IMG/VR virus record: IMGVR_UViG_3300042374_001687
Coordinates: 79,619-143,618 of that record
From: a virus
Length of the DNA stretch: 64,000 bases
Reading direction: 5' to 3' (one strand)
In this document: positions 1-64,000 of the stretch, in pieces
How positions within the stretch are numbered: position 1 is the first letter of the stretch
Layout: the number at the start of each line of letters is the position of its first letter
Notes under the pieces: model-generated
Database searches by the model: none
Told to the model about the DNA's origin: nothing
What the model saw: only the letters and a program-made list of their open reading frames with translations
Program-made: the position numbers and the translations under genes

Positions 1-817
1 TCCGGACGAATATCTCGTACCAGGCGGCCGAAAAAACTCTTCCGAAACTGTGACACTCGGCTGCAAGCTGGTTGTTTGGGGCATCTTTCGGGAGTCCGGC
101 AGGATTGACATATTTGAATTTTTCTATGGCCGGATCCCTCAACGAATTGGGGAGGCATGTTCTGTCTTTGGATATTTTGCTTATTAATATTCCGATTTCT
201 TCGGCAAGTCTTGAAATTATATTGGAACTCCTCAAATCTCCATTGTTTTCCTTGAGGGCGGCGACCAAGGCCATTTCGTAATTCATCATGTTGAACATCG
301 CGACGATGTCCGAAAAAGCCTCGTGAAAAGACCATATCTCCAAGGATTGAACGCTCCAGAAATCGGGCCTCATGGAATCAAGAATAGCATGACCTAATTC
401 GTGCGTCACTATATCTTGTGAGTCGCCGAAATAATAGTTCTTCCCTGAGTGCCTGTAGTAAAAGAACCTGAGCGAAGCTCTGTCGTAATAGGCATTCAAA
501 TCAGATCCGGCGGCGGGAATCACCTGGAGGAGGTTTGTGGCGGCCCAATTTTTAACCGGCGTCTTAAGATGGCTTTGGACTTTCTCTATGCAGTTCCCGA
601 CGGATATGTGGCAATTGGCGGCTCTTGTTTCATCCTCATTTTTGGGGACGGGATTAAAGCCTTTGACTGCATATTTAAGGAGTCCCGACTTTGGAAAAGT
701 GAAATTCTCAACGAGGTTGGGAGTGGTCGGATCGTTGATCGTGTATTTTCCCAAAAATCGGGCCACATCAGAATGAATTCTCTCAAGTGCCGACAACTCA
801 AACAGCTTCTTGAACAT
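1..817 (-). CDS. Partial HExxH zinc metallopeptidase (gluzincin-like)
   Basis: The C-terminus lies beyond the left edge; 272 codons are visible. The start is the ATG at 817, preceded by a strong AAGGAGG. The protein has the zinc-binding motif HELGH (residues 139-143) followed by FHEAFSDI (164-171), giving an E166-xxx-D170 third-ligand motif, and near the visible end HSFGRVFSAAWYEIF (about 257-271). This order matches thermolysin-type (M4-like) gluzincins, where the glutamate completes the zinc site and the late histidine stabilises the transition state. No signal peptide is visible. Its role in the phage is unknown; processing of host or virion proteins is a guess. Confidence 0.8.
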   Translation of the reverse strand, partial: MFKKLFELSALERIHSDVARFLGKYTINDPTTPNLVENFTFPKSGLLKYAVKGFNPVPKNEDETRAANCHISVGNCIEKVQSHLKTPVKNWAATNLLQVIPAAGSDLNAYYDRASLRFFYYRHSGKNYYFGDSQDIVTHELGHAILDSMRPDFWSVQSLEIWSFHEAFSDIVAMFNMMNYEMALVAALKENNGDLRSSNIISRLAEEIGILISKISKDRTCLPNSLRDPAIEKFKYVNPAGLPKDAPNNQLAAECHSFGRVFSAAWYEIFVR

Positions 818-867
818 ACAACCTCCTTGTTTTTGTTCCCAAAGATATCTAGATACTAAGATCAAAA

Positions 868-1410
868 ATGTACAATCAATTTTCAACAATGTGCAAGAAT
901 CAAGAAGTAGAGGCGCAGATTAAATCGCTCATAGGAGAGAAGGAACTGCGAGAGTACAGAAACTTTGCCTTCAAGGATGACATGTTGAAGTTGTCTGTGG
1001 GGATAATACTTGGGAACTCTTTCAATAAGGTTGTGCATGGGATATCGGATTATCTTGTCATGCCTATATTCACATTTTTGGTTTCAAAGACGGGGGATGG
1101 ATGGAGGAATTGGACATTCACTCCCGTGAAGGGGCTGAATTTTGAGTTGGGACACCTTTTCGGCGTATTTTTTGACTTTCTGCTAATATCGATGCTGCTC
1201 TATGTCTTCTATATTAAGTTGATTGGGCAGATCGTAAATCGAGAAGTACCGAGCCTTAAGAACTGCCCTCACTGTTGTGGGCGCATAAATGCGGCTGCGA
1301 GAAAATGTCCGTTGTGTACGGGAGACATGATCGTAGAAGGAGATCCAATTGTCAAAACAAGAAGAACTAGAAGCAAGGATACGAGAGCAAAGAACCGTAG
1401 AGGCAAATAA
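868..1410 (+). CDS. MscL-like mechanosensitive channel with C-terminal zinc ribbon
   Basis: 180 residues. After a short N-terminal helix, FKDDMLKLSVGIILGNSF (35-52) is the first transmembrane helix and matches the MscL signature (an amphipathic start, then a Gly-rich helix). A second hydrophobic helix spans about 98-122. The tail carries CPHC (133-136) and CPLC (147-150), a zinc ribbon, and then a basic C-terminus. MscL forms a stretch-gated pore in the inner membrane. ATG 892 is an alternative start; neither start has a clear Shine-Dalgarno, and TAGATA lies 12 nt before 868. The next gene overlaps its 3' end by 62 nt. A role in osmotic tolerance or lysis is inference. Confidence 0.78.
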   Translation: MYNQFSTMCKNQEVEAQIKSLIGEKELREYRNFAFKDDMLKLSVGIILGNSFNKVVHGISDYLVMPIFTFLVSKTGDGWRNWTFTPVKGLNFELGHLFGVFFDFLLISMLLYVFYIKLIGQIVNREVPSLKNCPHCCGRINAAARKCPLCTGDMIVEGDPIVKTRRTRSKDTRAKNRRGK

Positions 1411-1963
1411 AAAAGGACTCATCGGTCAGAACGGAAAGATAGGGGTTGTGCTAAAGATGATGGGTCAGCCGATAGTGTCCCACTCTGAGGGCGGAGCATA
1501 TGTGGACACAAACTATCTAGAGTACGAGGAGGAAGCCGGTGAGCCTAGAAGTTCCGCTGAACTTCTAGAAAAAATCCCCATCATGAACATTGATGGAAGC
1601 TTAAGGCCTGAAACTGCCGAGTGGGCTCAACTAGCCGATCCGGTTTCGTATGGGATATACAATGTGGGGTGGTATTTTGATGGCCTCAGTCGGGGAATGC
1701 ACCTTGAAATAAAATACATGGACTCAGAGGCGGAACTTGTTGTCTTGCACAAGGGATATGTGGTGTACAAAGAGATAAAGGGAGAGATCGTTTCCTATGT
1801 TCCAAAAGATGAGTGGGAGGGCTGGGTAAACAATTTGTACAATAAGGCAAAAGACATGCAGAGAAAGATGAAGGAAAATGAATTTGAGGAGCAAGTGAGA
1901 GAGTCGGAGAGAAAAAAGAAAAGTTGGTGGTCGGAAATGAAATCAAGGTGGGGAATAGAGTGA
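1349..1963 (+). CDS. Hypothetical protein, TTG start
   Basis: 204 residues, family not recognised. I chose the TTG at 1349 because GAAGGAG (about 1336-1342) lies 6-7 nt upstream, inside the end of the channel gene; the two genes overlap by 62 nt and are probably co-translated. The N-terminus is charged (SKQEELEARIREQRTVEANKK), the middle is mixed alpha/beta with conserved-looking aromatic residues (YGIYNVGWYFDG), and the C-terminus is a Lys/Glu-rich helix likely to form a coiled coil. No membrane segment was seen. Confidence 0.7.
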   Translation: MSKQEELEARIREQRTVEANKKGLIGQNGKIGVVLKMMGQPIVSHSEGGAYVDTNYLEYEEEAGEPRSSAELLEKIPIMNIDGSLRPETAEWAQLADPVSYGIYNVGWYFDGLSRGMHLEIKYMDSEAELVVLHKGYVVYKEIKGEIVSYVPKDEWEGWVNNLYNKAKDMQRKMKENEFEEQVRESERKKKSWWSEMKSRWGIE

Positions 1964-1970
1964 AACAAAA

Positions 1971-1996
1971 AAGCCCAGATTTTGAAATCTGGGCTT
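1971..1996 (-). terminator. Intrinsic terminator
   Basis: A perfect 12-bp stem (AAGCCCAGATTT / AAATCTGGGCTT) with a 2-nt centre is followed on the minus strand by a run of six T. It ends the minus-strand gene at 2026. The plus side has no U-tract. Confidence 0.8.
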
Positions 1997-2025
1997 GAAA
2001 TTAAGCTACGGCCGTGCGTTGTAGG

Positions 2026-2418
2026 TCACATGAAAAAAATGATATACGCCAAGACCAAAACTTGTAGTCCCACGATGGCGCCAAATACATACATATCGTA
2101 GCGGGTCTTTGACTTAATCTTATCCTCAACGACTAGTTGCATGGGCGACTTGTGAGAAACCGACGCGGCGGACGAGAGACCTTCCGATCTGCCTTGGTCG
2201 CAGCACACTCTTTCCGAGATTCTGTTGATCACCTCTCCTGTGACCTCATCGAATGTTTCGGTCTCTCTTTCACAGACGCAATAGTGCTCGATGACTCTCT
2301 GCGCCAGCTTTTTCTGCGGCTTGGGCTCAACAAATACTTCAGTAACCCTAGTCAGCGAATCAGGTGTATTCTCCACCTTCTCGGCCTTTCTTCCGTCATC
2401 AAGCGTGAATTCAGACAT
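2026..2418 (-). CDS. Tail-anchored hypothetical membrane protein
   Basis: 130 residues. The ATG at 2418 follows AAGGAGGACTAA. The N-terminal about 100 residues are hydrophilic with a Cys cluster (YCVCERETETF, ERVCCDQ). The last about 25 residues (YVFGAIVGLQVLVLAYIIFF) form one transmembrane helix, so the protein is probably tail-anchored with its soluble part in the cytoplasm. A TATAAATA box, the exact T4 late-promoter consensus, lies at 2458-2465 upstream. Function unknown. Confidence 0.75.
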   Translation of the reverse strand: MSEFTLDDGRKAEKVENTPDSLTRVTEVFVEPKPQKKLAQRVIEHYCVCERETETFDEVTGEVINRISERVCCDQGRSEGLSSAASVSHKSPMQLVVEDKIKSKTRYDMYVFGAIVGLQVLVLAYIIFFM

Positions 2419-2457
2419 TTAGTCCTCCTTGTTTAATACCCACGCGCCTTCTATGTG

Positions 2458-2465
2458 TATTTATA
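2458..2465 (-). promoter_or_regulatory. T4-type late promoter box TATAAATA
   Basis: A perfect match to the T4 late -10 consensus on the minus strand, 39 nt before the start at 2418 and just 5' of an AAGGAGG leader. Confidence 0.7.
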
Positions 2466-2503
2466 ATTGATCGTCAAGAAAAAATTGAATTTTGGTACAA
2501 AAA

Positions 2504-2531
2504 AACCCCCCTGGCCGAAGCCAGGGGGGTT
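2504..2531 (-). terminator. Intrinsic terminator with UUCG loop
   Basis: On the minus strand AAACCCCCCTGGC-TTCG-GCCAGGGGGGTT is followed by T7. It closes the minus-strand gene group 3634 to 2556. The loop is the very stable UUCG tetraloop. Confidence 0.88.
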
Positions 2532-2555
2532 TGTAACAATCAAAAAGGAGTCAGA

Positions 2556-2834
2556 TCAAGCACCGTGAACGATGAGATCGGTCAAGGTGTGCTTGCTGAG
2601 CGTGGACTTAACTCCTCCCTTAACCGGAGCAATTTCGCTCTTCTTAAAGGACTTGATGGGAGCATCCTGGAGCCGGGTGCAAACCGTGTTGCCCCTGCGA
2701 AGGACATATCCCTTCACCACATCGCCCTTGTTCTCAACGACCGCAATGGTCGTGCGAATGGGCTTGCTGTGGGTTCCCTTGTAAAAGAACTTCCAGACCG
2801 GGAGGTTTCTGACCAAACAATAACCTGTCGACAT
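2556..2834 (-). CDS. Small basic hypothetical protein
   Basis: 92 residues from the ATG at 2834, chosen over an upstream in-frame start because AAAGGAG lies 6-8 nt before it. The protein is basic and probably beta-rich (RTTIAVVENKGDVVKGYVLR). It has no membrane segment and no family I recognise. It is the last gene before the UUCG-loop terminator. Confidence 0.72.
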   Translation of the reverse strand: MSTGYCLVRNLPVWKFFYKGTHSKPIRTTIAVVENKGDVVKGYVLRRGNTVCTRLQDAPIKSFKKSEIAPVKGGVKSTLSKHTLTDLIVHGA

Positions 2835-2891
2835 TGATTGAACTCCTTTCTTAAAGTTCAGGTATAGAGACATCTTATCAGATCTGTTCTG

Positions 2892-3353
2892 CTAGTCAAT
2901 AGCATTTTCTAGCATTTCAAGAATATTGTCAGCATCGCCCCTGCTGTCCAGGATCTGATCTTCCAGAAACAGGGCGACATAAGTGGCATCAACATCGCAA
3001 GAGCCGATATTTTCAGCCTGGCTATGACGAAGGACATAGTTATTCACCACATCGTTCTCCATTTGCAATGCGGCTTCCAGAAGAGCCTTCGGGCAAGTCA
3101 TTCCGGACTTAAAAGATCCGACATCGGACGGGACTCCACCTGCGATGCCTCGCCTGGTCTTCAGGCCAGTGATGAGCCTTCTGAACTGCTCTATGTGCTT
3201 CATTTCGCTGGCGGCTTGCTCCAAGAAGAACTCGCTCAGTTCTTGCCGGTGCAATCCCCGCACATTAGTGGCCGCTTGCATGTAAAAATGCCAATGTGCA
3301 TATTCATTAGAAAGATCTAAAGTTAGTAGATCCACGAGTTCTTCAATTGTCAT
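2892..3353 (-). CDS. Ferritin-like four-helix diiron protein
   Basis: 153 residues. The pattern fits the ferritin/bacterioferritin fold: E17 in DLSNEYAHWHFY, E50-MK-H53 (the ExxH pair) in QAASEMKHIEQF, E99 in LQMENDVVNNYV and E131 in ALFLEDQILDSRGD, i.e. two carboxylates and ExxH per helix pair. The family oxidises or stores iron and protects DNA from peroxide. The start overlaps the stop of the upstream gene by ATGA, implying translational coupling. It could be a ferritin-like enzyme rather than a storage protein; 24-mer formation cannot be judged from sequence. Confidence 0.75.
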   Translation of the reverse strand: MTIEELVDLLTLDLSNEYAHWHFYMQAATNVRGLHRQELSEFFLEQAASEMKHIEQFRRLITGLKTRRGIAGGVPSDVGSFKSGMTCPKALLEAALQMENDVVNNYVLRHSQAENIGSCDVDATYVALFLEDQILDSRGDADNILEMLENAID

Positions 3354-3634
3354 TGGTCGCCTTTCTTTGTAAACATAGGTTCGCCATCCACATCGAATCC
3401 GCAGATTTCTACGGATCCCATTATGAAGTTTTTAAAAAGTATTTGGCCGATTCGCACATGGCCGCACCAGGCCACAACCTTCAGAACATCATCTAGTTCG
3501 GACATGCCTTGATTGAGACAAGCCGATACTATTTGATTGGTCTCTTCGTCTGAAAGGGACACATACCTTTTTTGATTATCGTCCCAGTGCAGGTCATCGG
3601 CGGGAATCAAATTGTTTAGAATATGATGATACAT
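3350..3634 (-). CDS. Hypothetical protein upstream of ferritin-like gene
   Basis: 94 residues, family not recognised. It is acidic, with a probable helix-turn region in the middle (DEETNQIVSACLNQGMSELDDVL), and ends in a beta-rich segment. Its stop overlaps the ferritin-like start (ATGA), so the two are likely made together. Confidence 0.65.
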   Translation of the reverse strand: MYHHILNNLIPADDLHWDDNQKRYVSLSDEETNQIVSACLNQGMSELDDVLKVVAWCGHVRIGQILFKNFIMGSVEICGFDVDGEPMFTKKGDQ

Positions 3635-3657
3635 GATTTGGCCTTGTTGCCAATATC

Positions 3658-3873
3658 TTATTGATTCCTTCCGTGCCGGTCAATGTCAAAAAATTTAATA
3701 GAACGGGCCTTCCACTTTTCCCACCACTGCTTCGTGAAAAATGCCGAAGTTGCATATATCACGCCGCCCATTATGGTTTTAATCAGCCAAAATGAAGCAC
3801 AGGTCACGACGATAAACCTTCTTTTGTCGCCCAAATCGTTTTTGTTTTCCATACCAATATCTATTTTGGACAC
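3658..3873 (-). CDS. Small single-span membrane protein
   Basis: 71 residues from a GTG at 3873, or 64 from the ATG at 3852; neither has a convincing Shine-Dalgarno. One hydrophobic helix (FIVVTCASFWLIKTIMGGVIYATSA) is followed by a basic, Trp-rich tail (KQWWEKWKARSIKFF), so a cytoplasmic C-terminus is likely. Function unknown. Confidence 0.5.
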   Translation of the reverse strand: MSKIDIGMENKNDLGDKRRFIVVTCASFWLIKTIMGGVIYATSAFFTKQWWEKWKARSIKFFDIDRHGRNQ

Positions 3874-3874
3874 A

Positions 3875-3880
3875 TATAAT
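3875..3880. promoter_or_regulatory. TATAAT box between divergent genes
   Basis: TATAAT 7 nt before the terminase ATG at 3888, with no Shine-Dalgarno in between. The complementary strand reads ATTATATG towards the minus gene at 3873. It fits the start-proximal box pattern seen elsewhere in the window. Confidence 0.45.
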
Positions 3881-3887
3881 AGAATGT

Positions 3888-5702
3888 ATGCAAAATGGAA
3901 AAAATCAATTTCCCGAGGGGTTGGCCTATCCCACCGAGCCTTTTGAAGACTTTTATTTCAAATTTCGGAATACAAAGGAGATGATCGAACATCCCGAATG
4001 GGATGAAATTTATTCAACTTATTACGAACTAGATCCCTACGAAATCGGAATTCCCGTGGGCGAGAAAGTTGAAGATCTTAATTCCTTCCCCGCCGAGAAG
4101 CAGATAGAAGAGGTCATAAAGTGCGCAAAAAGTTTCTTCTATTTTTGCCACCGCTATGTGAAAATCCTACACCCAAAGTTCGGAACGATCCCATTTGTGC
4201 TCTACAAATACCAGCGGAGGGTCATAAAGGAGTACGAATCCAAAAGATTCAACATGATAAGCAAGTTCCGACAGGGGGGTCTAAGCACCGTCACGGTTCT
4301 CTGGGGACTTTGGAAGTGCATGTTCCAAAAAGACCAGCAGATATACTTTCTGTCAAAGACGGACCGAGAGGCTCTGGCCGCAGGTGATATAGCCAGAAGG
4401 GCCATGGACAACTTTCCTTACTGGATGTATGACAAAAATAACGCAGACATAACAAAGCACGAGAAGAGTTTCAACGATGTAGGGTCAAAAATATGTTTCT
4501 ATACGCCCGAGGCGGCTCGAGGCAAGTCTGCCACATACATCATGATAGACGAGGCGGCATTCATAGAAAAAATGGACGAACACTGGAAAGCGATGTATCC
4601 CGTGATCGCAACGGGAGGACACATAGAGATAATCTCTACCGTCAATGGTTTGGGGAACTGGTATGAGGAGACATACCATGAGGCCCAGGCCGGGAGAAAT
4701 TTTTTTAACATCATAGACTTGGACTACTGGGAGCACCCCGTGTATGCGAATCCCGAATGGGCGGCTGCCATGAGGGCGAACTTGGGGGAAAAGGGGTGGC
4801 AACAAGAAGTGCTGCGAGATTTCTTGGGCTCGGGCGATACTTACATATCTTCAAATGTGATAAGCCAATACGACAGAGGAGCCAGAAGTACGGTTCCTGT
4901 CAGGACCGCCTTTTCTAAATGGACAAATGAATCGCAGCAAAAGCAGCAGTGGGATGACGGTGCCTTGTGGATATGGAAAGAGCCAATGGTGGGGCACGAG
5001 TACATAATAGGTGCGGACTGTGCCGAGGGAGTCGGAAAGGACGGCGACAACTCGTGCTTCCAGATAATAGACGCGGTTAGTCTAGAACAAGTCGCCGAAT
5101 TCTACAGCAATTTGGTTCCTCCAAATGTATTCGCCCAGATAATAAACCAGATAGGCATATACTACAACACGGCGACCGTGGTGGTAGAAAACAATTCAGT
5201 AGGAGGTGCGGTCTTAAACAGCTTGAGCAACGACATGGGGTACGAAGCTCTCTATTATGAAAGTAGAAAGTCATCCACCAAGTTGGGAATCAAAATGGGC
5301 CCCTCTAACAGACCAATATTCCTGGAGGCTATGCAGAACAGACTCATGAATGGAACGGTCAGGATAAACAGTCATCGTTTAGTGAACGAGCTGAAGACCT
5401 TCATATACAGCCCCCAGAAAAAGCGAGCCGAGGCGATAAAAGGAAAGCACGACGACGCAATCATGGCCTTGTGCCTCGCTCTGTATGTCAGGGACGAAAG
5501 AATAAGGGGATTGCCTCTGGACATTGAGTACGCGGAACAATCTATACTTGCAAAAAACAGACCAGTAGATGACATAAAAAAAGAGATACTCGAGGGAGGA
5601 GTTTCTGACTGGTTTGAGATAAGATCTGGGGAGGACTCTTTTGCCGAGGATAAGCAAGACAGCAGAAAAAACAGTCCTATACTCAAGGAATTTGGATGGT
5701 AG
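3888..5702 (+). CDS. terL: Terminase large subunit (gp17-like)
   Basis: 604 residues, the usual length for T4-type TerL. It is the packaging motor: an N-terminal ATPase pumps DNA and a C-terminal RNase H-fold nuclease cuts concatemers. A deviant Walker A, KFRQGGLST (126-134), has its lysine at the N-terminal end as in many phage terminases. Walker B is IMIDEA (218-223, catalytic E222) and the coupling motif is around ISTVN (249-253). Nuclease acidic residues are D377 (IIGADCAEG), E434 (VVVENNS) and D522/D523 (KHDDA). No Shine-Dalgarno precedes the ATG at 3888, but a TATAAT box sits 7 nt upstream. Confidence 0.96.
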   Translation: MQNGKNQFPEGLAYPTEPFEDFYFKFRNTKEMIEHPEWDEIYSTYYELDPYEIGIPVGEKVEDLNSFPAEKQIEEVIKCAKSFFYFCHRYVKILHPKFGTIPFVLYKYQRRVIKEYESKRFNMISKFRQGGLSTVTVLWGLWKCMFQKDQQIYFLSKTDREALAAGDIARRAMDNFPYWMYDKNNADITKHEKSFNDVGSKICFYTPEAARGKSATYIMIDEAAFIEKMDEHWKAMYPVIATGGHIEIISTVNGLGNWYEETYHEAQAGRNFFNIIDLDYWEHPVYANPEWAAAMRANLGEKGWQQEVLRDFLGSGDTYISSNVISQYDRGARSTVPVRTAFSKWTNESQQKQQWDDGALWIWKEPMVGHEYIIGADCAEGVGKDGDNSCFQIIDAVSLEQVAEFYSNLVPPNVFAQIINQIGIYYNTATVVVENNSVGGAVLNSLSNDMGYEALYYESRKSSTKLGIKMGPSNRPIFLEAMQNRLMNGTVRINSHRLVNELKTFIYSPQKKRAEAIKGKHDDAIMALCLALYVRDERIRGLPLDIEYAEQSILAKNRPVDDIKKEILEGGVSDWFEIRSGEDSFAEDKQDSRKNSPILKEFGW

Positions 5703-5715
5703 AAAGGGGGCTTGA

Positions 5716-6006
5716 TTGAAAAACGAAGAGATGAAGAGAGTGATAGGAAGGGCTATTGAATGTTGCACGGGGCATCACATGCAAGGGGTGAAGCGAAAGT
5801 TGATTGGCGTATTGCATGAAATATCAGAAATAGAAGATAAAAAAGTGCGAAGAAGGTCTGTGGACGATATTTACAAGCAGTGGACGGCAGAAAAATCCTC
5901 ATCGGTCGCCAAGATGAGCGAAGTTCAAGCTAAAAACGCTCTCGGCGAAATAGAGAACATGATCAATACAGAGCACAGAAAGATCGGGGGGGGCGGAGAG
6001 CGATAG
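5716..6006 (+). CDS. Small basic hypothetical protein after terL
   Basis: 96 residues from a TTG at 5716 preceded by AAAGGGGG; the ATG at 5731 is an alternative. It is helical and highly charged, with a likely DNA- or coat-contacting character (KRKLIGVLHEISEIEDKKVRRR). It begins 13 nt after terL, so it is probably in the same transcript. No family recognised. Confidence 0.6.
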   Translation: MKNEEMKRVIGRAIECCTGHHMQGVKRKLIGVLHEISEIEDKKVRRRSVDDIYKQWTAEKSSSVAKMSEVQAKNALGEIENMINTEHRKIGGGGER

Positions 6007-6013
6007 AGGCACG

Positions 6014-6136
6014 CTAATGGACTGAGGCGGCGATCAGCCAGTCCCAGTTCAATCCAATCAAATAGCCCACAAGAAAAGCAAGAGCACACACAAAGACGAC
6101 GGCGTTGTTGGCTAAAAATTTAAAAATATGTTCCAT
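6014..6136 (-). CDS. 40-residue membrane peptide
   Basis: A short ORF with one strong transmembrane helix (VVFVCALAFLVGYLIGL) after a short amphipathic start (MEHIFKFLANN). AGGA lies about 9 nt before the ATG. It overlaps the end of the upstream minus gene by 17 nt. The coding call rests on composition and position only. Confidence 0.5.
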   Translation of the reverse strand: MEHIFKFLANNAVVFVCALAFLVGYLIGLNWDWLIAASVH

Positions 6137-6383
6137 TGATGTCGTTTCCTATTCTTTTGGTCGTAATGTCACGGACCGTTTGCAACCACAAAATTTCTTT
6201 TTCTGACATTTCAACATTTGAAGTCAAGACGAAGTCGGCCCCGATCCATTCGCCTATCTGCTCCTTCGTTCCATCTTTGCGACGCTTTAAGAGCACATAT
6301 TTATCCAATGATTTCATTTGATAGTCTTCCATGAAGTAGTTGGTAGACTCAATATTGCCGAAATCGCACTTGTAGTGGATCAC
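6120..6383 (-). CDS. Hypothetical protein, GTG start
   Basis: 87 residues from a GTG at 6383 preceded by AGGAAAAAAT. In-frame ATGs at residues 18 and 23 are alternatives. The protein is charged with a short conserved-looking middle (DKYVLLKRRKDGTKEQIGEWIGADFVL), perhaps a small beta-barrel. Not recognised. Confidence 0.55.
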   Translation of the reverse strand: MIHYKCDFGNIESTNYFMEDYQMKSLDKYVLLKRRKDGTKEQIGEWIGADFVLTSNVEMSEKEILWLQTVRDITTKRIGNDINGTYF

Positions 6384-6495
6384 ATTTTTTCCTATTCATC
6401 TAAAAACGGAATTATAGCAGAGATTGCGGCAATAAACAATGCCCAATCCGATATATATGAATAGAGATGATATCCATTAAACAAGGAGGTTTAAA

Positions 6496-6798
6496 ATGGA
6501 TGCAAGAACAAGACTTGAGATGGCCAGAGGCAAGGTGGCCAATGCAAAAAAAATGCAAGCGGAAATAATTTCCGCCACTCAACAGATTCAAGATCTTGAA
6601 GACAGAACGATAGAAAACTCTTCTGCTCTCGTGAAATACAGACAAAATTTTACTGTGCCTGCGGTCTGGGTTCCTAAGCAAGGCATAAGAATATCAAACA
6701 TACCTCAGATCCCAGCAGAAAAGATATCAAATATTAGTACATACATTCAAGCCAACGTTAAAAGAATTGACGGTGGCGATCTTGATGAGACTGGGTGA
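6496..6798 (+). CDS. Hypothetical protein, probable virion component
   Basis: 100 residues. The ATG follows AAGGAGGTTTAAA, one of the strongest ribosome sites in the window. The N-terminal half is a coiled coil (RLEMARGKVANAKKMQAEII) and the C-terminal half is Pro/Ile-rich. It sits 27 nt before the tail-fibre gene, which points to a structural or assembly role; this is inference from neighbourhood. Confidence 0.7.
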   Translation: MDARTRLEMARGKVANAKKMQAEIISATQQIQDLEDRTIENSSALVKYRQNFTVPAVWVPKQGIRISNIPQIPAEKISNISTYIQANVKRIDGGDLDETG

Positions 6799-6825
6799 TT
6801 TGCAATAACCAAGGAGAAAAAGAAG

Positions 6826-8802
6826 ATGGCAGCAGAAACAATTATTCAGATACGCAGAGGTCTTGCGGCAACATGGACGGAGCTCAATCCGGTCCTGGCG
6901 GCTGGCGAGATGGGTCTGGAGACGGACACAAAGAAGGCCAAGATCGGCAACGGCTCGACCGCTTGGAATAGCTTGGCCTATTCAATCGGCCAAGTTGACA
7001 ACATCAATTTTAGCGGCAACACGATCAGCTCCACCGACGCGAACGGCGACATAACGCTCGATCCGAACGGAACGGGCGACGTCAGAATTGCCGACAGTGC
7101 TGACCTGTATGTCGGTGGCGATGTCTATGCGAACAACAAGAGACTAGCGACCTTGGAGTATGTTGACGCTGTCAAGCAAGGCTTGGACGTCAAGGATTCG
7201 GTCAGGGTTGCGACGACTGGAAACATCACATTGTCGGGCGAGCAGGAAGTTGACGGCGTATCCTTGGTCGCCGGTAACCGCGTGCTAGTCAAGAATCAGA
7301 CCACAGCCAGCCAGAACGGCATTTATGTCGTTGCTGCTGGTTCTTGGACGAGAGCCGACGATGCCAACGCCGATGCCGATGTTACATCTGGTCTCTTCAC
7401 ATTCGTGGAGCAAGGCACGGTTAATCAGGACAGCGGTTGGGTTTTGACCACAGACGGGGCGATCACAGTCGGAACGACCTCGCTTGCTTTCGCGCAGTTT
7501 AGTGGTGCGGGCTCGGTTACAGCCGGCGCCGGCCTCACAAAGAGTGGAAACACTCTTGATGTTGGCGGCACTGCTGACAGAATCACTGTCAATTCCGACA
7601 GCGTCGACATTGCCAGCACCTATGCCGGTCAGTCCAGCATCACCACGCTCGGCACGGTGACGACGGGAACTTGGAATGGTACAACGGTCGGGCTCAGCTA
7701 TGGCGGCACGGGAGCTACGGACGCCTCGGGTGCTCGCTCAAACCTCGGCCTCGTGATCGGAACGGATGTTCAGGCGTACGATGCTGAGTTGGCGGCTCTT
7801 GCCGGCACAACCAGTGCGGCTGACGCTCTTCCGTACTTCACAGGTGCGGGCACAGCGACGACAACAACGATGACGAGCTTTGCTCGTGGCCTTCTCGACG
7901 ACACCAGCGCGTCGGACGCCCGCACAACGCTCGGCGTTGTGATCGGCACCGACGTTCAGGCGTACGATGCTGAGTTGGCTGCTATCGCTGGCCTGACCAG
8001 CGCTGCTGACGCTCTCCCGTACTTCACGGGTGCGGGCACAGCTGCGGTGACCACGCTGTCCAGCTTCGGCAGATCGCTTGTTGACGACGCCAGTGCGTCG
8101 GACGCCCGCACAACGCTCGGCGTTGTGATCGGCACCGACGTTCAAGCGTACGATGCTGAGTTGGCTGCTATCGCTGGCCTGACCAGCGCTGCTGACGCTC
8201 TCCCGTACTTCACGGGTGCGGGCACAGCTGCGGTGACCACGCTGTCCAGCTTCGGCAGATCGCTTGTTGACGACGCCAGTGCGTCGGACGCCCGCACAAC
8301 GCTCGGCGTTGTGATCGGCACCGACGTTCAAGCGTACGATGCCGAACTCGCGGCCCTCGCGGGTCTGACAAGTGCTGCTGACGCTCTCCCGTACTTCACA
8401 GGCACGGGAACAGCGGCGACAACGACGATGACGAGCTTTGCTCGTGGCCTCCTTGATGACGCAAGCGCGTCGGATGCCCGCACAACGCTCGGCGTTGTGA
8501 TCGGCACTGACGTTCAGGCGTACAACAGCACTCTTGCTGCTGTGGCTGCCGGAACCTACACGGGTGACGACAGCATCACGACTGTCGGAACCGTGACGGC
8601 GGGCACATGGAATGCCAGCGTGGTCGGATCCACCTACGGTGGAACCGGGCTCTCGAGCTACGCTGCTGGCGATATCATCTACGCCTCCGCGACGGACACC
8701 TTGGCCAAGTTGGCTAAGGGAACCGGCTACCAGTTCTTGAAGATGAACTCGGCCGGCACCGCTCCGGAATGGTCCAGCTCGCTGGACGGCGGCACCCCGT
8801 GA
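6826..8802 (+). CDS. Repetitive tail-fibre protein with Mtd-type N-terminal domain
   Basis: 658 residues. The N-terminus ([20 protein letters not shown], then [24 protein letters not shown] in the next residues) matches the domain found at the start of many phage fibres and of the Bordetella phage tropism determinant. The middle (about 120-230) looks beta-rich. From about residue 310 a 62-residue unit (186 bp) is repeated four times plus a partial fifth, with motif [18 protein letters not shown]. The end is Gly/Thr-rich with no obvious chaperone domain. It probably forms a trimeric fibre that contacts host or partner fibres. The start has AAGGAG upstream and a terminator follows the stop. Confidence 0.85.
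7753..8565 (+). repeat. 186-bp tandem repeat in the fibre gene
   Basis: Unit starts (GTGATCGG) fall at 7753, 7939, 8125, 8311 and 8497, exactly 186 bp apart. Units two (7939-8124) and three (8125-8310) differ at one base by eye, CAG versus CAA, so they were duplicated or homogenised recently. Confidence 0.95.
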
Positions 8803-8829
8803 TTTGACTCACGGAGTTGATTCAAAAGG

Positions 8830-8863
8830 CGGCTCGCCCCGAAAGGGGCGGGCCGTTTTTTTT
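8830..8863 (+). terminator. Intrinsic terminator after fibre gene
   Basis: CGGCTCGCCCC-GAAA-GGGGCGGGCCG stem with a GNRA loop followed by T8. Confidence 0.93.
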
Positions 8864-8930
8864 GCTAGATAACCAAAGCAATGGAGTGTTGTAAAACTAA
8901 ATATGTTACACGAACAATCCAAGGATGCAA

Positions 8931-9299
8931 ATGTTTGAATACGAATATAATACAAAGATAAGGATCGTAGGTTGTGCTGAGATAAAGTTAAAGAAAAACT
9001 TTTTGGCTTTGTTTCAAGTCGGATCAAAAGTTTATATTAAGAAAAATGCGAGGATCGGAGAAATGAGGTCGGTGGTCATAAAAAGATTCTCCAAGTCTCT
9101 GGCTCACAGTCTTAATGTGGAAAGCAATCCACAAATCATGTACACAGACACATTCAACAGGGTGTGGGCGGAGAATGAATTGTTATCAGAAGAAAACGCT
9201 GCGGATCAGGCGCTGTTGTATTTAAAGAACATACAAGAAGAAGGAAGGAGGCTATTTGAAGAAAATGGATGCTTCCCAATTAACCCAGAAAACTGCTAG
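8931..9299 (+). CDS. Hypothetical protein
   Basis: 122 residues from the ATG at 8931, which has CCAAGG at the right distance; the ATG at 8925 is too close to it. It begins with beta-rich sequence (NTKIRIVGCAEIKLKKNF), a basic middle (VGSKVYIKKNARIGEM) and a helical Glu-rich end. Its stop overlaps the convergent glycosyltransferase by 4 nt. Family not recognised. Confidence 0.65.
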   Translation: MFEYEYNTKIRIVGCAEIKLKKNFLALFQVGSKVYIKKNARIGEMRSVVIKRFSKSLAHSLNVESNPQIMYTDTFNRVWAENELLSEENAADQALLYLKNIQEEGRRLFEENGCFPINPENC

Positions 9300-10039
9300 A
9301 TCAAAAAGCTTTCTTTGAAATTCTTGGTTATGTTCGCACGACCCCATTCTATGGAAGAATTGGCGACATAGTTTTTGCTAGTCGCAGCGTCTTCGCATAT
9401 ATTCATGCTCAAGTCTCTGGTGACCTCTATCTGCTTGAGTTGGCAGTTTTTTGTTCTAATTTCATTGGGATGGGGTATGCACGAACAAATTTTCGGTGGG
9501 GTAAAAAGTTCTAGATTGTTTTGCATTCTCACCCTGAACTGATAGTTCATGTCGTCATAGCCCCAACCGAGATGAATACTTTCATCGTAGCCGTTGACTG
9601 AGTAGAAGTCCTTCCTTGTCGCAGCGACGAGGCCGGCACAACCATTATTTCCATACATATCCTCACTTTCAAAAGCCATCACCATTCTTTTGCCCGAAGA
9701 AAATGCAGAATCCAAGTATTCGCAAAAACCTTCTGGGATGAATATGTCGCAGTCCAAATTCATAAGAATGTCGCCCGTGGCGACCTTGTGGGCTATGTTC
9801 TTTGCATGAGCCGCCACCCAGTACCTCGGCTCTTTTGTTTGAACAAAAACTACTCTTCCTGATTCAATATATCCAGAAAGATTTTCTTTTACCCAGTCTT
9901 CTAGCCCGTCTTTGCTATTATAGTCGAGAAGGACGAACTCCACATTTGATAACGATTTGGAACTTTCTATGTTGTGAACATAAGTCTGTTCCAGATGAAA
10001 CAGCCTGTCCATGGATGTGGTGCAGAATGATATCTTCAT
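9296..10039 (-). CDS. GT-A fold family 2 glycosyltransferase
   Basis: 247 residues. It transfers a sugar from a nucleotide donor. The N-terminal strand MKISFCTTSMDR, the DXD-type metal site in LMNLDCDIFIP (about 93-103) and a galactosyltransferase-type acceptor motif GYDESIHLGWGYDD (about 147-160) mark a GT-A enzyme. Its start overlaps the stop of the oxygenase gene by ATGA, making it the third gene of a sulfotransferase-oxygenase-glycosyltransferase set. It has no membrane segment, so the target could be a virion protein, DNA or a cytoplasmic glycan precursor; the target cannot be told from sequence. Confidence 0.82.
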   Translation of the reverse strand: MKISFCTTSMDRLFHLEQTYVHNIESSKSLSNVEFVLLDYNSKDGLEDWVKENLSGYIESGRVVFVQTKEPRYWVAAHAKNIAHKVATGDILMNLDCDIFIPEGFCEYLDSAFSSGKRMVMAFESEDMYGNNGCAGLVAATRKDFYSVNGYDESIHLGWGYDDMNYQFRVRMQNNLELFTPPKICSCIPHPNEIRTKNCQLKQIEVTRDLSMNICEDAATSKNYVANSSIEWGRANITKNFKESFLI

Positions 10040-10665
10040 TTTTGCTTAAAAAATCCAACGACTGTCGCTCTGCAATGGTCGCCGGCATCGTTATCTACTC
10101 TGTTTATGGAGTGCCAAACGCCGGGTCTGGTGAGGACAAGCCTGTTGGGCTTGCAAGTTATGTATGTTCCGGCTCCAAAATGGGACAAGAAAACATCCTC
10201 GTTCTTGTGGTCCAAATGAGGGGGGCTCACGCTGAATCCGGAAGGGGTCCTGGCCAGCATCAGTTCTCCGCCCCATGTGGAGGCCCATTCGGGATGGGCG
10301 TAAAAGATCGCGGCCCCAGAATACCCGAGGTCATTGTGCCAGTTCAATTTTGTTCCGCGCGGGTAAAGGTATGATCTCAAGACAAGTTCGTCGCAACTCA
10401 ATATTATTTGGGGATGCATCTTGGCAGCCTCCATGATAATAAACTTCATTAAGTCCATGTAGTTGCCAAATGAATCCGGACCCACATTGTAATCCCTAGT
10501 GCCCACCGGAGATCCGTCCGTTATTCTCCAAACCTTGGACCAGTTATTGATGTGCGGGATTAGAAATTCGTCGGACTGTATGGCCATCCATACCTTTTCA
10601 AACTGTTCGTTGTCCAGAACTTCGTCGTATATTGCGTAGTCGTTCGTTTCTTCAACTCTTATCAT
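10036..10665 (-). CDS. 2-oxoglutarate/Fe(II)-dependent oxygenase
   Basis: 209 residues from the ATG at 10665, which overlaps the stop of the upstream gene (ATGA); a longer frame reaching 10728 would lie inside that gene. The Fe(II) triad is H-x-D in LNWHNDLGYSG and H in RPGVWHSINRVD, and the 2OG-binding Arg is in HCRATVVGFF, all in the prolyl-4-hydroxylase order. These enzymes hydroxylate proteins, sugars or bases. Lying between a sulfotransferase and a glycosyltransferase, it may create the hydroxyl that one of them modifies; this is inference. Confidence 0.83.
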   Translation of the reverse strand: MIRVEETNDYAIYDEVLDNEQFEKVWMAIQSDEFLIPHINNWSKVWRITDGSPVGTRDYNVGPDSFGNYMDLMKFIIMEAAKMHPQIILSCDELVLRSYLYPRGTKLNWHNDLGYSGAAIFYAHPEWASTWGGELMLARTPSGFSVSPPHLDHKNEDVFLSHFGAGTYITCKPNRLVLTRPGVWHSINRVDNDAGDHCRATVVGFFKQK

Positions 10666-11261
10666 AATGATCTTCTTAGTTTTAGCCTGTTCAAATAATA
10701 ATAGTATCTCTCGTAAGCGTCTTGGCACTCCTCTATCAGATTTTCCTTAAATATGTCATTCATCCCAGAGGAAAAATGATTAAATTCGGTCTTTAATTGC
10801 GTGGACAGCCCCAAGTAATGTTCTATTATAGGAAATGCCGTTCCTTTCGCAAGATCATCCCAAGTGAGAAGCACCGAATCTGGGGATCGTTTGGCCATCT
10901 CGCAGATTCTTCTGAGCCTAAACCTATAGTATTTTGCCGCATCTTCTTGTGTGTACTTCTTGTCTCTAAGCGTCATTATCTCGTTTAATGACGCTCTGGC
11001 GGGCCTTATCACATATATGAACTTGCAAAAATCAAAGAAGGACTTGTGAGAAAGGGACATGTTAAAGAGGAGGTGATCCCCGTAAACGGCCGAACTGTCG
11101 CGGCACTTGTGTCCTGCGGCAAACATCCACTCCAGCGAAGAGGGATTGTTGTACTGGGCTTCGGAATCGTGTATTTGGCATCTCGGGTTTTTATTGAGCA
11201 CATCCACCAGATCAGCAGATCCGGATCCGAGATGGCTGACGATAAAACAGACTCTTTTCAT
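10662..11261 (-). CDS. Sulfotransferase-like P-loop protein
   Basis: 199 residues. The N-terminus VCFIVSHLGSGSADLVDVL corresponds to the 5'-phosphosulfate loop of PAPS-dependent sulfotransferases, and FIYVIRPARASLNEIMTLRD to the 3'-phosphate-binding Arg/Ser motif. The enzyme would move a sulfuryl group onto a hydroxyl of a glycan or protein. It is first in the three-gene overlapping set. Length is short for the family but both PAPS motifs are present. The substrate is unknown. Confidence 0.65.
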   Translation of the reverse strand: MKRVCFIVSHLGSGSADLVDVLNKNPRCQIHDSEAQYNNPSSLEWMFAAGHKCRDSSAVYGDHLLFNMSLSHKSFFDFCKFIYVIRPARASLNEIMTLRDKKYTQEDAAKYYRFRLRRICEMAKRSPDSVLLTWDDLAKGTAFPIIEHYLGLSTQLKTEFNHFSSGMNDIFKENLIEECQDAYERYYYYLNRLKLRRSL

Positions 11262-11351
11262 GGCGCGATGGCTTAGTATTTAAGCCTTTTTGGGGCGGGT
11301 TCGACTATAATAGTAGAGTCGGCGTATAGATAAACCAAAAGAGAGGTGTCG

Positions 11352-13841
11352 ATGGCTTGGTGGGATTTTTACAAGTTGTGGACTTATCAATTTGAGAAAG
11401 GTCCCATAGAAAGAATGGACACCGCCCAAATAACCGGGGCGGGCGTTGTGGTTCCGGACGCCATGCCGGATCTGCGGGGGGATTCCTTTGGCCTGACTCA
11501 GTCACAGATCAGGCTGTATGACAGCAACGACTTTATAGACCTGTCTACTGTTACCAACAGGCAATCCAGGTACAAGGAATACGAAAGGCTCAGAAGCGTG
11601 GCTGAGATGGAAATGGCCATGACCGTGATCAGCGACGAGGCTTGCGTATCCGGCGATACAAAGATAGCCACACTTTTTGACGGCCAAAAAAGTATCAAGT
11701 GGCTGACCGAGAGATGGAGGAAGGATCCTAGTCCCTTCCTTGTTTACTGTTGGGATTTTGAAAAAGAAGATTATTCCTTGGGCTGGGCGTACGATCCTAG
11801 GGTTGTAAAGACAGAAAAGACGATCAGGGTGCTTCTTGACGACGGAAGCAGTTTCGTAGTGACGCCCGACCACAGAATACTGACGAGGGATCAGGAATGG
11901 GTTCATGCAGAAGATCTTGAGGTTGGGAGCGAACTGATGCCGTTCTACCGAATGGATCCGAACAAGAAGATAAATAGCTTCAAGTCAAGGCAATTCCCCA
12001 GAATATTCACATTTGACGGATGGAAGCACGAGCGCCAGTTCATAGACGAGTGGAGGGACGGAAAGTCAAAATACAAGAGGGTGAGCGAAGCATCCAGGCT
12101 TATAGCTGCGGGTGCCACATGTCGCTCCGTGGAAAGCATGATGAAGCACTCATGGAAGAGCATAGATTCATGGATCAGAAAAGAAGGGTTTTGCACCAAA
12201 GAACTCAAGTGGCTGGGGAAGAGGAAGGACAGGCGGAGAGTGGTCGGAATACTACCCCATAAGGAAATGGAGGTTTTTGATCTTAGCGTAAAAGACCACG
12301 AGAATTTCTGTACTGACAGCGTTGTGATGCACAACTGCCAGAAGAACGAAAAGGGAAATGTTCTGACAATAACGGTGGAGAACGAGCAGATAAAGAAAGA
12401 ACTTGAATTCTTATGCTTCAACAGGAAGATGCTCAATCTTAACCGTAAGGCTTGGCAGATGGTAAAGAAGCTCTGCATATTTGGCGACGGCTTCTATGAA
12501 CTCATAACCGACCCTAAGAATCCAAAGTACGGAGTGCTCAAGATCCAAGAACTACCCCCTGACAGCATGTACAAGATAGTAACAACTAAGGGAAGGGTGG
12601 TGGAATTCCAGCAGAGTAAAGAGGGGCCGGACTATCAAGCCCTGACACGCAGCGAAGTCTCAAAAGCAACTGACCAGGAGTTGATGCAGTCCACGGCGAT
12701 CAGGTTCGCCCCCACACAAGTAATCCACATGTACCTGGGTGACGACAGAAGGACGTTTTATCCATACGGACAAAGCCTTATGGAGCCGGCCAGAGGGCCT
12801 GCCCACCAGTTGAGACTTATGGAGGACGCGATGATGGTATATCGCCTCTCCAGAGCTCCCGAGCGTAGGGTTTTCTACATAGATGTCGGACAGTTGCCGC
12901 CATTCAAAGCCGAGGCGTTTGTGGAAAGGATGAAAGATCAATTCCGGAAAAAGAAGGTTCCGGCCGCAAGGGGAGCGGGAGCAAATGCGGTCGAGGAAAG
13001 ATGGCACGCACCGGCGGCTGACGAGGACTACTGGATTCCGATCCGACCGAGTGCGAATACTAGGATAGAAACCCTCCCCGGAGCCCAGAACCTTGGCGAG
13101 ATCGATGATGCCCTATATTTCAGGAACAAGCTTTTCACAGCACTCAACTTCCCAAAGAACTACCTGAGCAATGAGGATGTGGGGGCGACAAGAATAACGC
13201 TGAGCGCCCAAGACGCAAGGTTTGCAAGGATGGTAGAAAGAATACAATCAAGCATGGAGGATGCAATACTTGAAATATGTGAGCGTCACCTTGAAATGAG
13301 AGGGTTCCCATCAGAGGCCTATGAAGACCTTAAGATAGAGATGACGCCACCGAGCAGCTGGAGGGAACTGAGCGAGGCCGAGATCATGAACAACAGGATC
13401 AACGCGGTAACGACGCTGAAGTCCTCCATGCTCATGAGCGATTTTGACTTGCTTACTAAATTCCTCAAGATCAGCGAGGAGGAGGCCGTTAGAATAATAT
13501 CAAGGAACAAGATTCAGAAACTAGAAGACCTCAAGATCCAGATAATAGGACAAAACCCGCAGCTTTTGGGAGTAGGTACGCCAGGAATTCCAACCGGGGA
13601 GCCTGAAATTGGAGCCGAACGAGGCGGCCCCACGCCAAACCTAGAGGCACCCGAAGAGTCCGAAAGCGAAATAAACCAGACGGAAGAGGAAAGTCCCGAG
13701 GCGGAAACGGGAGAAGGCCAAGAAATAACGGCCGAACTCCCAGACCCCAGCGAAGAGGACATCAAAAAGTACGATTTGGGCATAGAGAACTACAGCAAGG
13801 ATATAGACAACGAGGACATAGACTGGAGCGAAGAGGGATGA
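11352..13841 (+). CDS. Portal vertex protein (gp20-like) interrupted by an intein
   Basis: 829 residues, of which about 598 remain after splicing, the usual portal size. The portal forms the dodecameric DNA gate at one capsid vertex and docks terminase. I chose the ATG at 11352 because GAGAGG lies 5 nt upstream; a GTG lies 6 nt earlier. The extein shows T4-portal features: an N-terminal RYKEYERLRSVAEMEMAM, then ALNFPKNYLSNEDVGATRITLSAQD style wing/stem sequence in two stretches, and an acidic disordered C-terminus. The intein (231 residues) sits after ISDEA and before CQKNEKGN. The gene ends with ATGA shared with the next ORF. Confidence 0.93.
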   Translation: MAWWDFYKLWTYQFEKGPIERMDTAQITGAGVVVPDAMPDLRGDSFGLTQSQIRLYDSNDFIDLSTVTNRQSRYKEYERLRSVAEMEMAMTVISDEACVSGDTKIATLFDGQKSIKWLTERWRKDPSPFLVYCWDFEKEDYSLGWAYDPRVVKTEKTIRVLLDDGSSFVVTPDHRILTRDQEWVHAEDLEVGSELMPFYRMDPNKKINSFKSRQFPRIFTFDGWKHERQFIDEWRDGKSKYKRVSEASRLIAAGATCRSVESMMKHSWKSIDSWIRKEGFCTKELKWLGKRKDRRRVVGILPHKEMEVFDLSVKDHENFCTDSVVMHNCQKNEKGNVLTITVENEQIKKELEFLCFNRKMLNLNRKAWQMVKKLCIFGDGFYELITDPKNPKYGVLKIQELPPDSMYKIVTTKGRVVEFQQSKEGPDYQALTRSEVSKATDQELMQSTAIRFAPTQVIHMYLGDDRRTFYPYGQSLMEPARGPAHQLRLMEDAMMVYRLSRAPERRVFYIDVGQLPPFKAEAFVERMKDQFRKKKVPAARGAGANAVEERWHAPAADEDYWIPIRPSANTRIETLPGAQNLGEIDDALYFRNKLFTALNFPKNYLSNEDVGATRITLSAQDARFARMVERIQSSMEDAILEICERHLEMRGFPSEAYEDLKIEMTPPSSWRELSEAEIMNNRINAVTTLKSSMLMSDFDLLTKFLKISEEEAVRIISRNKIQKLEDLKIQIIGQNPQLLGVGTPGIPTGEPEIGAERGGPTPNLEAPEESESEINQTEEESPEAETGEGQEITAELPDPSEEDIKKYDLGIENYSKDIDNEDIDWSEEG
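11643..12335 (+). mobile_element. Mini-intein in the portal gene
   Basis: 231 residues. It begins with Cys1 (CVSGDTKIAT, block A), has block B in GSSFVVTPDHRIL (T-xx-H), block F in MEVFDLSVKDHENFCTDS and ends VVMHN followed by extein Cys+1, a complete class 1 splicing set. Between blocks B and F lie about 110 residues with no LAGLIDADG or HNH motif. They include a helix-turn-helix-like stretch (SRLIAAGATCRSVESMMKHS) that could be the DNA-binding remnant of a lost homing endonuclease. Confidence 0.92.
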
Positions 13842-14014
13842 CGGAACACGAAATAAGGAACAAGCTTAATGAAATACGGGAGTATGTGTGCTCCAAGTAC
13901 TTCACGACAGATCAAGCCAAAGCCCTTTATGCCGAAAAAGAGAAACTGGAAAAGATGCTGGAGGTTTTGTCAAATGATAAAGAGAAAGCCCGGGATAAGC
14001 GCAAAGAAGATTGA
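13838..14014 (+). CDS. 58-residue coiled-coil protein after portal
   Basis: Starts in the ATGA that also ends the portal gene. Almost entirely helical and charged (NKLNEIREYVCSKYF, YAEKEKLEKMLEVLSNDKEK). Its position between portal and prohead-core genes is where T4 has the small head proteins gp67/gp68, so a minor core role is possible. No sequence family recognised. Confidence 0.65.
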   Translation: MTEHEIRNKLNEIREYVCSKYFTTDQAKALYAEKEKLEKMLEVLSNDKEKARDKRKED

Positions 14015-14168
14015 AAAGCTCGCAAAGCAAGGCCGGCTGAGGGATAATTTTGAAATTTGGGTTGACAAGCACAACCACAAGATGGAACTTATTAGAACCT
14101 TAACAAGCGTTATGGGTCTCATAGTTTCTTCAATCGTGATGCTTAAGGTTTTCGGGCTGATTAAATAG
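13974..14168 (+). CDS. 64-residue protein with C-terminal membrane helix
   Basis: The ATG at 13974 has GGAGG (13960-13964) 9 nt upstream and overlaps the previous small ORF by 41 nt in another frame. The N-terminus is basic (MIKRKPGISAKKIEKLAKQGRLRDNF) and the last about 20 residues (VMGLIVSSIVMLKVFGLI) form one transmembrane helix. The longer frame starting at 13869 is not preferred because its extra N-terminus lies antiphase inside the previous gene. Confidence 0.6.
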   Translation: MIKRKPGISAKKIEKLAKQGRLRDNFEIWVDKHNHKMELIRTLTSVMGLIVSSIVMLKVFGLIK

Positions 14169-14171
14169 ATA
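14166..14171 (+). promoter_or_regulatory. Start-proximal TAGATA box
   Basis: TAGATA 4 nt before the ATG at 14176, with no Shine-Dalgarno; a variant of the TATATA boxes found just before other starts. Confidence 0.35.
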
Positions 14172-14175
14172 TAGC

Positions 14176-14802
14176 ATGACCAATTTCAAAGAATGGCTCA
14201 TCTCTGAGGCCGCCATAGTGCCGGAGAAGATCCAGTATGACGAAAAAGGAAGACCCAACTTCCGCGTGTACTTCATGAATGAAGGCCAGACGATAGGGCT
14301 GGAGGTGCTGCAAGGGGGAGGATACAAATTTGCAGGCGATCTCATAAGCGATGTGTTTGGAAACACGCAAATTCTACAAGGCTACAAGTTGTTTAATTGG
14401 CACAACGATCTACCCAAGGACGGAGGCTACAGCCCGATGTTCTACGACATCGCCATGGAACTCGCGACAAAGAAGGGCGGATATCTGGTGTCCGCAACCT
14501 TGGTCAACAGGCTTGTCGGAGCAAAGAACGCAAAGGAAAACAAGGGCTACGCGGGAGGAGACACCAGCGATGGAGCAGAGGCCATCTACAAGTTCTACTA
14601 CGAAAGAAGAGGCGATGTTGAGAAGGTGCAGCCCAATCTGATTTTGATGAACGAACCAGACCAAGCCAACAAACCATATCTGTACGAACTCTATAAGAAA
14701 AGCCCGACAGTCATACCCAAACTGATCCAGATGAATTCAAAAGGACAGCCTGTGCTAGTGTCGGGGATGGGCATACATGCGAAGCCCATCATGAGCCTTT
14801 AG
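14176..14802 (+). CDS. Hypothetical protein with capsid-targeting-like N-terminus
   Basis: 208 residues starting MTNFKEWLISEA, the recurrent leader described in the findings, with a possible (L/I)xE prohead-protease site at its end. The rest is mixed alpha/beta (RVYFMNEGQTIGLEVLQGG, SPMFYDIAMELATKKGGYLV, ALVNRLVGAKNAKE-like stretches). It resembles a GNAT-type fold in layout, but no acetyl-CoA loop is clear. It lies in the head module between portal and core genes, so packaging inside the head is plausible. The stop overlaps the convergent ATPase gene by 4 nt. Confidence 0.68.
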   Translation: MTNFKEWLISEAAIVPEKIQYDEKGRPNFRVYFMNEGQTIGLEVLQGGGYKFAGDLISDVFGNTQILQGYKLFNWHNDLPKDGGYSPMFYDIAMELATKKGGYLVSATLVNRLVGAKNAKENKGYAGGDTSDGAEAIYKFYYERRGDVEKVQPNLILMNEPDQANKPYLYELYKKSPTVIPKLIQMNSKGQPVLVSGMGIHAKPIMSL

Positions 14803-15920
14803 AATCCGACCTTTCTCTTCTCTTCCTCCTCGTGGAAGTTGTCGTCGTCATTGTATATTTCGGCAAGGGTCATGGGAGAATCTGTCCTTCTCGAGGATCC
14901 CATGGACTCCAACACTCGGTTCGCATCCTCGGCGGACAAGGCTTTGAAGCAGTGCTCAAAAAGGAGCCTCCCCTTCCTAACAAGCGCCGAGTCTATGTTC
15001 TCGCGCTCTATGTTGAAGGTTGCGATGATCATGATGTTGAGGCAGTCGCCCAGTATGCCGTCGGTGATGTTTAGTATGTTGCTGACAGCACCGTTGTCTC
15101 CCGAGTCCCGGCTCCTTATTACCTTCTCGGCGTCCTCCAGCAAGAGTATGGAATTCCTGTGTCCCATCATAAAACTCAAAAAATCGGGACTTGTGAGCTG
15201 CTCGGCGGCGGCGGAGGAAAGATATATCACCTTCCTGTTGGTCTTAGTTGTGAGATACTTTATGAATGTGCTCTTGCCAGTGCCGGGGTCTCCTGAAAAA
15301 AGAACAAGGCCGTTCTTGTTTTTGGACAGAAGATCCACGACCCTTCCGAGTTTCTCGGAATAATCGCGGCCATAGTTGAGTTCAATGTCCACGGAGGGAG
15401 GAAGCTTTATATTAAATCTCTGGAGCGATAGCATCCCGTCAGAGGCGCAAAGCAGATAAACATTACTGTGCTTCCTGGGTTCGGGTTCCAATTCAAAACA
15501 GCCCTTGACCTTTTCTAGGGTCTCGGAAGAAGCATAAAGTATGCGACCTCTGTAATTGGTGAAATCTTTGTCCTCTTCCTCCTCCTCGTCGTCGGCCTCG
15601 TCAATGTGAAAATAATTCCTTCTCAAGAGGCTTTCTTTTCTGTATATCAGGATCATGGAGTCCTCGTACTCGTAGCAAATTTCCGTGTTGTCCACGAGTT
15701 TTTTGCCGTCTATAAGCGTCTCCAGTTCGCACTGAAAAAACCTCTTGGCGCCCATCTTTTCAAGGTTTTCCAGCGTGGAAACGCTTATGGGCGACTGGTA
15801 CTCGTAGACCGATGGCTGTTTGGAGTGACGGTCCACATAGTTGTAGAAAAAATTAAGGTATGTTCCGTAGTCGCCCGAGTTAGTCTTGCGACCGTAAGGA
15901 TTGGAATTTAGGTCTTTCAT
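14799..15920 (-). CDS. AAA+ ATPase, BCS1-like
   Basis: 373 residues from the ATG at 15920; a TTG at 15983 would add 21 residues, and neither has a good ribosome site. Walker A is FSGDPGTGKSTF, Walker B ILLLEDAE, sensor 1 IMIIATFN and an Arg finger/sensor 2 region follows (DSALVRKGRLLFEH). The order and spacing match the BCS1/AAA subgroup. An N-terminal domain of about 190 residues with an acidic patch (DEADDEEEEEDKDF) precedes it. AAA+ enzymes remodel proteins or complexes. Placed antiparallel inside the head module, it may act in assembly, but this is not shown. Confidence 0.85.
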   Translation of the reverse strand: MKDLNSNPYGRKTNSGDYGTYLNFFYNYVDRHSKQPSVYEYQSPISVSTLENLEKMGAKRFFQCELETLIDGKKLVDNTEICYEYEDSMILIYRKESLLRRNYFHIDEADDEEEEEDKDFTNYRGRILYASSETLEKVKGCFELEPEPRKHSNVYLLCASDGMLSLQRFNIKLPPSVDIELNYGRDYSEKLGRVVDLLSKNKNGLVLFSGDPGTGKSTFIKYLTTKTNRKVIYLSSAAAEQLTSPDFLSFMMGHRNSILLLEDAEKVIRSRDSGDNGAVSNILNITDGILGDCLNIMIIATFNIERENIDSALVRKGRLLFEHCFKALSAEDANRVLESMGSSRRTDSPMTLAEIYNDDDNFHEEEEKRKVGF

Positions 15921-16045
15921 TCCATTATCATAATCCCGACTGTTAAAAAAATCAAGGCCTTTCAGGGATTTTTGAGTTATCAAGCATACTATACAGATGA
16001 CGTTGGGTCGCTATGCCAATTCGTCGAAAAAAAGGCCTGCCCGAC

Positions 16046-16051
16046 TATATA
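16046..16051 (+). promoter_or_regulatory. TATATA late-type promoter box
   Basis: TATATA 51 nt before the core-protein ATG, which has its own AGGAG leader; it probably drives the core-protease-scaffold-capsid operon. Confidence 0.5.
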
Positions 16052-16102
16052 GAACTATGTGCCACGGTTTTTAGGGCTGAAAAAGACTAGGAGTATATTG
16101 AC

Positions 16103-17899
16103 ATGAAAAGAAAACTCATCGAGTACGATGCATTCAACAAAATAAAGACGGAGTCGCTGTCGAACGCCCAGAAGGAATTGGAGGCGGCGTCCAACCTTCT
16201 GGCCGTGGCTCTGGAGATGGAAGGACTTTCCTTGGACTCATTCGGGCCCAATGAAGTACTGTTCGAATCGCTGGACGGTGATTTCGTCCACGCAAACTAT
16301 GAAATAAAGAATGGTTATGTGCAGTTTGACAATGTCGAGCAGCTCGTGATCAACGAGGAGAGTGAGGCTGCCAAGTCGAAGGAAGTTATATCGCGCATGA
16401 TCGACTCGCTCATCGAGAGCGACGAGGCCAAGGCCAACGAGATCTTCGCGGAGTGGATGAACCTCCCAAGAACAAAGAGAATATTCACCGAGACCAAGAA
16501 GCTCCGCGTAGTCCCGATCCGAAAGAGGGTCGGCGGCAAAACAAAGATCGTCGGCTACAGAAAGGCGCGCTGGAGTGTCACTCCCCACTCGCACGAGAGC
16601 GGAAGCAAGACGGCCAAGAGAATGCGCATGAAGAGGGCCAGCCAGAGAAAAATGCCACTCGGCCTAAAGAAGTTCCTCGCCGCGAGGCGCGACAGGGTCA
16701 AGAAGACAATCGGCGAGTGGAATGTGATCGCCGAAAACGTGCTGAACTACCTTGATCTAACACAGAACGGCCCGGTTGTTGACCAGTGCGGCGTCTTGAG
16801 GAAAGAGAACGAGATCGTTTCGGTCAGGGTTCCGACCATGAAACTCAGGAACGAGGCCAAACTCCTCAAGTTCAACTGGGACACTATGAACACCGATGTC
16901 GTTGTCAAGAGAAGCAACGCCAAGAAGATGAATGAGAACAGCGAATTCGTCAAGGAAATCGCCGAACTCAAGAGAGCCAACGCCCTCTCCGACACCAAGT
17001 CGTTTGAGGAGTCACTCGAGAGCATCTCCACAAAGTATGCCGACTGCATCTATCTGACCGAGGGAGAACTCGCCAGACAGATAAAGCTGTGCCTAGAGTC
17101 CGCTGCGGCCAGCAACTACGACGATGAAACATGCCAGTTCCTGGCTGAGGGCATCATCAGGACGATCCACGAAAACTTCGTGGAGCGTGTCGCGAAGATC
17201 GTAAAGCTCGCCGGATCCAAGATCAACGAGGAAGCCGCCGACAAGTATGCCGAGTTCAAGGCCATCGCCGAAACCTATTTCAAGAAGTTGGACGAGTCCA
17301 GAATGCTTGAGATGCAGGCCTTCGTCGATGTGTATGAAGCCCTGAGACAAGTTCACGAACTAGCTAAGGAAGAGAACAACGAGATAGTTGCCGAGGAAGC
17401 CGCCGCTCAACTGGACAGCTTGCTGCCCATCGTGAAGGGCGAGGCTGAACTTTCGGCCGAAGTTCTCGGCGAGGCCGCCGAACTCCTATATGACATCGTG
17501 GAAGGCACGATGCCCGAGGAGTGGAAGGTTTCGGAGCCGGTCGTCAGCGCCGAGGGCGAGCACCCCGAAGTCGCCAAGAAGGGCAAGACTAGCCAGTCGC
17601 CCGCCGAGATGCAGGGCAGAACGCCCGAAGCTCAGCACACAAGCGACGGAAAGGAATGCGACGGTGACGCGGCCCGCGAACTTGAAGGCGAGGGCTGGAG
17701 CAACCTGGGCGGCGAGGGAGTCTACCCCGAGCTTGATAACCCGTACGTACTCAAGGCCGGAGAATACAAGATTGCCAACGAGAAGGACATTGATTCCGAC
17801 TCCGATCAGCTAGCGCACTGGGGAGACGCCGACACATGGCCGAACCTCCAGAATCCTTATTCCAAGGCCAGCGTCACGCCGAAGTCTGTCAAAGAGTAA
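16103..17899 (+). CDS. Putative prohead-core/internal head protein
   Basis: 598 residues, first of four head genes in line with protease, scaffold and capsid; T4 has core proteins at this place. An acidic helical N-terminus is followed by a very basic segment at about 130-210 (VPIRKRVGGKTKIVGYRKAR, then KTAKRMRMKRASQRK), a long helical Glu-rich region with many (L/I)xE sites, and a disordered C-terminus. The basic patch suggests DNA or scaffold contact. AGGAG lies about 9 nt before the ATG. The last residues (ASVTPKSVKE) resemble a motif in the protease C-terminus. Identity as a core protein is inferred from position and composition. Confidence 0.75.
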   Translation: MKRKLIEYDAFNKIKTESLSNAQKELEAASNLLAVALEMEGLSLDSFGPNEVLFESLDGDFVHANYEIKNGYVQFDNVEQLVINEESEAAKSKEVISRMIDSLIESDEAKANEIFAEWMNLPRTKRIFTETKKLRVVPIRKRVGGKTKIVGYRKARWSVTPHSHESGSKTAKRMRMKRASQRKMPLGLKKFLAARRDRVKKTIGEWNVIAENVLNYLDLTQNGPVVDQCGVLRKENEIVSVRVPTMKLRNEAKLLKFNWDTMNTDVVVKRSNAKKMNENSEFVKEIAELKRANALSDTKSFEESLESISTKYADCIYLTEGELARQIKLCLESAAASNYDDETCQFLAEGIIRTIHENFVERVAKIVKLAGSKINEEAADKYAEFKAIAETYFKKLDESRMLEMQAFVDVYEALRQVHELAKEENNEIVAEEAAAQLDSLLPIVKGEAELSAEVLGEAAELLYDIVEGTMPEEWKVSEPVVSAEGEHPEVAKKGKTSQSPAEMQGRTPEAQHTSDGKECDGDAARELEGEGWSNLGGEGVYPELDNPYVLKAGEYKIANEKDIDSDSDQLAHWGDADTWPNLQNPYSKASVTPKSVKE

Positions 17900-17917
17900 C
17901 AAATAGGAGGGACCCAC

Positions 17918-18637
17918 ATGAATCTGTTGCTAGAGCATGACCAGACGCCGGGCACTGTTTACGAGAATAGACTTATTCTCGGAGGCGGATGCTGCGCCGT
18001 ACTAAACGAGATGGACTTGCACGAGTCCGCCGGAACCGGCGGGAATGTCGTCAAGTTCAGGGGCAAGTTTCAAGAAGCCGACGCGATCAACAAGAACAAG
18101 AGGACATACCCGTTCAGTGTTCTGGACGATAATGTCAAGAGCCTCATGGAGACCATTTCCAGCGGCGGCCTCATCGGCGAGCTGGACCACCCCACGGACA
18201 GCATAGTCCACTTCACGAACGCCTCCCACAAGATCACAAAACTCTGGTGGGAGGGTAAGACCCTCATGGGTGAAGGGGTAATACTGAACACTCCCCACGG
18301 CAAGATACTCAAGGCGCTCATCAACGACGGCGTCCGAGTGGGAATCAGCAGCCGCGGGGTTGGTAACGGAAAGGTGAACGAGAACGGAATACTTGTCATC
18401 GGCGAGAGCTACAAGCTCATAACCTTTGATGCTGTCGCCGACCCGAGCACCAGCCAGGCTTTCCAGGAAAAAGTGGTTTCCAAAGAGAGCGTGACCCCCA
18501 AGACAGTCCAGCAGGAAGTTCATTCGGTTAAAAATGAAACCAGCAGCATACATACTCTGAGCAAAGAGCTCATTCTTGCTGCTTTCGGCGGGATTGTTCA
18601 ACAACAAGCCAGAGTTATTAAAGAGAGGACAAACTAA
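17918..18637 (+). CDS. Prohead core protease (gp21-like, peptidase S77)
   Basis: 239 residues. It cleaves core, scaffold and capsid precursors after (L/I)xE during head maturation. The catalytic His is H91 in GLIGELDHP and the catalytic Ser is in VGISSRGVG (S144/S145), the signature of T4 gp21-type proteases. A helical C-terminal tail from about 180 (ESVTPKTVQQEV) is probably removed on self-processing. AGGAGG precedes the ATG. The stop TAA overlaps the scaffold ATG by one base (TAATG). Confidence 0.94.
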   Translation: MNLLLEHDQTPGTVYENRLILGGGCCAVLNEMDLHESAGTGGNVVKFRGKFQEADAINKNKRTYPFSVLDDNVKSLMETISSGGLIGELDHPTDSIVHFTNASHKITKLWWEGKTLMGEGVILNTPHGKILKALINDGVRVGISSRGVGNGKVNENGILVIGESYKLITFDAVADPSTSQAFQEKVVSKESVTPKTVQQEVHSVKNETSSIHTLSKELILAAFGGIVQQQARVIKERTN

Positions 18638-19551
18638 TGGAAAAAATTGTAGAGGCTTTGACCAAACTGCTCCCCGAGGACGCCGTCACGGAAGTCACCG
18701 AGGCAGTCAAGAACGAACTGGAAGGTGCCAAGCAGGCGTACGAGCAAGAGTTCAACTCCAAGCTCGAGGAAGCCTATGCAGAACTTTCCGAGGAACTGAA
18801 GACCGCCGAGGAGACCGCCATCCAAGGCTATAAGGAAGCGTACGCGATCATCCAGGATCTCCGCAGCCGCCTTGAGACGCAGCAGAAGGAATTCGAGGCC
18901 TCGATGGAAGAGGGCTACGAGGAGGCCTACCAGATGCTGCTCGCCGAGAAGGGCAAGAACGAGAACCTCGAGGTAGAGATGTACGAGCAGTTCAATACAA
19001 AACTCCAGGAGATGAAGGAGTACATGGTCGACAAGGTCGACGCCTTCCTCCAGTACAAGGGCGCCGAGATATACGAATCGGCCCACAAGGAAATCACGAG
19101 CGATCCGAGACTGGTGGAGCACAAGTCCGCCCTCGACAAGGTCGTGGAATGCGTTGCCAACTACATCGGGGACGAAGAGTTCGCCGGTGTCAACAACGCG
19201 AAGGTTGAAGAAATCGCCCGCAAGGCTGAGGAACTCAAGAGCCAGGTCAAGATCCTGGAGGCTAGGAACATCAGACTGAGCGCCGAGAACACGAAACTCA
19301 CCGAGGCCGTCAGGGAGACCCAGAAGGTCATCACCGAATCGGTCGAGGCCGAGAAGAAAGAAAGAGCAGAAAAGGCAAAGAATGTGCAGGGGAGAGGACG
19401 TGCCGTCAACGACTCTGAGCTTGTTGCCGAATGGAATAACAATAAGTCCGAAGAAAAGAAGCCAAACGTTGACACAACATTGGTCGAAAGTCTCGATCCT
19501 GACTTGCTTCGTCAAATGCAGGTCCTAGCCGGAACGAAAAACAACGACTGA
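18637..19551 (+). CDS. Prohead scaffold protein (gp22-like)
   Basis: 304 residues, acidic and almost wholly helical/coiled coil (AYEQEFNSKLEEAYAEL and similar runs), typical of T4 gp22, which fills the prohead and is then destroyed by the protease. Several (L/I)xE sites occur. It lies directly between protease and major capsid genes with a 1-nt overlap to the former. No membrane segment or enzymatic motif was seen. Confidence 0.9.
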   Translation: MEKIVEALTKLLPEDAVTEVTEAVKNELEGAKQAYEQEFNSKLEEAYAELSEELKTAEETAIQGYKEAYAIIQDLRSRLETQQKEFEASMEEGYEEAYQMLLAEKGKNENLEVEMYEQFNTKLQEMKEYMVDKVDAFLQYKGAEIYESAHKEITSDPRLVEHKSALDKVVECVANYIGDEEFAGVNNAKVEEIARKAEELKSQVKILEARNIRLSAENTKLTEAVRETQKVITESVEAEKKERAEKAKNVQGRGRAVNDSELVAEWNNNKSEEKKPNVDTTLVESLDPDLLRQMQVLAGTKNND

Positions 19552-19587
19552 TCAGAATCTTTAGTATAACCAAGGAGAAAACCAAAA

Positions 19588-21015
19588 ATGCAAGCAAATG
19601 CAAAGTTCCTAAATGAAGCAAGGGAGCTGGAATCTCGTTGGGCGCAAACAGGTTTGCTAGAGAACATAAGCGACAAGTACACACGTTCTTGCACTGCCGT
19701 TCTCCTCGAAAACCAGCGTCTCATCAACGAGAACTCGACCGACTCGGGCGACGTCGCCCAGTTCAAGAGGATCTCGATTCCGCTCGTCCGTAGAATTTAC
19801 CCCCAGCTGATCGCCAACAAGGTGGTCTCGGTTCAGCCGTTGCTCGGCCCGACCGGCCTCGTCTATTACCTCCGTTTTAGATACGGCAGCAACAAGGGCA
19901 GCGTCCGTGGAGCCACCAAGAGCGGCTTCCCCACAGACGACGCCAACTCGCTCCAGCAGCTCGCCAGCGGCGATGCCAACCTGAGCGTCTACTACTCGCA
20001 CCAGTTCGTTGAGAACGAGACGAGTGCCACAGACGCCGGCGGCACCAGCACCAGCGTGACGCTTGAGCACACCCCGGTTCTCGCCGGAACCGTGACCGGC
20101 ACCGTCTATGACGGTGACGTCGCCGTCCAGACCTTCGTGGTCTCGGAAAGCGGCTCGTTCACGTTCCACGACATCGGATCGCCCTCGGCCAAGGTCACCA
20201 GCGCCACGCTGAACCTGACCACAGGCGAGATGGGCCTGACTTGGAACAGCGACCCGGGTGCCAACCATGTTACCGTCTCGTACGAGTACAACATGGAATG
20301 CAACCAGGACCTCCCCGAAATCAACCTCGTTGTTGAGTCGGAAGAGATCGCCGCCAAGACCCGCAAGTTGAAGGCCGTGTGGAGCTACGAGGCCCAGCAG
20401 GACCTCCGCAGTCAGCACAACCTCGACGCCGAGGCCGAGCTCACAGCCGTTCTGGCTCAAGAGATCAACCTCGAGATCGACCGTGAAGTTCTCAGCGACC
20501 TCCGCAACAACGCGGGCACAGTCGCCTCGTGGGACTTCAATACCGCCCTTGGTGATACCATCAAGGAAAAGTATGAGTCGCTCTACGTCAAGGTCGTCGA
20601 AGTCAGCAACGTGGTGCATCGCAAGACGCTCCGCGGCGGCTGCAACTGGCTCGTCACCAGCCCCGAAGTTGCCTCGATCTTCGAGACAGCCACCGCTGGT
20701 TTCGCTCCGGCCCCCTCGGAAGGCTTCACATCGTCGCTCGGCATCCAGTATGTCGGCACCGTGAACAACCGTTGGAGACTCTACAAGGATCCGCTGTTCC
20801 CGACGGGACAGATCCTCATGGGTTACAAGGGTGACTCGTACATGGACAGTGGTTACTTCTACTGCCCGTACGTGCCGCTTACCCAGACGCCAGTCGTGCT
20901 CGATCCCGAGTCCTTCTGCCCGCGTAAGGGAATACTTACCCGCTATGGTAAGAAGCTCCTCCGCGAAGGCGCGAAGTTCTACGCCAGACTCAGCGTTGCT
21001 AATTTTGTGATTTAG
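19588..21015 (+). CDS. Major capsid protein (gp23-like)
   Basis: 475 residues, HK97 fold of the T4 gp23 branch. The N-terminal propeptide runs to about residue 48, where ENQRLINE gives an I-x-E site for the prohead protease; the mature protein would begin NSTDSGDVAQF. RISIPLVRRIYPQLIANKVV is the conserved gp23 N-arm, and GPTGLVYYLRFRYG follows. A 60-residue beta-rich insertion (about 140-225) corresponds to the gp23 insertion domain. AAGGAG precedes the ATG. Codon use is strongly C/G-ending, as expected for a highly expressed gene. Confidence 0.95.
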   Translation: MQANAKFLNEARELESRWAQTGLLENISDKYTRSCTAVLLENQRLINENSTDSGDVAQFKRISIPLVRRIYPQLIANKVVSVQPLLGPTGLVYYLRFRYGSNKGSVRGATKSGFPTDDANSLQQLASGDANLSVYYSHQFVENETSATDAGGTSTSVTLEHTPVLAGTVTGTVYDGDVAVQTFVVSESGSFTFHDIGSPSAKVTSATLNLTTGEMGLTWNSDPGANHVTVSYEYNMECNQDLPEINLVVESEEIAAKTRKLKAVWSYEAQQDLRSQHNLDAEAELTAVLAQEINLEIDREVLSDLRNNAGTVASWDFNTALGDTIKEKYESLYVKVVEVSNVVHRKTLRGGCNWLVTSPEVASIFETATAGFAPAPSEGFTSSLGIQYVGTVNNRWRLYKDPLFPTGQILMGYKGDSYMDSGYFYCPYVPLTQTPVVLDPESFCPRKGILTRYGKKLLREGAKFYARLSVANFVI

Positions 21016-21052
21016 CGGAAACCCTTGCTGAACGCAAAGAGTTACGAACAGA

Positions 21053-21083
21053 AACCCTCGGCAGAAATGCTGGGGGTTTTTTG
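21053..21083 (+). terminator. Intrinsic terminator after major capsid gene
   Basis: AACCCTCGGCA-GAAA-TGCTGGGGGTT stem followed by T-rich sequence. Confidence 0.85.
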
Positions 21084-21086
21084 TTT

Positions 21087-22265
21087 TCATTCATATGGTT
21101 TGTGCGTAACCACGACTTCCTTTTTGCCCAATATGTCAAGAAGATTGATGCCTAGAGCATGGATGTCTTTCTTCAAAAAAATATTGTACTCAATATTAGG
21201 ATTATTTTTGACATATTCTCTTGCGCAATCGTACTTCATCTGGGTCTCCAGACTATCGTGAAGATAATCCGCTTTGATTTCGCAAAGAGACAAAACTGAA
21301 TTGTTTTGATACTTGACCAAGAAGTCAGGAAAATAAAGACCGATATTGCCATTGTCTTTCTTGTAGGGAATACAGAAGGGTTCATAATCGTACCATTCAA
21401 CCAATTCTGAATGATCCAAGTGCCAATGGTAAATCAATTCAAATCCAGACCTGAACATGGGATTGGACTTCTTGCACTTTATAGAATCGTAATTACCCCG
21501 CCAAGTGTTCTTGTGCCCAGCATTCCATTTTCCTTGAAGTATTAGTTCAGTTATGGTTTCCCTCTGCTTCTGGTTCCACTCCTCCGGCCTGACGATACCC
21601 TTTGCCCAAGGGTTCGCCCACGACTCGGCCAGCCACTCCTTGCAGTTCTCACGGAGGTAGTCCTTCATCTCCGGCAATTGGTTGTAGTGTTCTACTCCGT
21701 AGCGCTGGAGGGTGGTCTGAGCCATCTTTACCCTGACCTCGGGGGCTTGGGCGGCGTTCTCGACCCCATAGCGCTCTAAGTTGGTCTTCCTTGCTTTCTT
21801 CTTAATCTCCTCGGCTTGCATGGGATTGTCTACGCCGTATTTATCTTGCACGGTTTGTCGCTGACGCTCCTTGGTCTCGTCAAGGTGCATGGGGTGTTCC
21901 ACCCCGTACCTCTCCAAGGATGTCTGCCGGTGCTTCTCCACCCACTGCTTCTTAAAGTCCTCATCCTTGAACTTCGCTTTCCTTTTTTCCACAAGTTCCT
22001 TCTTGTTCATGGGCATTTCCGTGCCGTACTTCTTGAGGCAGGTCTTCTTGGCCTTCTCCTTGATTTCCTTTTTTTTCATGGGATTCTTGCTCTTGAGGAA
22101 GCACTTGCGACATATGTGCTTTCCCTCGTTATCCCTGAAGTTCTTCTCGGCGTAGCGGAGTTTGAGCATCCGTTCACGCCCGCATTCATCAAAGCCCCCG
22201 TCGCAGTCATACTTGATCTTGACCTCGTGGCCCGGCAGTTTGCCCTCAATTTTTTCTAAATACAT
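21087..22265 (-). CDS. PD-(D/E)XK homing-type endonuclease with repeated basic motifs
   Basis: 392 residues. A zinc-knuckle-like start (CDGGFDECG, HICRKCF) is followed by five or six copies of a motif of the form K-x-T-x-LERYGVEHPMQ, a repeat seen in phage homing-endonuclease proteins and likely to bind DNA. The C-terminus has FELIYHW, then YFPDFLVKYQ and LCEIKAD, i.e. the E...PD...E-x-K catalytic series. It lies just 3' of the capsid gene, a classic homing target. The ATG at 22265 has no strong ribosome site. Confidence 0.8.
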   Translation of the reverse strand: MYLEKIEGKLPGHEVKIKYDCDGGFDECGRERMLKLRYAEKNFRDNEGKHICRKCFLKSKNPMKKKEIKEKAKKTCLKKYGTEMPMNKKELVEKRKAKFKDEDFKKQWVEKHRQTSLERYGVEHPMHLDETKERQRQTVQDKYGVDNPMQAEEIKKKARKTNLERYGVENAAQAPEVRVKMAQTTLQRYGVEHYNQLPEMKDYLRENCKEWLAESWANPWAKGIVRPEEWNQKQRETITELILQGKWNAGHKNTWRGNYDSIKCKKSNPMFRSGFELIYHWHLDHSELVEWYDYEPFCIPYKKDNGNIGLYFPDFLVKYQNNSVLSLCEIKADYLHDSLETQMKYDCAREYVKNNPNIEYNIFLKKDIHALGINLLDILGKKEVVVTHKPYE

Positions 22266-22291
22266 ATTGATTTCTCCGATTGATTGACTAT

Positions 22292-22297
22292 TATATA
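22292..22297 (+). promoter_or_regulatory. Start-proximal TATATA box
   Basis: TATATA 6 nt before the ATG at 22304 with no Shine-Dalgarno between; it fits the leaderless-promoter pattern. Confidence 0.5.
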
Positions 22298-22303
22298 TGT
22301 AGT

Positions 22304-23848
22304 ATGACAGACATAAAAAATCAATATCAAATGGCCAATATAATAGTGCTTGATGAAATCAAGGAACCTACATGGATGAAAAGGACGCTGGCGGCCGAGA
22401 GGGTAGCGAATCCGAATACATTCATCTTTTTCAGGCACGAATGGAACGAGCGTTCGGAGCATATACTTTCACACATCAATTCCTATTCGCAGGATCGGTT
22501 CAAAATACATGCACGAAAGTGCACCGTCAAAAAGATCAGGTCTAAGCAGCATAGGGATTTTTGCGACCTCCACCACATCCAAGGATCAAACAAACTAACC
22601 CTCTCTGCGTTCGGGATATTTTTAGGCGACGATCTTCTGGGCGTTCTGTCGCTCGGAAGGCATAACAGAGACAGCAAGGCGACTGTGCTTGATCGTCTGT
22701 GTTTTAAGGCGGGGTGGCGGGTTGTGGGTGGAGCCAGCAGACTTTTCTCCGCCGCCAAGAAATGGGCCTTGGAGAACGGCATCTATTCCATAGTCAGTTT
22801 CAGCGACAACAGAATGAGCCTGGGTACGGTTTACGAAAGGCTAGGTTTTGAGATTGATTGCGAACTGCCTCCCGATTACATCTACATCAAGGCTGACGAC
22901 CCCGGCGTCGCCTTCAGCAAACAGAGCCAGCGCAAGAAAGTCACCGGATGTCCTTCCGATGTGACCGAGAAGGAGTGGGCAAGCAGGCAGGGCCTTGTTC
23001 AGGCTTTCGACGCCGGAAAGAAGAGGTGGTTGCTCAAACTCCGATTGCACAAAGAAGTGCCGTTGAAGAGCAGGAGGCAGGGATATTACGAGACGAAAAA
23101 GGCCAACCCTAGGGTTTTGTACTACCAGTCCAGCTACGAACTGAAAGCGGCAACCATATTGGACGAGATGGACGATGTGAATTCTTACATTAGCCAGCAC
23201 ACTTTCACGATGGACGGAAGGGAGAGGGTAACTGATTTCATAGTAACATGGAAGGACGGATCAAAAACCATACTTGAAATCAAGCCGGAAAGGAGGATTG
23301 AACAGTTCAGAGAGCAGATAGGGGACAACAAGGAGTACGCTAGGCGGAACGGGTGGAAGTTCCAAATATGGACGGAGAAAGAACTCGGATTCCAAACCGA
23401 GTATTTCGCGACCAAGTGGGCCGACGAGTTCATATCAAAGATCACCAAAGTAGACTTCGTTCAAGAGAGAAAGGACAGAAATCTCACCAAGTCAAAGAAA
23501 TACTATGCCGAGAAGATCGCCACCAACAAGGTCTCCGTCTTCTGCGAGTACTGCCAGACGACGCATGAGGCTCTTAGATTGACTCACGACAAGAACATAG
23601 CCCGCAACGGCCGGTACATTTGTGAACGCGAGGGAGGGCATATAGCGGGCAGCAAGCCCAAGCTCCATCTCAGAAAGGACAACCCCCATGCCGCCGATGG
23701 GAAGAAGCAGTGCTTGGGTTGCAAGCAAGTTCTATCCTTTGATAATTTCGGCACGGACAAGGTTCGTGCGGACGGGTACGCCAGCAAGTGCAAGGAGTGC
23801 AGGAGGAAGGCGGCGAACGAGAAATATGCCAAGAAGAAGGCTACTTGA
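22304..23848 (+). CDS. Hef-like homing endonuclease: GNAT-like domain, PD-(D/E)XK domain, zinc fingers
   Basis: 514 residues from the ATG at 22304; 22280 is a TTG alternative. The N-terminal half (HARKCTVKKIRSKQHRDFCD, GVLSLGRHNRDSK, VVGGASRLFSAA) is the acetyltransferase-like domain found before Hef-type homing nucleases. The nuclease domain has SSYELKAATILDE, VTDFIVTWKDG and ILEIKPE, matching E...D...E-x-K. Two Cys clusters at the end (CEYC...C...H and CLGCKQ...CKECR) are zinc fingers. It is divergent from the other nuclease next to the capsid gene. Confidence 0.82.
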   Translation: MTDIKNQYQMANIIVLDEIKEPTWMKRTLAAERVANPNTFIFFRHEWNERSEHILSHINSYSQDRFKIHARKCTVKKIRSKQHRDFCDLHHIQGSNKLTLSAFGIFLGDDLLGVLSLGRHNRDSKATVLDRLCFKAGWRVVGGASRLFSAAKKWALENGIYSIVSFSDNRMSLGTVYERLGFEIDCELPPDYIYIKADDPGVAFSKQSQRKKVTGCPSDVTEKEWASRQGLVQAFDAGKKRWLLKLRLHKEVPLKSRRQGYYETKKANPRVLYYQSSYELKAATILDEMDDVNSYISQHTFTMDGRERVTDFIVTWKDGSKTILEIKPERRIEQFREQIGDNKEYARRNGWKFQIWTEKELGFQTEYFATKWADEFISKITKVDFVQERKDRNLTKSKKYYAEKIATNKVSVFCEYCQTTHEALRLTHDKNIARNGRYICEREGGHIAGSKPKLHLRKDNPHAADGKKQCLGCKQVLSFDNFGTDKVRADGYASKCKECRRKAANEKYAKKKAT

Positions 23849-23886
23849 TGGCCCCTACAAACTCCTCAATCAACTTTGGTATATTT

Positions 23887-24096
23887 TCATAGTCCCAGTA
23901 GGTGCCATATCAATTTTTTACCTGATCCAGCAGTGACTTTTTCCGGAGTTAAATCTCCATTTTGAATCAAAATGCACGCCAAATTGACAACTGGGAGATC
24001 TTTCAGATTTACAATCTTGTATAGATGCTTATACTTATTCTTTTGGTGAAGAGTTTGCAGATAATTTTTGTAATCAGTGTGTTTGATTTTATACAT
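23887..24096 (-). CDS. Short AT-rich hypothetical ORF at cassette end
   Basis: 69 residues, basic, AT-rich like the cassette beside it and 13 nt downstream of the GT2-GT9 gene. No ribosome site is visible and the family is not recognised. Just below its stop, another minus-strand frame (end at 23846) reads DYENIPKLIEEFVGAIK and a stop, so this could be a frameshifted or truncated gene. Confidence 0.4.
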   Translation of the reverse strand: MYKIKHTDYKNYLQTLHQKNKYKHLYKIVNLKDLPVVNLACILIQNGDLTPEKVTAGSGKKLIWHLLGL

Positions 24097-24109
24097 GGGG
24101 TAGGAGTAT

Positions 24110-26356
24110 TCACATTAAACTTCTTATAATTTGAGAACAATAAGATTCATAAGACAACAATTGTTGTGAAATAAACTCAACCCTGTCGCCCACAGTTTTA
24201 CCTTGCCCTTCAAATATTGGGTTGTAAAAAATAGGATTATTAAATTGTAAGTTTAAAATTTCTTTGTGGAAAACTCTAAGATTTTCAAATATATTGATCC
24301 AATTAAACTTAAAATCGTCTTTTATGAATTTATCTATCGAGCTTACAAGTTCCTTTGAATTAAAATTAATACTTCTAAAATCTCTTCTTATATCAAAGTG
24401 ATAGGAAGGCTCAAGATTTAAGTGATAATCACCACCACCATCACCAGAATTTAAATTATAAAAACAACCACTATTTTGATATCTGTATATTTTTGTCATT
24501 GGATTTATCGGACCATAAATTATAAAACTAGGTGTGTTTAGTAGTTGTGCAATATGAGAAGGCCCAGAGTCTATGCCTATAAAAAGAAATGCATTATTTA
24601 TAAAAACAAACATATCTTTTATAGATCCAACATCCCTTTGATCGAATAAAATATTTTTGTTTTTATATTCTTCTATTTTTTTTTCATACTCATTACAATA
24701 AAATTTATTTTCTTTTTTGAGTCTTTGTCCAATTAAAACAATTTTATAATCCCCAGAAAGATAATCTATCAGATCTATAAACTTATCTTGCTTTGGCATC
24801 CTTCCTTCAAAACCTACTCTTTGAGAATCCAGATGTAGCACCACATATTTTTCTTCGATAGGATTAAAGTTAGAATCAAATTTTTCTATAAATTGCTTGA
24901 TCAAGTAAGGGTTTGTATCTGTTTCAACAACATTTAGTTTTGCACATATCAAATCAATAGTGTGCATTGGGTATGAATAATTTAAACTAGTCAAATTGTA
25001 AATTGTATCATAATTTGCTTGATCAAAATCATTTACGATTTTTATTTTTGGTAGAAGTTCGTATAGAAAATTAAGTTTATTTGTGGACAAAGATATGTCA
25101 ACATTATTTAATTTATGTTGCATTAAGCAACTAGAGACAGGGTATAGTGCATCTACCATATCTCCAAAACCATCTACATTCAAATTTATCAATATTCTGT
25201 TTTTAAATTCTTTTGATTTTAATGATAAATATTTTCGCCATCTACAAAGAAATTTAGATCTATTTAATTCAACAATAGAGTTTTTAATTGATTCTGGTAT
25301 TTTATTTGAGCTTTGTGCTCTTTTATGATAAATTTTTATATTTATGTTTTCTTGCTCAAATCCAATTTGTTTTGCCCGTAGACAAAAATCTACATCCTCG
25401 AAATAAAAATATCTATATAGGTTATCAAAACCGGACAATTGTTTAAAAACACAAGATCTTATGAATAAAACAGAGCCTTCGCTATAGTCTGGTGTTTGTT
25501 TATATTGAGTTTTAATATCGTGTCCACATCCAAATTCATTTACAAATTGAGGCAGATTAGATGAACCTACTATAGCGACATTTGGTCTTGATTCGAAAAT
25601 ATAAACCGCCTCATTCAGCCAATTAAAATCTTCTATTTCAATGTCATCGTTTAAACACAAAAACAAATCGCTTTCTTGTTGATCAAAGTTTTTGTTGTGC
25701 CCTTTGCCATAACCTATATTATAGTTGTTGTAAAAACAAACTGATAGATATTTAAGTTCTGATTTAATTTGAAGGCAAGCGTCTTTTATAATTTCTTGAT
25801 TACAATCAAAAGAATTATTTCTAATAAATAGTGTTATACTCTCACACCCCATTAGCTCCAATTGCTTGAAAATTCCATAACATGTTTTTTTAATGAAATC
25901 TACTACAGATTGTTCTGGCTGGTATAGCAAAACGGATACTAACACTTTGGTTTTTGGTGACATTTTATACAGCTTGTTTTGAACGTAGTGCTCTGTTGGT
26001 AAATCGAGCATGGATTTTTTGTATATCCTTTTTTCTTTTGAACCGTGTAGTAGAAAATGTTGTGCTGCTTTTTCTTTTGAGTCTAAGTGTTTTAACTCCT
26101 TGTATCTTTCAACATATGAGATCCAATCAAAATCTTTTGGTATCAAATTCTCTAGCTGGCTTTTATTTTTAAAATTATTGGGTGCATAAGTTTTATAATG
26201 ATAAAATAACCTGTGTTTGTCGTCATAGTTATTCTCCGTGCAATAAGGCTGATAAAAATTTTTGGTTTCGGGATTTTGAGTTTGATAAAACGCTTCATCG
26301 AAATCTTCATCAATAGAATTGACTTCATAAAATTCTTTTATGTTTAAAATTTTCAT
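24110..26356 (-). CDS. Two-domain glycosyltransferase, GT2 fused to GT9
   Basis: 748 residues, about 30% GC. An N-terminal module (FYQPYCTENNYDDKHRLFYH) is shared with the protein encoded at 27057-28364. Next comes a GT2 domain with a DXD-type site in LCLNDDIEIEDF and an acceptor motif YRYFYFEDVDFCLRAKQIGF. The C-terminal half has the GT9 (heptosyltransferase) signature FIGIDSGPSHIAQLLNTPS. The combination suggests building or extending a lipopolysaccharide-like or virion glycan. Its start overlaps the sulfotransferase stop by ATGA. Confidence 0.82.
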   Translation of the reverse strand: MKILNIKEFYEVNSIDEDFDEAFYQTQNPETKNFYQPYCTENNYDDKHRLFYHYKTYAPNNFKNKSQLENLIPKDFDWISYVERYKELKHLDSKEKAAQHFLLHGSKEKRIYKKSMLDLPTEHYVQNKLYKMSPKTKVLVSVLLYQPEQSVVDFIKKTCYGIFKQLELMGCESITLFIRNNSFDCNQEIIKDACLQIKSELKYLSVCFYNNYNIGYGKGHNKNFDQQESDLFLCLNDDIEIEDFNWLNEAVYIFESRPNVAIVGSSNLPQFVNEFGCGHDIKTQYKQTPDYSEGSVLFIRSCVFKQLSGFDNLYRYFYFEDVDFCLRAKQIGFEQENINIKIYHKRAQSSNKIPESIKNSIVELNRSKFLCRWRKYLSLKSKEFKNRILINLNVDGFGDMVDALYPVSSCLMQHKLNNVDISLSTNKLNFLYELLPKIKIVNDFDQANYDTIYNLTSLNYSYPMHTIDLICAKLNVVETDTNPYLIKQFIEKFDSNFNPIEEKYVVLHLDSQRVGFEGRMPKQDKFIDLIDYLSGDYKIVLIGQRLKKENKFYCNEYEKKIEEYKNKNILFDQRDVGSIKDMFVFINNAFLFIGIDSGPSHIAQLLNTPSFIIYGPINPMTKIYRYQNSGCFYNLNSGDGGGDYHLNLEPSYHFDIRRDFRSINFNSKELVSSIDKFIKDDFKFNWINIFENLRVFHKEILNLQFNNPIFYNPIFEGQGKTVGDRVEFISQQLLSYESYCSQIIRSLM

Positions 26357-27057
26357 AAGTAAAAATTCTCTATAAGATCTAATTCTAATTTAAGTTTTTT
26401 TTCCAGATAGTTTTTTAAATTTTCGTTAATTTTTAAATCTTCTTTTTTGTTTTTGATATTGTTATATACATTTTTTAATTTTAGCGAAAAGGGATTAATT
26501 TGGTTAAATCTATCAATACAAGTCTGCATTTTTTCTTGGATAAAAATAAAGTTATATTTTTTAATTTCTTCTTTTGCTATTTCAAATTTTTCTTCTAAGC
26601 TTTTATCCTCATAGCCACAAAGCATATTCATTGTTTCGTGCCCAAATTTTGATATAAAACTATTTAATTCGTCTATTTTTAAATCTTTTGGATGCTTTTT
26701 TTCAAAAAACAAACAGTGACTTATAAATCTGCTTATAGGATTTCTTATGGTAAAAATTCTATAGGTCTCCTCTTGTTTTAAATTAAATTGATCTTCTATA
26801 AAGTTCGCGTAACTATGATCTATAAAAGCCTTTGTTCCTTTGTGTATTGCTTTTATGCAACACATATCTCTATGAAGACTTATATTCCCATGTGTTAGCA
26901 TAGAAATATAAGTCGGATTGTTTGAAAAATATTCGTTTTCTTTAAAAGCATCATGAAATGAATGCCTTAGGCTGCTCCCTGCACATTTTGCCACATGATT
27001 TAATACTAAGTATCTAAACACTAGTAAATCCTTGTATATCCAAAACCTTGTTTCCAT
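26353..27057 (-). CDS. Sulfotransferase family protein
   Basis: 234 residues, AT-rich. LNHVAKCAGSSLRHSFHDAF is the 5'-PAPS loop and YRIFTIRNPISRFISH the 3'-PAPS motif of carbohydrate sulfotransferases (Sulfotransfer_2 type). The end is Lys/Asn-rich and helical. It is coupled to both neighbours: TAATG with the upstream RgpF-like gene and ATGA with the GT2-GT9 gene. The likely acceptor is the glycan made by these neighbours; this is inference. Confidence 0.78.
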   Translation of the reverse strand: METRFWIYKDLLVFRYLVLNHVAKCAGSSLRHSFHDAFKENEYFSNNPTYISMLTHGNISLHRDMCCIKAIHKGTKAFIDHSYANFIEDQFNLKQEETYRIFTIRNPISRFISHCLFFEKKHPKDLKIDELNSFISKFGHETMNMLCGYEDKSLEEKFEIAKEEIKKYNFIFIQEKMQTCIDRFNQINPFSLKLKNVYNNIKNKKEDLKINENLKNYLEKKLKLELDLIENFYL

Positions 27058-28364
27058 TATTCTCCATAAGATTTCTCCTCCACTATTTGCGACTTGTAAT
27101 GTAAATTTACATCTTTCTTTATTTTTGCTCTTATATCATTAAATTGATATACCTGTCTTGCGGTTTGTGTAAACTCATCATCAAATCGACCAGTAGATTC
27201 TATGTGTCTTATCTTATCTTCTACTTCCCAAAGTTTTTTGTTTATGTTTATCAATTTATCGAAAAATAATAAATAATTTTTATCATAATTGATTTTTTTT
27301 GACTCTAATACAAGTTCTAAAGATTTAAGTTCTTTGCAAATGTTTTTGCTTTTTTTTTCATCGTTTATTTTTATTTTTTTAATTGTTAATATCGTTACTT
27401 TATCAATCAAATCGCCAACAGATGTCGGGACAAATAATTTAGATTCTTCGTTTTTTTCTCCAAGAACATAAATTCTTTTGTTAAATTCCCTTATCATATT
27501 TCCAAACAATCTCTCAAAAGCGTGGGCAATTGTACCATCTGATTTGTGTCTTTTTTCAAAAATATCAACATTTAAATTTGTTAAAAAATAATTGATAATG
27601 TCATATCTAACAACAAACATGGTGCCATAAATAAAGTCTATAGTATTATCTTCAATCTTTAGAAGCTTTCTAATTTTATTAAAATTTTTTTCATTGATAA
27701 AATCTTGCTCATGAGTTAACGACAACCTTGTGTTTGGAGAGCCGATCATTCCAATCGATTCTTCAACCTCAAGAAGCAATACTATAGAGCTTAAGTTTTT
27801 ACAAAGATTTTTATAAACACTATTTCTAAAACAGTGTGTCCAAAATTCATTGGTTTGCGAAGACTTTTTAGTATGAAGTTTTAGGATATATTTATATTTT
27901 TTCCCAGTAGAGTTAATGTGTTGAATAGTTTTTACAAACGGAGCAATATCAGCTCCTGAATTTTTTAATAAAATTATATTCGACTCTGGAATTTGTTCTT
28001 TAATTGTTTTTTCGTACTCTTTATTGTTTATTGTAATGTAGATATCTCTTGGAACATCTAAGTTTTTAATTAACGGTTTTATTTCTTGCTCCCACACTTC
28101 AAAATAATGCACATGAACTATTATGCATATTTTATCCTTTATTGGACAGAAATCATAATCATAATAATTTAATAACTCTTTTCTATTTTTAAACCGCCCT
28201 ATTCCTTCGTTTTTATAAAGACTATAATGATAAAACAACCTTCTTCTATCATCTATGTTGTTTTCTTGACAATAAGGCTGATAAAAACAAATAGTCTCTG
28301 GGTATAGGGAGGAGTAGAAGTTTTCATCAAAATCAATGTCTATTGATATTTCTTTGATATCCAT
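27057..28364 (-). CDS. RgpF-like glycan synthesis protein with DUF6165 domain
   Basis: 435 residues, AT-rich. The N-terminal module (FYQPYCQENNIDDRRRLFYH) is almost the same as in the GT2-GT9 protein. The middle (ICIIVHVHYFEVWEQEI, LKNSGADIAPFV, YILKLHTKKS) matches rhamnan-synthesis protein F. The C-terminus (SVGDLIDKVTILTIKKIKI, LWEVEDKIRH, IVEEKSYGE) matches DUF6165. It heads the three-gene AT-rich cassette; the only upstream signal is AT-rich sequence without a clear ribosome site. Confidence 0.75.
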   Translation of the reverse strand: MDIKEISIDIDFDENFYSSLYPETICFYQPYCQENNIDDRRRLFYHYSLYKNEGIGRFKNRKELLNYYDYDFCPIKDKICIIVHVHYFEVWEQEIKPLIKNLDVPRDIYITINNKEYEKTIKEQIPESNIILLKNSGADIAPFVKTIQHINSTGKKYKYILKLHTKKSSQTNEFWTHCFRNSVYKNLCKNLSSIVLLLEVEESIGMIGSPNTRLSLTHEQDFINEKNFNKIRKLLKIEDNTIDFIYGTMFVVRYDIINYFLTNLNVDIFEKRHKSDGTIAHAFERLFGNMIREFNKRIYVLGEKNEESKLFVPTSVGDLIDKVTILTIKKIKINDEKKSKNICKELKSLELVLESKKINYDKNYLLFFDKLININKKLWEVEDKIRHIESTGRFDDEFTQTARQVYQFNDIRAKIKKDVNLHYKSQIVEEKSYGE

Positions 28365-28432
28365 ATTTTTATTTTACTTTAGATCTGGGTCATCACCAAG
28401 TCATAAAAATATTGACTCTCCCATTTGCGAAG

Positions 28433-28528
28433 GTGATAGTAAAAGGATTTAAATACGGCGGAAGGACGGTGAAAGCCGTGGTCAGCATAGATGCTTTTAA
28501 AAGAGATAGAGGCATAGATAAGGCATGA
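28433..28528 (+). CDS. Short ORF, possible gene remnant at cassette edge
   Basis: 31 residues from a GTG (MIVKGFKYGGRTVKAVVSID start). The frame is open further upstream to the cassette edge, so it may be the 3' end of a gene cut by the AT-rich insertion. Its stop overlaps the next ATG (ATGA). A second small ORF 245 nt on also begins MIVK. Confidence 0.35.
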   Translation: MIVKGFKYGGRTVKAVVSIDAFKRDRGIDKA

Positions 28529-28596
28529 AAACATTTAATGAATGGTTAGAATTGAGGGAGGCCGGTTTCTTCTCAAAAATTTCACGAATGGCTTGA
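28525..28596 (+). CDS. 23-residue ORF made almost only of the capsid-targeting-like leader
   Basis: Starts MKTFNEWLELREAGFFS and stops after SKISRMA. It overlaps the previous stop by ATGA. The leader is repeated 46 bp on, out of frame, so a tandem duplication has probably broken this gene. Confidence 0.45.
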   Translation: MKTFNEWLELREAGFFSKISRMA

Positions 28597-28620
28597 ATTG
28601 AAAGAGGCTGGGTTCTTCTC
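28528..28620 (+). repeat. 46-bp diverged tandem duplication
   Basis: The leader-coding stretch (GAATGGTTAGAATTG at 28540) recurs at 28586 (GAATGGCTTGAATTG), an offset of 46 bp. Because 46 is not a multiple of three, the second copy is in another frame. Confidence 0.75.
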
Positions 28621-28681
28621 CGGTTTGTTCGGGAAGAAACCCGCTCCAGCGCCGGTCACGCAAGTCGGATCGGTGACATGA
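28577..28681 (+). pseudogene. Out-of-frame second leader copy with Pro/Ala tail
   Basis: 34 codons reading KFHEWLELKEAGFFS, then GLFGKKPAPAPVTQVGSVT and a stop. No start codon is present in frame. It was probably the body of the gene whose start is at 28525, now displaced by one base by the 46-bp duplication. Its stop overlaps the next ATG. Confidence 0.45.
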
Positions 28682-28761
28682 TCGTAAAGGTTGTTGCGAA
28701 GGGCTTCTTTAGACGTTCCGAAATAATGGTCCCTGCCTATGTTGAAAAAATAATCAAATGA
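28678..28761 (+). CDS. 27-residue ORF linking to the ferredoxin gene
   Basis: Reads MIVKVVAKGFFRRSEIMVPA and ends AYVEKIIK. The start overlaps the previous stop and its own stop overlaps the ferredoxin ATG, both by ATGA. This perfect tiling supports translation; function unknown. Confidence 0.45.
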   Translation: MIVKVVAKGFFRRSEIMVPAYVEKIIK

Positions 28762-29150
28762 AACAACTACCCAGAAAGAAACTTCCAAAAGAATTGGCTG
28801 TCATAAACGCAGATAATTGCACTGGGTGCGAGGCTTGCTTGGAGGTTTGCCCTGTTGATTGCATTATCAAGATTCAGCAACATGACAAGTTCCATAATCT
28901 ACAGAGTTGGTGCCAGATTGATTTGGACAGGTGTGTTGGCTGCGAGGTTTGTGTACATATTCCCGGAAAGAAGACCAATCCCTATGATCTGAAGGTTTGT
29001 CCTTGGGATGCGATTGAGATGGTTCCGACGGAAAAAGCAGCCGAAGTTGTTGCCCAGATTGGCGGTCCTCCCGAGTACATCGAGAAGAATTGGGATAATC
29101 TTGTAGGAATTGCGTATAATTTGGCGAAATTGAAGGCGGAGAATAAGTAG
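28758..29150 (+). CDS. Two-cluster 4Fe-4S ferredoxin
   Basis: 130 residues. CTGCEACLEVCP (C21, C24, C27, C31) and a second set CVGCEVC...CPWDAIEM give two [4Fe-4S] sites; the second has a 16-residue insertion before the last Cys, as in some bacterial and archaeal ferredoxins. The C-terminal about 35 residues are helical. It would carry low-potential electrons in the cytoplasm, perhaps to host or phage oxidoreductases; no partner enzyme was seen nearby. A terminator follows. Confidence 0.88.
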   Translation: MKQLPRKKLPKELAVINADNCTGCEACLEVCPVDCIIKIQQHDKFHNLQSWCQIDLDRCVGCEVCVHIPGKKTNPYDLKVCPWDAIEMVPTEKAAEVVAQIGGPPEYIEKNWDNLVGIAYNLAKLKAENK

Positions 29151-29170
29151 AAATGCCTACCAATTAAAAA

Positions 29171-29198
29171 ACGGCCCCCGAGTTTCCCCGGGGGCCGT
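29171..29198. terminator. Bidirectional terminator
   Basis: ACGGCCCCCG / CGGGGGCCGT stem with A6 before and T-rich sequence after, between the convergent ferredoxin and tail-collar genes. Confidence 0.88.
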
Positions 29199-29211
29199 TC
29201 TATTAAATCAA

Positions 29212-29787
29212 TTAATACTTGATTATGTAGTTTAGGACTGCGAACGGTTGCATGTTGTTGTGCGCTTGGCCGCTGCCGACGCTAGTTGAAGCTGTGGAAA
29301 CGGTAGTGACGGTGTCAATTTCATTTCCGCCATTATCCAAACTGCCTGGGGTGTTGAATCCGCTTTTCTGCACGGTGTTTGAGACATCGTGGGAGTGGCT
29401 TGGCATTTCACCGGCGGTCAAGGTGTGGGTTTCGGCTCCGCCCGTGGCGCCCATGCTCCTGGCGGTGAGTCCTGATCCGCTTCCTTGTCCGACGACCACT
29501 CTGCCCGCTAGGTTGGGCAGGTTGAATGTCGTGCTTCCGTCTCCCGCGCCGTATGTGGTTCCGATCACCGCGAATAGGTTGGGGTAATCTCCTCTGTAGA
29601 GTTCTTGACCTTGGCAGTTCAGCCAGCCGTTCGGGGCGTTGCTTGAGCTGTAGGCGAGCACCACGCCGACAGGCATGAGCATCTCTGGGGGGAAGATATT
29701 TTCCTCTCTTACGACAGAGTTTTGTATTTTTCTTCTAATTTCCTCGACCGAACCTGGTCCTGTTCCTTCCGTAGTTGTTGCGGGCAT
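29212..29787 (-). CDS. Tail-collar domain protein
   Basis: 191 residues. MPVGVVLAYSSSNAPNGWLN, CQGQELYRGDYPNLFAVIGT and TFNLPNLAGRVVVGQG are the conserved parts of the phage tail-collar fold, found at fibre tips and short fibres. GEMPSHSHD and SVGSGQAHNNMQPFAVLNYI follow, as in fibre-tip proteins where His clusters can bind iron. AAGGAGGAAA precedes the ATG. Probably receptor-binding or a fibre tip. Confidence 0.9.
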   Translation of the reverse strand: MPATTTEGTGPGSVEEIRRKIQNSVVREENIFPPEMLMPVGVVLAYSSSNAPNGWLNCQGQELYRGDYPNLFAVIGTTYGAGDGSTTFNLPNLAGRVVVGQGSGSGLTARSMGATGGAETHTLTAGEMPSHSHDVSNTVQKSGFNTPGSLDNGGNEIDTVTTVSTASTSVGSGQAHNNMQPFAVLNYIIKY

Positions 29788-29997
29788 GTTTTCCTCCTTG
29801 ATATTAGGATGCCTTCACAATTATCTACTATTTGACTGGGAGAAAACTGGGTTGGTTCTTTAGAAAAATTATTCCGCGTGCGTTTGGAGAGCCGATCAAG
29901 CACTCTAATTTTGTGGTTAAGAGCGAAGTTCTGCGTTCTAATATAGTATTAAATATTGGCGATAAGAGCATAGATAATGAAAACAAAAAGAGGCTTC

Positions 29998-30528
29998 ATG
30001 AAGACATTTTACGAGATGTTGCAGATATTGAGCGAGGAGGAATACGATGCGGAGAAAGACGCTCGTGCCATGGGATACAGTGGTGCGGCGGACGCTGACA
30101 GGAACAATTGGGGCAGCCCTGTCCGCCGAGATCCGAATGCCAAGATGACCCAGCAGGAAAAGAGCGAAATGTATCGGGACGCTGCGGAAAATCCCAAGAC
30201 GATTGAAGAATTCGTGAAGTTCGTGAATGGAATGAAGAATCCTGTAGTTCTGAAGTGGAGGAAGGACGATACTTGGATTTCCGGCAATTTCTTGAGCGAT
30301 CCCAGCAACTACATTGATCTAAAAGAACTTATCAATGGAATAGAAAAATACAGAAGTTTTAAAGAGTTTTGGAGGAGTCTGGATCTTTCTCCCAAGGATC
30401 ATATGATAATTGCAAACACGATAACGGGCTTGCTGCGTCAGGGTCTTCCAATGAGCGTCAGGGACGCCTTTGCGAGCGGGGAGTTGCGTTCCGGGGCTCC
30501 TTTCAGGAGCGGTAGCGGATGGGCATGA
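29998..30528 (+). CDS. Hypothetical protein with capsid-targeting-like N-terminus
   Basis: 176 residues from the ATG at 29998 (AAAAGAGG just upstream), beginning MKTFYEMLQILSEEE. The ATG at 29977 would add seven residues before the leader. The rest is hydrophilic and helical (EKSEMYRDAAENPKTIEEFV, SFKEFWRSLDLSPKDHM) with a disordered, Gly/Ser-rich end. Its stop shares ATGA with the next gene, which also carries the leader. Not recognised. Confidence 0.65.
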   Translation: MKTFYEMLQILSEEEYDAEKDARAMGYSGAADADRNNWGSPVRRDPNAKMTQQEKSEMYRDAAENPKTIEEFVKFVNGMKNPVVLKWRKDDTWISGNFLSDPSNYIDLKELINGIEKYRSFKEFWRSLDLSPKDHMIIANTITGLLRQGLPMSVRDAFASGELRSGAPFRSGSGWA

Positions 30529-30833
30529 TTAATTTTTACGGGTGGCTAGAATTGGCCGAGGCTCGGGCTCCAAAAGGCAGCCCCACCAGCCTTAACATAT
30601 GGGTGATGTTTGACTCTCTGGAGAAGGGTGGCGGGGTGATATCCGACCGCGTGGAACCGACCAGCTTGAGTCATCTTCGGAGGTGTTTGGAGGCGGGTCT
30701 TCTAGAGCGTGGGGCTTCGGGAGGTTTTGTACCAACCCAGAATGGTATAGAGGCGATGGAGAAGGATCTCGCCGTCAAGATGTCGCGGGATCCTAATTAC
30801 AAGAGGCCTGCGTGGATGGGTCCTGGCTCTTAA
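30525..30833 (+). CDS. Winged-helix-like protein with capsid-targeting-like N-terminus
   Basis: 102 residues beginning MINFYGWLELAEA. The body resembles a small winged helix (SLSHLRRCLEAGLLERG, then GFVPTQNGIEAMEKDL), as in MarR-like repressors, so DNA binding is possible. The start lies in the previous stop (ATGA). Confidence 0.6.
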   Translation: MINFYGWLELAEARAPKGSPTSLNIWVMFDSLEKGGGVISDRVEPTSLSHLRRCLEAGLLERGASGGFVPTQNGIEAMEKDLAVKMSRDPNYKRPAWMGPGS

Positions 30834-30844
30834 AAAAATACAAT

Positions 30845-31180
30845 ATGAAAACTTTTAATGAATGGCTGGAAAAGAAGGCTGAGTCTTGGGATCCCGAGAC
30901 CCAAAGGTACCTGGACTGGCGCAAGCAGTTCACTGCGAAGTTCCCGGTTGGAGAATACAACCCTAGGAACGGCATGGACAGGGACAACCTTTTCGCCGGG
31001 CGTATATCTTGGGTTCTTGACGAGTTTGGTGGCGGGGAGCATGGCAAAATATGGGATTACATCGGAGGCGTCAATCAGTCCGAAAACAACTACTACATGC
31101 TTCTGGAGAAGCTTGTGGAAAGGGAATTCCCGGAAATGCTAGTTCAGTGGAAGGAGGATGGCGGAGGACGGGACGGCTGA
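30845..31180 (+). CDS. Hypothetical protein with capsid-targeting-like N-terminus
   Basis: 111 residues from the ATG at 30845, chosen because the leader MKTFNEWLEKKAE starts there. The body is helical and acidic, ending Gly-rich. It is third in a row of genes with this leader (29998-31180), which suggests a unit of co-packaged proteins. Not recognised. Confidence 0.65.
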   Translation: MKTFNEWLEKKAESWDPETQRYLDWRKQFTAKFPVGEYNPRNGMDRDNLFAGRISWVLDEFGGGEHGKIWDYIGGVNQSENNYYMLLEKLVEREFPEMLVQWKEDGGGRDG

Positions 31181-31242
31181 ATTTATTTTTTGATCGTAGA
31201 TTATGACAAATGGCCTTGTGAGTCGCCGGATACTTATCCATT

Positions 31243-31335
31243 ATGTCTAAAAATCATGTCAATTGTGACAGAATTGAAAGGCAGCGTGACGAGTACGAAA
31301 GAGCTCAAGATCGCTATGATTACCGAGGATACTAG
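31243..31335 (+). CDS. 30-residue hydrophilic ORF
   Basis: Starts MSKNHVNCDRIERQRDEYER; highly charged with repeated Asp-Tyr-Arg. It has no good ribosome site; weak call. Confidence 0.25.
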   Translation: MSKNHVNCDRIERQRDEYERAQDRYDYRGY

Positions 31336-31347
31336 TCTTTCAAGTAA

Positions 31348-31932
31348 TTGAAAACGAACTACCCGGACGCGGCTGGTGGCGATCCTTCTGTTAATCACTT
31401 GATAATAGTCCCAGGAAATTCTGATGGGCTCACGCAATTGATAAACGAAGATGGAGATGAATATGATGATCATTGTGTTAAAGGACTATCTGGTAGGGGT
31501 GCGATCGCGTTCCTGGTGATTGCAAGGGACGAAGCCCAGTATCTTTCTAATGAGGACGCAGAAGCCGTTGCCTTGAAGTTCTTGGAGGTCACGGGCGGAT
31601 TTTCTTCGGTTCAAAACTACTCCGCGACCGGCGACAGTGCCTATGACTTGTCCCCGCAAGTTGTGAAGCAGGTCGGCGAAGGATCCTTGGACGCGGCAAT
31701 CGTGATGGTTGAAGGGGAGAGAGTTTCTCTCCAGAGAACAGGATATTACGAAGTCGTCAATTCTGAGGGCGGCAGAAAGGTCGTCGCGGTCAACGACGGA
31801 GAAACTTGGGACGACGCTCCCGAGACGCCGGAGGTGACGGACAATCCGAACGGACACCCCAGTTTCGGCGAGAACGACGTCTACTCAATAACCGAGATGG
31901 TCATCCCCGTCGGCAATCCGCTGGCCAGGTGA
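31348..31932 (+). CDS. Virion-type protein carrying the shared QRTG C-terminal module
   Basis: 194 residues from a TTG at 31348; the 5' end is uncertain and the gene may be truncated. Residues about 110-194 (GSLDAAIVMVEGERVSLQRT, RKVVAVNDGETWDDAPETPE, GHPSFGEND, VIPVGNPL) match the C-termini of the proteins at 32059 and 44511. The module is short, beta-rich and acidic. A strong terminator follows. Role in the virion is inferred from the fibre-like partner at 32059. Confidence 0.6.
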   Translation: MKTNYPDAAGGDPSVNHLIIVPGNSDGLTQLINEDGDEYDDHCVKGLSGRGAIAFLVIARDEAQYLSNEDAEAVALKFLEVTGGFSSVQNYSATGDSAYDLSPQVVKQVGEGSLDAAIVMVEGERVSLQRTGYYEVVNSEGGRKVVAVNDGETWDDAPETPEVTDNPNGHPSFGENDVYSITEMVIPVGNPLAR

Positions 31933-31951
31933 TTTTTAAATATTGAAAAAG

Positions 31952-31987
31952 AAGGGCCGGGGGATTTTCCTCCGGCCCTTTTCTTTT
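31952..31987 (+). terminator. Intrinsic terminator
   Basis: AAGGGCCGGGGGA-TTTT-CCTCCGGCCCTT followed by TTCTTTTT. Confidence 0.92.
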
Positions 31988-32025
31988 TGATGGTGGGCTG
32001 CGCATTAAAACAATTTGCAGTTAGG

Positions 32026-32031
32026 TATATA
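32026..32031 (+). promoter_or_regulatory. TATATA late-type promoter box
   Basis: TATATA 27 nt before the ATG at 32059, which also has an AAGGAG leader. Confidence 0.5.
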
Positions 32032-32058
32032 TCATGGAATATCAATTAAGGAGAAGAC

Positions 32059-33732
32059 ATGAGTTTGTATATTGTAGCCAACATAGATGGTAATGTTATT
32101 AGTTCTACTAACGGGATAGAGTGGTCTGCTCCTTTTGATACGGGAATTAGTATAGGGAAGGTGGCGGTAGGTCCAAATAAGATAGTTTATGCGGCGACTA
32201 GCGGCGAGGGTGGCGAGGGTGGCGAGGGTGTTTCGTCTGGCTTGTTTTATGCGTCTAGTTGGAACTCAACGCCAATACAAGCAGAGGGAACAGAAAGTTA
32301 TAGATTTAATGAAGTTCGTTATTTGGGAAATAAATTTGTAGCGGTGGGTCATACAACATCATCCCCAACAACTCCGGCGTTTGCATACAGCGAAGATGGA
32401 GAAAATTGGACAATAGGCGATATAGACCCAGCATATATTGCATTAGTAGGAAATGGAAATGATCTAGAATTTACGGATGTTGGCTACAATGGAGTGGGGT
32501 ATTTTATAATTGGAATATTGGCGGGCGAGGGCGGAGAAAATGACAAGGCCGGGGGTTTCTACACAACGGATTTGACACAAGGGTTAAATGAAAGCAATTA
32601 TGTAACCCCGGAAAATTTTCCAACCGACGCTAGACAACTCGTATTTGCTCAGTACGAGGGTGGCGAAAATTTCGGAGCATGGAGTGCATTTGCCGATGAT
32701 AGTAAAACTTGGTGGTCAACATTTGATCAAGATCCCTCTCAACCTTGGAATTTCATACCGGGAGTTGATTTAAGTGAAACTCTTTTTGACAACGTAGGAT
32801 TGCAAAATTTATCAATAGCCGAGGCGACAATTGGAACCCTAAATCATGAAGGAAGCTCATACGTAGTTTGGATGGTAAGCACAACCAACGGTCAAATTAT
32901 TTGGTGGCCTCACGTTCCTGCTGGACCTTTTGTTAGCGTTCCAAACCCTTATACCACTTCAATAGCCACTATAGAAAATTTAAATCCTTTGCAGATTACT
33001 TTTACAAGTAACGAAGAAACCGATAATAATGAAAAAATAACAGTTTCAAACTCTTCGGGACTCACAGATTTAGATGGAGTGTATTTTATAAAAGAAATGG
33101 GTAGCGGAGTATATGAACTTCATGAAACCAAAGAACTAAATTCTCCAATTGATGCATCTGGTTGGGCCGGATCTTATGTCAATAGTAGTGCAACTGCAAC
33201 TTTGAGTCATGGAACTTATATAGATGCACTTGGTTATGGAGATGGTAAATTTTTTGCCGGCAATGATGACGAAGAGGTTTTTGTATGCTCGGAATTTAAT
33301 GTTGGTGGAGAAAGTATTGGAGAATTAGTGTGGGTAGAAGTAGAAGATTTGAATGATAGTCTAGTGTATTGGAATGATATTGAATATGGAGATTTTGAAG
33401 GATGTGTAACAACTTATACTTACGACTTAAGCCCAGACAATCCGGAAACAATCCCTAATTATCGATATGGCGGAGAAGGAAATATGGATACCGCAATCGT
33501 AGTTGGTGAAGACGGAACAAGAAGATCAATTCAAAGAACCGGATATTTTGATTACTTGGACGCTTGTGGAAATAGAAAAGTTATGAGTGTTGATGACGGA
33601 GAAACGGTAACAGATGCCCCAGAAATTCCTGAGGCGGCGCCTAATTCAATTGGCCATCCTACTTTTGGACAAAACGACAATCCTTCCGTAACTAATCAGA
33701 CCATCCCGACAGGCAATCCGCTCATGAATTAA
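32059..33732 (+). CDS. Beta-propeller-like virion protein with QRTG C-terminal module
   Basis: 557 residues, lower GC than the neighbouring head genes. The N-terminal about 300 residues contain Asp-box-like repeats (STNGIEWS, SEDGENWT) with regularly spaced aromatic residues, as in sialidase-type beta-propellers. A short Ig-like region (TITFTSNEETDNNEKITVSN-like) follows. The C-terminal about 85 residues (GNMDTAIVVGEDGTRRSIQR, RKVMSVDDGETVTDAPEIPE, GHPTFGQND, TIPTGNPL) are the module shared with 31348 and 44511. It may decorate the virion and bind sugars; no catalytic residues are evident. Confidence 0.7.
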   Translation: MSLYIVANIDGNVISSTNGIEWSAPFDTGISIGKVAVGPNKIVYAATSGEGGEGGEGVSSGLFYASSWNSTPIQAEGTESYRFNEVRYLGNKFVAVGHTTSSPTTPAFAYSEDGENWTIGDIDPAYIALVGNGNDLEFTDVGYNGVGYFIIGILAGEGGENDKAGGFYTTDLTQGLNESNYVTPENFPTDARQLVFAQYEGGENFGAWSAFADDSKTWWSTFDQDPSQPWNFIPGVDLSETLFDNVGLQNLSIAEATIGTLNHEGSSYVVWMVSTTNGQIIWWPHVPAGPFVSVPNPYTTSIATIENLNPLQITFTSNEETDNNEKITVSNSSGLTDLDGVYFIKEMGSGVYELHETKELNSPIDASGWAGSYVNSSATATLSHGTYIDALGYGDGKFFAGNDDEEVFVCSEFNVGGESIGELVWVEVEDLNDSLVYWNDIEYGDFEGCVTTYTYDLSPDNPETIPNYRYGGEGNMDTAIVVGEDGTRRSIQRTGYFDYLDACGNRKVMSVDDGETVTDAPEIPEAAPNSIGHPTFGQNDNPSVTNQTIPTGNPLMN

Positions 33733-34454
33733 TGTAGGATAATGGTTGATTGGCTAGTTTTAATCAAATCAACATAGGTTAAATTCCAATTCAAAATACA
33801 TTTTTCTTTATTTTCATAGCCAACAAAATCATTCAAAGCATCAAGTATTTGTTTGTCCTCAACATTTTTCAAATCAAATAAAAGCCTACAGTACTCTGCC
33901 ATTTGTTGCTCTGATTCAAACACCCAAGGGCAAGGGCGATTTTCTATGCCAACCACTTCTAGATTGGCTGGGTAATTCACATCGTTCCAATCGTAATAGT
34001 TGCCATGGTGTGAGCCAGTAGAGGTATTTGAGCCTACAAATTCATCAAGAAATTTTGAAATTGAACTGTCCAATGCCACATCTGCCAAATGGATAGTTCC
34101 ATTTTCAAGCAAATGATCGTTCATATTGTGCAAAAATAGATAAAGGTCGTCAATGTGATGGGCCGCGGCCAAACAAACTATTCGGTTGACCGGTTTGACC
34201 GGCCATTTTTCATATGGGGAAACAACATCAATTCCGTTAATTGATTTTGAAAAGTCCAAACAAATAACGGTGTTTTCAACGCAATATTTTTGCAAATAGC
34301 CACCCAAAGCAGGAATGTCCAATATCGTTTCATTCATACCTAATGGAACTTTTGAAAAAAGTTGTAGAAACTCCATGTCGCGCACCCAAGGAAACCTTTT
34401 CATGGCGGAATCATATGATTCGCCTCTGTGTCTGAATATGCTCTCGTAGTTCAT
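33729..34454 (-). CDS. Class I SAM-dependent methyltransferase
   Basis: 241 residues from the ATG at 34454, which shares ATGA with the QueC-like gene upstream. ETILDIPALGGYLQKY is motif I (with Pro-Ala in place of the usual Gly run) and NRIVCLAAAHHIDDLYLFLH with NGTIHLADV are motifs II-III. It looks like a small-molecule or nucleoside methyltransferase (ubiE/bioC type), not a DNA methylase. Coupling to the QueC-like gene suggests a shared pathway. Confidence 0.7.
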   Translation of the reverse strand: MNYESIFRHRGESYDSAMKRFPWVRDMEFLQLFSKVPLGMNETILDIPALGGYLQKYCVENTVICLDFSKSINGIDVVSPYEKWPVKPVNRIVCLAAAHHIDDLYLFLHNMNDHLLENGTIHLADVALDSSISKFLDEFVGSNTSTGSHHGNYYDWNDVNYPANLEVVGIENRPCPWVFESEQQMAEYCRLLFDLKNVEDKQILDALNDFVGYENKEKCILNWNLTYVDLIKTSQSTIILH

Positions 34455-35059
34455 GTATTGCCTTTTATTTTTTTGATTTCCATGCATGTTCTGCATCTTC
34501 CGCACTTCTTAATTTCATCTCCATAAATTGGGGTTCTACAACTCCAAGTCATTTTTATTAGTTCTTCTGGGAGCATTTCATATATTTCTTCTTTAGTCAT
34601 ATCTCCAACGGGATATGTTTTTTCAACCCAAGGGGACAATGTTTTGAGTATTTTTGTCCCCCTATCGGCACGATCTAGTCCGCCGTCTGATTTGGTTCTT
34701 CCGATTGCCACCAATTCAATACTCTTAATGCTGAGGCATATTGTTCCTGCGATAAAGTTATACAAGTCACTATCCCACATAAAGTTGCCATCATGGCATG
34801 GGTATTCATGAAAACTATCGCTATAGGCAAAGTCTCTAATTTTTTTCATATATTTGACTATGTCTAAAACCGCTTTACTCTCTGCTTCGGCTCGATTTTC
34901 TTTGTTTTGCAAATGAAGATGATGAACATGGAGTGGTTCTTTGGTGTTCATTATTAGTTTCCAAAACGCACCGGTAGAATCCAATCCCCCTGAGAACATG
35001 ATCAATATTTTTGGCTTCAAGATAATGCCCCTCGGAGCGTGGGTCAATTTTTCGTCCAT
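34451..35059 (-). CDS. QueC-like PP-loop ATP pyrophosphatase, copy 1
   Basis: 202 residues. ILIMFSGGLDSTGAFWK is the PP-loop of N-type ATP pyrophosphatases, and TWSCRTPIYGDEIKKCGRCR followed by TC gives the C-x(n)-CxxCxxC zinc site of QueC (7-cyano-7-deazaguanine synthase). QueC makes preQ0, a base that phages can put into DNA. A second copy lies divergently at 35150. No QueD, QueE or transglycosylase gene is visible here. The ATG at 35059 has a TATATA box 5 nt upstream and no Shine-Dalgarno. Confidence 0.75.
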   Translation of the reverse strand: MDEKLTHAPRGIILKPKILIMFSGGLDSTGAFWKLIMNTKEPLHVHHLHLQNKENRAEAESKAVLDIVKYMKKIRDFAYSDSFHEYPCHDGNFMWDSDLYNFIAGTICLSIKSIELVAIGRTKSDGGLDRADRGTKILKTLSPWVEKTYPVGDMTKEEIYEMLPEELIKMTWSCRTPIYGDEIKKCGRCRTCMEIKKIKGNT

Positions 35060-35064
35060 GGAGG

Positions 35065-35070
35065 TATATA
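35065..35070 (-). promoter_or_regulatory. Start-proximal TATATA box
   Basis: On the minus strand TATATA-CCTCC-ATG, giving a 5-nt spacing to the start at 35059. Confidence 0.55.
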
Positions 35071-35149
35071 TCCACAACGAATCAAGGGAGTAAGCCGGCT
35101 GGCAATGCGAACATAAAAGATTTGAGAAGCACCATTTGGAAACATTGGA

Positions 35150-35779
35150 ATGGAAAGACCTGACACGCTGATCATGTTCTCCGGCGGACTTGACTCCACC
35201 GGGGTCTTCTGGAAGCTCATAAAATCAACAAAAAAACTCCATGTTCATCATCTGTATCTGGTCAACAAGGAGAACAGGGCGAAGGCCGAAGACAGAGCCG
35301 TTAGTGCTATCGTCGCCTACATGAAGAACATAAGGGAATTCGGATACTCGGAAAGCTATCACGAGTATCCTTCCTATAACGGCAACTTCATCTTTGACAG
35401 CGACATCTTCTCATTCATGGCGGGCTCCATATGCCTCAGCACGAAGACCATCAGAGAAGTGGCAATAGGCATGACCGCGTCCGACATGGGGTCTGGTCTG
35501 TCGGAGCGGGTGAATAGGGCGAACAAGATATTTGAGTCGTTCGGGACGAAGGCCCAAAAGGTCTATCCTCTGATGGACATGACAAAGAAACAGATATATG
35601 AAATGCTCCCCGAGGACCTCCGCAACATGAGTTGGAGCTGTCGTACGCCGATCTACGAAGGTGATGAAATCAAGGAATGCGGAAGGTGCAGGACATGCAG
35701 GGAAATTAAGTTAATTGTCCCACACGACGATGGCAATGTCGGCTTGGGTGGGGATGACCCTACTCGCCCCGGGGAATGA
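35150..35779 (+). CDS. QueC-like PP-loop ATP pyrophosphatase, copy 2
   Basis: 209 residues. It is clearly a paralogue of copy 1 (more than half of residues identical by eye), with TLIMFSGGLDSTGVFWK and SWSCRTPIYEGDEIKECGRC intact. GC is higher than in copy 1. The frame runs about 20 residues past the conserved end (after CREIKLI) into the convergent gene, a 69-nt overlap, as if its original stop was lost. The two copies may have different substrates or one may be decaying. Confidence 0.75.
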   Translation: MERPDTLIMFSGGLDSTGVFWKLIKSTKKLHVHHLYLVNKENRAKAEDRAVSAIVAYMKNIREFGYSESYHEYPSYNGNFIFDSDIFSFMAGSICLSTKTIREVAIGMTASDMGSGLSERVNRANKIFESFGTKAQKVYPLMDMTKKQIYEMLPEDLRNMSWSCRTPIYEGDEIKECGRCRTCREIKLIVPHDDGNVGLGGDDPTRPGE

Positions 35780-36154
35780 GGTCGGAAAGTGGGTCGCGTA
35801 CTTCATGCCGCACATTTTTTTCAGAAAGACCCTACACACGAGCAGATCGCACTTATCCAGCAGCTTGGGCACTACTTCCATTCCGGCAAGGTTGAGGATT
35901 CCGTCGCCGATTATGGCTTCGGCAAGACACTCGAAGCTGTACCAGTCCGACTTAATGACCGGCTTTGGCTGGGGTATGGGGTTTAGATCCACCATGTAGT
36001 CGCAGATGTGTATGAGTTGCTTGGTCATGCCTAAGAGGCACACGGGCCCTTTGTCCTTCACGATGGACTCGTACAGCTCCACCTCGTTAGGGTTCGGGCA
36101 CAAGGGAGGCTCAAGATTCTGCCAGTGGTTGGTATCTTCAATCAGTTTGTTCAT
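35711..36154 (-). CDS. Methyltransferase-like or DUF protein near QueC genes
   Basis: 147 residues from the ATG at 36154 (AAGG upstream). VCLLGMTKQLIHICDYMVDL, SDWYSFECLAEAIIGDGILN and CDLLVCRVFLKKM resemble the second half of a Rossmann methyltransferase-like fold, but no clear motif I (GxGxG) is visible. It overlaps the QueC-like gene by 69 nt convergently. Confidence 0.5.
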   Translation of the reverse strand: MNKLIEDTNHWQNLEPPLCPNPNEVELYESIVKDKGPVCLLGMTKQLIHICDYMVDLNPIPQPKPVIKSDWYSFECLAEAIIGDGILNLAGMEVVPKLLDKCDLLVCRVFLKKMCGMKYATHFPTSFPGASRVIPTQADIAIVVWDN

Positions 36155-36177
36155 TTTGTTTTGGCCTTGTGTTTGGG

Positions 36178-36552
36178 CTAGGAAACTTTTCCTTTCCATA
36201 CGGCTCCGAGCGAGGACAGATCCTTGGAGTGGGCTATTGATTCAAATCCTTGCCTAGCACGGTCGAGAAGGCTCCTTGCCAAGCCCTGTTTCCTGTATTC
36301 CGGTAAAGTGTAAACATTTGCTATTTGTCCGTTGATTCCGTCCTTGGATACGATCTGGAGGGCGCTGACAGGCTTGCCGTCAATGTAGTGGACATACCGG
36401 TACGAGCCGTGAGGCGAAAGGAACTTGACGGATCCGTCGGCCTCCCTCCCGACTTGTTTTTCTGGGCCGATCTGAGGTATGGTTCCGGCCGGGCCGAGGA
36501 GATATAACAGATCCGGCTCGCCAGATTCTGCAAGCCATATTTTAAAATTCAT
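36178..36552 (-). CDS. GNAT acetyltransferase with capsid-targeting-like N-terminus
   Basis: 124 residues starting MNFKIWLAESGE. The GNAT acetyl-CoA loop is in IANVYTLPEYRKQGLARSLL (R/Q-x-x-G-L/x-A pattern) after a beta strand (YVHYIDGKPVSALQIVSKDG). It is short but has the A and B motifs. If the leader is removed by the prohead protease, this enzyme would travel in the head. TAGATA lies 5 nt before the ATG and there is no Shine-Dalgarno. Confidence 0.68.
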   Translation of the reverse strand: MNFKIWLAESGEPDLLYLLGPAGTIPQIGPEKQVGREADGSVKFLSPHGSYRYVHYIDGKPVSALQIVSKDGINGQIANVYTLPEYRKQGLARSLLDRARQGFESIAHSKDLSSLGAVWKGKVS

Positions 36553-36557
36553 GAAGG

Positions 36558-36563
36558 TATCTA
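36558..36563 (-). promoter_or_regulatory. Start-proximal TAGATA box
   Basis: On the minus strand TAGATA-CCTTC-ATG, spacing 5 nt, similar to TATATA-CATTC-ATG at 62313. Confidence 0.35.
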
Positions 36564-36606
36564 GATATTTGATTTTTAAAACCTAGATATGGTCTGGAGG
36601 TTGAAT

Positions 36607-36975
36607 ATGAAGAGTTTTTACGAAATGATGAAGTTGATAGAGGAGGATCTGGGTCTGGGCGATCAGCAAGCCCCAATGGTGGCACAAGACCAGCCGGCTC
36701 CCGAGGCGGCCGGACAAGAGGGCCAAGAGACACCCGACCAAGCCGCCGCTCAACCTTCGGATCAAGAAAAGCCTAAGCACTACATGTTCTTTTCCAACTT
36801 GAAGGTCATAAAGAACATGGCAGAAGAGATGCTTTCCATGGATCCCTCTCAAGTTGACGCCCTCCTAGACGACGGTCACGACTGGGCTTCGGATCATGTT
36901 GCGACGAGCAAGGATGATGTGGAAGAAGTTTGCAATTGGCTCAAAAGCAACATGGAAGGCTCTAATCAAGGATGA
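36607..36975 (+). CDS. Hypothetical protein with capsid-targeting-like N-terminus
   Basis: 122 residues from the ATG at 36607, with GGAGG upstream. It begins MKSFYEMMKLIEED, then a Pro/Gln/Ala-rich linker (about 18-60), then a helical domain (MFFSNLKVIKNMAEEMLSMD, DVEEVCNWLKSN). Its stop shares ATGA with the kinase gene, which also has the leader. Not recognised. Confidence 0.65.
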   Translation: MKSFYEMMKLIEEDLGLGDQQAPMVAQDQPAPEAAGQEGQETPDQAAAQPSDQEKPKHYMFFSNLKVIKNMAEEMLSMDPSQVDALLDDGHDWASDHVATSKDDVEEVCNWLKSNMEGSNQG

Positions 36976-37673
36976 AAAGTTTCAAGAGTTGGCTGCTGGA
37001 GGTCGTGACCCAGGAAGAATTCGGCGAGGAAAACAACAGCAGCAAGAAGGAGATGGTAGTTCTAGTCGGACCGCCGGCGGTTGGGAAAAGCACATTCATC
37101 AAGAGCAAATTTCCTCCGGGAGATGTTTTCTTGGTGAGCCGCGACGACATCGTGGACGATGTCGCGGGTTCCTTGGGTATGACCTACGATGATATGTTTG
37201 AAATGCCCCCAGAGAGCTCGGCAATTGGGTCCATGGTTCCCGGCAAGGAAAAGTTCGGAGTCGTCTTGGCCGCTCCGCAATGGATGAGGTGGACGACAAA
37301 GGTTTACTCTAAAATCCAAGAGGCAAACAATTCCATAAATGGAAGGCTGGAGGAGCGCTTCAAAAGGGCGGTAGATTCGGGAAAACATGTGGTCGTGGAT
37401 ATGACCAACATGACAGTCGGCGCCAGACGGGGGGCTTTGAAATATATACACGGAAAGGATTTCTTTAGGAGAGCAGTCGTCTTTACCCTCCAAGAGTCGG
37501 ACATTCCCGAACTCTTGCGCAGGATGAGATCAAGAAGCGATCAGATCAAGGCTAACGGCGGATCCAAGACCATAGGCGACGATGTAGTGGCCAGGATGAT
37601 CAAGAGTTTTCAGAAAATAGGCCCCGAAGAGGGATTTGACAAGGTAGATACTTTTAATTCATTCTCGCCTTGA
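36972..37673 (+). CDS. P-loop kinase (PNK/AAA_33-like) with capsid-targeting-like N-terminus
   Basis: 233 residues beginning MKSFKSWLLEVVTQEE. Walker A is VLVGPPAVGKSTFIKSKFP. VVVDMTNMTVGARRGALKYI matches the D-x-T/M-N motif of polynucleotide-kinase-like enzymes. RRMRSRSDQIKANGGSKTI provides a lid with Arg residues. It probably phosphorylates a nucleic acid or nucleotide. It is translationally coupled (ATGA) to the previous gene. The leader suggests packaging in the head. Confidence 0.75.
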   Translation: MKSFKSWLLEVVTQEEFGEENNSSKKEMVVLVGPPAVGKSTFIKSKFPPGDVFLVSRDDIVDDVAGSLGMTYDDMFEMPPESSAIGSMVPGKEKFGVVLAAPQWMRWTTKVYSKIQEANNSINGRLEERFKRAVDSGKHVVVDMTNMTVGARRGALKYIHGKDFFRRAVVFTLQESDIPELLRRMRSRSDQIKANGGSKTIGDDVVARMIKSFQKIGPEEGFDKVDTFNSFSP

Positions 37674-37707
37674 TTTATTTTAAAGTTCATGGTATATTTT
37701 TGCTACT

Positions 37708-38595
37708 ATGAACACTATAAAATTAGAAAATCGGATGTTCGGCCATGTTGAATCGGCGGAAGATGTGGAAAAGGGCGCTCACCTCAACCATTTCTTGAAT
37801 GTCCGCACCACGAATGGCTTCTTGTCCGTCAAGTACTGGAACATGAAGAATCGCGATCTTTTTCCGGTCGTCGGAGATCTAGTGGAGCTCAAGATGAAGG
37901 ATCTTGAGGAGGCCCAGGCTGAGCTGGACAAATGGAGGAGTTTGAGCTTGGACTCCAAGAGCGGGCGGTCTTATTTTTGCGACATATCCATACTGAATGA
38001 GGAGGATGTTCCAGAGGATGTTAGAAAAAAGATAAAGAGGGACAGGACAAAGCAGAAAATTCGGGCGTTGGAGATCATCAAGGACGATTCTTATTGGAAG
38101 GACAAGAACCTCCATAGTTTCTTGATGAACTTCTTCAAGAAAGAGATGGAGAGGTTCGCGAGCGTCCCTGCGGCGATCAAGAATCATCACGCGTACAAAA
38201 GCGGTCTTTTTATACATACTGCTCATGTGTTTAGTTTGTGCCAAGGTGTAGTGAACAATCCCATGAAGGAATTTGACGAGGTGGATTCGGATGTTCTTTA
38301 CATGGCAGCTTGGTTCCACGACATGGGAAAGATGGATGTTTATTCCATGGATGGAGAGGCTCCCAAGATGAATTTTGACAAGGAGAACATGTTCGGCCAC
38401 ATCGTGTTGTCCGACCGCATTTTCAGGAAGGCGGCCGAGGAAGCCGGTTTGGATTCAAAGTTTATCGATGCCGTTAGCCACTGCATTCTTTCACACCACC
38501 AGATGAGGGAGTGGAATGCGGTCGTCGAGCCGGTTACGAACGAGGCGCACATTCTCTGCAGGGCTGATGGAATTAGTTCAAGAATATCGGAATAG
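37708..38595 (+). CDS. OB-fold plus HD-domain 3'-5' exoribonuclease (YhaM-like)
   Basis: 295 residues. The N-terminal about 90 residues are OB-fold-like (ALNHFLNVRTTNGFLSVKYW region). The HD domain has HHAYKSGLFIHTAHV, WFHDMGKM (the HD pair), FGHIVLS, SHCILSHH and ADGISSRI, the order of YhaM/CBF1 exoribonucleases. Such enzymes trim RNA with metal ions. TATATT lies 9 nt before the ATG with no Shine-Dalgarno. It could also act on cyclic nucleotides, as other HD proteins do. Confidence 0.82.
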   Translation: MNTIKLENRMFGHVESAEDVEKGAHLNHFLNVRTTNGFLSVKYWNMKNRDLFPVVGDLVELKMKDLEEAQAELDKWRSLSLDSKSGRSYFCDISILNEEDVPEDVRKKIKRDRTKQKIRALEIIKDDSYWKDKNLHSFLMNFFKKEMERFASVPAAIKNHHAYKSGLFIHTAHVFSLCQGVVNNPMKEFDEVDSDVLYMAAWFHDMGKMDVYSMDGEAPKMNFDKENMFGHIVLSDRIFRKAAEEAGLDSKFIDAVSHCILSHHQMREWNAVVEPVTNEAHILCRADGISSRISE

Positions 38596-38619
38596 CCGAG
38601 GTCAACTAATAAAAAACAG

Positions 38620-38645
38620 CACGGGCCGCGTTTCCGCGGCCCGTG
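38620..38645. terminator. Bidirectional terminator
   Basis: CACGGGCCGCG-TTTC-CGCGGCCCGTG stem. T6 follows on the minus strand (end of hsp20), and it also lies after the plus-strand nuclease gene. Confidence 0.88.
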
Positions 38646-38656
38646 CATCTGGAAGA

Positions 38657-39136
38657 TCACTCGGACTTTATTTTTAACTTCTTAGTTTGAACTAGTTCTT
38701 GCTTTTGCTGGGTGGTCTTGAAGGACAGCCGCAGCACGCCGTCTTTAAGTGTAGCCTCAGGCTCTTCCTCGGTGACGTCCTCCGGGAGGCGTATCACCCT
38801 TCTGAACTCCCTGCTGGAGAGCTCTCTGATGGCGTAACTGTCTTCTTGGTGGGTGTATTCCTCAGAGAGCCTTCCCGAAACGGTGAGTATTCTCCCTTGG
38901 TCGTCGCGTGTCACCTCCACATCAAGGTCGTCCAGTTTGACGCCGGGCACGGTATATTGCAGCGTTAGAACTCCGTCGCCTTGGATGGCGTCCATGAGTG
39001 GGTAGCCCTTGGACTTTTTGCCGGCAAAGAACGGCGCAGCAAATACCTCATTGAACATTTGATCAAGTTCCCTACTTACTTCAGAGAACAGATCTACCCT
39101 TCTCGGAGAAAGAGCGTTGGTTCTTATCAAATTCAT
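38657..39136 (-). CDS. Hsp20/alpha-crystallin small heat-shock protein
   Basis: 159 residues. PLMDAIQGDGVLTLQYTVPG, LDVEVTRDDQGRILTVSGRL, REFRRVIRLPEDVTEEEPEA and LKDGVLRLSF are the alpha-crystallin domain; the I-x-I-like tail (KLKIKSE) follows. It holds unfolded proteins. Hsp20 genes occur in T4-like cyanophages. AGGAGG precedes the ATG. Confidence 0.93.
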   Translation of the reverse strand: MNLIRTNALSPRRVDLFSEVSRELDQMFNEVFAAPFFAGKKSKGYPLMDAIQGDGVLTLQYTVPGVKLDDLDVEVTRDDQGRILTVSGRLSEEYTHQEDSYAIRELSSREFRRVIRLPEDVTEEEPEATLKDGVLRLSFKTTQQKQELVQTKKLKIKSE

Positions 39137-39270
39137 ATATCCTCCTGTTACAACTTTTAAAGTTTAACAACTATCAACATTTGGCCCGCCAACGAGGCGG
39201 CGTCAAATTGGCCTTCCGTGAGTGGACTGGCCGAAAATATTATAGTAAAATCAAAGCCGCATTTTATGGC

Positions 39271-39277
39271 ATAAATA
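39271..39277 (+). promoter_or_regulatory. Start-proximal ATAAATA box
   Basis: Close to the T4 late box and 5 nt before the ATG at 39283. Confidence 0.45.
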
Positions 39278-39282
39278 TTCGG

Positions 39283-39738
39283 ATGATTGAAATAAGACCC
39301 ATTAAGCCGGATGAGATCGAGGCCGTGGAGGAGATTGGCACGGCGTCGTATCCGATGAATTACTACGAGGGAAGCGATTCTTTCCGATCCAAGATACACG
39401 GAAGTCCGGAGGGGTGTTTCGCGGGCTTCGTAGGAGGGGAACTAGCGGGGTATGTAATAACCTTCCCTTATTTTTCGGGAAAGCCCTATCCTATAGACGA
39501 GGTCTATGTGCCCGTATTCGGAGCCGACTGCCGGTATGTGCATGACTTGTGCGTTGCTGACTGGGCCAGAGGGGCGGGGCTGGGAGAGGCTATGGCGGAG
39601 GTTGTCTTGAGGAAGCCTGGGGTCGTGGCGTTGACGACGGTGATGGGCTCGGAGAGCTTCTGGGAGAACTTCGGATTCGAGCGGATTTTTGAATTTGATT
39701 ATTATGGGAGAGGCGCGACCTACATGGTGCGCCCTTGA
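39283..39738 (+). CDS. GNAT acetyltransferase
   Basis: 151 residues from the ATG at 39283; the frame is open further upstream but that part is not GNAT-like. The fold runs MIEIRPIKPDEIEAVEEIG, AGFVGGELAGYVITFPYF, YVHDLCVADWARGAGLGEAM (acetyl-CoA loop R-x-x-G-x-G) and SFWENFGFERI. Substrate unknown. It overlaps the convergent membrane-protein gene by 19 nt. Confidence 0.85.
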   Translation: MIEIRPIKPDEIEAVEEIGTASYPMNYYEGSDSFRSKIHGSPEGCFAGFVGGELAGYVITFPYFSGKPYPIDEVYVPVFGADCRYVHDLCVADWARGAGLGEAMAEVVLRKPGVVALTTVMGSESFWENFGFERIFEFDYYGRGATYMVRP

Positions 39739-40379
39739 CGGATTATGGTGAGTTGAGGTTTGTGGCCGGTCGTGTTCATGATGTTGCTCTTTAGTTGTTC
39801 GAGATCTTTCTTGTTTGACCGAGCAACTCGTTCGTCCATCATCTTTCCAAAGAAGAAGGGTATGGTCTTCCTTACCTTGAGTTCGCTTTTTATTGAAACA
39901 TGCGTTCTTTCGGCCAATCCGCCTTGCTCCACGGACGGACTGACTTCTATCGTTCTTTGGCAAGATGCAATATGTTCTTGAGGAGAGACAAGTCTGGTGT
40001 TTATGGACAAGATTTGATCGTCCAAGTGCATCTCTTGAACGAACGGAAGTTCAAGATGGCCAAGGTCGGGATCCTTTTTCTCCACCGTGAACTTCATTGT
40101 CCCCTCTAGCTTGTATTCTCGGATCCTCAGTATCCTTCTGGGGACTTCCACTTGAAAACTATCCCAGTTCTTATTCTTCACCACGCCGTCATTTTCCTCA
40201 ACGATCTTTTCCAGAGAGTTTTTAGAAGCCAGCCCTTTAATTACGAGGAGGTATGGGCTTTCAATGACAAAATCCGAGGTCTCCACACTTTCGGACTCGT
40301 GAACCTTCAAGCAAAAATATCCTGCTGTGAATAGCAGAGCGATCAATGCGGCCAATCCAACTGCGATTTTTTTCATCAT
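39720..40379 (-). CDS. Membrane-anchored protein of unknown function
   Basis: 219 residues. KIAVGLAALIALLFTAGYFC is an N-terminal signal anchor; the rest should lie outside the inner membrane. The soluble part is beta-rich (SPYLLVIKGLASKN, DSFQVEVPRRILRIREYKLE, RLVSPQEHIASC) and ends basic. Not recognised; a START/SRPBCC-like or LolA-like barrel is conceivable. Confidence 0.6.
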   Translation of the reverse strand: MMKKIAVGLAALIALLFTAGYFCLKVHESESVETSDFVIESPYLLVIKGLASKNSLEKIVEENDGVVKNKNWDSFQVEVPRRILRIREYKLEGTMKFTVEKKDPDLGHLELPFVQEMHLDDQILSINTRLVSPQEHIASCQRTIEVSPSVEQGGLAERTHVSIKSELKVRKTIPFFFGKMMDERVARSNKKDLEQLKSNIMNTTGHKPQLTIIRQGRTM

Positions 40380-40537
40380 GGTTTAACTTAGTGTCCTGTT
40401 GGAATTGTTTGCGACAAGGCGGCTTTGGGCCGTTTTGGGCGGAAAAACAAGGCAGCGCCGGATTTCAAGGGCCGTTTTCGTTTCTGGTTTACAGTCGGGA
40501 AAAGTCGGACTACAATCTTCCAGAAGGAGAAACATCC

Positions 40538-40693
40538 ATGCAAAATGAACTCTGGGAAGTCTTGAAGAATGACCCCATGATGCTCAGGGAGTTCGTGGAT
40601 ATCCATAAAAACATGACACTCTGGCAGAGGTTCTCTTACGGCATTTCCTTGGGCTGGTGGAGATTCAAAATGAAGTTTGGACTCACTAGATAG
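40538..40693 (+). CDS. 51-residue protein
   Basis: The ATG at 40538 has AAGGAG 9 nt upstream. It reads MQNELWEVLKNDPMMLREFV and ends basic and aromatic (YGISLGWWRFKMKFGLTR), perhaps an amphipathic or membrane-surface helix. It lies 3 nt before the next gene. Confidence 0.6.
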   Translation: MQNELWEVLKNDPMMLREFVDIHKNMTLWQRFSYGISLGWWRFKMKFGLTR

Positions 40694-40696
40694 TGC

Positions 40697-41434
40697 ATGG
40701 AATTTAGGGAGTTTCTTGAAGAACAAGAGTTCAAGGCATTTGACGAGCAGATGGCTCTTGAAGTCAATCTGTTGACCGTGCCGAAATTTGTGGCCGGGGC
40801 GGCTGCAAATGCTGTGACGCAAGCTGGCAGAGGGGTCGGCAACATCGTCGGCGGGGCGGCAAAGAGTGCCCTTGGTGCAGCCCGCATGGGTCTTGGCGGC
40901 CTCCAGATGATTGGAGGCGGTGTAGAGCCGGGCTGGGATAATGTTAAGGCGGGATGGGGTGCTGCTCAGGATGCTGGCCTCCAAATTGGAAAAGGCGTCC
41001 TTCAAGGGGCCGGCGTCGTTACCGGGGCCACCCCGCTTCTAAGAGGGGCTCAGGCTGCGAGCGAAAAGATAACCGATATAAGCGGGATTTATTCGCCCAA
41101 AGGAAAGAATTCTTGGCAAGACATCTTCGGAATGAATTCTTGGAAAAAAGATTCAAGTGAGTCTGGGGTCAAGAATTTAGAGCGTGCCAAAGCTGCCGGA
41201 AAGGCTGTTCCCTCTGAGAGGAGGAGTGGAGTAAGCTCAAAAGTTTCAGCCGAGGCAAGAGAGAAGGCTCTTGAAAGACAGCAGCTCTGGCTGCATTTGG
41301 TCGCCGCCTATAAGTCTTCTAGAAGTTTGGCCGAGAAGAAGAAACTCCAAGACACGATAAGAAAGGTGTTTCCGGAAAAGTACGCAGAGATAATGGCGCG
41401 GCAAGAAACCAAGAAGATAATGGACAAAAAATGA
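40697..41434 (+). CDS. Ala/Gly-rich internal-type protein with leader
   Basis: 245 residues starting MEFREFLEEQE, a variant of the leader. Residues about 30-120 are Gly/Ala-rich with GAAANAVTQAGRGVGNIVGG repeats that could form membrane-active or fibrous helices. The C-terminal third is basic (KVSAEAREKALERQQLWLHL, KKLQDTIRKVFPEKY). This composition is like ejected internal proteins of phages. The stop shares ATGA with the next ORF. Confidence 0.65.
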   Translation: MEFREFLEEQEFKAFDEQMALEVNLLTVPKFVAGAAANAVTQAGRGVGNIVGGAAKSALGAARMGLGGLQMIGGGVEPGWDNVKAGWGAAQDAGLQIGKGVLQGAGVVTGATPLLRGAQAASEKITDISGIYSPKGKNSWQDIFGMNSWKKDSSESGVKNLERAKAAGKAVPSERRSGVSSKVSAEAREKALERQQLWLHLVAAYKSSRSLAEKKKLQDTIRKVFPEKYAEIMARQETKKIMDKK

Positions 41435-41568
41435 AAAAGAAGAAGAAAAAGAGCAAAAGTGGCGGACTGAAGATGGTGCTGAACTCCAGCGGACAGCCGG
41501 TGTTTATCGGTTTCAAGGACTGGCTGGTCGCTCGGGGCAAGCTTGTTGAAGGCCAAGTCCAGACTTAA
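41431..41568 (+). CDS. 45-residue basic protein with internal FKDWL motif
   Basis: Starts MKKKKKKSKSGGLKMVLNSS and then FIGFKDWLVARGKLVEG, so the leader-like motif is C-terminal here. Linked by ATGA to the previous gene. It overlaps the convergent DnaJ gene by 56 nt. Confidence 0.5.
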   Translation: MKKKKKKSKSGGLKMVLNSSGQPVFIGFKDWLVARGKLVEGQVQT

Positions 41569-42367
41569 TTTTTGCTGCCGTGCTTTCGTTTTCAAAAAGA
41601 AGGGCGTCTTCGGACTCTACCTCGCTCCTCCAGTTTTCGTTCATTTCTTTGTACTTCTCGGAAAGTTCCTCTGGGGCCGGCATCTTTAGTCCGGATATCT
41701 CGACAAGCAAAGACCCCAATTCCCCGTGACCCTTGATTTCGTAAATATCGCCCACGCTTGTTCCGGGCTTTATGTGAAGTTTCCTAGGGCCGTAGAGTGT
41801 TTCCACCTCTATTATGCCGCCTTGAAGAGCTACAATTACCGGTATGGCTTCGTTGACAAGAAGCAGTCCGGCATCCTTGTTGGGCGAAGGCTTGTAACGC
41901 TCATGTTCCTTTATGGAATAGTGAACCTTTATGTCCTTTATGGATCCGCCTATCCTCTGTGCTTTGTGCAACTTAGAAACTGGTGACGCTTTTAAAAGCA
42001 ACATTGGGGGTATCTTCTCCACCACCGTCAGGACATGAATGTTTGCCTTGGATGAAATATTCCTTTTGTCTGATATCATGGGAACGCTGGATATAACCTC
42101 TTGCCTCAGGTGTGTCTCCAAGGTCGTTCCGAATATTGCCTCCTCAAGAGATACTTGAACATGAAACTCAATCTTGTCTTCTTTTGGGGTTTCGTCTTCT
42201 TGCAAGGATGTAAGAAGTTTGTATGCCTCGTGTATCTTCAAGAATTTCTCAGGATCGCCGCCCTTGTCGGGGTGGTTCTCCTTGCTCATCTTCAGATATG
42301 CCTTTTTTATAGTCTCCTTGGGGTCGGAACTTATTCCTAGGATTTCATACGCTTCTTCAATAGTCAT
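41513..42367 (-). CDS. DnaJ-family co-chaperone
   Basis: 284 residues. The J domain (MTIEEAYEILGISSDPKETI, then KENHPDKGGDPEKF with the HPD motif) is followed, without Gly/Phe-rich or zinc regions, by a DnaJ C-terminal domain (IPVIVALQGGIIEVETLYGP, KLHIKPGTSVGDIYEIKGHG). It should stimulate host DnaK. TATATA lies 4 nt before the ATG and there is no Shine-Dalgarno. Confidence 0.9.
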   Translation of the reverse strand: MTIEEAYEILGISSDPKETIKKAYLKMSKENHPDKGGDPEKFLKIHEAYKLLTSLQEDETPKEDKIEFHVQVSLEEAIFGTTLETHLRQEVISSVPMISDKRNISSKANIHVLTVVEKIPPMLLLKASPVSKLHKAQRIGGSIKDIKVHYSIKEHERYKPSPNKDAGLLLVNEAIPVIVALQGGIIEVETLYGPRKLHIKPGTSVGDIYEIKGHGELGSLLVEISGLKMPAPEELSEKYKEMNENWRSEVESEDALLFENESTAAKIKSGLGLQQACPERPASP

Positions 42368-42371
42368 ATCT

Positions 42372-42377
42372 TATATA
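42372..42377 (-). promoter_or_regulatory. Start-proximal TATATA box
   Basis: On the minus strand TATATA-AGAT-ATG, spacing 4 nt to the DnaJ start at 42367. Confidence 0.55.
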
Positions 42378-42385
42378 TGATTGCA

Positions 42386-42426
42386 TAAAAAAAGCCGGCC
42401 AGGTCATTTCTGACTCTGGCCGGCTT
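42386..42426 (-). terminator. Terminator of the large RNA
   Basis: On the minus strand AAGCCGGCCAG...CTGGCCGGCTT with T7. The U-tract is only on the minus strand, so it ends transcription coming from about 43260. Confidence 0.92.
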
Positions 42427-43260
42427 GATTTGGCGAAAGGATTTTGATCCACTCGTGGTTTAACAGAGGAATGAATCAATCATTGAAGTCCGTCACTTAA
42501 AGCAGATCCCACAGGTTCCTTCCGCCTTTGGGCATTTTTAACCCACCGCGTTTGACCTGTGTGTGACAGTCGTGGTCTGTCCGTAAACTTGCTGACGGCC
42601 ATGGATTTAGCCTTTCGCGCCAGATTCCGCCTGTAACCAGCGGTTGCCCTAGCGTGGAGGCGTATGTCCAACATGCTGACGACTCGTTCCGTGCATTTGC
42701 CGCGACATTCCTGTTTTTTAACGTGTTCAGGCACCACGTCGTTTCTGGGGATTTTTTATCCCGGGCTCAACATCACTATGTTCCGTCGCCACGGATGCTC
42801 TGTGTTCACAGAGGGATTTCCATGAGAGACTGCTGGTTCAAATGGCTATCCCGTGATGCTCAAGGACCGTTACTCCGTTTTATTTTGGGCTTGCCCACAA
42901 GGAGCAAGTGCGTTCCCGAACTGTGCGGAGGCGTTTTGAAAACATTTGGGCGAGTCTTCATTTCTGTCGGCTCGTCCTATCTGCCTTCTCATCCTTTCTA
43001 CGAAGCCCGCCTTAGAGTTCCGAGTCCGACTCCTCCTTTTACGGTTTTGTCGGATCGTATGTGGTTCAGATGCACCTTTCGGAGCAGGAGCCACATCCCG
43101 GCCCATTCTGCGGGTTGGGCTTTTGTCAACGTGGAGATCTTTTGGACTCCATCGTATGACCCTAAGGCTTCATTTTTCACCGATACCTTTTCGGTATCGG
43201 CAAGGACTTGGCTTAATTGTCAATGATCAGCTCAGCCATCGCGTTTCCGTGCGGCTGATG
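42386..43260 (-). ncRNA. Candidate large structured RNA (GOLLD/ROOL-like size class)
   Basis: About 0.87 kb between a sigma70-type promoter and a terminator, with no credible ORF on either strand. Hairpins seen by eye on the minus strand: TCAGCC/GGCTGA around a GAAA-capped CG stem (43258-43232); CCGATACC-GAAAA-GGTATCGG (43200-43180); GCCCA/TGGGC (about 43120-43101); TCCGAC/GTCGGA (43054-43025); CTCTGT-GAAC-ACAGAG (42813-42798); GGGAT-A5-ATCCC (42762-42748); GACAG/CTGTC near 42580. Length and phage context fit the giant ornate RNAs, but I could not match it to a named family. It lies between a membrane-protein gene and dnaJ. Confidence 0.7.
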
Positions 43261-43265
43261 GGCTC

Positions 43266-43293
43266 AGTATACAAAGATCGGCACGCGTTGCAA
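43266..43293 (-). promoter_or_regulatory. Sigma70-type promoter for the large RNA
   Basis: TTGCAA (43288-43293), 16-bp spacer, TATACT (43266-43271), with an A-rich stretch (43303-43316) at UP-element distance. Transcription would start near 43259. This differs from the TATATA boxes and suggests early transcription by host polymerase. Confidence 0.6.
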
Positions 43294-43348
43294 GGGCCGG
43301 ACGAAATTTTTTTTCGGATTGGTCGCAAACCCTTTTGGCAAAAGAAGA

Positions 43349-43639
43349 TCAGTCCTTATAGGGTATCCAGTGCTTCCGGGTAAATAGGAGGTTTGCGAAA
43401 AATCCACAAAATGCGCTCATGATATTGCTCGCATACGGAAGGGTGACATCCTGCATCGGGTTGATGAGGAAGCTCAGTCCCAAACTGATCCAGAAACTCG
43501 AGCATTCGTGGCAGAGGAGCATCCTTCTGATGTAGGGCACTCTTGCCACAAGGTTTCTAAACGGAACACTGGCCTCGGTGTCGCTCCACGCGTAGCACAC
43601 CCCGAGGCTCGTGATGAGAAATAAAACGAGAGTGTTCAT
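43349..43639 (-). CDS. Small membrane protein, DUF1360-like
   Basis: 96 residues with three hydrophobic stretches (TLVLFLITSLGVCYAW, FWISLGLSFLI, IMSAFCGFFANLLF) and the motif LLCHECSSFW, close to the Cys-x-x-Cys-x-x-FW of DUF1360. Coupled to the upstream gene by ATGA. Function unknown. Confidence 0.6.
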   Translation of the reverse strand: MNTLVLFLITSLGVCYAWSDTEASVPFRNLVARVPYIRRMLLCHECSSFWISLGLSFLINPMQDVTLPYASNIMSAFCGFFANLLFTRKHWIPYKD

Positions 43640-44040
43640 AGGAAGTACACCGCGACCGAATTCTCCCTTTCCACAACGCTGAATGCCCTAAAGGCCTTTC
43701 CGGCAAGCGATTGCGAGAAGGTCAACCAAGCCTCGTCGCCCTTCTGGACCTCAAACACCCTGCCGGAATAGTTGTTGGCAGCACGCTGGCTGACCAGCTG
43801 ATTGATCTCGGCTTGGAGGCCAGCAGGATCCTTGACATACTTTTCAAGCACATCCTTGTTCTGCTCCAACTGCTCGGTGAAGAACTTTATCACCCTGCCC
43901 CTGCAGGTGCAGTTGGGATTGTTCTTGAAGGTCACCAGGTCAGCTAGAATTGCTGGGAAGTCCGCCTTGAGTTGTTCAAATACAGAATCATCTTTGATGA
44001 GTATGGGAAGCGCATCGCCCAGATTTGCTATTGTTATCAT
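43636..44040 (-). CDS. Hypothetical protein
   Basis: 134 residues; AAGGAG precedes the ATG. The N-terminal two thirds are helical (FEQLKADFPAILADLVTF, FFTEQLEQNKDVLEKYVKD) with a Cys pair (NCTC), and the end is beta-rich. Not recognised. Confidence 0.65.
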   Translation of the reverse strand: MITIANLGDALPILIKDDSVFEQLKADFPAILADLVTFKNNPNCTCRGRVIKFFTEQLEQNKDVLEKYVKDPAGLQAEINQLVSQRAANNYSGRVFEVQKGDEAWLTFSQSLAGKAFRAFSVVERENSVAVYFL

Positions 44041-44086
44041 GATTTCTCCTTGTTTATTATTCTAGTACCGATTGGTAAAAAATTTT

Positions 44087-44329
44087 TTAACGGTTTATGT
44101 GGCAAAAAACAGCGTAAATGAAGCACATGGCAAAATGAAGCATCATGCACAGGACAATGAACTTTGCGGCCGTCGCCAGAGGATCCGCCTTCTCAAGAAA
44201 CGACACCAAATTTTGCATTTTCTTCTTGTCCATGCCTCCTTGATGGATTAGGTAGTTGAATTGAACTTCCGTGCATTCGCCGCTCATGTGCTTCCTGGCG
44301 AGCGCTAGTTCGTCTTCCGTGTATTCCAT
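44087..44329 (-). CDS. Tail-anchored small membrane protein
   Basis: 80 residues: a charged helical N-terminus (TEDELALARKHMSGE) and a C-terminal transmembrane helix (FIVLCMMLHFAMCFIYAVF). Not recognised. Confidence 0.55.
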   Translation of the reverse strand: MEYTEDELALARKHMSGECTEVQFNYLIHQGGMDKKKMQNLVSFLEKADPLATAAKFIVLCMMLHFAMCFIYAVFCHINR

Positions 44330-44477
44330 TTGTGACGCTTTCTTTGATGCGAACTGCCCAACTCCTAAAGGGATTGGGTTTTCTGGCGGGAGTCGTATAA
44401 ATCATAGAGTATGTCTTGGAGCAAATAAGCAATGGGTTGGGGCCGTTAGTTTTGTTAATTTTGACTGGGTGTTAAGA

Positions 44478-44483
44478 TATATA
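44478..44483 (+). promoter_or_regulatory. TATATA late-type promoter box
   Basis: TATATA 27 nt before the ATG at 44511, which has AGGAG in its leader; the same spacing as at 32059. Confidence 0.5.
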
Positions 44484-44510
44484 CTTTTGGGCTCTAGCAC
44501 AGGAGAAAAA

Positions 44511-44825
44511 ATGGCAGTATACACAGTTGATCTTACACCCGTCGTTGTGACGAACTCATCGGAAGGCAGCTTGGACACCTCGGTTGTGGGTGGACTTTCT
44601 ATTCAAAGAACATTCAATGACCACATGGTGGTGAACGGATCGGATCGCAAGATTGTCGGCAGACTTGCGGACGGATCTACCTACGACGACACCACGTTCG
44701 AGACGGTCTCTTCAGACCTTCCCATCGGAAACCCGACAGTTTCCGAAGGAAATCCGGTAATAAGCGAAAACAATGTTACAGCCGGACACCCGACAGCCAG
44801 CAGCGCTTCGGGAAGCACAATCTGA
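44511..44825 (+). CDS. Short virion-type protein with QRT module
   Basis: 104 residues from the ATG at 44511 (AGGAG upstream). GSLDTSVVGGLSIQRTF, DRKIVGRLADGSTYDD and PIGNPT correspond to the module at the C-termini of the proteins at 31348 and 32059, here nearly alone. The end is Gly/Ser/Thr-rich with repeated NP. A good terminator follows. Possibly a capsid decoration protein; this is inference. Confidence 0.68.
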   Translation: MAVYTVDLTPVVVTNSSEGSLDTSVVGGLSIQRTFNDHMVVNGSDRKIVGRLADGSTYDDTTFETVSSDLPIGNPTVSEGNPVISENNVTAGHPTASSASGSTI

Positions 44826-44844
44826 TTTGTTTATTTTAATTGTG

Positions 44845-44877
44845 GACGGCCGCTCAAATGGGCGGCCGTCTTTTTTT
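44845..44877 (+). terminator. Intrinsic terminator
   Basis: GACGGCCGC/GGCGGCCGTC stem and T7. Confidence 0.9.
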
Positions 44878-44926
44878 ATGTATTTTGGAATAGATACTGC
44901 TGAGCTTTTATGAGGCGGGAGGAAGA

Positions 44927-45307
44927 ATGCTATCGATGCAAGAATACAGGCAGTCCAAGAGTGTCAAAGGGCTCGTGCAGAAACTTTTTGAAGCCAGGCA
45001 AGTGATTCACACTTGTCATCTGAAGTCGAAGAGTTTCAGCGAACACAAGGCTTTGGACGATTTCTACAGCGGAATATTGGATCTTGCGGACGAGTTCGTC
45101 GAAACCTATCAGGGTCAATACGGAATACTCTCGGACTACGAGATACAGACCCAGCCGGTAAGCAATCCTTTGGAATATTTGGAGGATTGCGTGAAGATGT
45201 TCGTATTGGGTAGGGATTCCATTAAGGATTCCCATCTTCAAAACATCATGGACGAGATAGTTGCCATGACTTACAGAACCATATACAAGTTGAAAAATTT
45301 GAAGTGA
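44927..45307 (+). CDS. DUF5856-like/Dps-like helical protein
   Basis: 126 residues. IHTCHLKSKSFSEHKALDDF and YSGILDLADEFVETYQGQYG follow the H-x-x-HLxTxSFxEHxAL..FYxxLxDLxDxFxExYxG pattern of the phage DUF5856 family, a Dps-related helical bundle with possible metal ligands. GGGAGGAAGA precedes the ATG. It begins MLSMQEYRQS, a weak form of the leader. Confidence 0.75.
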   Translation: MLSMQEYRQSKSVKGLVQKLFEARQVIHTCHLKSKSFSEHKALDDFYSGILDLADEFVETYQGQYGILSDYEIQTQPVSNPLEYLEDCVKMFVLGRDSIKDSHLQNIMDEIVAMTYRTIYKLKNLK

Positions 45308-45312
45308 TAAAA

Positions 45313-45344
45313 AAGAAGGGCACAGGAATTCCTGTGCCCTTCTT
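45313..45344. terminator. Bidirectional terminator
   Basis: Perfect AAGAAGGGCACAGGAA / TTCCTGTGCCCTTCTT palindrome with A-tracts before and T-rich sequence after, between convergent genes. Confidence 0.9.
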
Positions 45345-45371
45345 GCCTTTTTCAAAAAAGACGATGTTGCT

Positions 45372-45764
45372 TTACTTGCAGCAGCAGTCGCACTTCTTGA
45401 CCTTTGACTCTACGACAAGAGTCTTGGGCTTCTTGCGACATTCGCAGCCGCTGTTGCAGCAGTCGCAGCAATTACGGCTTTCTCGAGCCTCCTGCCTGTC
45501 TGCAATCCGGTTCAAGCGGCGTGTATGCCAAGGCGAAAGCTTGACAGAGCGAGCCTCTTCGCAACAAGCGACTGTCTGCACAGCAACGGGCTGAGCGGCG
45601 ACTGTCTGCACAGCAACGGGCTGAGCGGCAGCTTGTGTTGTCTGTGTCGCAGGGGCTGCGGCTGGGGTGGGGGTGCTCGTCTTGAGGACGCTGACCGTGC
45701 CGTCATCCGAACGGGCGGTCGAGGCAAGAGCAAGCAAGCAAAGTGCGGCAAAAATAATCTTCAT
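45372..45764 (-). CDS. Secreted Cys-rich protein
   Basis: 130 residues. MKIIFAALCLLALASTARSD is a clean signal peptide. A Thr/Ala/Pro linker has two copies of QPVAVQTVAA, then CCEEARS, NCCDCCNSGCECRKK and KKCDCCCK give 13 Cys in the last 65 residues, a metal-binding or disulfide-rich tail. AAAGGAG precedes the ATG and a TATAAT box lies at 45809-45814. Unusual for a phage; resembles small exported proteins of bacteria. Function unknown. Confidence 0.7.
   Translation of the reverse strand: MKIIFAALCLLALASTARSDDGTVSVLKTSTPTPAAAPATQTTQAAAQPVAVQTVAAQPVAVQTVACCEEARSVKLSPWHTRRLNRIADRQEARESRNCCDCCNSGCECRKKPKTLVVESKVKKCDCCCK
45571..45630 (-). repeat. 30-bp tandem repeat in the linker
   Basis: Two adjacent 30-bp copies (each starting ACTGTCTGCACAGC on the plus strand, at 45571 and 45601) encode the QPVAVQTVAA decapeptide twice. 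Confidence 0.85.
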
Positions 45765-45783
45765 ATTAACTCCTTTGTGTTTT

Positions 45784-45814
45784 CGCCGAAGAATTCGGCG
45801 ACAAGGTCATTATA
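45784..45814 (-). promoter_or_regulatory. TATAAT box and leader hairpin
   Basis: TATAAT (45809-45814) precedes a CGCCGAA-3 nt-TTCGGCG hairpin (45784-45800) in the leader of the secreted Cys-rich protein gene. The -35 is weak. Confidence 0.45.
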
Positions 45815-45905
45815 GTCGCTCGGCGGAGAAAAGTAAAATTTGACGGGGAAGCTGCCGGTTTTGAAAATATAGGTAATGTAGGCAACAATGTGGGAGATGT
45901 GGGAG

Positions 45906-46328
45906 CTATATTTTTTGGCTGGGGACCACAACGCCCAAGTGAACCGTTCCCGAGCCGGATTGAATGTCGATACAGACCTCTCTCTTGGATGCATCAAAGC
46001 TTGTTATTCTCCAAGGAACCTCCAGCCCTTCCAGATACCTTCTAGTGCTTCCAACACTGCGGGGCTCATCTTGTGCAGCCGTTCCAGGATCGGCGTCAAG
46101 GCGGCGAAGTAGGCTTGCCATAGATATCCCGAGGCTCGCGGCGGCGGCCTTGTAGTTGCCGTCAAATTGCTCAAGAACTTCTGCGGTGGATGCCTTTTTC
46201 TGGTATTGTACGCCGGAAAACGGGCTGAAGTTTTTTGGCCTTGTGTACCTGGGCGGGCCGATCATTGAAAGCAGCGCTTTCTTGTTGAGTCTGTCCGTCC
46301 CTTTGCAAGCGCCGCGTATTATGCCCAT
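45906..46328 (-). CDS. Hypothetical protein with Fis-type helix-turn-helix
   Basis: 140 residues. VLEQFDGNYKAAAASLGISM followed by ASLLRRL is a Fis-like helix-turn-helix, so sequence-specific DNA binding is likely. The C-terminus is beta-rich. TATATA lies 5 nt before the ATG with no Shine-Dalgarno. A regulator of phage or host genes is a fair guess. Confidence 0.62.
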   Translation of the reverse strand: MGIIRGACKGTDRLNKKALLSMIGPPRYTRPKNFSPFSGVQYQKKASTAEVLEQFDGNYKAAAASLGISMASLLRRLDADPGTAAQDEPRSVGSTRRYLEGLEVPWRITSFDASKREVCIDIQSGSGTVHLGVVVPSQKI

Positions 46329-46333
46329 GAACT

Positions 46334-46339
46334 TATATA
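46334..46339 (-). promoter_or_regulatory. Start-proximal TATATA box
   Basis: On the minus strand TATATA-AGTTC-ATG, spacing 5 nt. Confidence 0.55.
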
Positions 46340-46383
46340 GTCTTTCTGGGCTAGTTTGACCCGATGGTTACTATCTTATCTTA

Positions 46384-46608
46384 ATGAAGTCCCTCATAAA
46401 GCAAGACAGTTATTGGTACGTTGATGGCGAGGACGACGACGCAAGGATGATGGCCCTATGTTCTATCTGCGCCAAAAAGCAGAACAAAGGGTGGCTTTGG
46501 AAGGGGGAAATGGGGTACGGGAACTATGATTTGTTCTGTGCGTCTTGTAAAAATGCCATCCATATAAGGGAGAATAATGAGGCTAAAGCCAATAATAAAG
46601 GTCAGTGA
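46384..46608 (+). CDS. Small zinc-finger protein
   Basis: 74 residues with CSICAKK and FCASCKN, two CxxC pairs about 25 residues apart forming one zinc site. It overlaps the methylase gene by 32 nt. Function unknown. Confidence 0.6.
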   Translation: MKSLIKQDSYWYVDGEDDDARMMALCSICAKKQNKGWLWKGEMGYGNYDLFCASCKNAIHIRENNEAKANNKGQ

Positions 46609-47290
46609 AAGCAAGAGCTACCTTGTTTCATGGATTATAGAAAAATTCCCGGAAGGATACCAGAACATGGTTTACATAGAGCCCTTTCTGGGGTCCGGGG
46701 GGGTTCTCTTGAACAAGGAGCCCTCGCGCGAGGAGTGTGCCAATGATCTGGATCCGGGTGTCATGGACATATGGAGGGCTCTAAGGGACGAGCCAAAGTT
46801 GTTTACATCCAAGGCAAGAAGGATGGAATACAAGGAGGCAACTTTCAAGCGACTTCTTAAAAAAAAGGAGACCGACTACTTGGCGAGGGCCGTGAACGAG
46901 TTTGTCCTCAGACAGATGAGCAAGAGTGGGTTGAAGAAACACTTTCTGCCCAAGGAAAAGAGTGTCAAGTGCAAGGATTGCTGGCAGGAGGTATTTGAGA
47001 AGATACCGGCCATTTCCGAAAGGATTGATAAAGTACACTTGTTGGATCAAGACGCCATAAAAATACTGGGCTCTTTCAGTCACAAGGACACTCTTGCCTA
47101 TTGCGATCCCCCATCCACGAAGGAGATGAGTCCGGACAAACATGTGGAACTGGGCGAGGTTTTGAAAAACTTCAAGGGCAAGGTGGTAATAAGCGGCTCC
47201 AACACCCCCCTCTACAAACGAATATATTCCGGCTGGGTTCGGAAGGGCATTCCCGGGCGTCCCAAGGAATGCATATGGACGAATTTTTGA
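46577..47290 (+). CDS. Dam-like (D12 class) adenine methyltransferase with altered motif IV
   Basis: 237 residues. YIEPFLGSGGVLLNK (33-47) is motif I and LAYCDPPS (173-180) motif IV, where the usual catalytic DPPY is DPPS. The remaining D12 landmarks (ECANDLDPGVMDIWRALRDE, VVISGSNTPLYKRIY) fit. It would methylate adenine in GATC-like sites, but the missing Tyr may lower or change activity. The start lies inside the zinc-finger gene. Confidence 0.75.
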   Translation: MRLKPIIKVSESKSYLVSWIIEKFPEGYQNMVYIEPFLGSGGVLLNKEPSREECANDLDPGVMDIWRALRDEPKLFTSKARRMEYKEATFKRLLKKKETDYLARAVNEFVLRQMSKSGLKKHFLPKEKSVKCKDCWQEVFEKIPAISERIDKVHLLDQDAIKILGSFSHKDTLAYCDPPSTKEMSPDKHVELGEVLKNFKGKVVISGSNTPLYKRIYSGWVRKGIPGRPKECIWTNF

Positions 47291-47301
47291 CGCGTGGCCG
47301 C

Positions 47302-47310
47302 TAAATATAT
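47302..47310 (+). promoter_or_regulatory. Start-proximal TAAATATAT box
   Basis: AT box 2 nt before the ATG at 47313; no Shine-Dalgarno. Confidence 0.35.
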
Positions 47311-47312
47311 CC

Positions 47313-47594
47313 ATGACCATCACCTTCAAGGAATTTGCAGATAGCAACGACGAGTCCAAGGACGAACAGAAGGCCCTCGAGGTCGTCAGGAAGGGAATGA
47401 ACATGCAGAGGGGCTCGGACTTCTGGGACGACTTAATAAGCCTTTGCGGGAATGCCGAAGGCATGTCCAAGCTTCTAGGGGTTCCGAGGGAAAAGATCAC
47501 CGGGCTGGCCGGCAGGATCGGCAAATTGAAGGATAAGGCAATAGATACGGACGAAACTAGTTCCAAAGACCGACTTATCAAAACGGGGAAATAA
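47313..47594 (+). CDS. Hypothetical protein with leader-like N-terminus
   Basis: 93 residues starting MTITFKEFADSND, a variant of the recurrent leader. The body is helical (FWDDLISLCGNAEGMSKLLG) and ends basic. It is 2 nt from the next leader-bearing gene. Not recognised. Confidence 0.6.
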   Translation: MTITFKEFADSNDESKDEQKALEVVRKGMNMQRGSDFWDDLISLCGNAEGMSKLLGVPREKITGLAGRIGKLKDKAIDTDETSSKDRLIKTGK

Positions 47595-47596
47595 AA

Positions 47597-48235
47597 ATGA
47601 AGAGCATAAGAGAGTGGAGAGCGGACAGAGAAGGAAGAATTGGCAAAAATCTTATGGAGTTGAACCTCGCGACATCTCTAAGGAATTTTGTGGGCGGCGC
47701 CAACATAAAACAAGACCCCAGGATAAAGGCGGGGCTAAGGTCCAAGATACTTGGTCTTTGGAAGGACGCTCAAGGGTCGGGAATGAGCGCCCTTGACTTT
47801 GTCAGGCAAGTTTGGGCGATAGCCGGATCTTTGGCCACCGGCAAATCGGGAACAAACCTCAGCGTCGGGACGGCGGCAAAGGGGCTGAACGCAGTTGACG
47901 ATCACCATCAAGAGTGGGCGGAACTGAGCGAGTTGGTTCTGAAGGAGATGGTCGGAGATGCCGATATAGACAAGAGCCAGTTTGCAAAATTCGCGGGAAG
48001 CACAACCCTTGATGTAGACTCAAAATTGAAGCAGGAACTAAGGTCTAAGATAAACCACATAGGAGAGATGAAGGAGTTCTCTGGTCTGACTAAGGCCGAG
48101 TTGTTCAAGAAAATAGTTGCTGCCGTCGCCGCGTTAGAGGCCGATGTCAGCGGAAGCACCATATCCATCGCATCCGTTGCTGGCAAGATGAATAGTGCGG
48201 ACGACGACAAGGACATAGCCCAAGAGGTAAGATGA
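47597..48235 (+). CDS. Internally duplicated helical protein with leader
   Basis: 212 residues starting MKSIREWRADRE. It has two related halves: RIKAGLRSKILGLWKDAQGS (and on to LSVGTAAKGLNAVDD) and KLKQELRSKINHIGEMKEFS (and on to ISIASVAGKMNSADDD). Each is a helical bundle of about 60 residues. ATGA joins it to the next gene. Function unknown. Confidence 0.65.
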   Translation: MKSIREWRADREGRIGKNLMELNLATSLRNFVGGANIKQDPRIKAGLRSKILGLWKDAQGSGMSALDFVRQVWAIAGSLATGKSGTNLSVGTAAKGLNAVDDHHQEWAELSELVLKEMVGDADIDKSQFAKFAGSTTLDVDSKLKQELRSKINHIGEMKEFSGLTKAELFKKIVAAVAALEADVSGSTISIASVAGKMNSADDDKDIAQEVR

Positions 48236-48489
48236 TTCCTTTCTCTAAGTGGATGGAGGGATTGTCCGAGCCCCAAGACAAAGTCGGCGAGAAAAATGCG
48301 GACCTGGAGAAGGTCGTTGAGAAACGGCTGATGCAGATGATCATGTCGCTGGAGATGGATGGCAGGGGAGCCAGGAAGGACATCATCCAGATTATAAAGA
48401 AAATAGTCGGCGGCGTGGCTGCATCCCAGCCTCAAGCACAGCCTCAGGCTGAGGTTCCGGCAGATCAAAACCCCGCTGTCGCAGGCTAA
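48232..48489 (+). CDS. Small protein with leader-like N-terminus
   Basis: 85 residues starting MIPFSKWMEGLSE, then a coiled coil (EKVVEKRLMQMIMSLEMDGR) and a Gln/Pro/Ala tail. Third of three adjacent leader-bearing genes (47313-48489). Confidence 0.6.
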   Translation: MIPFSKWMEGLSEPQDKVGEKNADLEKVVEKRLMQMIMSLEMDGRGARKDIIQIIKKIVGGVAASQPQAQPQAEVPADQNPAVAG

Positions 48490-48507
48490 CCCTTGTGTGA
48501 AACATCG

Positions 48508-49788
48508 TCAAATTGCATTTTCCATAAAGGAAAAGGCCTCGTCGGCATCTAGTTTAGAAAATGTCAAGTGAGGCCTTAGCCTCACGGACTTTTGGCCGCA
48601 GGGCAAGGCCAGCATGTTTTTGCTCAAAATCTTCAAGAATTCATCCCTTTTTTCAGGGCTTTGAAGATCGAACGATATCATCAGCCCCCTTCCCCTTATG
48701 TTGGTAGCCTTGCCGTGGAAAGATTTGAGGCGTTGAAGAAAATATTTTCCGACATGGTAGGCATTGTGTATCAGATCTTCCTCTTGTATTATTTCCATCT
48801 GCATGGTGGATCTGACCATATCCACCAAATTCCCGCCCCATGTAGATCTCAGTCTGGACGGCTCCGAGAAGACATTGTCCTTGACCTCGTCCAGCCTTTC
48901 GCAAGCGCATATTCCCGACACCTGAACTTTTTTTCCAAAACACAGTATGTCGGGGATGACGCCAAAATGCTCGTACGCCCATGTCTTGCCTGTTAGGCCG
49001 AGGCCTGTCTGGACCTCATCGAAAATCAGAAGCGATTCATAGCGATCAGCCAGATCCCTGAGCTTTGACAGGAATTCCGCCCTGAAGTGGTTGTCGCCGC
49101 CGTCACCCTGTATCGGCTCTATCACGATGGCTGCGACATCCTTTTTTTCCAACGCCTTTTTGATTTCATTTATCGCTATGGTTTCTGAATTCTTGGCCTT
49201 GATCTTGTCTATTCCATCAAGTTCGTGCCACACCTTGGGATTGTGCACCTTCTTCCAGTTGAATTTCGGGAAGCCGTAGGTCTTTAGATTTTTTGCAGAT
49301 TGGCTGTTCGTCATGGACATTGTGTATCCGCTGCGTCCATGGAAGGCCTCTTTGAAATAGATGACCTGCAGGGCGTTGTGTCCCTTGTCATCGGACAATC
49401 CCATCTTTTTGCCTTTCCAGTCAAATGCTGCTTTTAGGGCATTTTCTACAGCCAGGGCTCCGCCATTTATGTAGAAATGATGACAGAAGTCCGGAGTGAA
49501 CTCAGAGAACTTTTTGACAAAATCTGCGTAGTGCGTCGTGTAGGTGCATGAGTTGGCTATGCTGTTGACGGCGACATCGGCAAGTCGCTGTTTCTGGGCA
49601 GTCATCTTGGGATGATTCCAGCCCAAGGCTTGGCTGGAGAGTTGGGACGAGCAGTCCAGATATTGATTTCCCGTTCTAGCGTCTACCACCCATGAACCTT
49701 GACTTCTCTCAAGGTCAACAACGATTGACCTGCTGTCTACCAGAAGCCTTGATTCAAGAATCTCAATCACATCATTGGGATTGGTCAT
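48508..49788 (-). CDS. L-lysine 6-aminotransferase-like class III PLP enzyme
   Basis: 426 residues from the ATG at 49788, which shares ATGA with the upstream gene; a longer frame exists but adds non-family sequence. [20 protein letters not shown] (with Asp257 binding the PLP nitrogen), [14 protein letters not shown] (Lys286 or Lys287 as the PLP lysine) and [12 protein letters not shown] follow the pattern of lysine epsilon-aminotransferase. That enzyme converts lysine and 2-oxoglutarate to aminoadipate semialdehyde and glutamate. The use to the phage is unclear. Confidence 0.8.
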
Positions 49789-50111
49789 GTCCTCTCGTAT
49801 TTGTGCCTGAACTTGCTCATCTCTATGGTTTCCACATAGTCGTATAGGCACTTTTCGTTGTTTTCGGAAACTTCTCTTAGTTTATATACGGCGACCCTTT
49901 GGTTTCCGTCAATCTGGTCTTCGCCGAGATATTCTATGAGTTTCTCCCCGAGGGTCTCCCTTTGCATTTCTTGACCATTGATCAGTCTCTTAATTATGGT
50001 CGGCGGCTGCTGTGCATTAAGTTCTATCGCTATGTCCAAGCATCCGTCCGCCGGGCCGCCAACTAGCATGGCGTCCCATTCGTAGCCGTATCCCTCGTTT
50101 TTCATATCCAC
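49785..50111 (-). CDS. Hypothetical protein upstream of aminotransferase
   Basis: 108 residues, or 106 from the next ATG. Begins with YGYEWDAMLVGGPADGC, with a Gly-rich turn. It overlaps the upstream gene by 10 nt and the aminotransferase by 4. Not recognised. Confidence 0.55.
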   Translation of the reverse strand: MDMKNEGYGYEWDAMLVGGPADGCLDIAIELNAQQPPTIIKRLINGQEMQRETLGEKLIEYLGEDQIDGNQRVAVYKLREVSENNEKCLYDYVETIEMSKFRHKYERT

Positions 50112-50428
50112 CCCTCCAGTATCGCCCTCTTTATCTCCTTTGTTGTGACCTTTCTTCCAAGGGCCTCAGACACTGCCTTTATGAATTCCCTTTCTATCTT
50201 CTGTTGCTCTTGAATAAGAAAATTGAAGCCCTTGCTCTTGGCCTCCAGGAACCTCAGCACGTCTATCGTGAAATCCAGCTTCTTACCGTCCAAAAAAACG
50301 GCTTTTTCCACTCCGTCTTTTGCAGGATTAGACCCCATTGAGCGCATTCTTACCTCAAACTTTCGCTTGAAGTTTCCCTTGTCATCCATTGGAGGGACGT
50401 CTGTGTATATAAACCCTTTGTCTTCCAT
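50102..50428 (-). CDS. Hypothetical protein
   Basis: 108 residues, helical and basic at the end (SEALGRKVTTKEIKRAILEG). TAATAT-CGC lies just before the ATG. Not recognised. Confidence 0.55.
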   Translation of the reverse strand: MEDKGFIYTDVPPMDDKGNFKRKFEVRMRSMGSNPAKDGVEKAVFLDGKKLDFTIDVLRFLEAKSKGFNFLIQEQQKIEREFIKAVSEALGRKVTTKEIKRAILEGWI

Positions 50429-50478
50429 GCGATATTAGAGCTTGAAAAGTGGCTTTTGGCGATTGAAAGCCGATTTGC

Positions 50479-50484
50479 TATATA
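50479..50484 (+). promoter_or_regulatory. Start-proximal TATATA box
   Basis: TATATA-AGGC-ATG, spacing 4 nt to the start at 50489. Confidence 0.55.
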
Positions 50485-50488
50485 AGGC

Positions 50489-51001
50489 ATGGAAAATTTG
50501 TGGCTGGAGTCTTCTATAGCGGAACTGTACAAAACGACGGTCGACGCGTTCCCCAAGACCACAAAAAGACAATTCTCTACCGATCCAGTGGTGATAGAGC
50601 ATTTAGAATGGGTTCCTTTCCTAGGAATGAAGACGCTATTCATCAAGGGGACGGCAAAAAACGAAGGGAGAAAAAACGAATCCATATTGCTGTTCAAGGG
50701 GGTGAGATACAAGGTCAGGGAGGAAAAGGGGGCGGTGCCGTTAAGAACTTCCGACGGAAGAGTTGTGTTCCTAGAGCAGATATCGTCAAAGGAAGATGAT
50801 GTTCTGGTGCGGTGCACATGCAAGGACTTCTCGTACAGATTTAATTACTACAACAGCTTGAACGGTTCGCTTTTTGGAAGAAAAAGAACCAAATACGAGG
50901 GGAAGGGATTGTGGGAGGCCAATCCCCAAGAGGCTCCTGGGATGTGCAAACATCTCATGAAAATGGCCAAAATACTGCGGGAATCAAAATTATTAGTGTA
51001 G
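50489..51001 (+). CDS. SWIM-type zinc-finger-like protein
   Basis: 170 residues. VRCTCKDFSYRFNYYN and, further on, PGMCKHLMKMAKIL give a CxC...CxH zinc site of SWIM type, which binds nucleic acid or protein. The N-terminus is beta-rich. No Shine-Dalgarno; the TATATA box sits just upstream. Confidence 0.62.
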   Translation: MENLWLESSIAELYKTTVDAFPKTTKRQFSTDPVVIEHLEWVPFLGMKTLFIKGTAKNEGRKNESILLFKGVRYKVREEKGAVPLRTSDGRVVFLEQISSKEDDVLVRCTCKDFSYRFNYYNSLNGSLFGRKRTKYEGKGLWEANPQEAPGMCKHLMKMAKILRESKLLV

Positions 51002-51010
51002 CGCGGGCAA

Positions 51011-51016
51011 TATATA
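51011..51016 (+). promoter_or_regulatory. Start-proximal TATATA box
   Basis: TATATA 7 nt before the ATG at 51024. Confidence 0.5.
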
Positions 51017-51023
51017 AGATCAT

Positions 51024-51587
51024 ATGACACACATGATTAATCCCAAGATAACCCAAGCACAGAAGTTCTTGATAATAGGGACAATATTGGGTGGAAGTTC
51101 AATAATAAAGCCCCAAAAGGGCAAAAATTGCTATATGTCCATGAGGGACAAGGACTTGGCATGGCTTAAGTTCAAGGCCGAGCAGCTCAAAGATTTGACA
51201 TCCCAATCCCCCATGACGATCGAGAAGACCAACAGGTGGCATTCCGTATGCTACCCGCTTTTCAATGAATACCATGAAATGTTCTACAAAGGCAAAAACA
51301 GGATTTTGAAGATAGAGCACCTTAATCTTCTCCACGACTCCAGCATAGCCATATGGTTCGGCGATGCTGGGAAGTGCAAGGGGAATCATGTGGTCTTGAA
51401 TACCAACATATGGGGAAAAAAGGGAACGGACATGGTCGTAGAATACTTCAAAAGCTTGGATTGGGAGTCCGAGGCATTTTTGGAAAGAAAGAACTACCGC
51501 GTTCGTCTGGACAAGGGCTCCTCGGAGGAATTCCTCAAATTGGTCAGCCCCTATCTTCCCAAGGATAGAAAATGTGGTCGAGAATAG
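51024..51587 (+). CDS. Degenerate LAGLIDADG-family protein
   Basis: 187 residues. LIIGTILGGSSIIKPQKGKN is a first LAGLIDADG helix that has lost its acidic residue (usually GDG), and SIAIWFGDAGKCKGNHVVLN is the second, retaining one Asp. With one catalytic Asp missing, cleavage is doubtful; it may bind DNA or be a decaying homing endonuclease. The ATG at 51033 is an alternative. Confidence 0.68.
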   Translation: MTHMINPKITQAQKFLIIGTILGGSSIIKPQKGKNCYMSMRDKDLAWLKFKAEQLKDLTSQSPMTIEKTNRWHSVCYPLFNEYHEMFYKGKNRILKIEHLNLLHDSSIAIWFGDAGKCKGNHVVLNTNIWGKKGTDMVVEYFKSLDWESEAFLERKNYRVRLDKGSSEEFLKLVSPYLPKDRKCGRE

Positions 51588-52045
51588 GCAAGGGCGGCCG
51601 TAAATACTGGGGTCGCGGAGGGGCTGGGATCTTTTTTACGGACGGCGATAAAGTCCTTCTGCTTAAAAGAAGCAAAAAGGGCGATAATTGTGGCTCATGG
51701 GGTTTGCCCGGAGGTAAGATAGAGGAAGGAGAATCCCCTATAGATGCTGCCCTCAGAGAGGCCAAGGAAGAGTGTGGAAAAGTCTTGGGCCAAAGGTTTG
51801 AGGACGCCAAGGAAACCGACGGGCTGCACGAATGGACAACCTTCTTTTTTAAGGTCAAGAGACCATTTGAGTGCGAACTAAGCGACGAGCATACGGACTA
51901 CAAGTGGGCAGACATAAAGTCTTTAGACAAATATGAACTTCACCCCAAGCTTAAGGAAAACTTGGGGCGTTATTTAAACCTACTGAAGAGGTCTTCCCGA
52001 AAGGGACTCGTTAGCTTCAAAGAATGGATGTCTTTTAATCCCTGA
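51572..52045 (+). CDS. Nudix hydrolase with C-terminal leader-like motif
   Basis: 157 residues. The Nudix box GGKIEEGESPIDAALREAKE followed by ECG is complete (G-x5-E-x7-R-E-U-x-E-E-x-G). It hydrolyses a nucleoside diphosphate linked to another moiety. The last residues, LVSFKEWMSFNP, look like the recurrent leader motif placed at the C-terminus. It overlaps the previous gene by 16 nt. Confidence 0.85.
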   Translation: MWSRIGKGGRKYWGRGGAGIFFTDGDKVLLLKRSKKGDNCGSWGLPGGKIEEGESPIDAALREAKEECGKVLGQRFEDAKETDGLHEWTTFFFKVKRPFECELSDEHTDYKWADIKSLDKYELHPKLKENLGRYLNLLKRSSRKGLVSFKEWMSFNP

Positions 52046-52487
52046 TTATCGTCACGCCAGCGAGAGGATCTTCCGTAAGAAGTCTGTCTTTGATTTCGGC
52101 GCTTTGGGGGGTCTCATTGAGCGGAAGGTCTTCTTGGACGACCTTGTGCTCAACCTTGCCGGCGCTGGTGACTTGGTCAGGCTGATCCAGTATCAACTTG
52201 CTTTCCATGTTTTTATCCTCCTTATTCTCTGCTTTTGAATCTGTCAAGCTCCTCACTAGGACCGCCTCCTTGGGGATCATAGACAAAAAGTAGCTATCCC
52301 CCTCCCATGTCTCCTTCGGGCCTACCCACCTCTTGCCGTCCATAGAGACCTTTGGAAGCTCCAAGGAGGCAACTTCGCTTCTGTTCCTGAACAGATACAG
52401 TCCGGATCCCTTTTGGTGGTATTCCAGCAATTCCTTTTTCTGCTGAGTTCTTTCCAGCTTGGTTACCTTCTTGCTTGACTTTTTCAT
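52035..52487 (-). CDS. Hypothetical protein
   Basis: 150 residues. A basic N-terminus (MKKSSKKVTKLERTQQKKEL) precedes a small beta-rich domain (GLYLFRNRSEVASLELPKVS, GDSYFLSMIPKEAVLV) and a disordered end. It overlaps the convergent Nudix gene by 11 nt. Not recognised with confidence. Confidence 0.6.
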   Translation of the reverse strand: MKKSSKKVTKLERTQQKKELLEYHQKGSGLYLFRNRSEVASLELPKVSMDGKRWVGPKETWEGDSYFLSMIPKEAVLVRSLTDSKAENKEDKNMESKLILDQPDQVTSAGKVEHKVVQEDLPLNETPQSAEIKDRLLTEDPLAGVTIIRD

Positions 52488-52532
52488 GCTAGTGTCTCTT
52501 CTTTTGTTTAATTTGCGACACTATAATCAGAG

Positions 52533-52538
52533 TATATA
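52533..52538 (+). promoter_or_regulatory. TATATA box 10 nt before a start
   Basis: TATATA 10 nt before the ATG at 52549; no Shine-Dalgarno. Confidence 0.45.
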
Positions 52539-52548
52539 GGTTGATAAA

Positions 52549-52875
52549 ATGTCAAAAATAAAGCCAAAAAAATGGACCGACGTGTATCCTTCCGGAACCG
52601 CCGAAGGAAACGAGGAGGCCAGATTCTTCAGGAGTCTGGCGAGACACCCGAAATATGAATGGCGGAGCACGGCTGCAATAGCCAAGGAAAGCGGCCTTAC
52701 CCACAAGAGGGTAGAAGAGATAATATCAAAGTACATAAAAATGAAGATGGTTTTCCAAAACCCTAAAAACGAGGATCACTGGGGGTACTGGGAGCGGGTG
52801 CCCCACATACTTCCAGATGCATATCTGTCAATCGCCGATGCGGACAAGACGAAGCGCATAGGTCGATTTGAGTGA
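52549..52875 (+). CDS. Winged-helix-like DNA-binding protein
   Basis: 108 residues. YEWRSTAAIAKESGLTHKRV and EEIISKYIKMKMVFQNPKNE suggest a helix-turn-helix with a wing. Probably DNA-binding; target unknown. Confidence 0.58.
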   Translation: MSKIKPKKWTDVYPSGTAEGNEEARFFRSLARHPKYEWRSTAAIAKESGLTHKRVEEIISKYIKMKMVFQNPKNEDHWGYWERVPHILPDAYLSIADADKTKRIGRFE

Positions 52876-52878
52876 ATA

Positions 52879-54876
52879 TCAGACTTGCTTTCTGAACCTT
52901 GATAGAGGGGCTTGCCTAGATGCATCGAACCTTGTGTTTATAGCGGGATTGCTCTTGATTGTGGGTCCTGAGGTAACGGAGGCGGCCTTTTCTCTTTGAA
53001 TTCTTCTTAGCCTATGCAAGGGTAGTTGTTCACATATGTACTTTAGGGCATTTTTGAGTTTAAGTCTTATGGTCTCTTGAAAGCTGAAGAAGGCTTTTGT
53101 TTGTTCCGGGGATATTGCGTCTTGGCCGGGGACAAAGAAGTGGTTCATGCCCTTATCCTTAGCCATTCTTATAGCAATGTTCTTGACGCTATCTGTACCT
53201 TGTATTCCCATGGCATTCATCCTGCTTAGACACTCCTCGCCTTCTTTTTCTTCGCCGCCCTTTGTGCCAGATGCGGTCATGTGAGTGACTATGTCTGCAA
53301 AGCCGGCCATTGAATTTACCCTTCCGTTTTCCGAGCAGTTTAAGCCGAACTTTATACATACGGCCAATGCTCCGTCGGGATTTGTTCGAGCCAATTCCTC
53401 AAGGACGCTCCTAAGATCTTGTATTATCTTTGACTTGTCATCTTCAGCGGATGCGGCGGCCATTGCCGGATTGGAGAATGATTGGGATCCAGCCTCGCCT
53501 CTGGTTTTTCCGTCATCGGCGACGGGATCGTAGTCGCCCTCGCCAGAATCTGAATCTTTTGTCCTGATGAGGCCCAAGTAACTGTAGCCTTGACGCTTTG
53601 CTCTCAAGAATTGAATCTTGTAGTTCTCTAGCGTCTCTTTGATCTTGTTGGGATCTAGGGAAAGCTTGTCGGAGTGTCTAGATTGGAGGAACAAAATGTG
53701 TTGTATTATCTCCAACCTCCATTTGTCCTCCTTTGTTTTGGCTTCCGGGGTAGGAGGGACTGGAGTGGTGATTTCTCCGTTTTCGCCACGGCCGGGGGAT
53801 CCCAAAGACTTCAAATAGTCCTCATAGAACTTTGTGCCAAATCCGGGCTTCTTGCCCTCTATGTCCTTGTTTATCAAGGTTCTCTTCTCAGATCTTGATG
53901 TTATTTCATCCTCTAGTCTGGCGCTGGGGGAATGGGCTGCCCTCATTGCCTCTTCCTCTTTGTCGGCCATGCTTTTGAGCGTGCTTCCGAAATACTTGAC
54001 AACCCTGTCCACGATCTTGTCGGTGTCGTTTTTGAGTTCTGACTTTCCTATGTTTCCAATCTCGCCCGCAATAGGACCCCAGCTGGCGGCCTTGCCCAAC
54101 TTTTCAGAAACATTCCTTCTTGTGATCATGTCATACATCAATGTGGCGAATTTTGTGAAGACCTCTTCTGGGTCCTCAAACAACTTTTGCCCAGTGATCC
54201 TCTTGCCAGCGGCAGTCGTGAACGAACCTCTGTTCCTATCGCTTGCCGCTATCTTTCCGTATGTTCTTGCAAAAACCTTTCTTAATGCTTCAAAGAACGA
54301 CTTTCTCTGATCTGGCAGGACTTGCTTTATCTCTTCCGGATCTATGTCGGGAGGAAGGTCGTTGCCTTTCTCCTTGGCTGCGGCATAAAGGGCTTTTCGT
54401 ACGGCCTCGCGGAACTTTTCATCGTTAAGCCCATGGAATTTTTGAGAGTTGAAGTACCCTGTCTTTTCCAGCAGCGGGATCGCCTCTAGCACATCGAATT
54501 CGGTCCCTAGATTTTCAAAATCATCATCTCCTGCGGCCTCGCCCAGCCGGCTGTCGGATTCTTCTGCCTCGCCAGCGAACTGCGGGTTCTGGGCGAGGTG
54601 CTCGTCGCGCATCCTTCTTAATTCCGCGATGTCTTTTTGCCTTTCCAAGACCGCGTTCCACCTTATCCACAAAACAGAGTCCTTGAGTTGTTTTTTAAGT
54701 TCCCTCATTTGGTCGTCAATGTTAGACCAACTGCCGGGATCATTCTCATCTAATTCTTCAAAAATGACTCTTGCAGTCTGCTCTGCCATGTCCTCCAAGA
54801 TGGATACGGCCAGCAAGGTCTCATAAAAATCAGTTCTTATGCCATCTGCTTGAAGCCACTCTTTGAAGCAAAACAT
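52879..54876 (-). CDS. Large helical internal/structural protein with leader
   Basis: 665 residues from the ATG at 54876 (GGGAG 7 nt upstream), beginning MFCFKEWLQADG. It is helical, acidic and basic by turns, with no enzyme motif (VLEAIPLLEKTGYFN, QKFHGLNDEKFREAVRKALY, PDQRKSFFEALRKVFARTYG). The leader and length suggest a large protein carried inside the head. A TATATA box lies at 54908-54913. Confidence 0.68.
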   Translation of the reverse strand: MFCFKEWLQADGIRTDFYETLLAVSILEDMAEQTARVIFEELDENDPGSWSNIDDQMRELKKQLKDSVLWIRWNAVLERQKDIAELRRMRDEHLAQNPQFAGEAEESDSRLGEAAGDDDFENLGTEFDVLEAIPLLEKTGYFNSQKFHGLNDEKFREAVRKALYAAAKEKGNDLPPDIDPEEIKQVLPDQRKSFFEALRKVFARTYGKIAASDRNRGSFTTAAGKRITGQKLFEDPEEVFTKFATLMYDMITRRNVSEKLGKAASWGPIAGEIGNIGKSELKNDTDKIVDRVVKYFGSTLKSMADKEEEAMRAAHSPSARLEDEITSRSEKRTLINKDIEGKKPGFGTKFYEDYLKSLGSPGRGENGEITTPVPPTPEAKTKEDKWRLEIIQHILFLQSRHSDKLSLDPNKIKETLENYKIQFLRAKRQGYSYLGLIRTKDSDSGEGDYDPVADDGKTRGEAGSQSFSNPAMAAASAEDDKSKIIQDLRSVLEELARTNPDGALAVCIKFGLNCSENGRVNSMAGFADIVTHMTASGTKGGEEKEGEECLSRMNAMGIQGTDSVKNIAIRMAKDKGMNHFFVPGQDAISPEQTKAFFSFQETIRLKLKNALKYICEQLPLHRLRRIQREKAASVTSGPTIKSNPAINTRFDASRQAPLSRFRKQV

Positions 54877-54907
54877 TAATAAACTCCCAGGTTTGTCATT
54901 TAACAAC

Positions 54908-54913
54908 TATATA
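54908..54913 (-). promoter_or_regulatory. TATATA late-type promoter box
   Basis: TATATA (palindromic) 31 nt before the minus start at 54876. Confidence 0.45.
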
Positions 54914-54943
54914 GATGCGGCAAAAAAATCTTTTAATGCCCAC

Positions 54944-54949
54944 TATATA
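54944..54949 (+). promoter_or_regulatory. TATATA late-type promoter box
   Basis: TATATA 31 nt before the plus start at 54981, divergent from the box at 54908. Confidence 0.45.
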
Positions 54950-54980
54950 ATCAAGTCCCTAGCTTTACAGAGAGGAAAAC

Positions 54981-55235
54981 ATGAAGTCATTTTTGAACTG
55001 GTTGAAGGAGGAGAACCTTGATCTGCCTGCTTGCAACGACGCTGCCGCGGCGGAGAAGAGCGTAGAGGCCGAGACGAACGAAAAGACCGTAGAGGAGAAG
55101 ACGAAAAGGACAGGGCTGAGCGCGAACTACCCCTCGGCTTATGTTTCGGGACAGTATCCCCACAAGTACTTCAACCCCTCAAAGGCCACAGCCGACCTGG
55201 ATATACAGAACATAGAAAAGAAAGACACCCATTAA
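54981..55235 (+). CDS. Small acidic protein with leader
   Basis: 84 residues starting MKSFLNWLKEEN, then Ala/Glu-rich disordered sequence (SVEAETNEKTVEEKTKRTGL) and YFNPSKATADLDIQNIEKKD. AGAGG lies upstream. Not recognised. Confidence 0.62.
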   Translation: MKSFLNWLKEENLDLPACNDAAAAEKSVEAETNEKTVEEKTKRTGLSANYPSAYVSGQYPHKYFNPSKATADLDIQNIEKKDTH

Positions 55236-55250
55236 TTAACGGAGGTCGGC

Positions 55251-55553
55251 ATGGGATGCGGTTGTGGAGGAGGAGGAAGAAGAAATCTGAATACCTCCAG
55301 AAGGAGCGCTTTGCAGCCAGGACGGCTCTCTAGCGGCGTCAATGCGAGGCAAGTTCAGGTTCAGTCCAACCAAAGGCAAGCATTGGTGCAGAGCGCAAGG
55401 GATAGAATATCCCAAGCGAACGGTCAACAACAGGTGCAGGCTCAGGGGCAGCCTGCTGCTAGGGCTTTGAGCGTTGGAGAGCAGGAGGCGGAAAGAAAGA
55501 GGCGCGTTCAAGTATCACTGAGGACTAGAAACACAAGGCGAGGAAATCAGTAG
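55251..55553 (+). CDS. MGCGCGGG small basic protein
   Basis: 100 residues starting MGCGCGGGGRRNLNTS, then Arg/Gln-rich low-complexity sequence. GGAGG lies 7 nt upstream. The Cys-rich start recurs in small proteins of environmental phages; function unknown. It overlaps the convergent gene by 7 nt. Confidence 0.6.
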   Translation: MGCGCGGGGRRNLNTSRRSALQPGRLSSGVNARQVQVQSNQRQALVQSARDRISQANGQQQVQAQGQPAARALSVGEQEAERKRRVQVSLRTRNTRRGNQ

Positions 55554-56290
55554 TCCTCTAAATTTATCATCTCAAGTCCCTTGGGCATGGCGGCCACTGG
55601 GTTTTTGCTGTTTATTGAGACCATTTCTGTTTTGATGTCTGCGGACTTGCCTTCCTCGTGCCAAATTAGCCTCATATTTTTGGGAAGGAAAACCCCTTCT
55701 ATTTCGTAGAACTGGCTTACAGTGACGCTTAGCACGGGCGATCCATCTTTGAAAAAATGCTGTTCTATTAACTTTTGTTCGTCAGCCACTAATGTCTTTG
55801 AATACGATCCTTCTTTGTTTGTGACTACAGCTAACCCATTTTTGTCAAGATACGCTCCCTCGGGGTTTATTTCATTTATCCAAGACAAGCCTTGAATTAT
55901 GAACGGGTGCAAAGCAGGCTTTACCCTAGTTGATTCTATCTTTTTGATAGGACAGAAGAACAAGGAATCTTTTTTGAATTCCTCCATCCAAAACCAATAG
56001 GTTTCGCCGTTACTTGCCACCTCGGCCTTCTTCTTGTTCAAAAGGTAGGTTTCAAACAAAAATAAATCTGGCTTCTTGTACAAAAGTGATGAATGAACCA
56101 TGGAAATTCCCGTTATTTTCCCATAAAAAATGCTTTTGGCCAATGAATTTCTAGAATTGATGGAGTCAAATATTTCTACGGCGGGGCGTCCAGGTGTGAC
56201 CACCGTGTTTTTTCTTGATGATTCATAGTAGAACAAGGCTGCTATAATTACAGCCAGCAATGTGATTATGTTTTTTTGATAGTCGGGCAT
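55547..56290 (-). CDS. Membrane-anchored LolA-like protein
   Basis: 247 residues from the ATG at 56290. NIITLLAVIIAALFYYES is a signal anchor. The soluble part has SMVHSSLLYKKPDLFLFETY, GETYWFWMEEF and SVTVSQFYEIEGVFLPKNMR, a half-barrel layout like lipoprotein carrier LolA/DUF4292. It may act in the periplasm. A role in lysis or superinfection exclusion is speculation. Confidence 0.55.
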   Translation of the reverse strand: MPDYQKNIITLLAVIIAALFYYESSRKNTVVTPGRPAVEIFDSINSRNSLAKSIFYGKITGISMVHSSLLYKKPDLFLFETYLLNKKKAEVASNGETYWFWMEEFKKDSLFFCPIKKIESTRVKPALHPFIIQGLSWINEINPEGAYLDKNGLAVVTNKEGSYSKTLVADEQKLIEQHFFKDGSPVLSVTVSQFYEIEGVFLPKNMRLIWHEEGKSADIKTEMVSINSKNPVAAMPKGLEMINLEDY

Positions 56291-56311
56291 AAAAATCAAT
56301 ATTTCAAAACA

Positions 56312-56317
56312 TATATA
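56312..56317. promoter_or_regulatory. Shared TATATA box between divergent genes
   Basis: Palindromic TATATA between the starts at 56290 (minus) and 56345 (plus); it could drive both. Confidence 0.5.
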
Positions 56318-56344
56318 CGAGGTCTAACTTTTAATGGAGTCGCC

Positions 56345-57130
56345 ATGCTATCCTACAAAGAATACAAGTTGCTCAACGAGTCTCTTTACGGAGCCCTCAA
56401 CCTCGGCTTGAGGAATCCAAACACGGTAGGAGGCATCGTCAGCGCTTCTTCCATAAACGGAACAGAAGCTGCCTTGGAGGCCCAAGCCGAAGAGGCACTG
56501 GAAGAGGCCAAGAAGATGAAAAAGAAGATGGAAGGCGACGAAGAAGAAGAGGAAGAAGATATGGAAGACTCGGAATCCTCAGAAAAGGATTGCAAGGACG
56601 AGGACAAGGACGAGGACGAGGACAAGGACGAGGACGAGGACGAGGACGAGGACAAGGACGAAAAGGAAGATGCCGACGAAGACGAAGAAGGCGAAGAGCC
56701 TAAGTTCATGAAAAAGAAATCCAAAAAAGAATGGTCTGAGGTGCTTGCAGATCTCGAGACCGTTTTGGAAGGCATAGACGATGAGGAATCCATTGCGGAG
56801 ATAAAAAAAGGAATGTCAATTCTCAAGGAAGGGCTAAAAAAAGGACTCAAGGGCCACAAAAAAGGTTGTGACTGCAAGCTCTGCAAGAACGCCAAGTCCG
56901 ACAAGGGATGCGAAGAGGGGTGCGAGTGCGAGGCCTGCAATAAGTCCGAAAAAGAGGACATGAAGAAAAACTGCGGGTCTGGATCCTATATGAAAAAAGA
57001 AGAGAAGGAGTGGTGGGATAGCGTCAATAGTATGCTCAATTCCGATCCCCTTCCCAAGAATTGGGACGGCGGATGGAGCGAGGTCGGAGAAGTCCAGCAA
57101 GCCGTGAGGGAAGACGGCAGCCAAACCTGA
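56345..57130 (+). CDS. Acidic head-type protein with Cys-rich segment
   Basis: 261 residues from the ATG at 56345 (GGAGTC upstream). MLSYKEYKLLNESLYGALNL is a leader-like start. About residues 60-130 are an almost pure Asp/Glu/Lys run, then a helical part and a Cys-rich segment (CDCKLCKNAKSDKGCEEGCE, then CEACNKSE) that may bind zinc. Likely virion-internal or assembly protein; not recognised. Confidence 0.6.
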   Translation: MLSYKEYKLLNESLYGALNLGLRNPNTVGGIVSASSINGTEAALEAQAEEALEEAKKMKKKMEGDEEEEEEDMEDSESSEKDCKDEDKDEDEDKDEDEDEDEDKDEKEDADEDEEGEEPKFMKKKSKKEWSEVLADLETVLEGIDDEESIAEIKKGMSILKEGLKKGLKGHKKGCDCKLCKNAKSDKGCEEGCECEACNKSEKEDMKKNCGSGSYMKKEEKEWWDSVNSMLNSDPLPKNWDGGWSEVGEVQQAVREDGSQT

Positions 57131-57138
57131 TTGAAGCC

Positions 57139-57288
57139 ATGATCAAAGAACAAGTTCTGATCCTTAGAGTCAGGTACGACGACGAGGAAGATCACACACC
57201 CCACACATGGAATTGGACCGAACTGGTCGGGAGCGACCACGAGATAGAGGTTCTAAATCACGGATCTGCTCAACCTTGCAAGGATTGA
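57139..57288 (+). CDS. 49-residue acidic protein
   Basis: From the ATG at 57139, reading MIKEQVLILRVRYDDEEDHT and on to WTELVGSDHEIEVLNHG. It lies 8 nt after the previous gene. Beta-rich and plausible, but with no clear ribosome site. Confidence 0.5.
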   Translation: MIKEQVLILRVRYDDEEDHTPHTWNWTELVGSDHEIEVLNHGSAQPCKD

Positions 57289-57341
57289 GTGGAACATGTG
57301 ACCTTGGAAATACTGTCGTATAAAAGGACAATCTAAATCAA

Positions 57342-57347
57342 TATATA
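57342..57347 (+). promoter_or_regulatory. TATATA late-type promoter box
   Basis: TATATA 28 nt before the ATG at 57376, which has AAGGAGG. Confidence 0.5.
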
Positions 57348-57375
57348 CTTGCAGGAACATTGACAAGGAGGTTGT

Positions 57376-57813
57376 ATGTTCAATGAAACTGCGAATCCTA
57401 TCGGCGTCGTGAGAAAAGTAGACGAGATAGAAAAAAAGATTGAAAAATATCAAAAACTTTGGGATTTAGAGAAGAAAAAAAGAGCATTCACTCTTAAGGC
57501 TCCAAATCTTCATAAGATCACCAACTTTCTTCTGATGGTTCTGGATGATTTTGTGGTGACGATCAGTACGGTACTAATATGCGGTCCGGATAAGAAGGCG
57601 ACAGTTCTGGATGCTTTGGATCGCCTTTACGAATATACGGTCAAAGAGGCCATGCCGATATGGATGAGGCCCTTTGCCGCTCCTATAAAGCATTACATCG
57701 TATATGTGCTTGTTTCTAGTGCAATAGATTGGATGGTTGAAAAGTATCAGAGCGGTTCATGGAGGCCATCACTAGAAAAAGAATTTTTTGAGTCTTCAAG
57801 GAGGTGGGCATGA
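57376..57813 (+). CDS. Hypothetical protein before the protease
   Basis: 145 residues; AAGGAGG precedes the ATG. Helical with two moderately hydrophobic stretches (ITNFLLMVLDDFVVTISTVL, HYIVYVLVSSAIDWMV), so membrane association is possible. The stop shares ATGA with the protease gene. Confidence 0.65.
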   Translation: MFNETANPIGVVRKVDEIEKKIEKYQKLWDLEKKKRAFTLKAPNLHKITNFLLMVLDDFVVTISTVLICGPDKKATVLDALDRLYEYTVKEAMPIWMRPFAAPIKHYIVYVLVSSAIDWMVEKYQSGSWRPSLEKEFFESSRRWA

Positions 57814-58745
57814 ACAACGAAAATTTAAGCCTATTCCCCTACGAAAGGGAGGAGGTTTTTTCTATACAAGACGCCAAGCAGAAGGCAGGATGGAACATAA
57901 CGGCATTTGATCTTCCAAATGCTTGGAAGAAGTCTAGGGGATACGGAGTCAAGATTGCTGTTATAGACACAGGAATTGATCTGGATCATCCTGACCTAAA
58001 TAAAAATATTATTCCCGGAGCAAACATCATAGATCCTTCTAAAATGCCGTGGGACGACAACCAGCATGGAACGCATGTGGCTGGCATAGTAGCAGCGGAG
58101 AACAACGAAATAGGCATGGTTGGCGTGGCTCCAGATGCGAAAATAATTCCCGTTAAGGTTCTGGATAGAAACGGAAACGGCACGATAAGCAATGTTGCCA
58201 ACGGCATAAGGTGGGCCGCTTCCGAGGGCAAGGCCGACTTGATATGCATGTCTCTTGGGGCGCCGAATCACACGCCCGAGGTGCACGAGGCAATCAAGTA
58301 TGCGGCATCCAAGAATGTTGTGTGCTTCGTTGCGGCCGGGAACTCGGGATTGACCAAGAGCGTTTTCTATCCGGCAAACTATCCCGAAACAATAGCGATA
58401 GGCTCAATAGACGAGAGCCTTAGAAGATCTAGTTTTAGCAACACAGGGGACAATCTTGACTTTATGTGTCCCGGCGGAAAGATATTTTCTACAGTTCCAG
58501 ACAACTGGTACGCTGTGCTTAGCGGAACCAGCATGGCAGCTCCTTTTGCTGCGGGGGTGGCGGCATTAGTGCTATCGCACGCCCGGAACACTGATTTGAA
58601 CTTGGTTTTGAATAGTGCCGAAGACTACAGGAATGCTTTTAGGGAGCACACTATCCCCATAACCTGCGAAACATTCAAAAACAACAAGTTTTATCAAGGC
58701 TTTGGAATATTAGAGCCAAAGAAGATACTAGAGGCCTTTGGCTGA
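57810..58745 (+). CDS. Subtilisin-like serine protease (S8)
   Basis: 311 residues from the ATG at 57810 (AAGGAGG upstream). The catalytic triad is Asp in IAVIDTGIDLDHPDL, His in NQHGTHVAGIVAAE and Ser in GTSMAAPFAAGVAAL, with the oxyanion Asn in CFVAAGNSG. There is no signal peptide and little or no propeptide, so it should act in the cytoplasm or in the virion. Possible roles are degrading host proteins or processing virion parts. Confidence 0.93.
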   Translation: MNNENLSLFPYEREEVFSIQDAKQKAGWNITAFDLPNAWKKSRGYGVKIAVIDTGIDLDHPDLNKNIIPGANIIDPSKMPWDDNQHGTHVAGIVAAENNEIGMVGVAPDAKIIPVKVLDRNGNGTISNVANGIRWAASEGKADLICMSLGAPNHTPEVHEAIKYAASKNVVCFVAAGNSGLTKSVFYPANYPETIAIGSIDESLRRSSFSNTGDNLDFMCPGGKIFSTVPDNWYAVLSGTSMAAPFAAGVAALVLSHARNTDLNLVLNSAEDYRNAFREHTIPITCETFKNNKFYQGFGILEPKKILEAFG

Positions 58746-59321
58746 TTTTTGCTCTCTGTACTTGAGAATGATTTCGGCGAGTTCCTTCCTGATAGAGGGA
58801 GCTCGCCTTTCTATTTCCGTCTCCAAGAATTCATCCGCCCTAACTTGGTCTCGGTACCTCGCAAGCACATCCCTAAATTCATTCATTTTGGAGATTAATT
58901 TTGGAACATCCTCGTACCTCTCGTTCTTTATTGCAACATTGGACTCATATTCCAATTCAATCAAAAAAGAATCAAGATCTTCACTTTCGGCCATCTTGAT
59001 CTTGTGTCTCATCGGAACAGATCCGACATGTTTTATGTTAGAGGCAGAATTCTGCGCAGATGCGACTATGTGACAGATCGTTTTTCCAAAATGAAAATAG
59101 CAATTTGGACAACCAACTCTGGTCGATTTGAGCAGATCATTCAAACTCATTCCGCACATTTCGCAGTCATTCGCCTCTTGTGGAACTTCTATTATTTTTT
59201 TCATGTTGGAGTGGAGGCAGTCCTCGCAGACCTCAAAAACTTGAGTTTTACCCCCGACCTTTTCGGTTATGTGGAAGCCTTTGTATTTAGAGCAAGGCTT
59301 TCCATTTATTGGGCATTTCAT
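58728..59321 (-). CDS. McsA-like zinc/UVR-domain protein
   Basis: 197 residues. Cys pairs CPINGKPC, VCEDCL, CEMCGMSL and VGCPNCYFHF form the zinc fingers of McsA-type proteins, and LIELEYESNVAIKNERYEDV (a UVR-like helix) follows. McsA activates an arginine kinase that marks proteins for ClpCP. Overlaps the convergent protease gene by 18 nt and the upstream gene by 4. Confidence 0.72.
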   Translation of the reverse strand: MKCPINGKPCSKYKGFHITEKVGGKTQVFEVCEDCLHSNMKKIIEVPQEANDCEMCGMSLNDLLKSTRVGCPNCYFHFGKTICHIVASAQNSASNIKHVGSVPMRHKIKMAESEDLDSFLIELEYESNVAIKNERYEDVPKLISKMNEFRDVLARYRDQVRADEFLETEIERRAPSIRKELAEIILKYREQKSAKGL

Positions 59322-60814
59322 GGATTTGGCGTGCTTGTAGGAACGGGTGACTTAACACATTCGCATATTTCGCAATCTAGTGCGTAGGAATATCCGGGGT
59401 CATTTATTAGACCGCAGTCCGCGTATATTGCCGAACCTCCACATTCAATGAAGTGACATTCGGAGTTAACTGTCAAAGTTGGCGTGCTTGTGGGCGTCAC
59501 AGACACGGCAGGGGTTGCGGTCAAAGTTGGAGTGCTTGTGGGCGTCACGGGCGACTTAACACATTCGCATATTTCGCAATCTAGTGCGTAGGAATATCCG
59601 GGGTCATTTATTAGACCGCAGTCCGCGTATATTGCCGAACCTCCACATTCAATGAAAATACAAGAAGCAGACACCGTTGCGCTGTTGCTGTAAACTTGGT
59701 ATTGAGATCCTATTATGCCCATCGCAACTCTTACCCTGTACCTTCTCCCGGACACATATGTTGCTGGATCTTTGATCCTAAGGTTTCCGCCGACATACGA
59801 TATGTTCGTCCCCGGATCAATGCTACTGTAGGCATTTACGGACTCTACGGTGGGGTTTTCGGACCATGTCGCCCCTTCATCGTCACTGTATTGCCAATAG
59901 GGGGTGTTTCCGATAGATGTGTTGTAGGAATAAGAGAATTCAATTTCGTTTCCGGAAACATACGGCTGATTGGATGGCTGCTGTGTCCATGTCAATGAAG
60001 AGGTGGAGAAAGCGAATGGCTTGCCAGAAATCTTGAATACAAAATAATCATTTTCCTTGAAATCTGTGTTTGGCGAAGTGGTTCTTTTTATCCATATCGG
60101 GACAAAATCGCCGGGCCGCAATGTGCCAAGAGCAACCCGTTGAGAGGCCGCATAAAAATTCACTTTTGCTGGGGGTATCGTTTCCACGGCAAGAAGCGGG
60201 GCATTTGAATTTATAGGCTGTCCCTCGGAGAGTTTTAAAATAGATACGGAAATTGCGCCTTCCAGATTATTTTGACTCACCACTAACTTTTGATGATTTC
60301 TTTTGTCTTGGTTTCCTTGGAATGTGATGTTGAAGTTTTGCGAACTGGCCGACAAAGATGTCGAAACCTCAACTCCTTCTAGGCCAATGGAGGCCAGGCC
60401 AGAAATAAGATTGTTCTGGAAGTTTTGGGCAGAGCCCTCCCAATTGACTACAAATTGAGCTTGTTCGTATTGAAGAATTAAATTGCCGCTAGTGACAGAG
60501 CCTTTTATTTCTATACTTTGAATATCGGTCACTATCGCTATGCCCACTTCGGCAGAAGATCCTCTCGAGGATTGCGAATCTATGTAGCACTCAATATCAT
60601 ACAAGTATTCCGTAGAACTATTGTTTTTAACATAAAAGCATCTGAAGTCGGTCTTGCCGGCAATTGCTTCGGCAGAGGTCACATCCGCAAATAAATTGTT
60701 CAAGGATCCGAGCACGGGAAAGGCGGACGGAGGTCCGCCAATTGATCTGTTTGGGTTGGAGTTTCCGCTTCCTCCGGAAAGGAAAAAATTGATTTGTGTT
60801 GCTGCTGTGGCCAT
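59318..60814 (-). CDS. Virion protein with duplicated Cys-rich C-terminal units
   Basis: 498 residues. NFFLSGGSGNSNPNRSIGGP is typical of the start of phage head/tail surface proteins. The middle is beta-rich with an Ig-like part (PYVSGNEIEFSYSYNTSIGN). The C-terminus repeats a unit (FIECGGSAIYADCGLINDPG, then YSYALDCEICECVKS) twice, joined by a Pro/Thr linker (TPTSTPTLT). A TAAATAAT box lies at 60829-60836. Probably a surface fibre or decoration protein. Confidence 0.7.
   Translation of the reverse strand: MATAATQINFFLSGGSGNSNPNRSIGGPPSAFPVLGSLNNLFADVTSAEAIAGKTDFRCFYVKNNSSTEYLYDIECYIDSQSSRGSSAEVGIAIVTDIQSIEIKGSVTSGNLILQYEQAQFVVNWEGSAQNFQNNLISGLASIGLEGVEVSTSLSASSQNFNITFQGNQDKRNHQKLVVSQNNLEGAISVSILKLSEGQPINSNAPLLAVETIPPAKVNFYAASQRVALGTLRPGDFVPIWIKRTTSPNTDFKENDYFVFKISGKPFAFSTSSLTWTQQPSNQPYVSGNEIEFSYSYNTSIGNTPYWQYSDDEGATWSENPTVESVNAYSSIDPGTNISYVGGNLRIKDPATYVSGRRYRVRVAMGIIGSQYQVYSNSATVSASCIFIECGGSAIYADCGLINDPGYSYALDCEICECVKSPVTPTSTPTLTATPAVSVTPTSTPTLTVNSECHFIECGGSAIYADCGLINDPGYSYALDCEICECVKSPVPTSTPNP
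59349..59656 (-). repeat. 104-bp identical direct repeat in the Cys-rich C-terminus
   Basis: 59349-59452 and 59553-59656 are identical by eye, offset by 204 bp (68 codons). The linker between them is itself Pro/Thr-repetitive. Confidence 0.93.
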
Positions 60815-60891
60815 TTTTAAGTACCCAATTATTTAGTCAAAGCCTTGACATTTTGGGTAGCGCCGTTCAAAATGTGGTCGGAGGCAAAGAA

Positions 60892-61845
60892 ATGAAGTTC
60901 ACATTCGGAAGCGACCCTGAATTCATTCTGATGGGCCAAAATGGCAAGTTCAAAAGCGCAATAGGGGTCATAGAAGGAACGAAGCAAAGCCGCCTCACCA
61001 TCGGCAAAAATGATTTTTTTTACGACAATGTGCTCGCTGAGTGTACCATAGAGGCCGCCTCCTGCAAAGAGGAGGCGATAGAAAACATCCGAAAAGCATT
61101 GGGCACATATTCCAAGATAGTTCATCCCTTTAAGCTGACGAACATTTCGGCGGCTGAATTTCAAAAAAATGAACTTATGCACCCGGATGCAAGAAAAGCA
61201 GGGTGCGAGGCTGAGTATTGTGCTTATGAAATGAAGAATGTGCCGGCGGGCGGCATCAAGAAGATTTTCAAAGAAAGTGGATTTAGAACAGCCGGGGGGC
61301 ATGTCCACTTGGGGACAAGTTTGGGAAAATCGCACGAAACTTGCATCATGCTGGTCCGGATGTTGGATCTTTTTCTCGGAGTCTCATCCATTCTAATAGA
61401 TGGTCGCGAAAGTAGTGTCCTAAGAAGAAGAGCGTATGGAAGTGCAGGAAGATACAGGCAGCCCAAACACGGCGCAGAATACAGAACTCTTGGGAACTTT
61501 TGGATATCCAGTCCAAAGTTAGTCACATTGGTATATGAAATATGCGAAAATGTAATTAAATTCACTGAAGACAACGTTCATGAAGAATTTTGGTCTATAG
61601 ACAAAAAGAAGTTGGATTCCGATGAATTCTGGAATTCCGGAGGGGATCCTGCGGCCTGCCACTGTTGTAAGGCTTATGATGTGAACTTGCTTAGATCCAT
61701 GTTCAGATTGAGGAGAGAGGAGGCTATCAAAAGGGGCTCTTCAATAATAGATTTCGCCCTCAGTTTCTTTCCTGCGTCGATAAAAAGAAGGATAAATGAA
61801 CTAGGATCCAAGAGGTTCAACATGTACAAGGAGTGGGGGATTTAA
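60892..61845 (+). CDS. COOH-NH2 ligase (amidoligase family)
   Basis: 317 residues from the ATG at 60892 (GGAGG 9 nt upstream). FTFGSDPEFILMGQNGKFKS, YDNVLAECTIEAAS and TAGGHVHLGTSLG match the phage-type COOH-NH2 ligase with a glutamine-synthetase-like fold, which joins a carboxylate to an amine using ATP. AYGSAGRYRQPKHGAEYRTL is a later conserved block. The substrate is unknown; peptide or wall modification has been suggested for the family. Confidence 0.8.
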   Translation: MKFTFGSDPEFILMGQNGKFKSAIGVIEGTKQSRLTIGKNDFFYDNVLAECTIEAASCKEEAIENIRKALGTYSKIVHPFKLTNISAAEFQKNELMHPDARKAGCEAEYCAYEMKNVPAGGIKKIFKESGFRTAGGHVHLGTSLGKSHETCIMLVRMLDLFLGVSSILIDGRESSVLRRRAYGSAGRYRQPKHGAEYRTLGNFWISSPKLVTLVYEICENVIKFTEDNVHEEFWSIDKKKLDSDEFWNSGGDPAACHCCKAYDVNLLRSMFRLRREEAIKRGSSIIDFALSFFPASIKRRINELGSKRFNMYKEWGI

Positions 61846-62313
61846 CTACTTTGGTCCCCTTTTCAGCGGAACTCGCTTTAACTTTTCTTTGTAGCGGTCT
61901 GGCTTATCCTTTAGTCCGTGCATCATGTTGACCAGCTCTTTGACCATTTCTGCTGGCGTTTCATTCTTGCACTTCTCTGATCTTTGGACTGAGACTGTCT
62001 TTCTGTCCTTGTTGTAAAACCCGTTAGAAATAATGAAGCAGCCGGAGCGCTCTTTGATGCTATAGGTTATAATTCCAACCCACTCCCCATCGTCCCAGTT
62101 TCCCGAAGATACGATGATTCTCATGGGTTTCTCGTCAAGTATTTGCTTGACATGGTAGCCTCGTTTCTTCATTCCAGCACTCACAAATCCTAGTGCTATT
62201 TTGGCAAAGGCCCCCAGAACCTCCTCTGTCTTGGTTCTGTAGTTAACCTCCACGCTGTAACGGGTGCCCTCAGTTTGCAGCGGCCTTTTTTCAATCCACT
62301 CTTGAAACTTCAT
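61846..62313 (-). CDS. Hypothetical protein with leader
   Basis: 155 residues starting MKFQEWIEKRP, then a beta-rich body (RYSVEVNYRTKTEEVLGAFA, VGIITYSIKERSGCFIISNG) and a basic end. TATATA-CATTC-ATG with no Shine-Dalgarno. Not recognised. Confidence 0.65.
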   Translation of the reverse strand: MKFQEWIEKRPLQTEGTRYSVEVNYRTKTEEVLGAFAKIALGFVSAGMKKRGYHVKQILDEKPMRIIVSSGNWDDGEWVGIITYSIKERSGCFIISNGFYNKDRKTVSVQRSEKCKNETPAEMVKELVNMMHGLKDKPDRYKEKLKRVPLKRGPK

Positions 62314-62318
62314 GAATG

Positions 62319-62324
62319 TATATA
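62319..62324 (-). promoter_or_regulatory. Start-proximal TATATA box
   Basis: TATATA 5 nt before the minus-strand start at 62313. Confidence 0.55.
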
Positions 62325-62389
62325 GAGAAAAGAGAACTAGATTAGCAAGGAGATAATTGATAAATTAATGGGTCAAGGAGGCCTTTTGT

Positions 62390-63019
62390 ATGGAAAAACT
62401 TAGAGTTCTGGTGGCGTGCGAGTATTCGGGAGCCGTTAGGGACGCCTTCTCCACGCTAGGACATTACGCAATATCGTGCGACTTGCTCCCGACTGAATCG
62501 CCGGGAAACCATCATCAAGGTGACATATTTGAAGTGATTGATGACGGCTTTGACCTGATGGTTGCCCATCCGCCGTGCACCCACCTAGCAGTGAGCGGAG
62601 CAAGGCATTTTCATAAAAAGCAAAAAGAGCAAGCAGAAGCTCTGGACTTCGTAAGAAGGCTAATGGCGGCAAACATAAAGCACATAGCAATTGAAAACCC
62701 GGTGAGTGTAATAAGCAGTAAAATAAGAAGGCCAGATCAGATTATACAGCCTTGGATGTTTGGAGACCCTTTTCAAAAGACGACTTGTCTTTGGCTGAAG
62801 GAGCTTCCAAAACTAGTGCCAACTAAGATAGTGCACAAGGGAGAATTCCATGAATGGGTAGACAAGAAGACGGGAAAGAAAAAGCGACAAGCGGCGTGGG
62901 ATATGGAGGCTTTCAAGAAGGGCGAAAATAGAGGAAAGGCTAGAAGTAAAACATTCCAAGGCATAGCAGACGCGATGGCTCAACAATGGTCGGCCTATGC
63001 GCTGTCCAAAAAACCTTAG
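62390..63019 (+). CDS. C5-cytosine-methyltransferase-like protein
   Basis: 209 residues. LRVLVACEYSGAVRDAFSTL is the SAM loop, DLMVAHPPCTHLAVSGA has the catalytic PPC, and IKHIAIENPVSVI has the ENP motif VI. The short form lacks a large target-recognition domain and may be a variant family acting on host or phage DNA. AAGGAGG lies upstream. Confidence 0.78.
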   Translation: MEKLRVLVACEYSGAVRDAFSTLGHYAISCDLLPTESPGNHHQGDIFEVIDDGFDLMVAHPPCTHLAVSGARHFHKKQKEQAEALDFVRRLMAANIKHIAIENPVSVISSKIRRPDQIIQPWMFGDPFQKTTCLWLKELPKLVPTKIVHKGEFHEWVDKKTGKKKRQAAWDMEAFKKGENRGKARSKTFQGIADAMAQQWSAYALSKKP

Positions 63020-63129
63020 AAACCTTTATTCTTCTTCTTCTTGCCGAATATCCTCTCCCAGTTCTTTGTCCAGGTCTTGTCGCTGACAGTCTTTTTTCTG
63101 GGTGTGTCTCCCTTTCCATTTTGGTTCAT
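63016..63129 (-). CDS. 37-residue basic protein
   Basis: Starts in the ATGA overlap with the upstream gene; reads MNQNGKGDTPRKKTVSDKTW and on to TKNWERIFGKKKKNKGF. Very basic; overlaps the convergent methylase by 4 nt. Confidence 0.5.
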   Translation of the reverse strand: MNQNGKGDTPRKKTVSDKTWTKNWERIFGKKKKNKGF

Positions 63130-63845
63130 TTTTGTTCTCCATGAATTTTGAAGATTGGAGCCTTAATTTTTGTAATATGCATTTCTGCTGGCTCTCCCGA
63201 AAGCTTGGATCCTTGAAAATAGTTTTTTTGCCATTCTCCATTTTTTCTGTTCGGCCTTGAATTAAATTCAAATCGGTAATTGCGAAAGTCCTCATATTCT
63301 TTCTTGAGTTCTAAATTTTGATCTATGTCTACTATTTCAGCTTCTGCGTTTTCAAATATATCAAGTCTCACTGGGATTAACTGTGATATTACATCTCCTA
63401 CATTTACTTTTATTTTAGAAGGAGTGGTGAATTTCCAGTTGAGAGTGAAAGGAAAAGACAACCAGTGCGTTTCCACAATTCCTGAAAGGCAAGTGATATT
63501 TTTAATTGGTTCATTCTGAGATCCTGTGACAAAAACGCCGTAAGGATATTCCGTCTTAAATAGAAAGCCCGTGTGCCATGTTATCACGCCTTCGCCAAAA
63601 TGAGACATAGGAGTGCATTCTCCGGAAATTTGTTCTATAACTAGATCTTTGGGAAGCTGGCCTCCGTTCCATTCGGCAGTAAATTCACTTTTTGAAACAA
63701 GATCCCATCCGTAACTATTCGCCATCAGCATGGGAAGACATCTGTATGGGTTTTTATTTACCGATTCGTCCATCCATCTCCGGGTTGTTTTTGAAGGAAC
63801 CAGACCCAGATTCTCTCTTGTCACTCTATAAGCTGTGATTTTCAA
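63126..63845 (-). CDS. DUF6065-like protein
   Basis: 239 residues from a TTG at 63845 with AAGGTGA upstream. YRCLPMLMANSYGWDL, GEGVITWHTGFLF, SGIVETHWLSFPFTLNWKFT and VGDVISQLIPVRL follow the DUF6065 pattern, a beta-rich family found beside oxygenases and glycosyltransferases. Function unknown. Confidence 0.7.
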   Translation of the reverse strand: MKITAYRVTRENLGLVPSKTTRRWMDESVNKNPYRCLPMLMANSYGWDLVSKSEFTAEWNGGQLPKDLVIEQISGECTPMSHFGEGVITWHTGFLFKTEYPYGVFVTGSQNEPIKNITCLSGIVETHWLSFPFTLNWKFTTPSKIKVNVGDVISQLIPVRLDIFENAEAEIVDIDQNLELKKEYEDFRNYRFEFNSRPNRKNGEWQKNYFQGSKLSGEPAEMHITKIKAPIFKIHGEQK

Positions 63846-63859
63846 ATTTTCACCTTATA

Positions 63860-64000
63860 TCATGGCGAAATAGTCACGGCGAATCCGGTGGCGGTGGCGG
63901 TGGCGAATCCGGTGGCGGTGGCGGTGGCGAATCCGGTGGCGGTGGCGGTGGCGAATCCGGTGGCGGTGGCGGTGGCGAATCCGGTGGCGGTGGCGGTGGC
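63860..64000 (-). CDS. Partial ORF of 8-residue repeats
   Basis: On the minus strand, from beyond the right edge, ATATATGF repeats lead to GFAVTISP and a stop at 63860. The other strand reads ANPVAVAV repeats. The clean stop and the ribosome site of the next gene right after it favour the minus strand. Confidence 0.45.
   Translation of the reverse strand, partial: ATATATGFATATATGFATATATGFATATATGFATATATGFAVTISP
63881..64000. repeat. 24-bp tandem repeat at the right edge
   Basis: GAATCC recurs at 63881, 63905, 63929, 63953 and 63977, a 24-bp unit with inner GGTGGC hexamers, and runs to the window end. Confidence 0.95.

Follow-up and report, generated by a model that had tools for sequence, protein, structure and literature searches.

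The gene at positions 48508–49788 of the analysed DNA belongs to a virus-only clade of lysine 6-aminotransferase (LAT) homologues that recurs in large environmental viruses; it is not a stray host gene. The whole stretch analysed (the window) has 64,000 nucleotides and comprises bases 79619–143618 of a 143,618-base virus record. The gene product (P0001, 426 amino acids) is a phage-clade LAT homologue and probably a PLP aminotransferase, and its specificity for lysine is doubtful. The chances are about even that the enzyme works as a PLP aminotransferase and that its specificity for lysine is changed or weakened. For the clade as a whole, it is possible, although we hold this only tentatively, that giant phages own a LAT clade that pairs with phage glutamate dehydrogenase as a lysine dehydrogenase, and that a few lineages, including that of the window, have been re-aimed or have become pseudoenzymes.

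The LAT reading frame is an uninterrupted ORF of 426 codons on the minus strand (window positions 49788 to 48508). It comes last in a run of three minus-strand genes that are coupled by 4-base ATGA overlaps in a co-transcription arrangement. The other two are the small genes c5 (50102–50428), which comes first, and c32 (49785–50105), which lies directly upstream of LAT. The ATG of c32 overlaps the stop of c5, and the ATG of LAT overlaps the stop of c32. Neither c5 nor c32 has a Pfam or NCBIfam family above cut-off or a PHROG match, and the coupling to two genes without a known family agrees with an earlier reading made from the sequence alone (the sequence-only reading). Alternative GTG starts are present at 49851, which gives a LAT of 447 amino acids, and at 50111 for c32; the family alignment fits the ATG start of LAT. 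On the plus strand, the divergent neighbour c2 (50489–51001) is conserved and has a Cys/His pattern that, by eye, is like a SWIM zinc finger. It matches phrog_18980, which is annotated in PHROG as unknown function. It is followed by c1 (51024–51587), a LAGLIDADG endonuclease (PF03161, E 2e-19) that is conserved in the same block. The window also contains a terminase large subunit gene (3888–5702) and a T4-like portal gene (11346–13841). Because both are present, the record is that of a tailed phage, and the phage location claimed earlier is borne out.

In the family comparisons, the window protein matches Pfam PF00202 over profile positions 6–403 of 403 (288.1 bits, E 1e-85; gathering score 30.5 bits). 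Its best NCBIfam family is LAT_fam (TIGR03251, L-lysine 6-transaminase; 493.7 bits, E 3e-148), which is 266 bits ahead of the next-best family at 228 bits. This score is below the curated TIGR03251 cut-off of 520.8 bits. Two viral relatives, L002 (525.6 bits) and L092 (546.6 bits), are above the cut-off, and L096 (506.7 bits), L094 (488.6 bits), L111 (477.8 bits), L003 (417.6 bits) and L132 (354.7 bits) are below it. The best solved structure is the Mycobacterium tuberculosis LAT Rv3290c (2cin; E 1e-107). Matches of this strength lie well outside what chance would give. The window protein falls short of the cut-offs for acetylornithine aminotransferase (ArgD; 206.9 against 410 bits) and ornithine aminotransferase (TIGR01885; 170.1 against 378.4 bits).

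The maximum-likelihood tree contains 45 viral LATs (the window protein counted), 41 bacterial LATs (40 of 80 loci plus that of M. tuberculosis) and five E. coli sequences. It omits the partial sequences L009 and L126, the frameshifted L130 (seven stops) and the near-copies L121, L123, L125 and L127. In this tree, all LATs are split from E. coli argD, gabT, patA, astC and bioA with 100/100 support. The window gene descends from the LAT branch and not from ArgD, GabT, PatA or BioA. The sequence-only reading had placed the gene in the LAT group and named a grouping with acetylornithine aminotransferase as the result that would count against this; no such grouping appears, and the membership holds as a statement of descent. 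Descent from another class III branch (acetylornithine, GABA, putrescine or DAPA aminotransferase) is very improbable. The fold and the PLP residues are common to all of these branches, and 70 NCBIfam families match the window protein, but the lead of LAT_fam and the position of the five E. coli sequences outside the LAT branch contradict such a descent, which is rejected. The viral LATs form one clade (98/97 support) that is nested among bacterial LATs, the order of which lacks resolution. A single origin of the viral LATs is supported but not proven, because the bacterial loci are the best 80 of at least 594 stretches, among which a nearer bacterial relative may exist, and because the viral loci were gathered with virus-seeded patterns, which favour the appearance of one viral clade.

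Residue roles are those given in the available text of PMC9780415, and positions were mapped by alignment of 50 viral sequences (L009 and L130 excluded) and 80 bacterial sequences. In the window protein, the PLP pocket is intact. Residues G110, A111, F149, H150, E224, D257, V259, Q260, K286, S315 and T316 correspond to G128, A129, F167, H168, E238, D271, V273, Q274, K300, S329 and T330 of the M. tuberculosis enzyme, so that the PLP sites noticed earlier are present, including the Schiff-base lysine (K300, here K286) and the aspartate Asp271 (here D257). Both substrate arginines are also kept (R170 as R152 and R422 as R403). Three positions are changed. The glutamate switch E243 is replaced by D229 (codon GAC), N328, which the partner subunit places at the active site, is replaced by R314 (codon AGA), and V63 is replaced by L50. 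Glutamate occupies the E243 position in 47 of the 50 viral and all 80 bacterial sequences, and asparagine occupies the N328 position in 44 of 50 and 77 of 80, respectively; neither the D229 nor the R314 state has another case among these 50 viral and 80 bacterial sequences. E243 is also kept in four more viral LATs from a scan with c5 and in one from a scan with aldehyde dehydrogenase.

According to the available text of PMC9780415, E243 screens R422 and thereby directs the reaction of lysine to its epsilon-amino group. Judged from the residues, the shorter aspartate beside a new arginine could weaken the choice of the epsilon-amino group. A search of open papers found no mutants of the M. tuberculosis LAT. 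On testing, the score fell below the curated cut-off and the glutamate switch proved to be replaced, and for these reasons the window protein is not filed as an L-lysine 6-transaminase. Lysine specificity, as the sequence-only reading had worded it, is not supported by the score of 493.7 against 520.8 bits or by the changed equivalents of E243 and N328.

Relatives of the window protein, close and distant, differ in how far the active site departs from the common state. Among 66 columns that are at least 98% constant in 122 other LATs, the window protein breaks three. In the comparison of these near-constant columns, which used 45 viral sequences, L132 has 21 breaks, L003 has 11, L002 has two, L092 has one and the median of all sequences is zero. 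L003, which is 75% identical to the window protein and is its closest sister, falls with it in the same clade with 100/100 support. At the positions of E243, K300, N328 and R422, it has Y, D, C and S, respectively; it also has a 17-residue deletion and smaller gaps, and all of its length changes are in frame. In L002, the glutamate switch is kept and the F167 position is V. L132 is 39% identical to the window protein and sits on a very long branch; it lacks the equivalents of R170, E243, D271, K300, T330 and R422, and its frame is open over 425 residues. The product of the L132 gene (L132:8001–9275) is thus a LAT homologue of full length in which the main catalytic residues are all missing; on sequence grounds, it is a candidate viral pseudoenzyme. 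Another relative, L011:7452–9197, has a LAT frame joined to an N-terminal HNH-like extension (581 amino acids), which could reflect either a fusion or an artefact of gene calling.

Among the window protein, L002, L003 and L092, pN is 0.15–0.27 and pS is saturated. Because pN is far below the saturated pS, the LAT gene is inferred to have been under constraint for most of its history, a statement about its past and not its present state. The window protein, L002 and L003 are equally distant from L092, and no acceleration of rate is visible in these distances; the saturated synonymous sites rule out a dN/dS branch test of relaxation.

As a fold-type I, class III PLP enzyme, the ancestral protein would take an omega-amino group, that of lysine, and give it to 2-oxoglutarate. 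This reaction would convert lysine and 2-oxoglutarate to allysine, which closes to piperideine-6-carboxylate, and glutamate. In many relatives, a phage glutamate dehydrogenase could regenerate 2-oxoglutarate from the glutamate, and the pair would act as a lysine dehydrogenase that gives NAD(P)H and ammonium. In the window enzyme, the internal aldimine and transamination would still be possible. An altered or weakened specificity is suggested because E243 and N328 have changed (to D229 and R314) while all PLP contacts remain. If this reading of the clade is true, the lysine pool would supply the infecting phage with nitrogen, allysine and reducing power, and an active clade would show that phages tap lysine in infection.

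Two other readings of the function bear on this one. The window LAT may already be, or may be becoming, a non-catalytic pseudoenzyme whose LAT fold now serves a different purpose, such as the binding of a host protein or of PLP, or it may be a decaying gene; we regard this as a real but minority possibility. It is favoured by L003, which shares the 100/100 clade, lacks the Schiff-base lysine, glutamate switch and R422 and has a 17-residue deletion, with length changes that are all in frame, by the open frame of L132 despite its missing catalytic residues, and by the lack of a glutamate dehydrogenase in the window record. The window copy, however, retains every PLP contact and both arginines and breaks only three of the 66 near-constant columns, and L002, which is equally close, scores above the LAT cut-off. 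These features argue for retained catalysis in the window copy. With L003 and L132, there is a natural gradation between intact enzyme and pseudoenzyme in which both the change of specificity and the loss of catalysis are directly testable.

It is unlikely that the substrate of the viral clade is ornithine or another omega-amine instead of lysine, with a route from arginine to ornithine, glutamate semialdehyde and glutamate. The arrangement that suggests it is that of group B (below; 16 of 52 viral LAT loci), where LAT directly follows an aldehyde dehydrogenase gene and an arginine-dihydrolase-like gene. The latter gene is absent from the lineage of the window, however, and in 44 of 80 loci the same aldehyde dehydrogenase family is accompanied by c38, a saccharopine/lysine-dehydrogenase-like gene, mostly without LAT, which points to allysine. 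All of the LAT-specific family scores are also above the ornithine aminotransferase scores. A changed or weakened specificity for lysine on a working PLP aminotransferase is the preferred reading of the window protein.

Neighbour genes were clustered around 52 viral LAT loci and compared with those of 80 bacterial LAT loci, and the viral loci show two settings. Group A, to which the window belongs, consists of c1 (LAGLIDADG), c2 (Cys/His), c5 and LAT; it comprises 29 of the 52 loci as judged by c5 and may continue with a trypsin-like gene (by Pfam; 17 of 52) and glutamate dehydrogenase (11 of 52). Group B consists of aldehyde dehydrogenase, the arginine-dihydrolase-like gene and LAT, often with a UDP-glucose-dehydrogenase-like gene (14 loci) and a glyoxalase-like gene (13 loci). 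The group B arginine-dihydrolase-like gene has Sll1336/ArgZ and Alr4995 as its best structures (E 1e-54) and Arg_dihydro as its best NCBIfam family, with 233.5 bits of a 450-bit cut-off. One viral clade spans two unrelated-looking neighbourhoods in large uncultured phages, with viral aldehyde and glutamate dehydrogenases as partners.

Within group A, c1 is present in 28, c2 in 25 and c5 in 29 of the 52 viral loci, and c32 is present in six (the window, L002, L003, L092, L094 and L095); none of the four occurs in the 80 bacterial loci. In the lineage of the window, c5 lies directly or one gene upstream of LAT. The AF2 model of c32 (pLDDT 47) was discarded, and that of c5 (pLDDT 84.6) has no fold match at E ≤ 0.001 in PDB or BFVD. 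The c5 scan yields 34 loci, 15 of which are on contigs outside the earlier set. Four of these 15 have LAT and glutamate dehydrogenase, and 11 have neither in view, four of the latter having less than 2 kb of downstream sequence. The case for c5 as a functional partner of LAT is weakened because 11 of the 15 fresh loci have no LAT match in view.

Phage glutamate dehydrogenase is found 2–5 kb downstream of LAT in many relatives. Among c5 loci with at least 5 kb of downstream sequence, 13 have LAT and the dehydrogenase, 12 have LAT only, none has the dehydrogenase only and seven have neither (count based on 43 loci, near-copies L121, L123 and L125 omitted). Glutamate dehydrogenase thus occurs in 13 of 25 LAT-bearing and in none of seven LAT-lacking loci (Fisher p 0.025, kinship ignored). 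In a tree of c1, c2 and c5 that covers 39 of the 43 loci, the presence of LAT changes five times, and the link between LAT and glutamate dehydrogenase has the expected direction and is not significant (four independent pairs, median p 0.25). The count is suggestive of a linked loss of the two genes and is not significant on the tree.

In whole-record searches of 16 LAT-bearing records, aldehyde dehydrogenase is found in four and glutamate dehydrogenase in six. In the window record, which may be a fragment, neither a glutamate dehydrogenase (a search without its own positive control) nor an aldehyde dehydrogenase is found. The suggestion that the gene might feed amino-acid metabolism is plausible from the neighbours of its relatives, but the window record itself lacks both partners. 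LR756511.1 and a 381-kb contig, both of group A, contain aldehyde dehydrogenases that are unlinked to LAT. These are 57–60% identical to the group B enzymes and about 36% identical to those beside bacterial LATs; therefore, the viral form exists in both groups. A scan for the viral aldehyde dehydrogenase yields at least 80 loci in uncultured viral contigs (L175–L254). Among 80 of these, LAT is in view in 14, the arginine-dihydrolase-like gene in 15, c38 in 44 and a glyoxalase-like gene in 42. By Pfam, c38 is saccharopine/lysine-dehydrogenase-like, and its best structure is 3abi (record title PH1688), which we take to be a lysine dehydrogenase. Because c38 is present at 44 and LAT at 14 of the 80 loci, the two may be alternative sources of the same aldehyde. 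The aldehyde dehydrogenase family is a widespread viral module that is apparently undescribed.

Phage genes for amino-acid metabolism are usually single, recent copies from hosts. In the viral_contigs scan, the window protein as seed finds two viral relatives, a three-row alignment finds seven and an eight-row alignment finds 49 loci; the largest of the contigs has 533 kb. Of the 50,697 named phage records, 63 give any match; among the 40 of these matches listed, one is more than 50% identical (LR756511.1, 595 kb) and the other 39 are at most 31.2% identical. The claim that such a gene is not usual for phages therefore stands for named records and is misleading for uncultured viruses, given 49 loci in one scan. 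The window gene comes from a single uncultured record, and host DNA or a chimeric assembly would be one way to account for it. This is hardly credible, as the c1-c2-c5-LAT block recurs in many viral contigs, c5, c2 and c1 are absent from all 80 bacterial LAT loci and the viral sequences cluster alone in the tree. Host contamination is rejected in the main by this shared viral synteny.

The nearest characterised relative of the window protein is the M. tuberculosis LAT, which is in the same branch and shares the class III fold, the PLP lysine, the aspartate for the pyridine nitrogen, both substrate arginines and the length. The window protein differs from it in the E243, N328 and V63 replacements and in its score below the curated cut-off. 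The setting also differs, in that the window LAT adjoins the phage genes c5 and c32, whereas many bacterial LATs are preceded by aldehyde dehydrogenase (in view in 39 of 80 loci). The huge phage LR756511.1 has a LAT, 52% identical, directly after c5. Unlike the window, it lacks c32, and its LAT residue set is intact except that V63 is replaced by H and A129 by T. It also encodes a viral-type aldehyde dehydrogenase elsewhere in the record, and a whole-record search found no glutamate dehydrogenase. A literature search, mostly outside subscription journals, found no paper describing a phage LAT, and the words lysine and aminotransferase are absent from the main text of a huge-phage paper as far as it was available (PMC7162821). 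The available text of PMC9992855 describes phage-encoded amine and polyamine enzymes whose substrate has shifted from that of the parent family. The likeness to the window gene lies in phage-borne amino-acid or amine metabolism with a shifted substrate; lysine aminotransferase is not among the enzymes in that text.

Several other features are present in the window. The T4-like portal gene contains an intein splicing domain (Pfam PF14890, residues 156–330). At 21087–23848, two neighbouring genes point in opposite directions, and both join a TnsA-like endonuclease domain to homing-endonuclease-like parts; a Mom/GNAT-like domain and an endonuclease VII-like end are present in the second as well. 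GC content drops to about 27% in an island at 24110–28364, compared with 46.5% for the window as a whole, and the island carries three genes on the minus strand. These match glycosyltransferases, rhamnan synthesis RgpF and, below cut-off, a sulfotransferase, and the island has the appearance of recently imported surface-glycan genes. A D12-class adenine methyltransferase (46577–47290) has, by eye, the motif DPPS where relatives such as L105:13749–14546 have DPPY, and it may be inactive. A COOH.NH2 ligase-like gene (60796–61845; phrog_3815, E 5e-47) lies about 3 kb from a protease-like gene (57804–58745; phrog_3677, E 6e-85).
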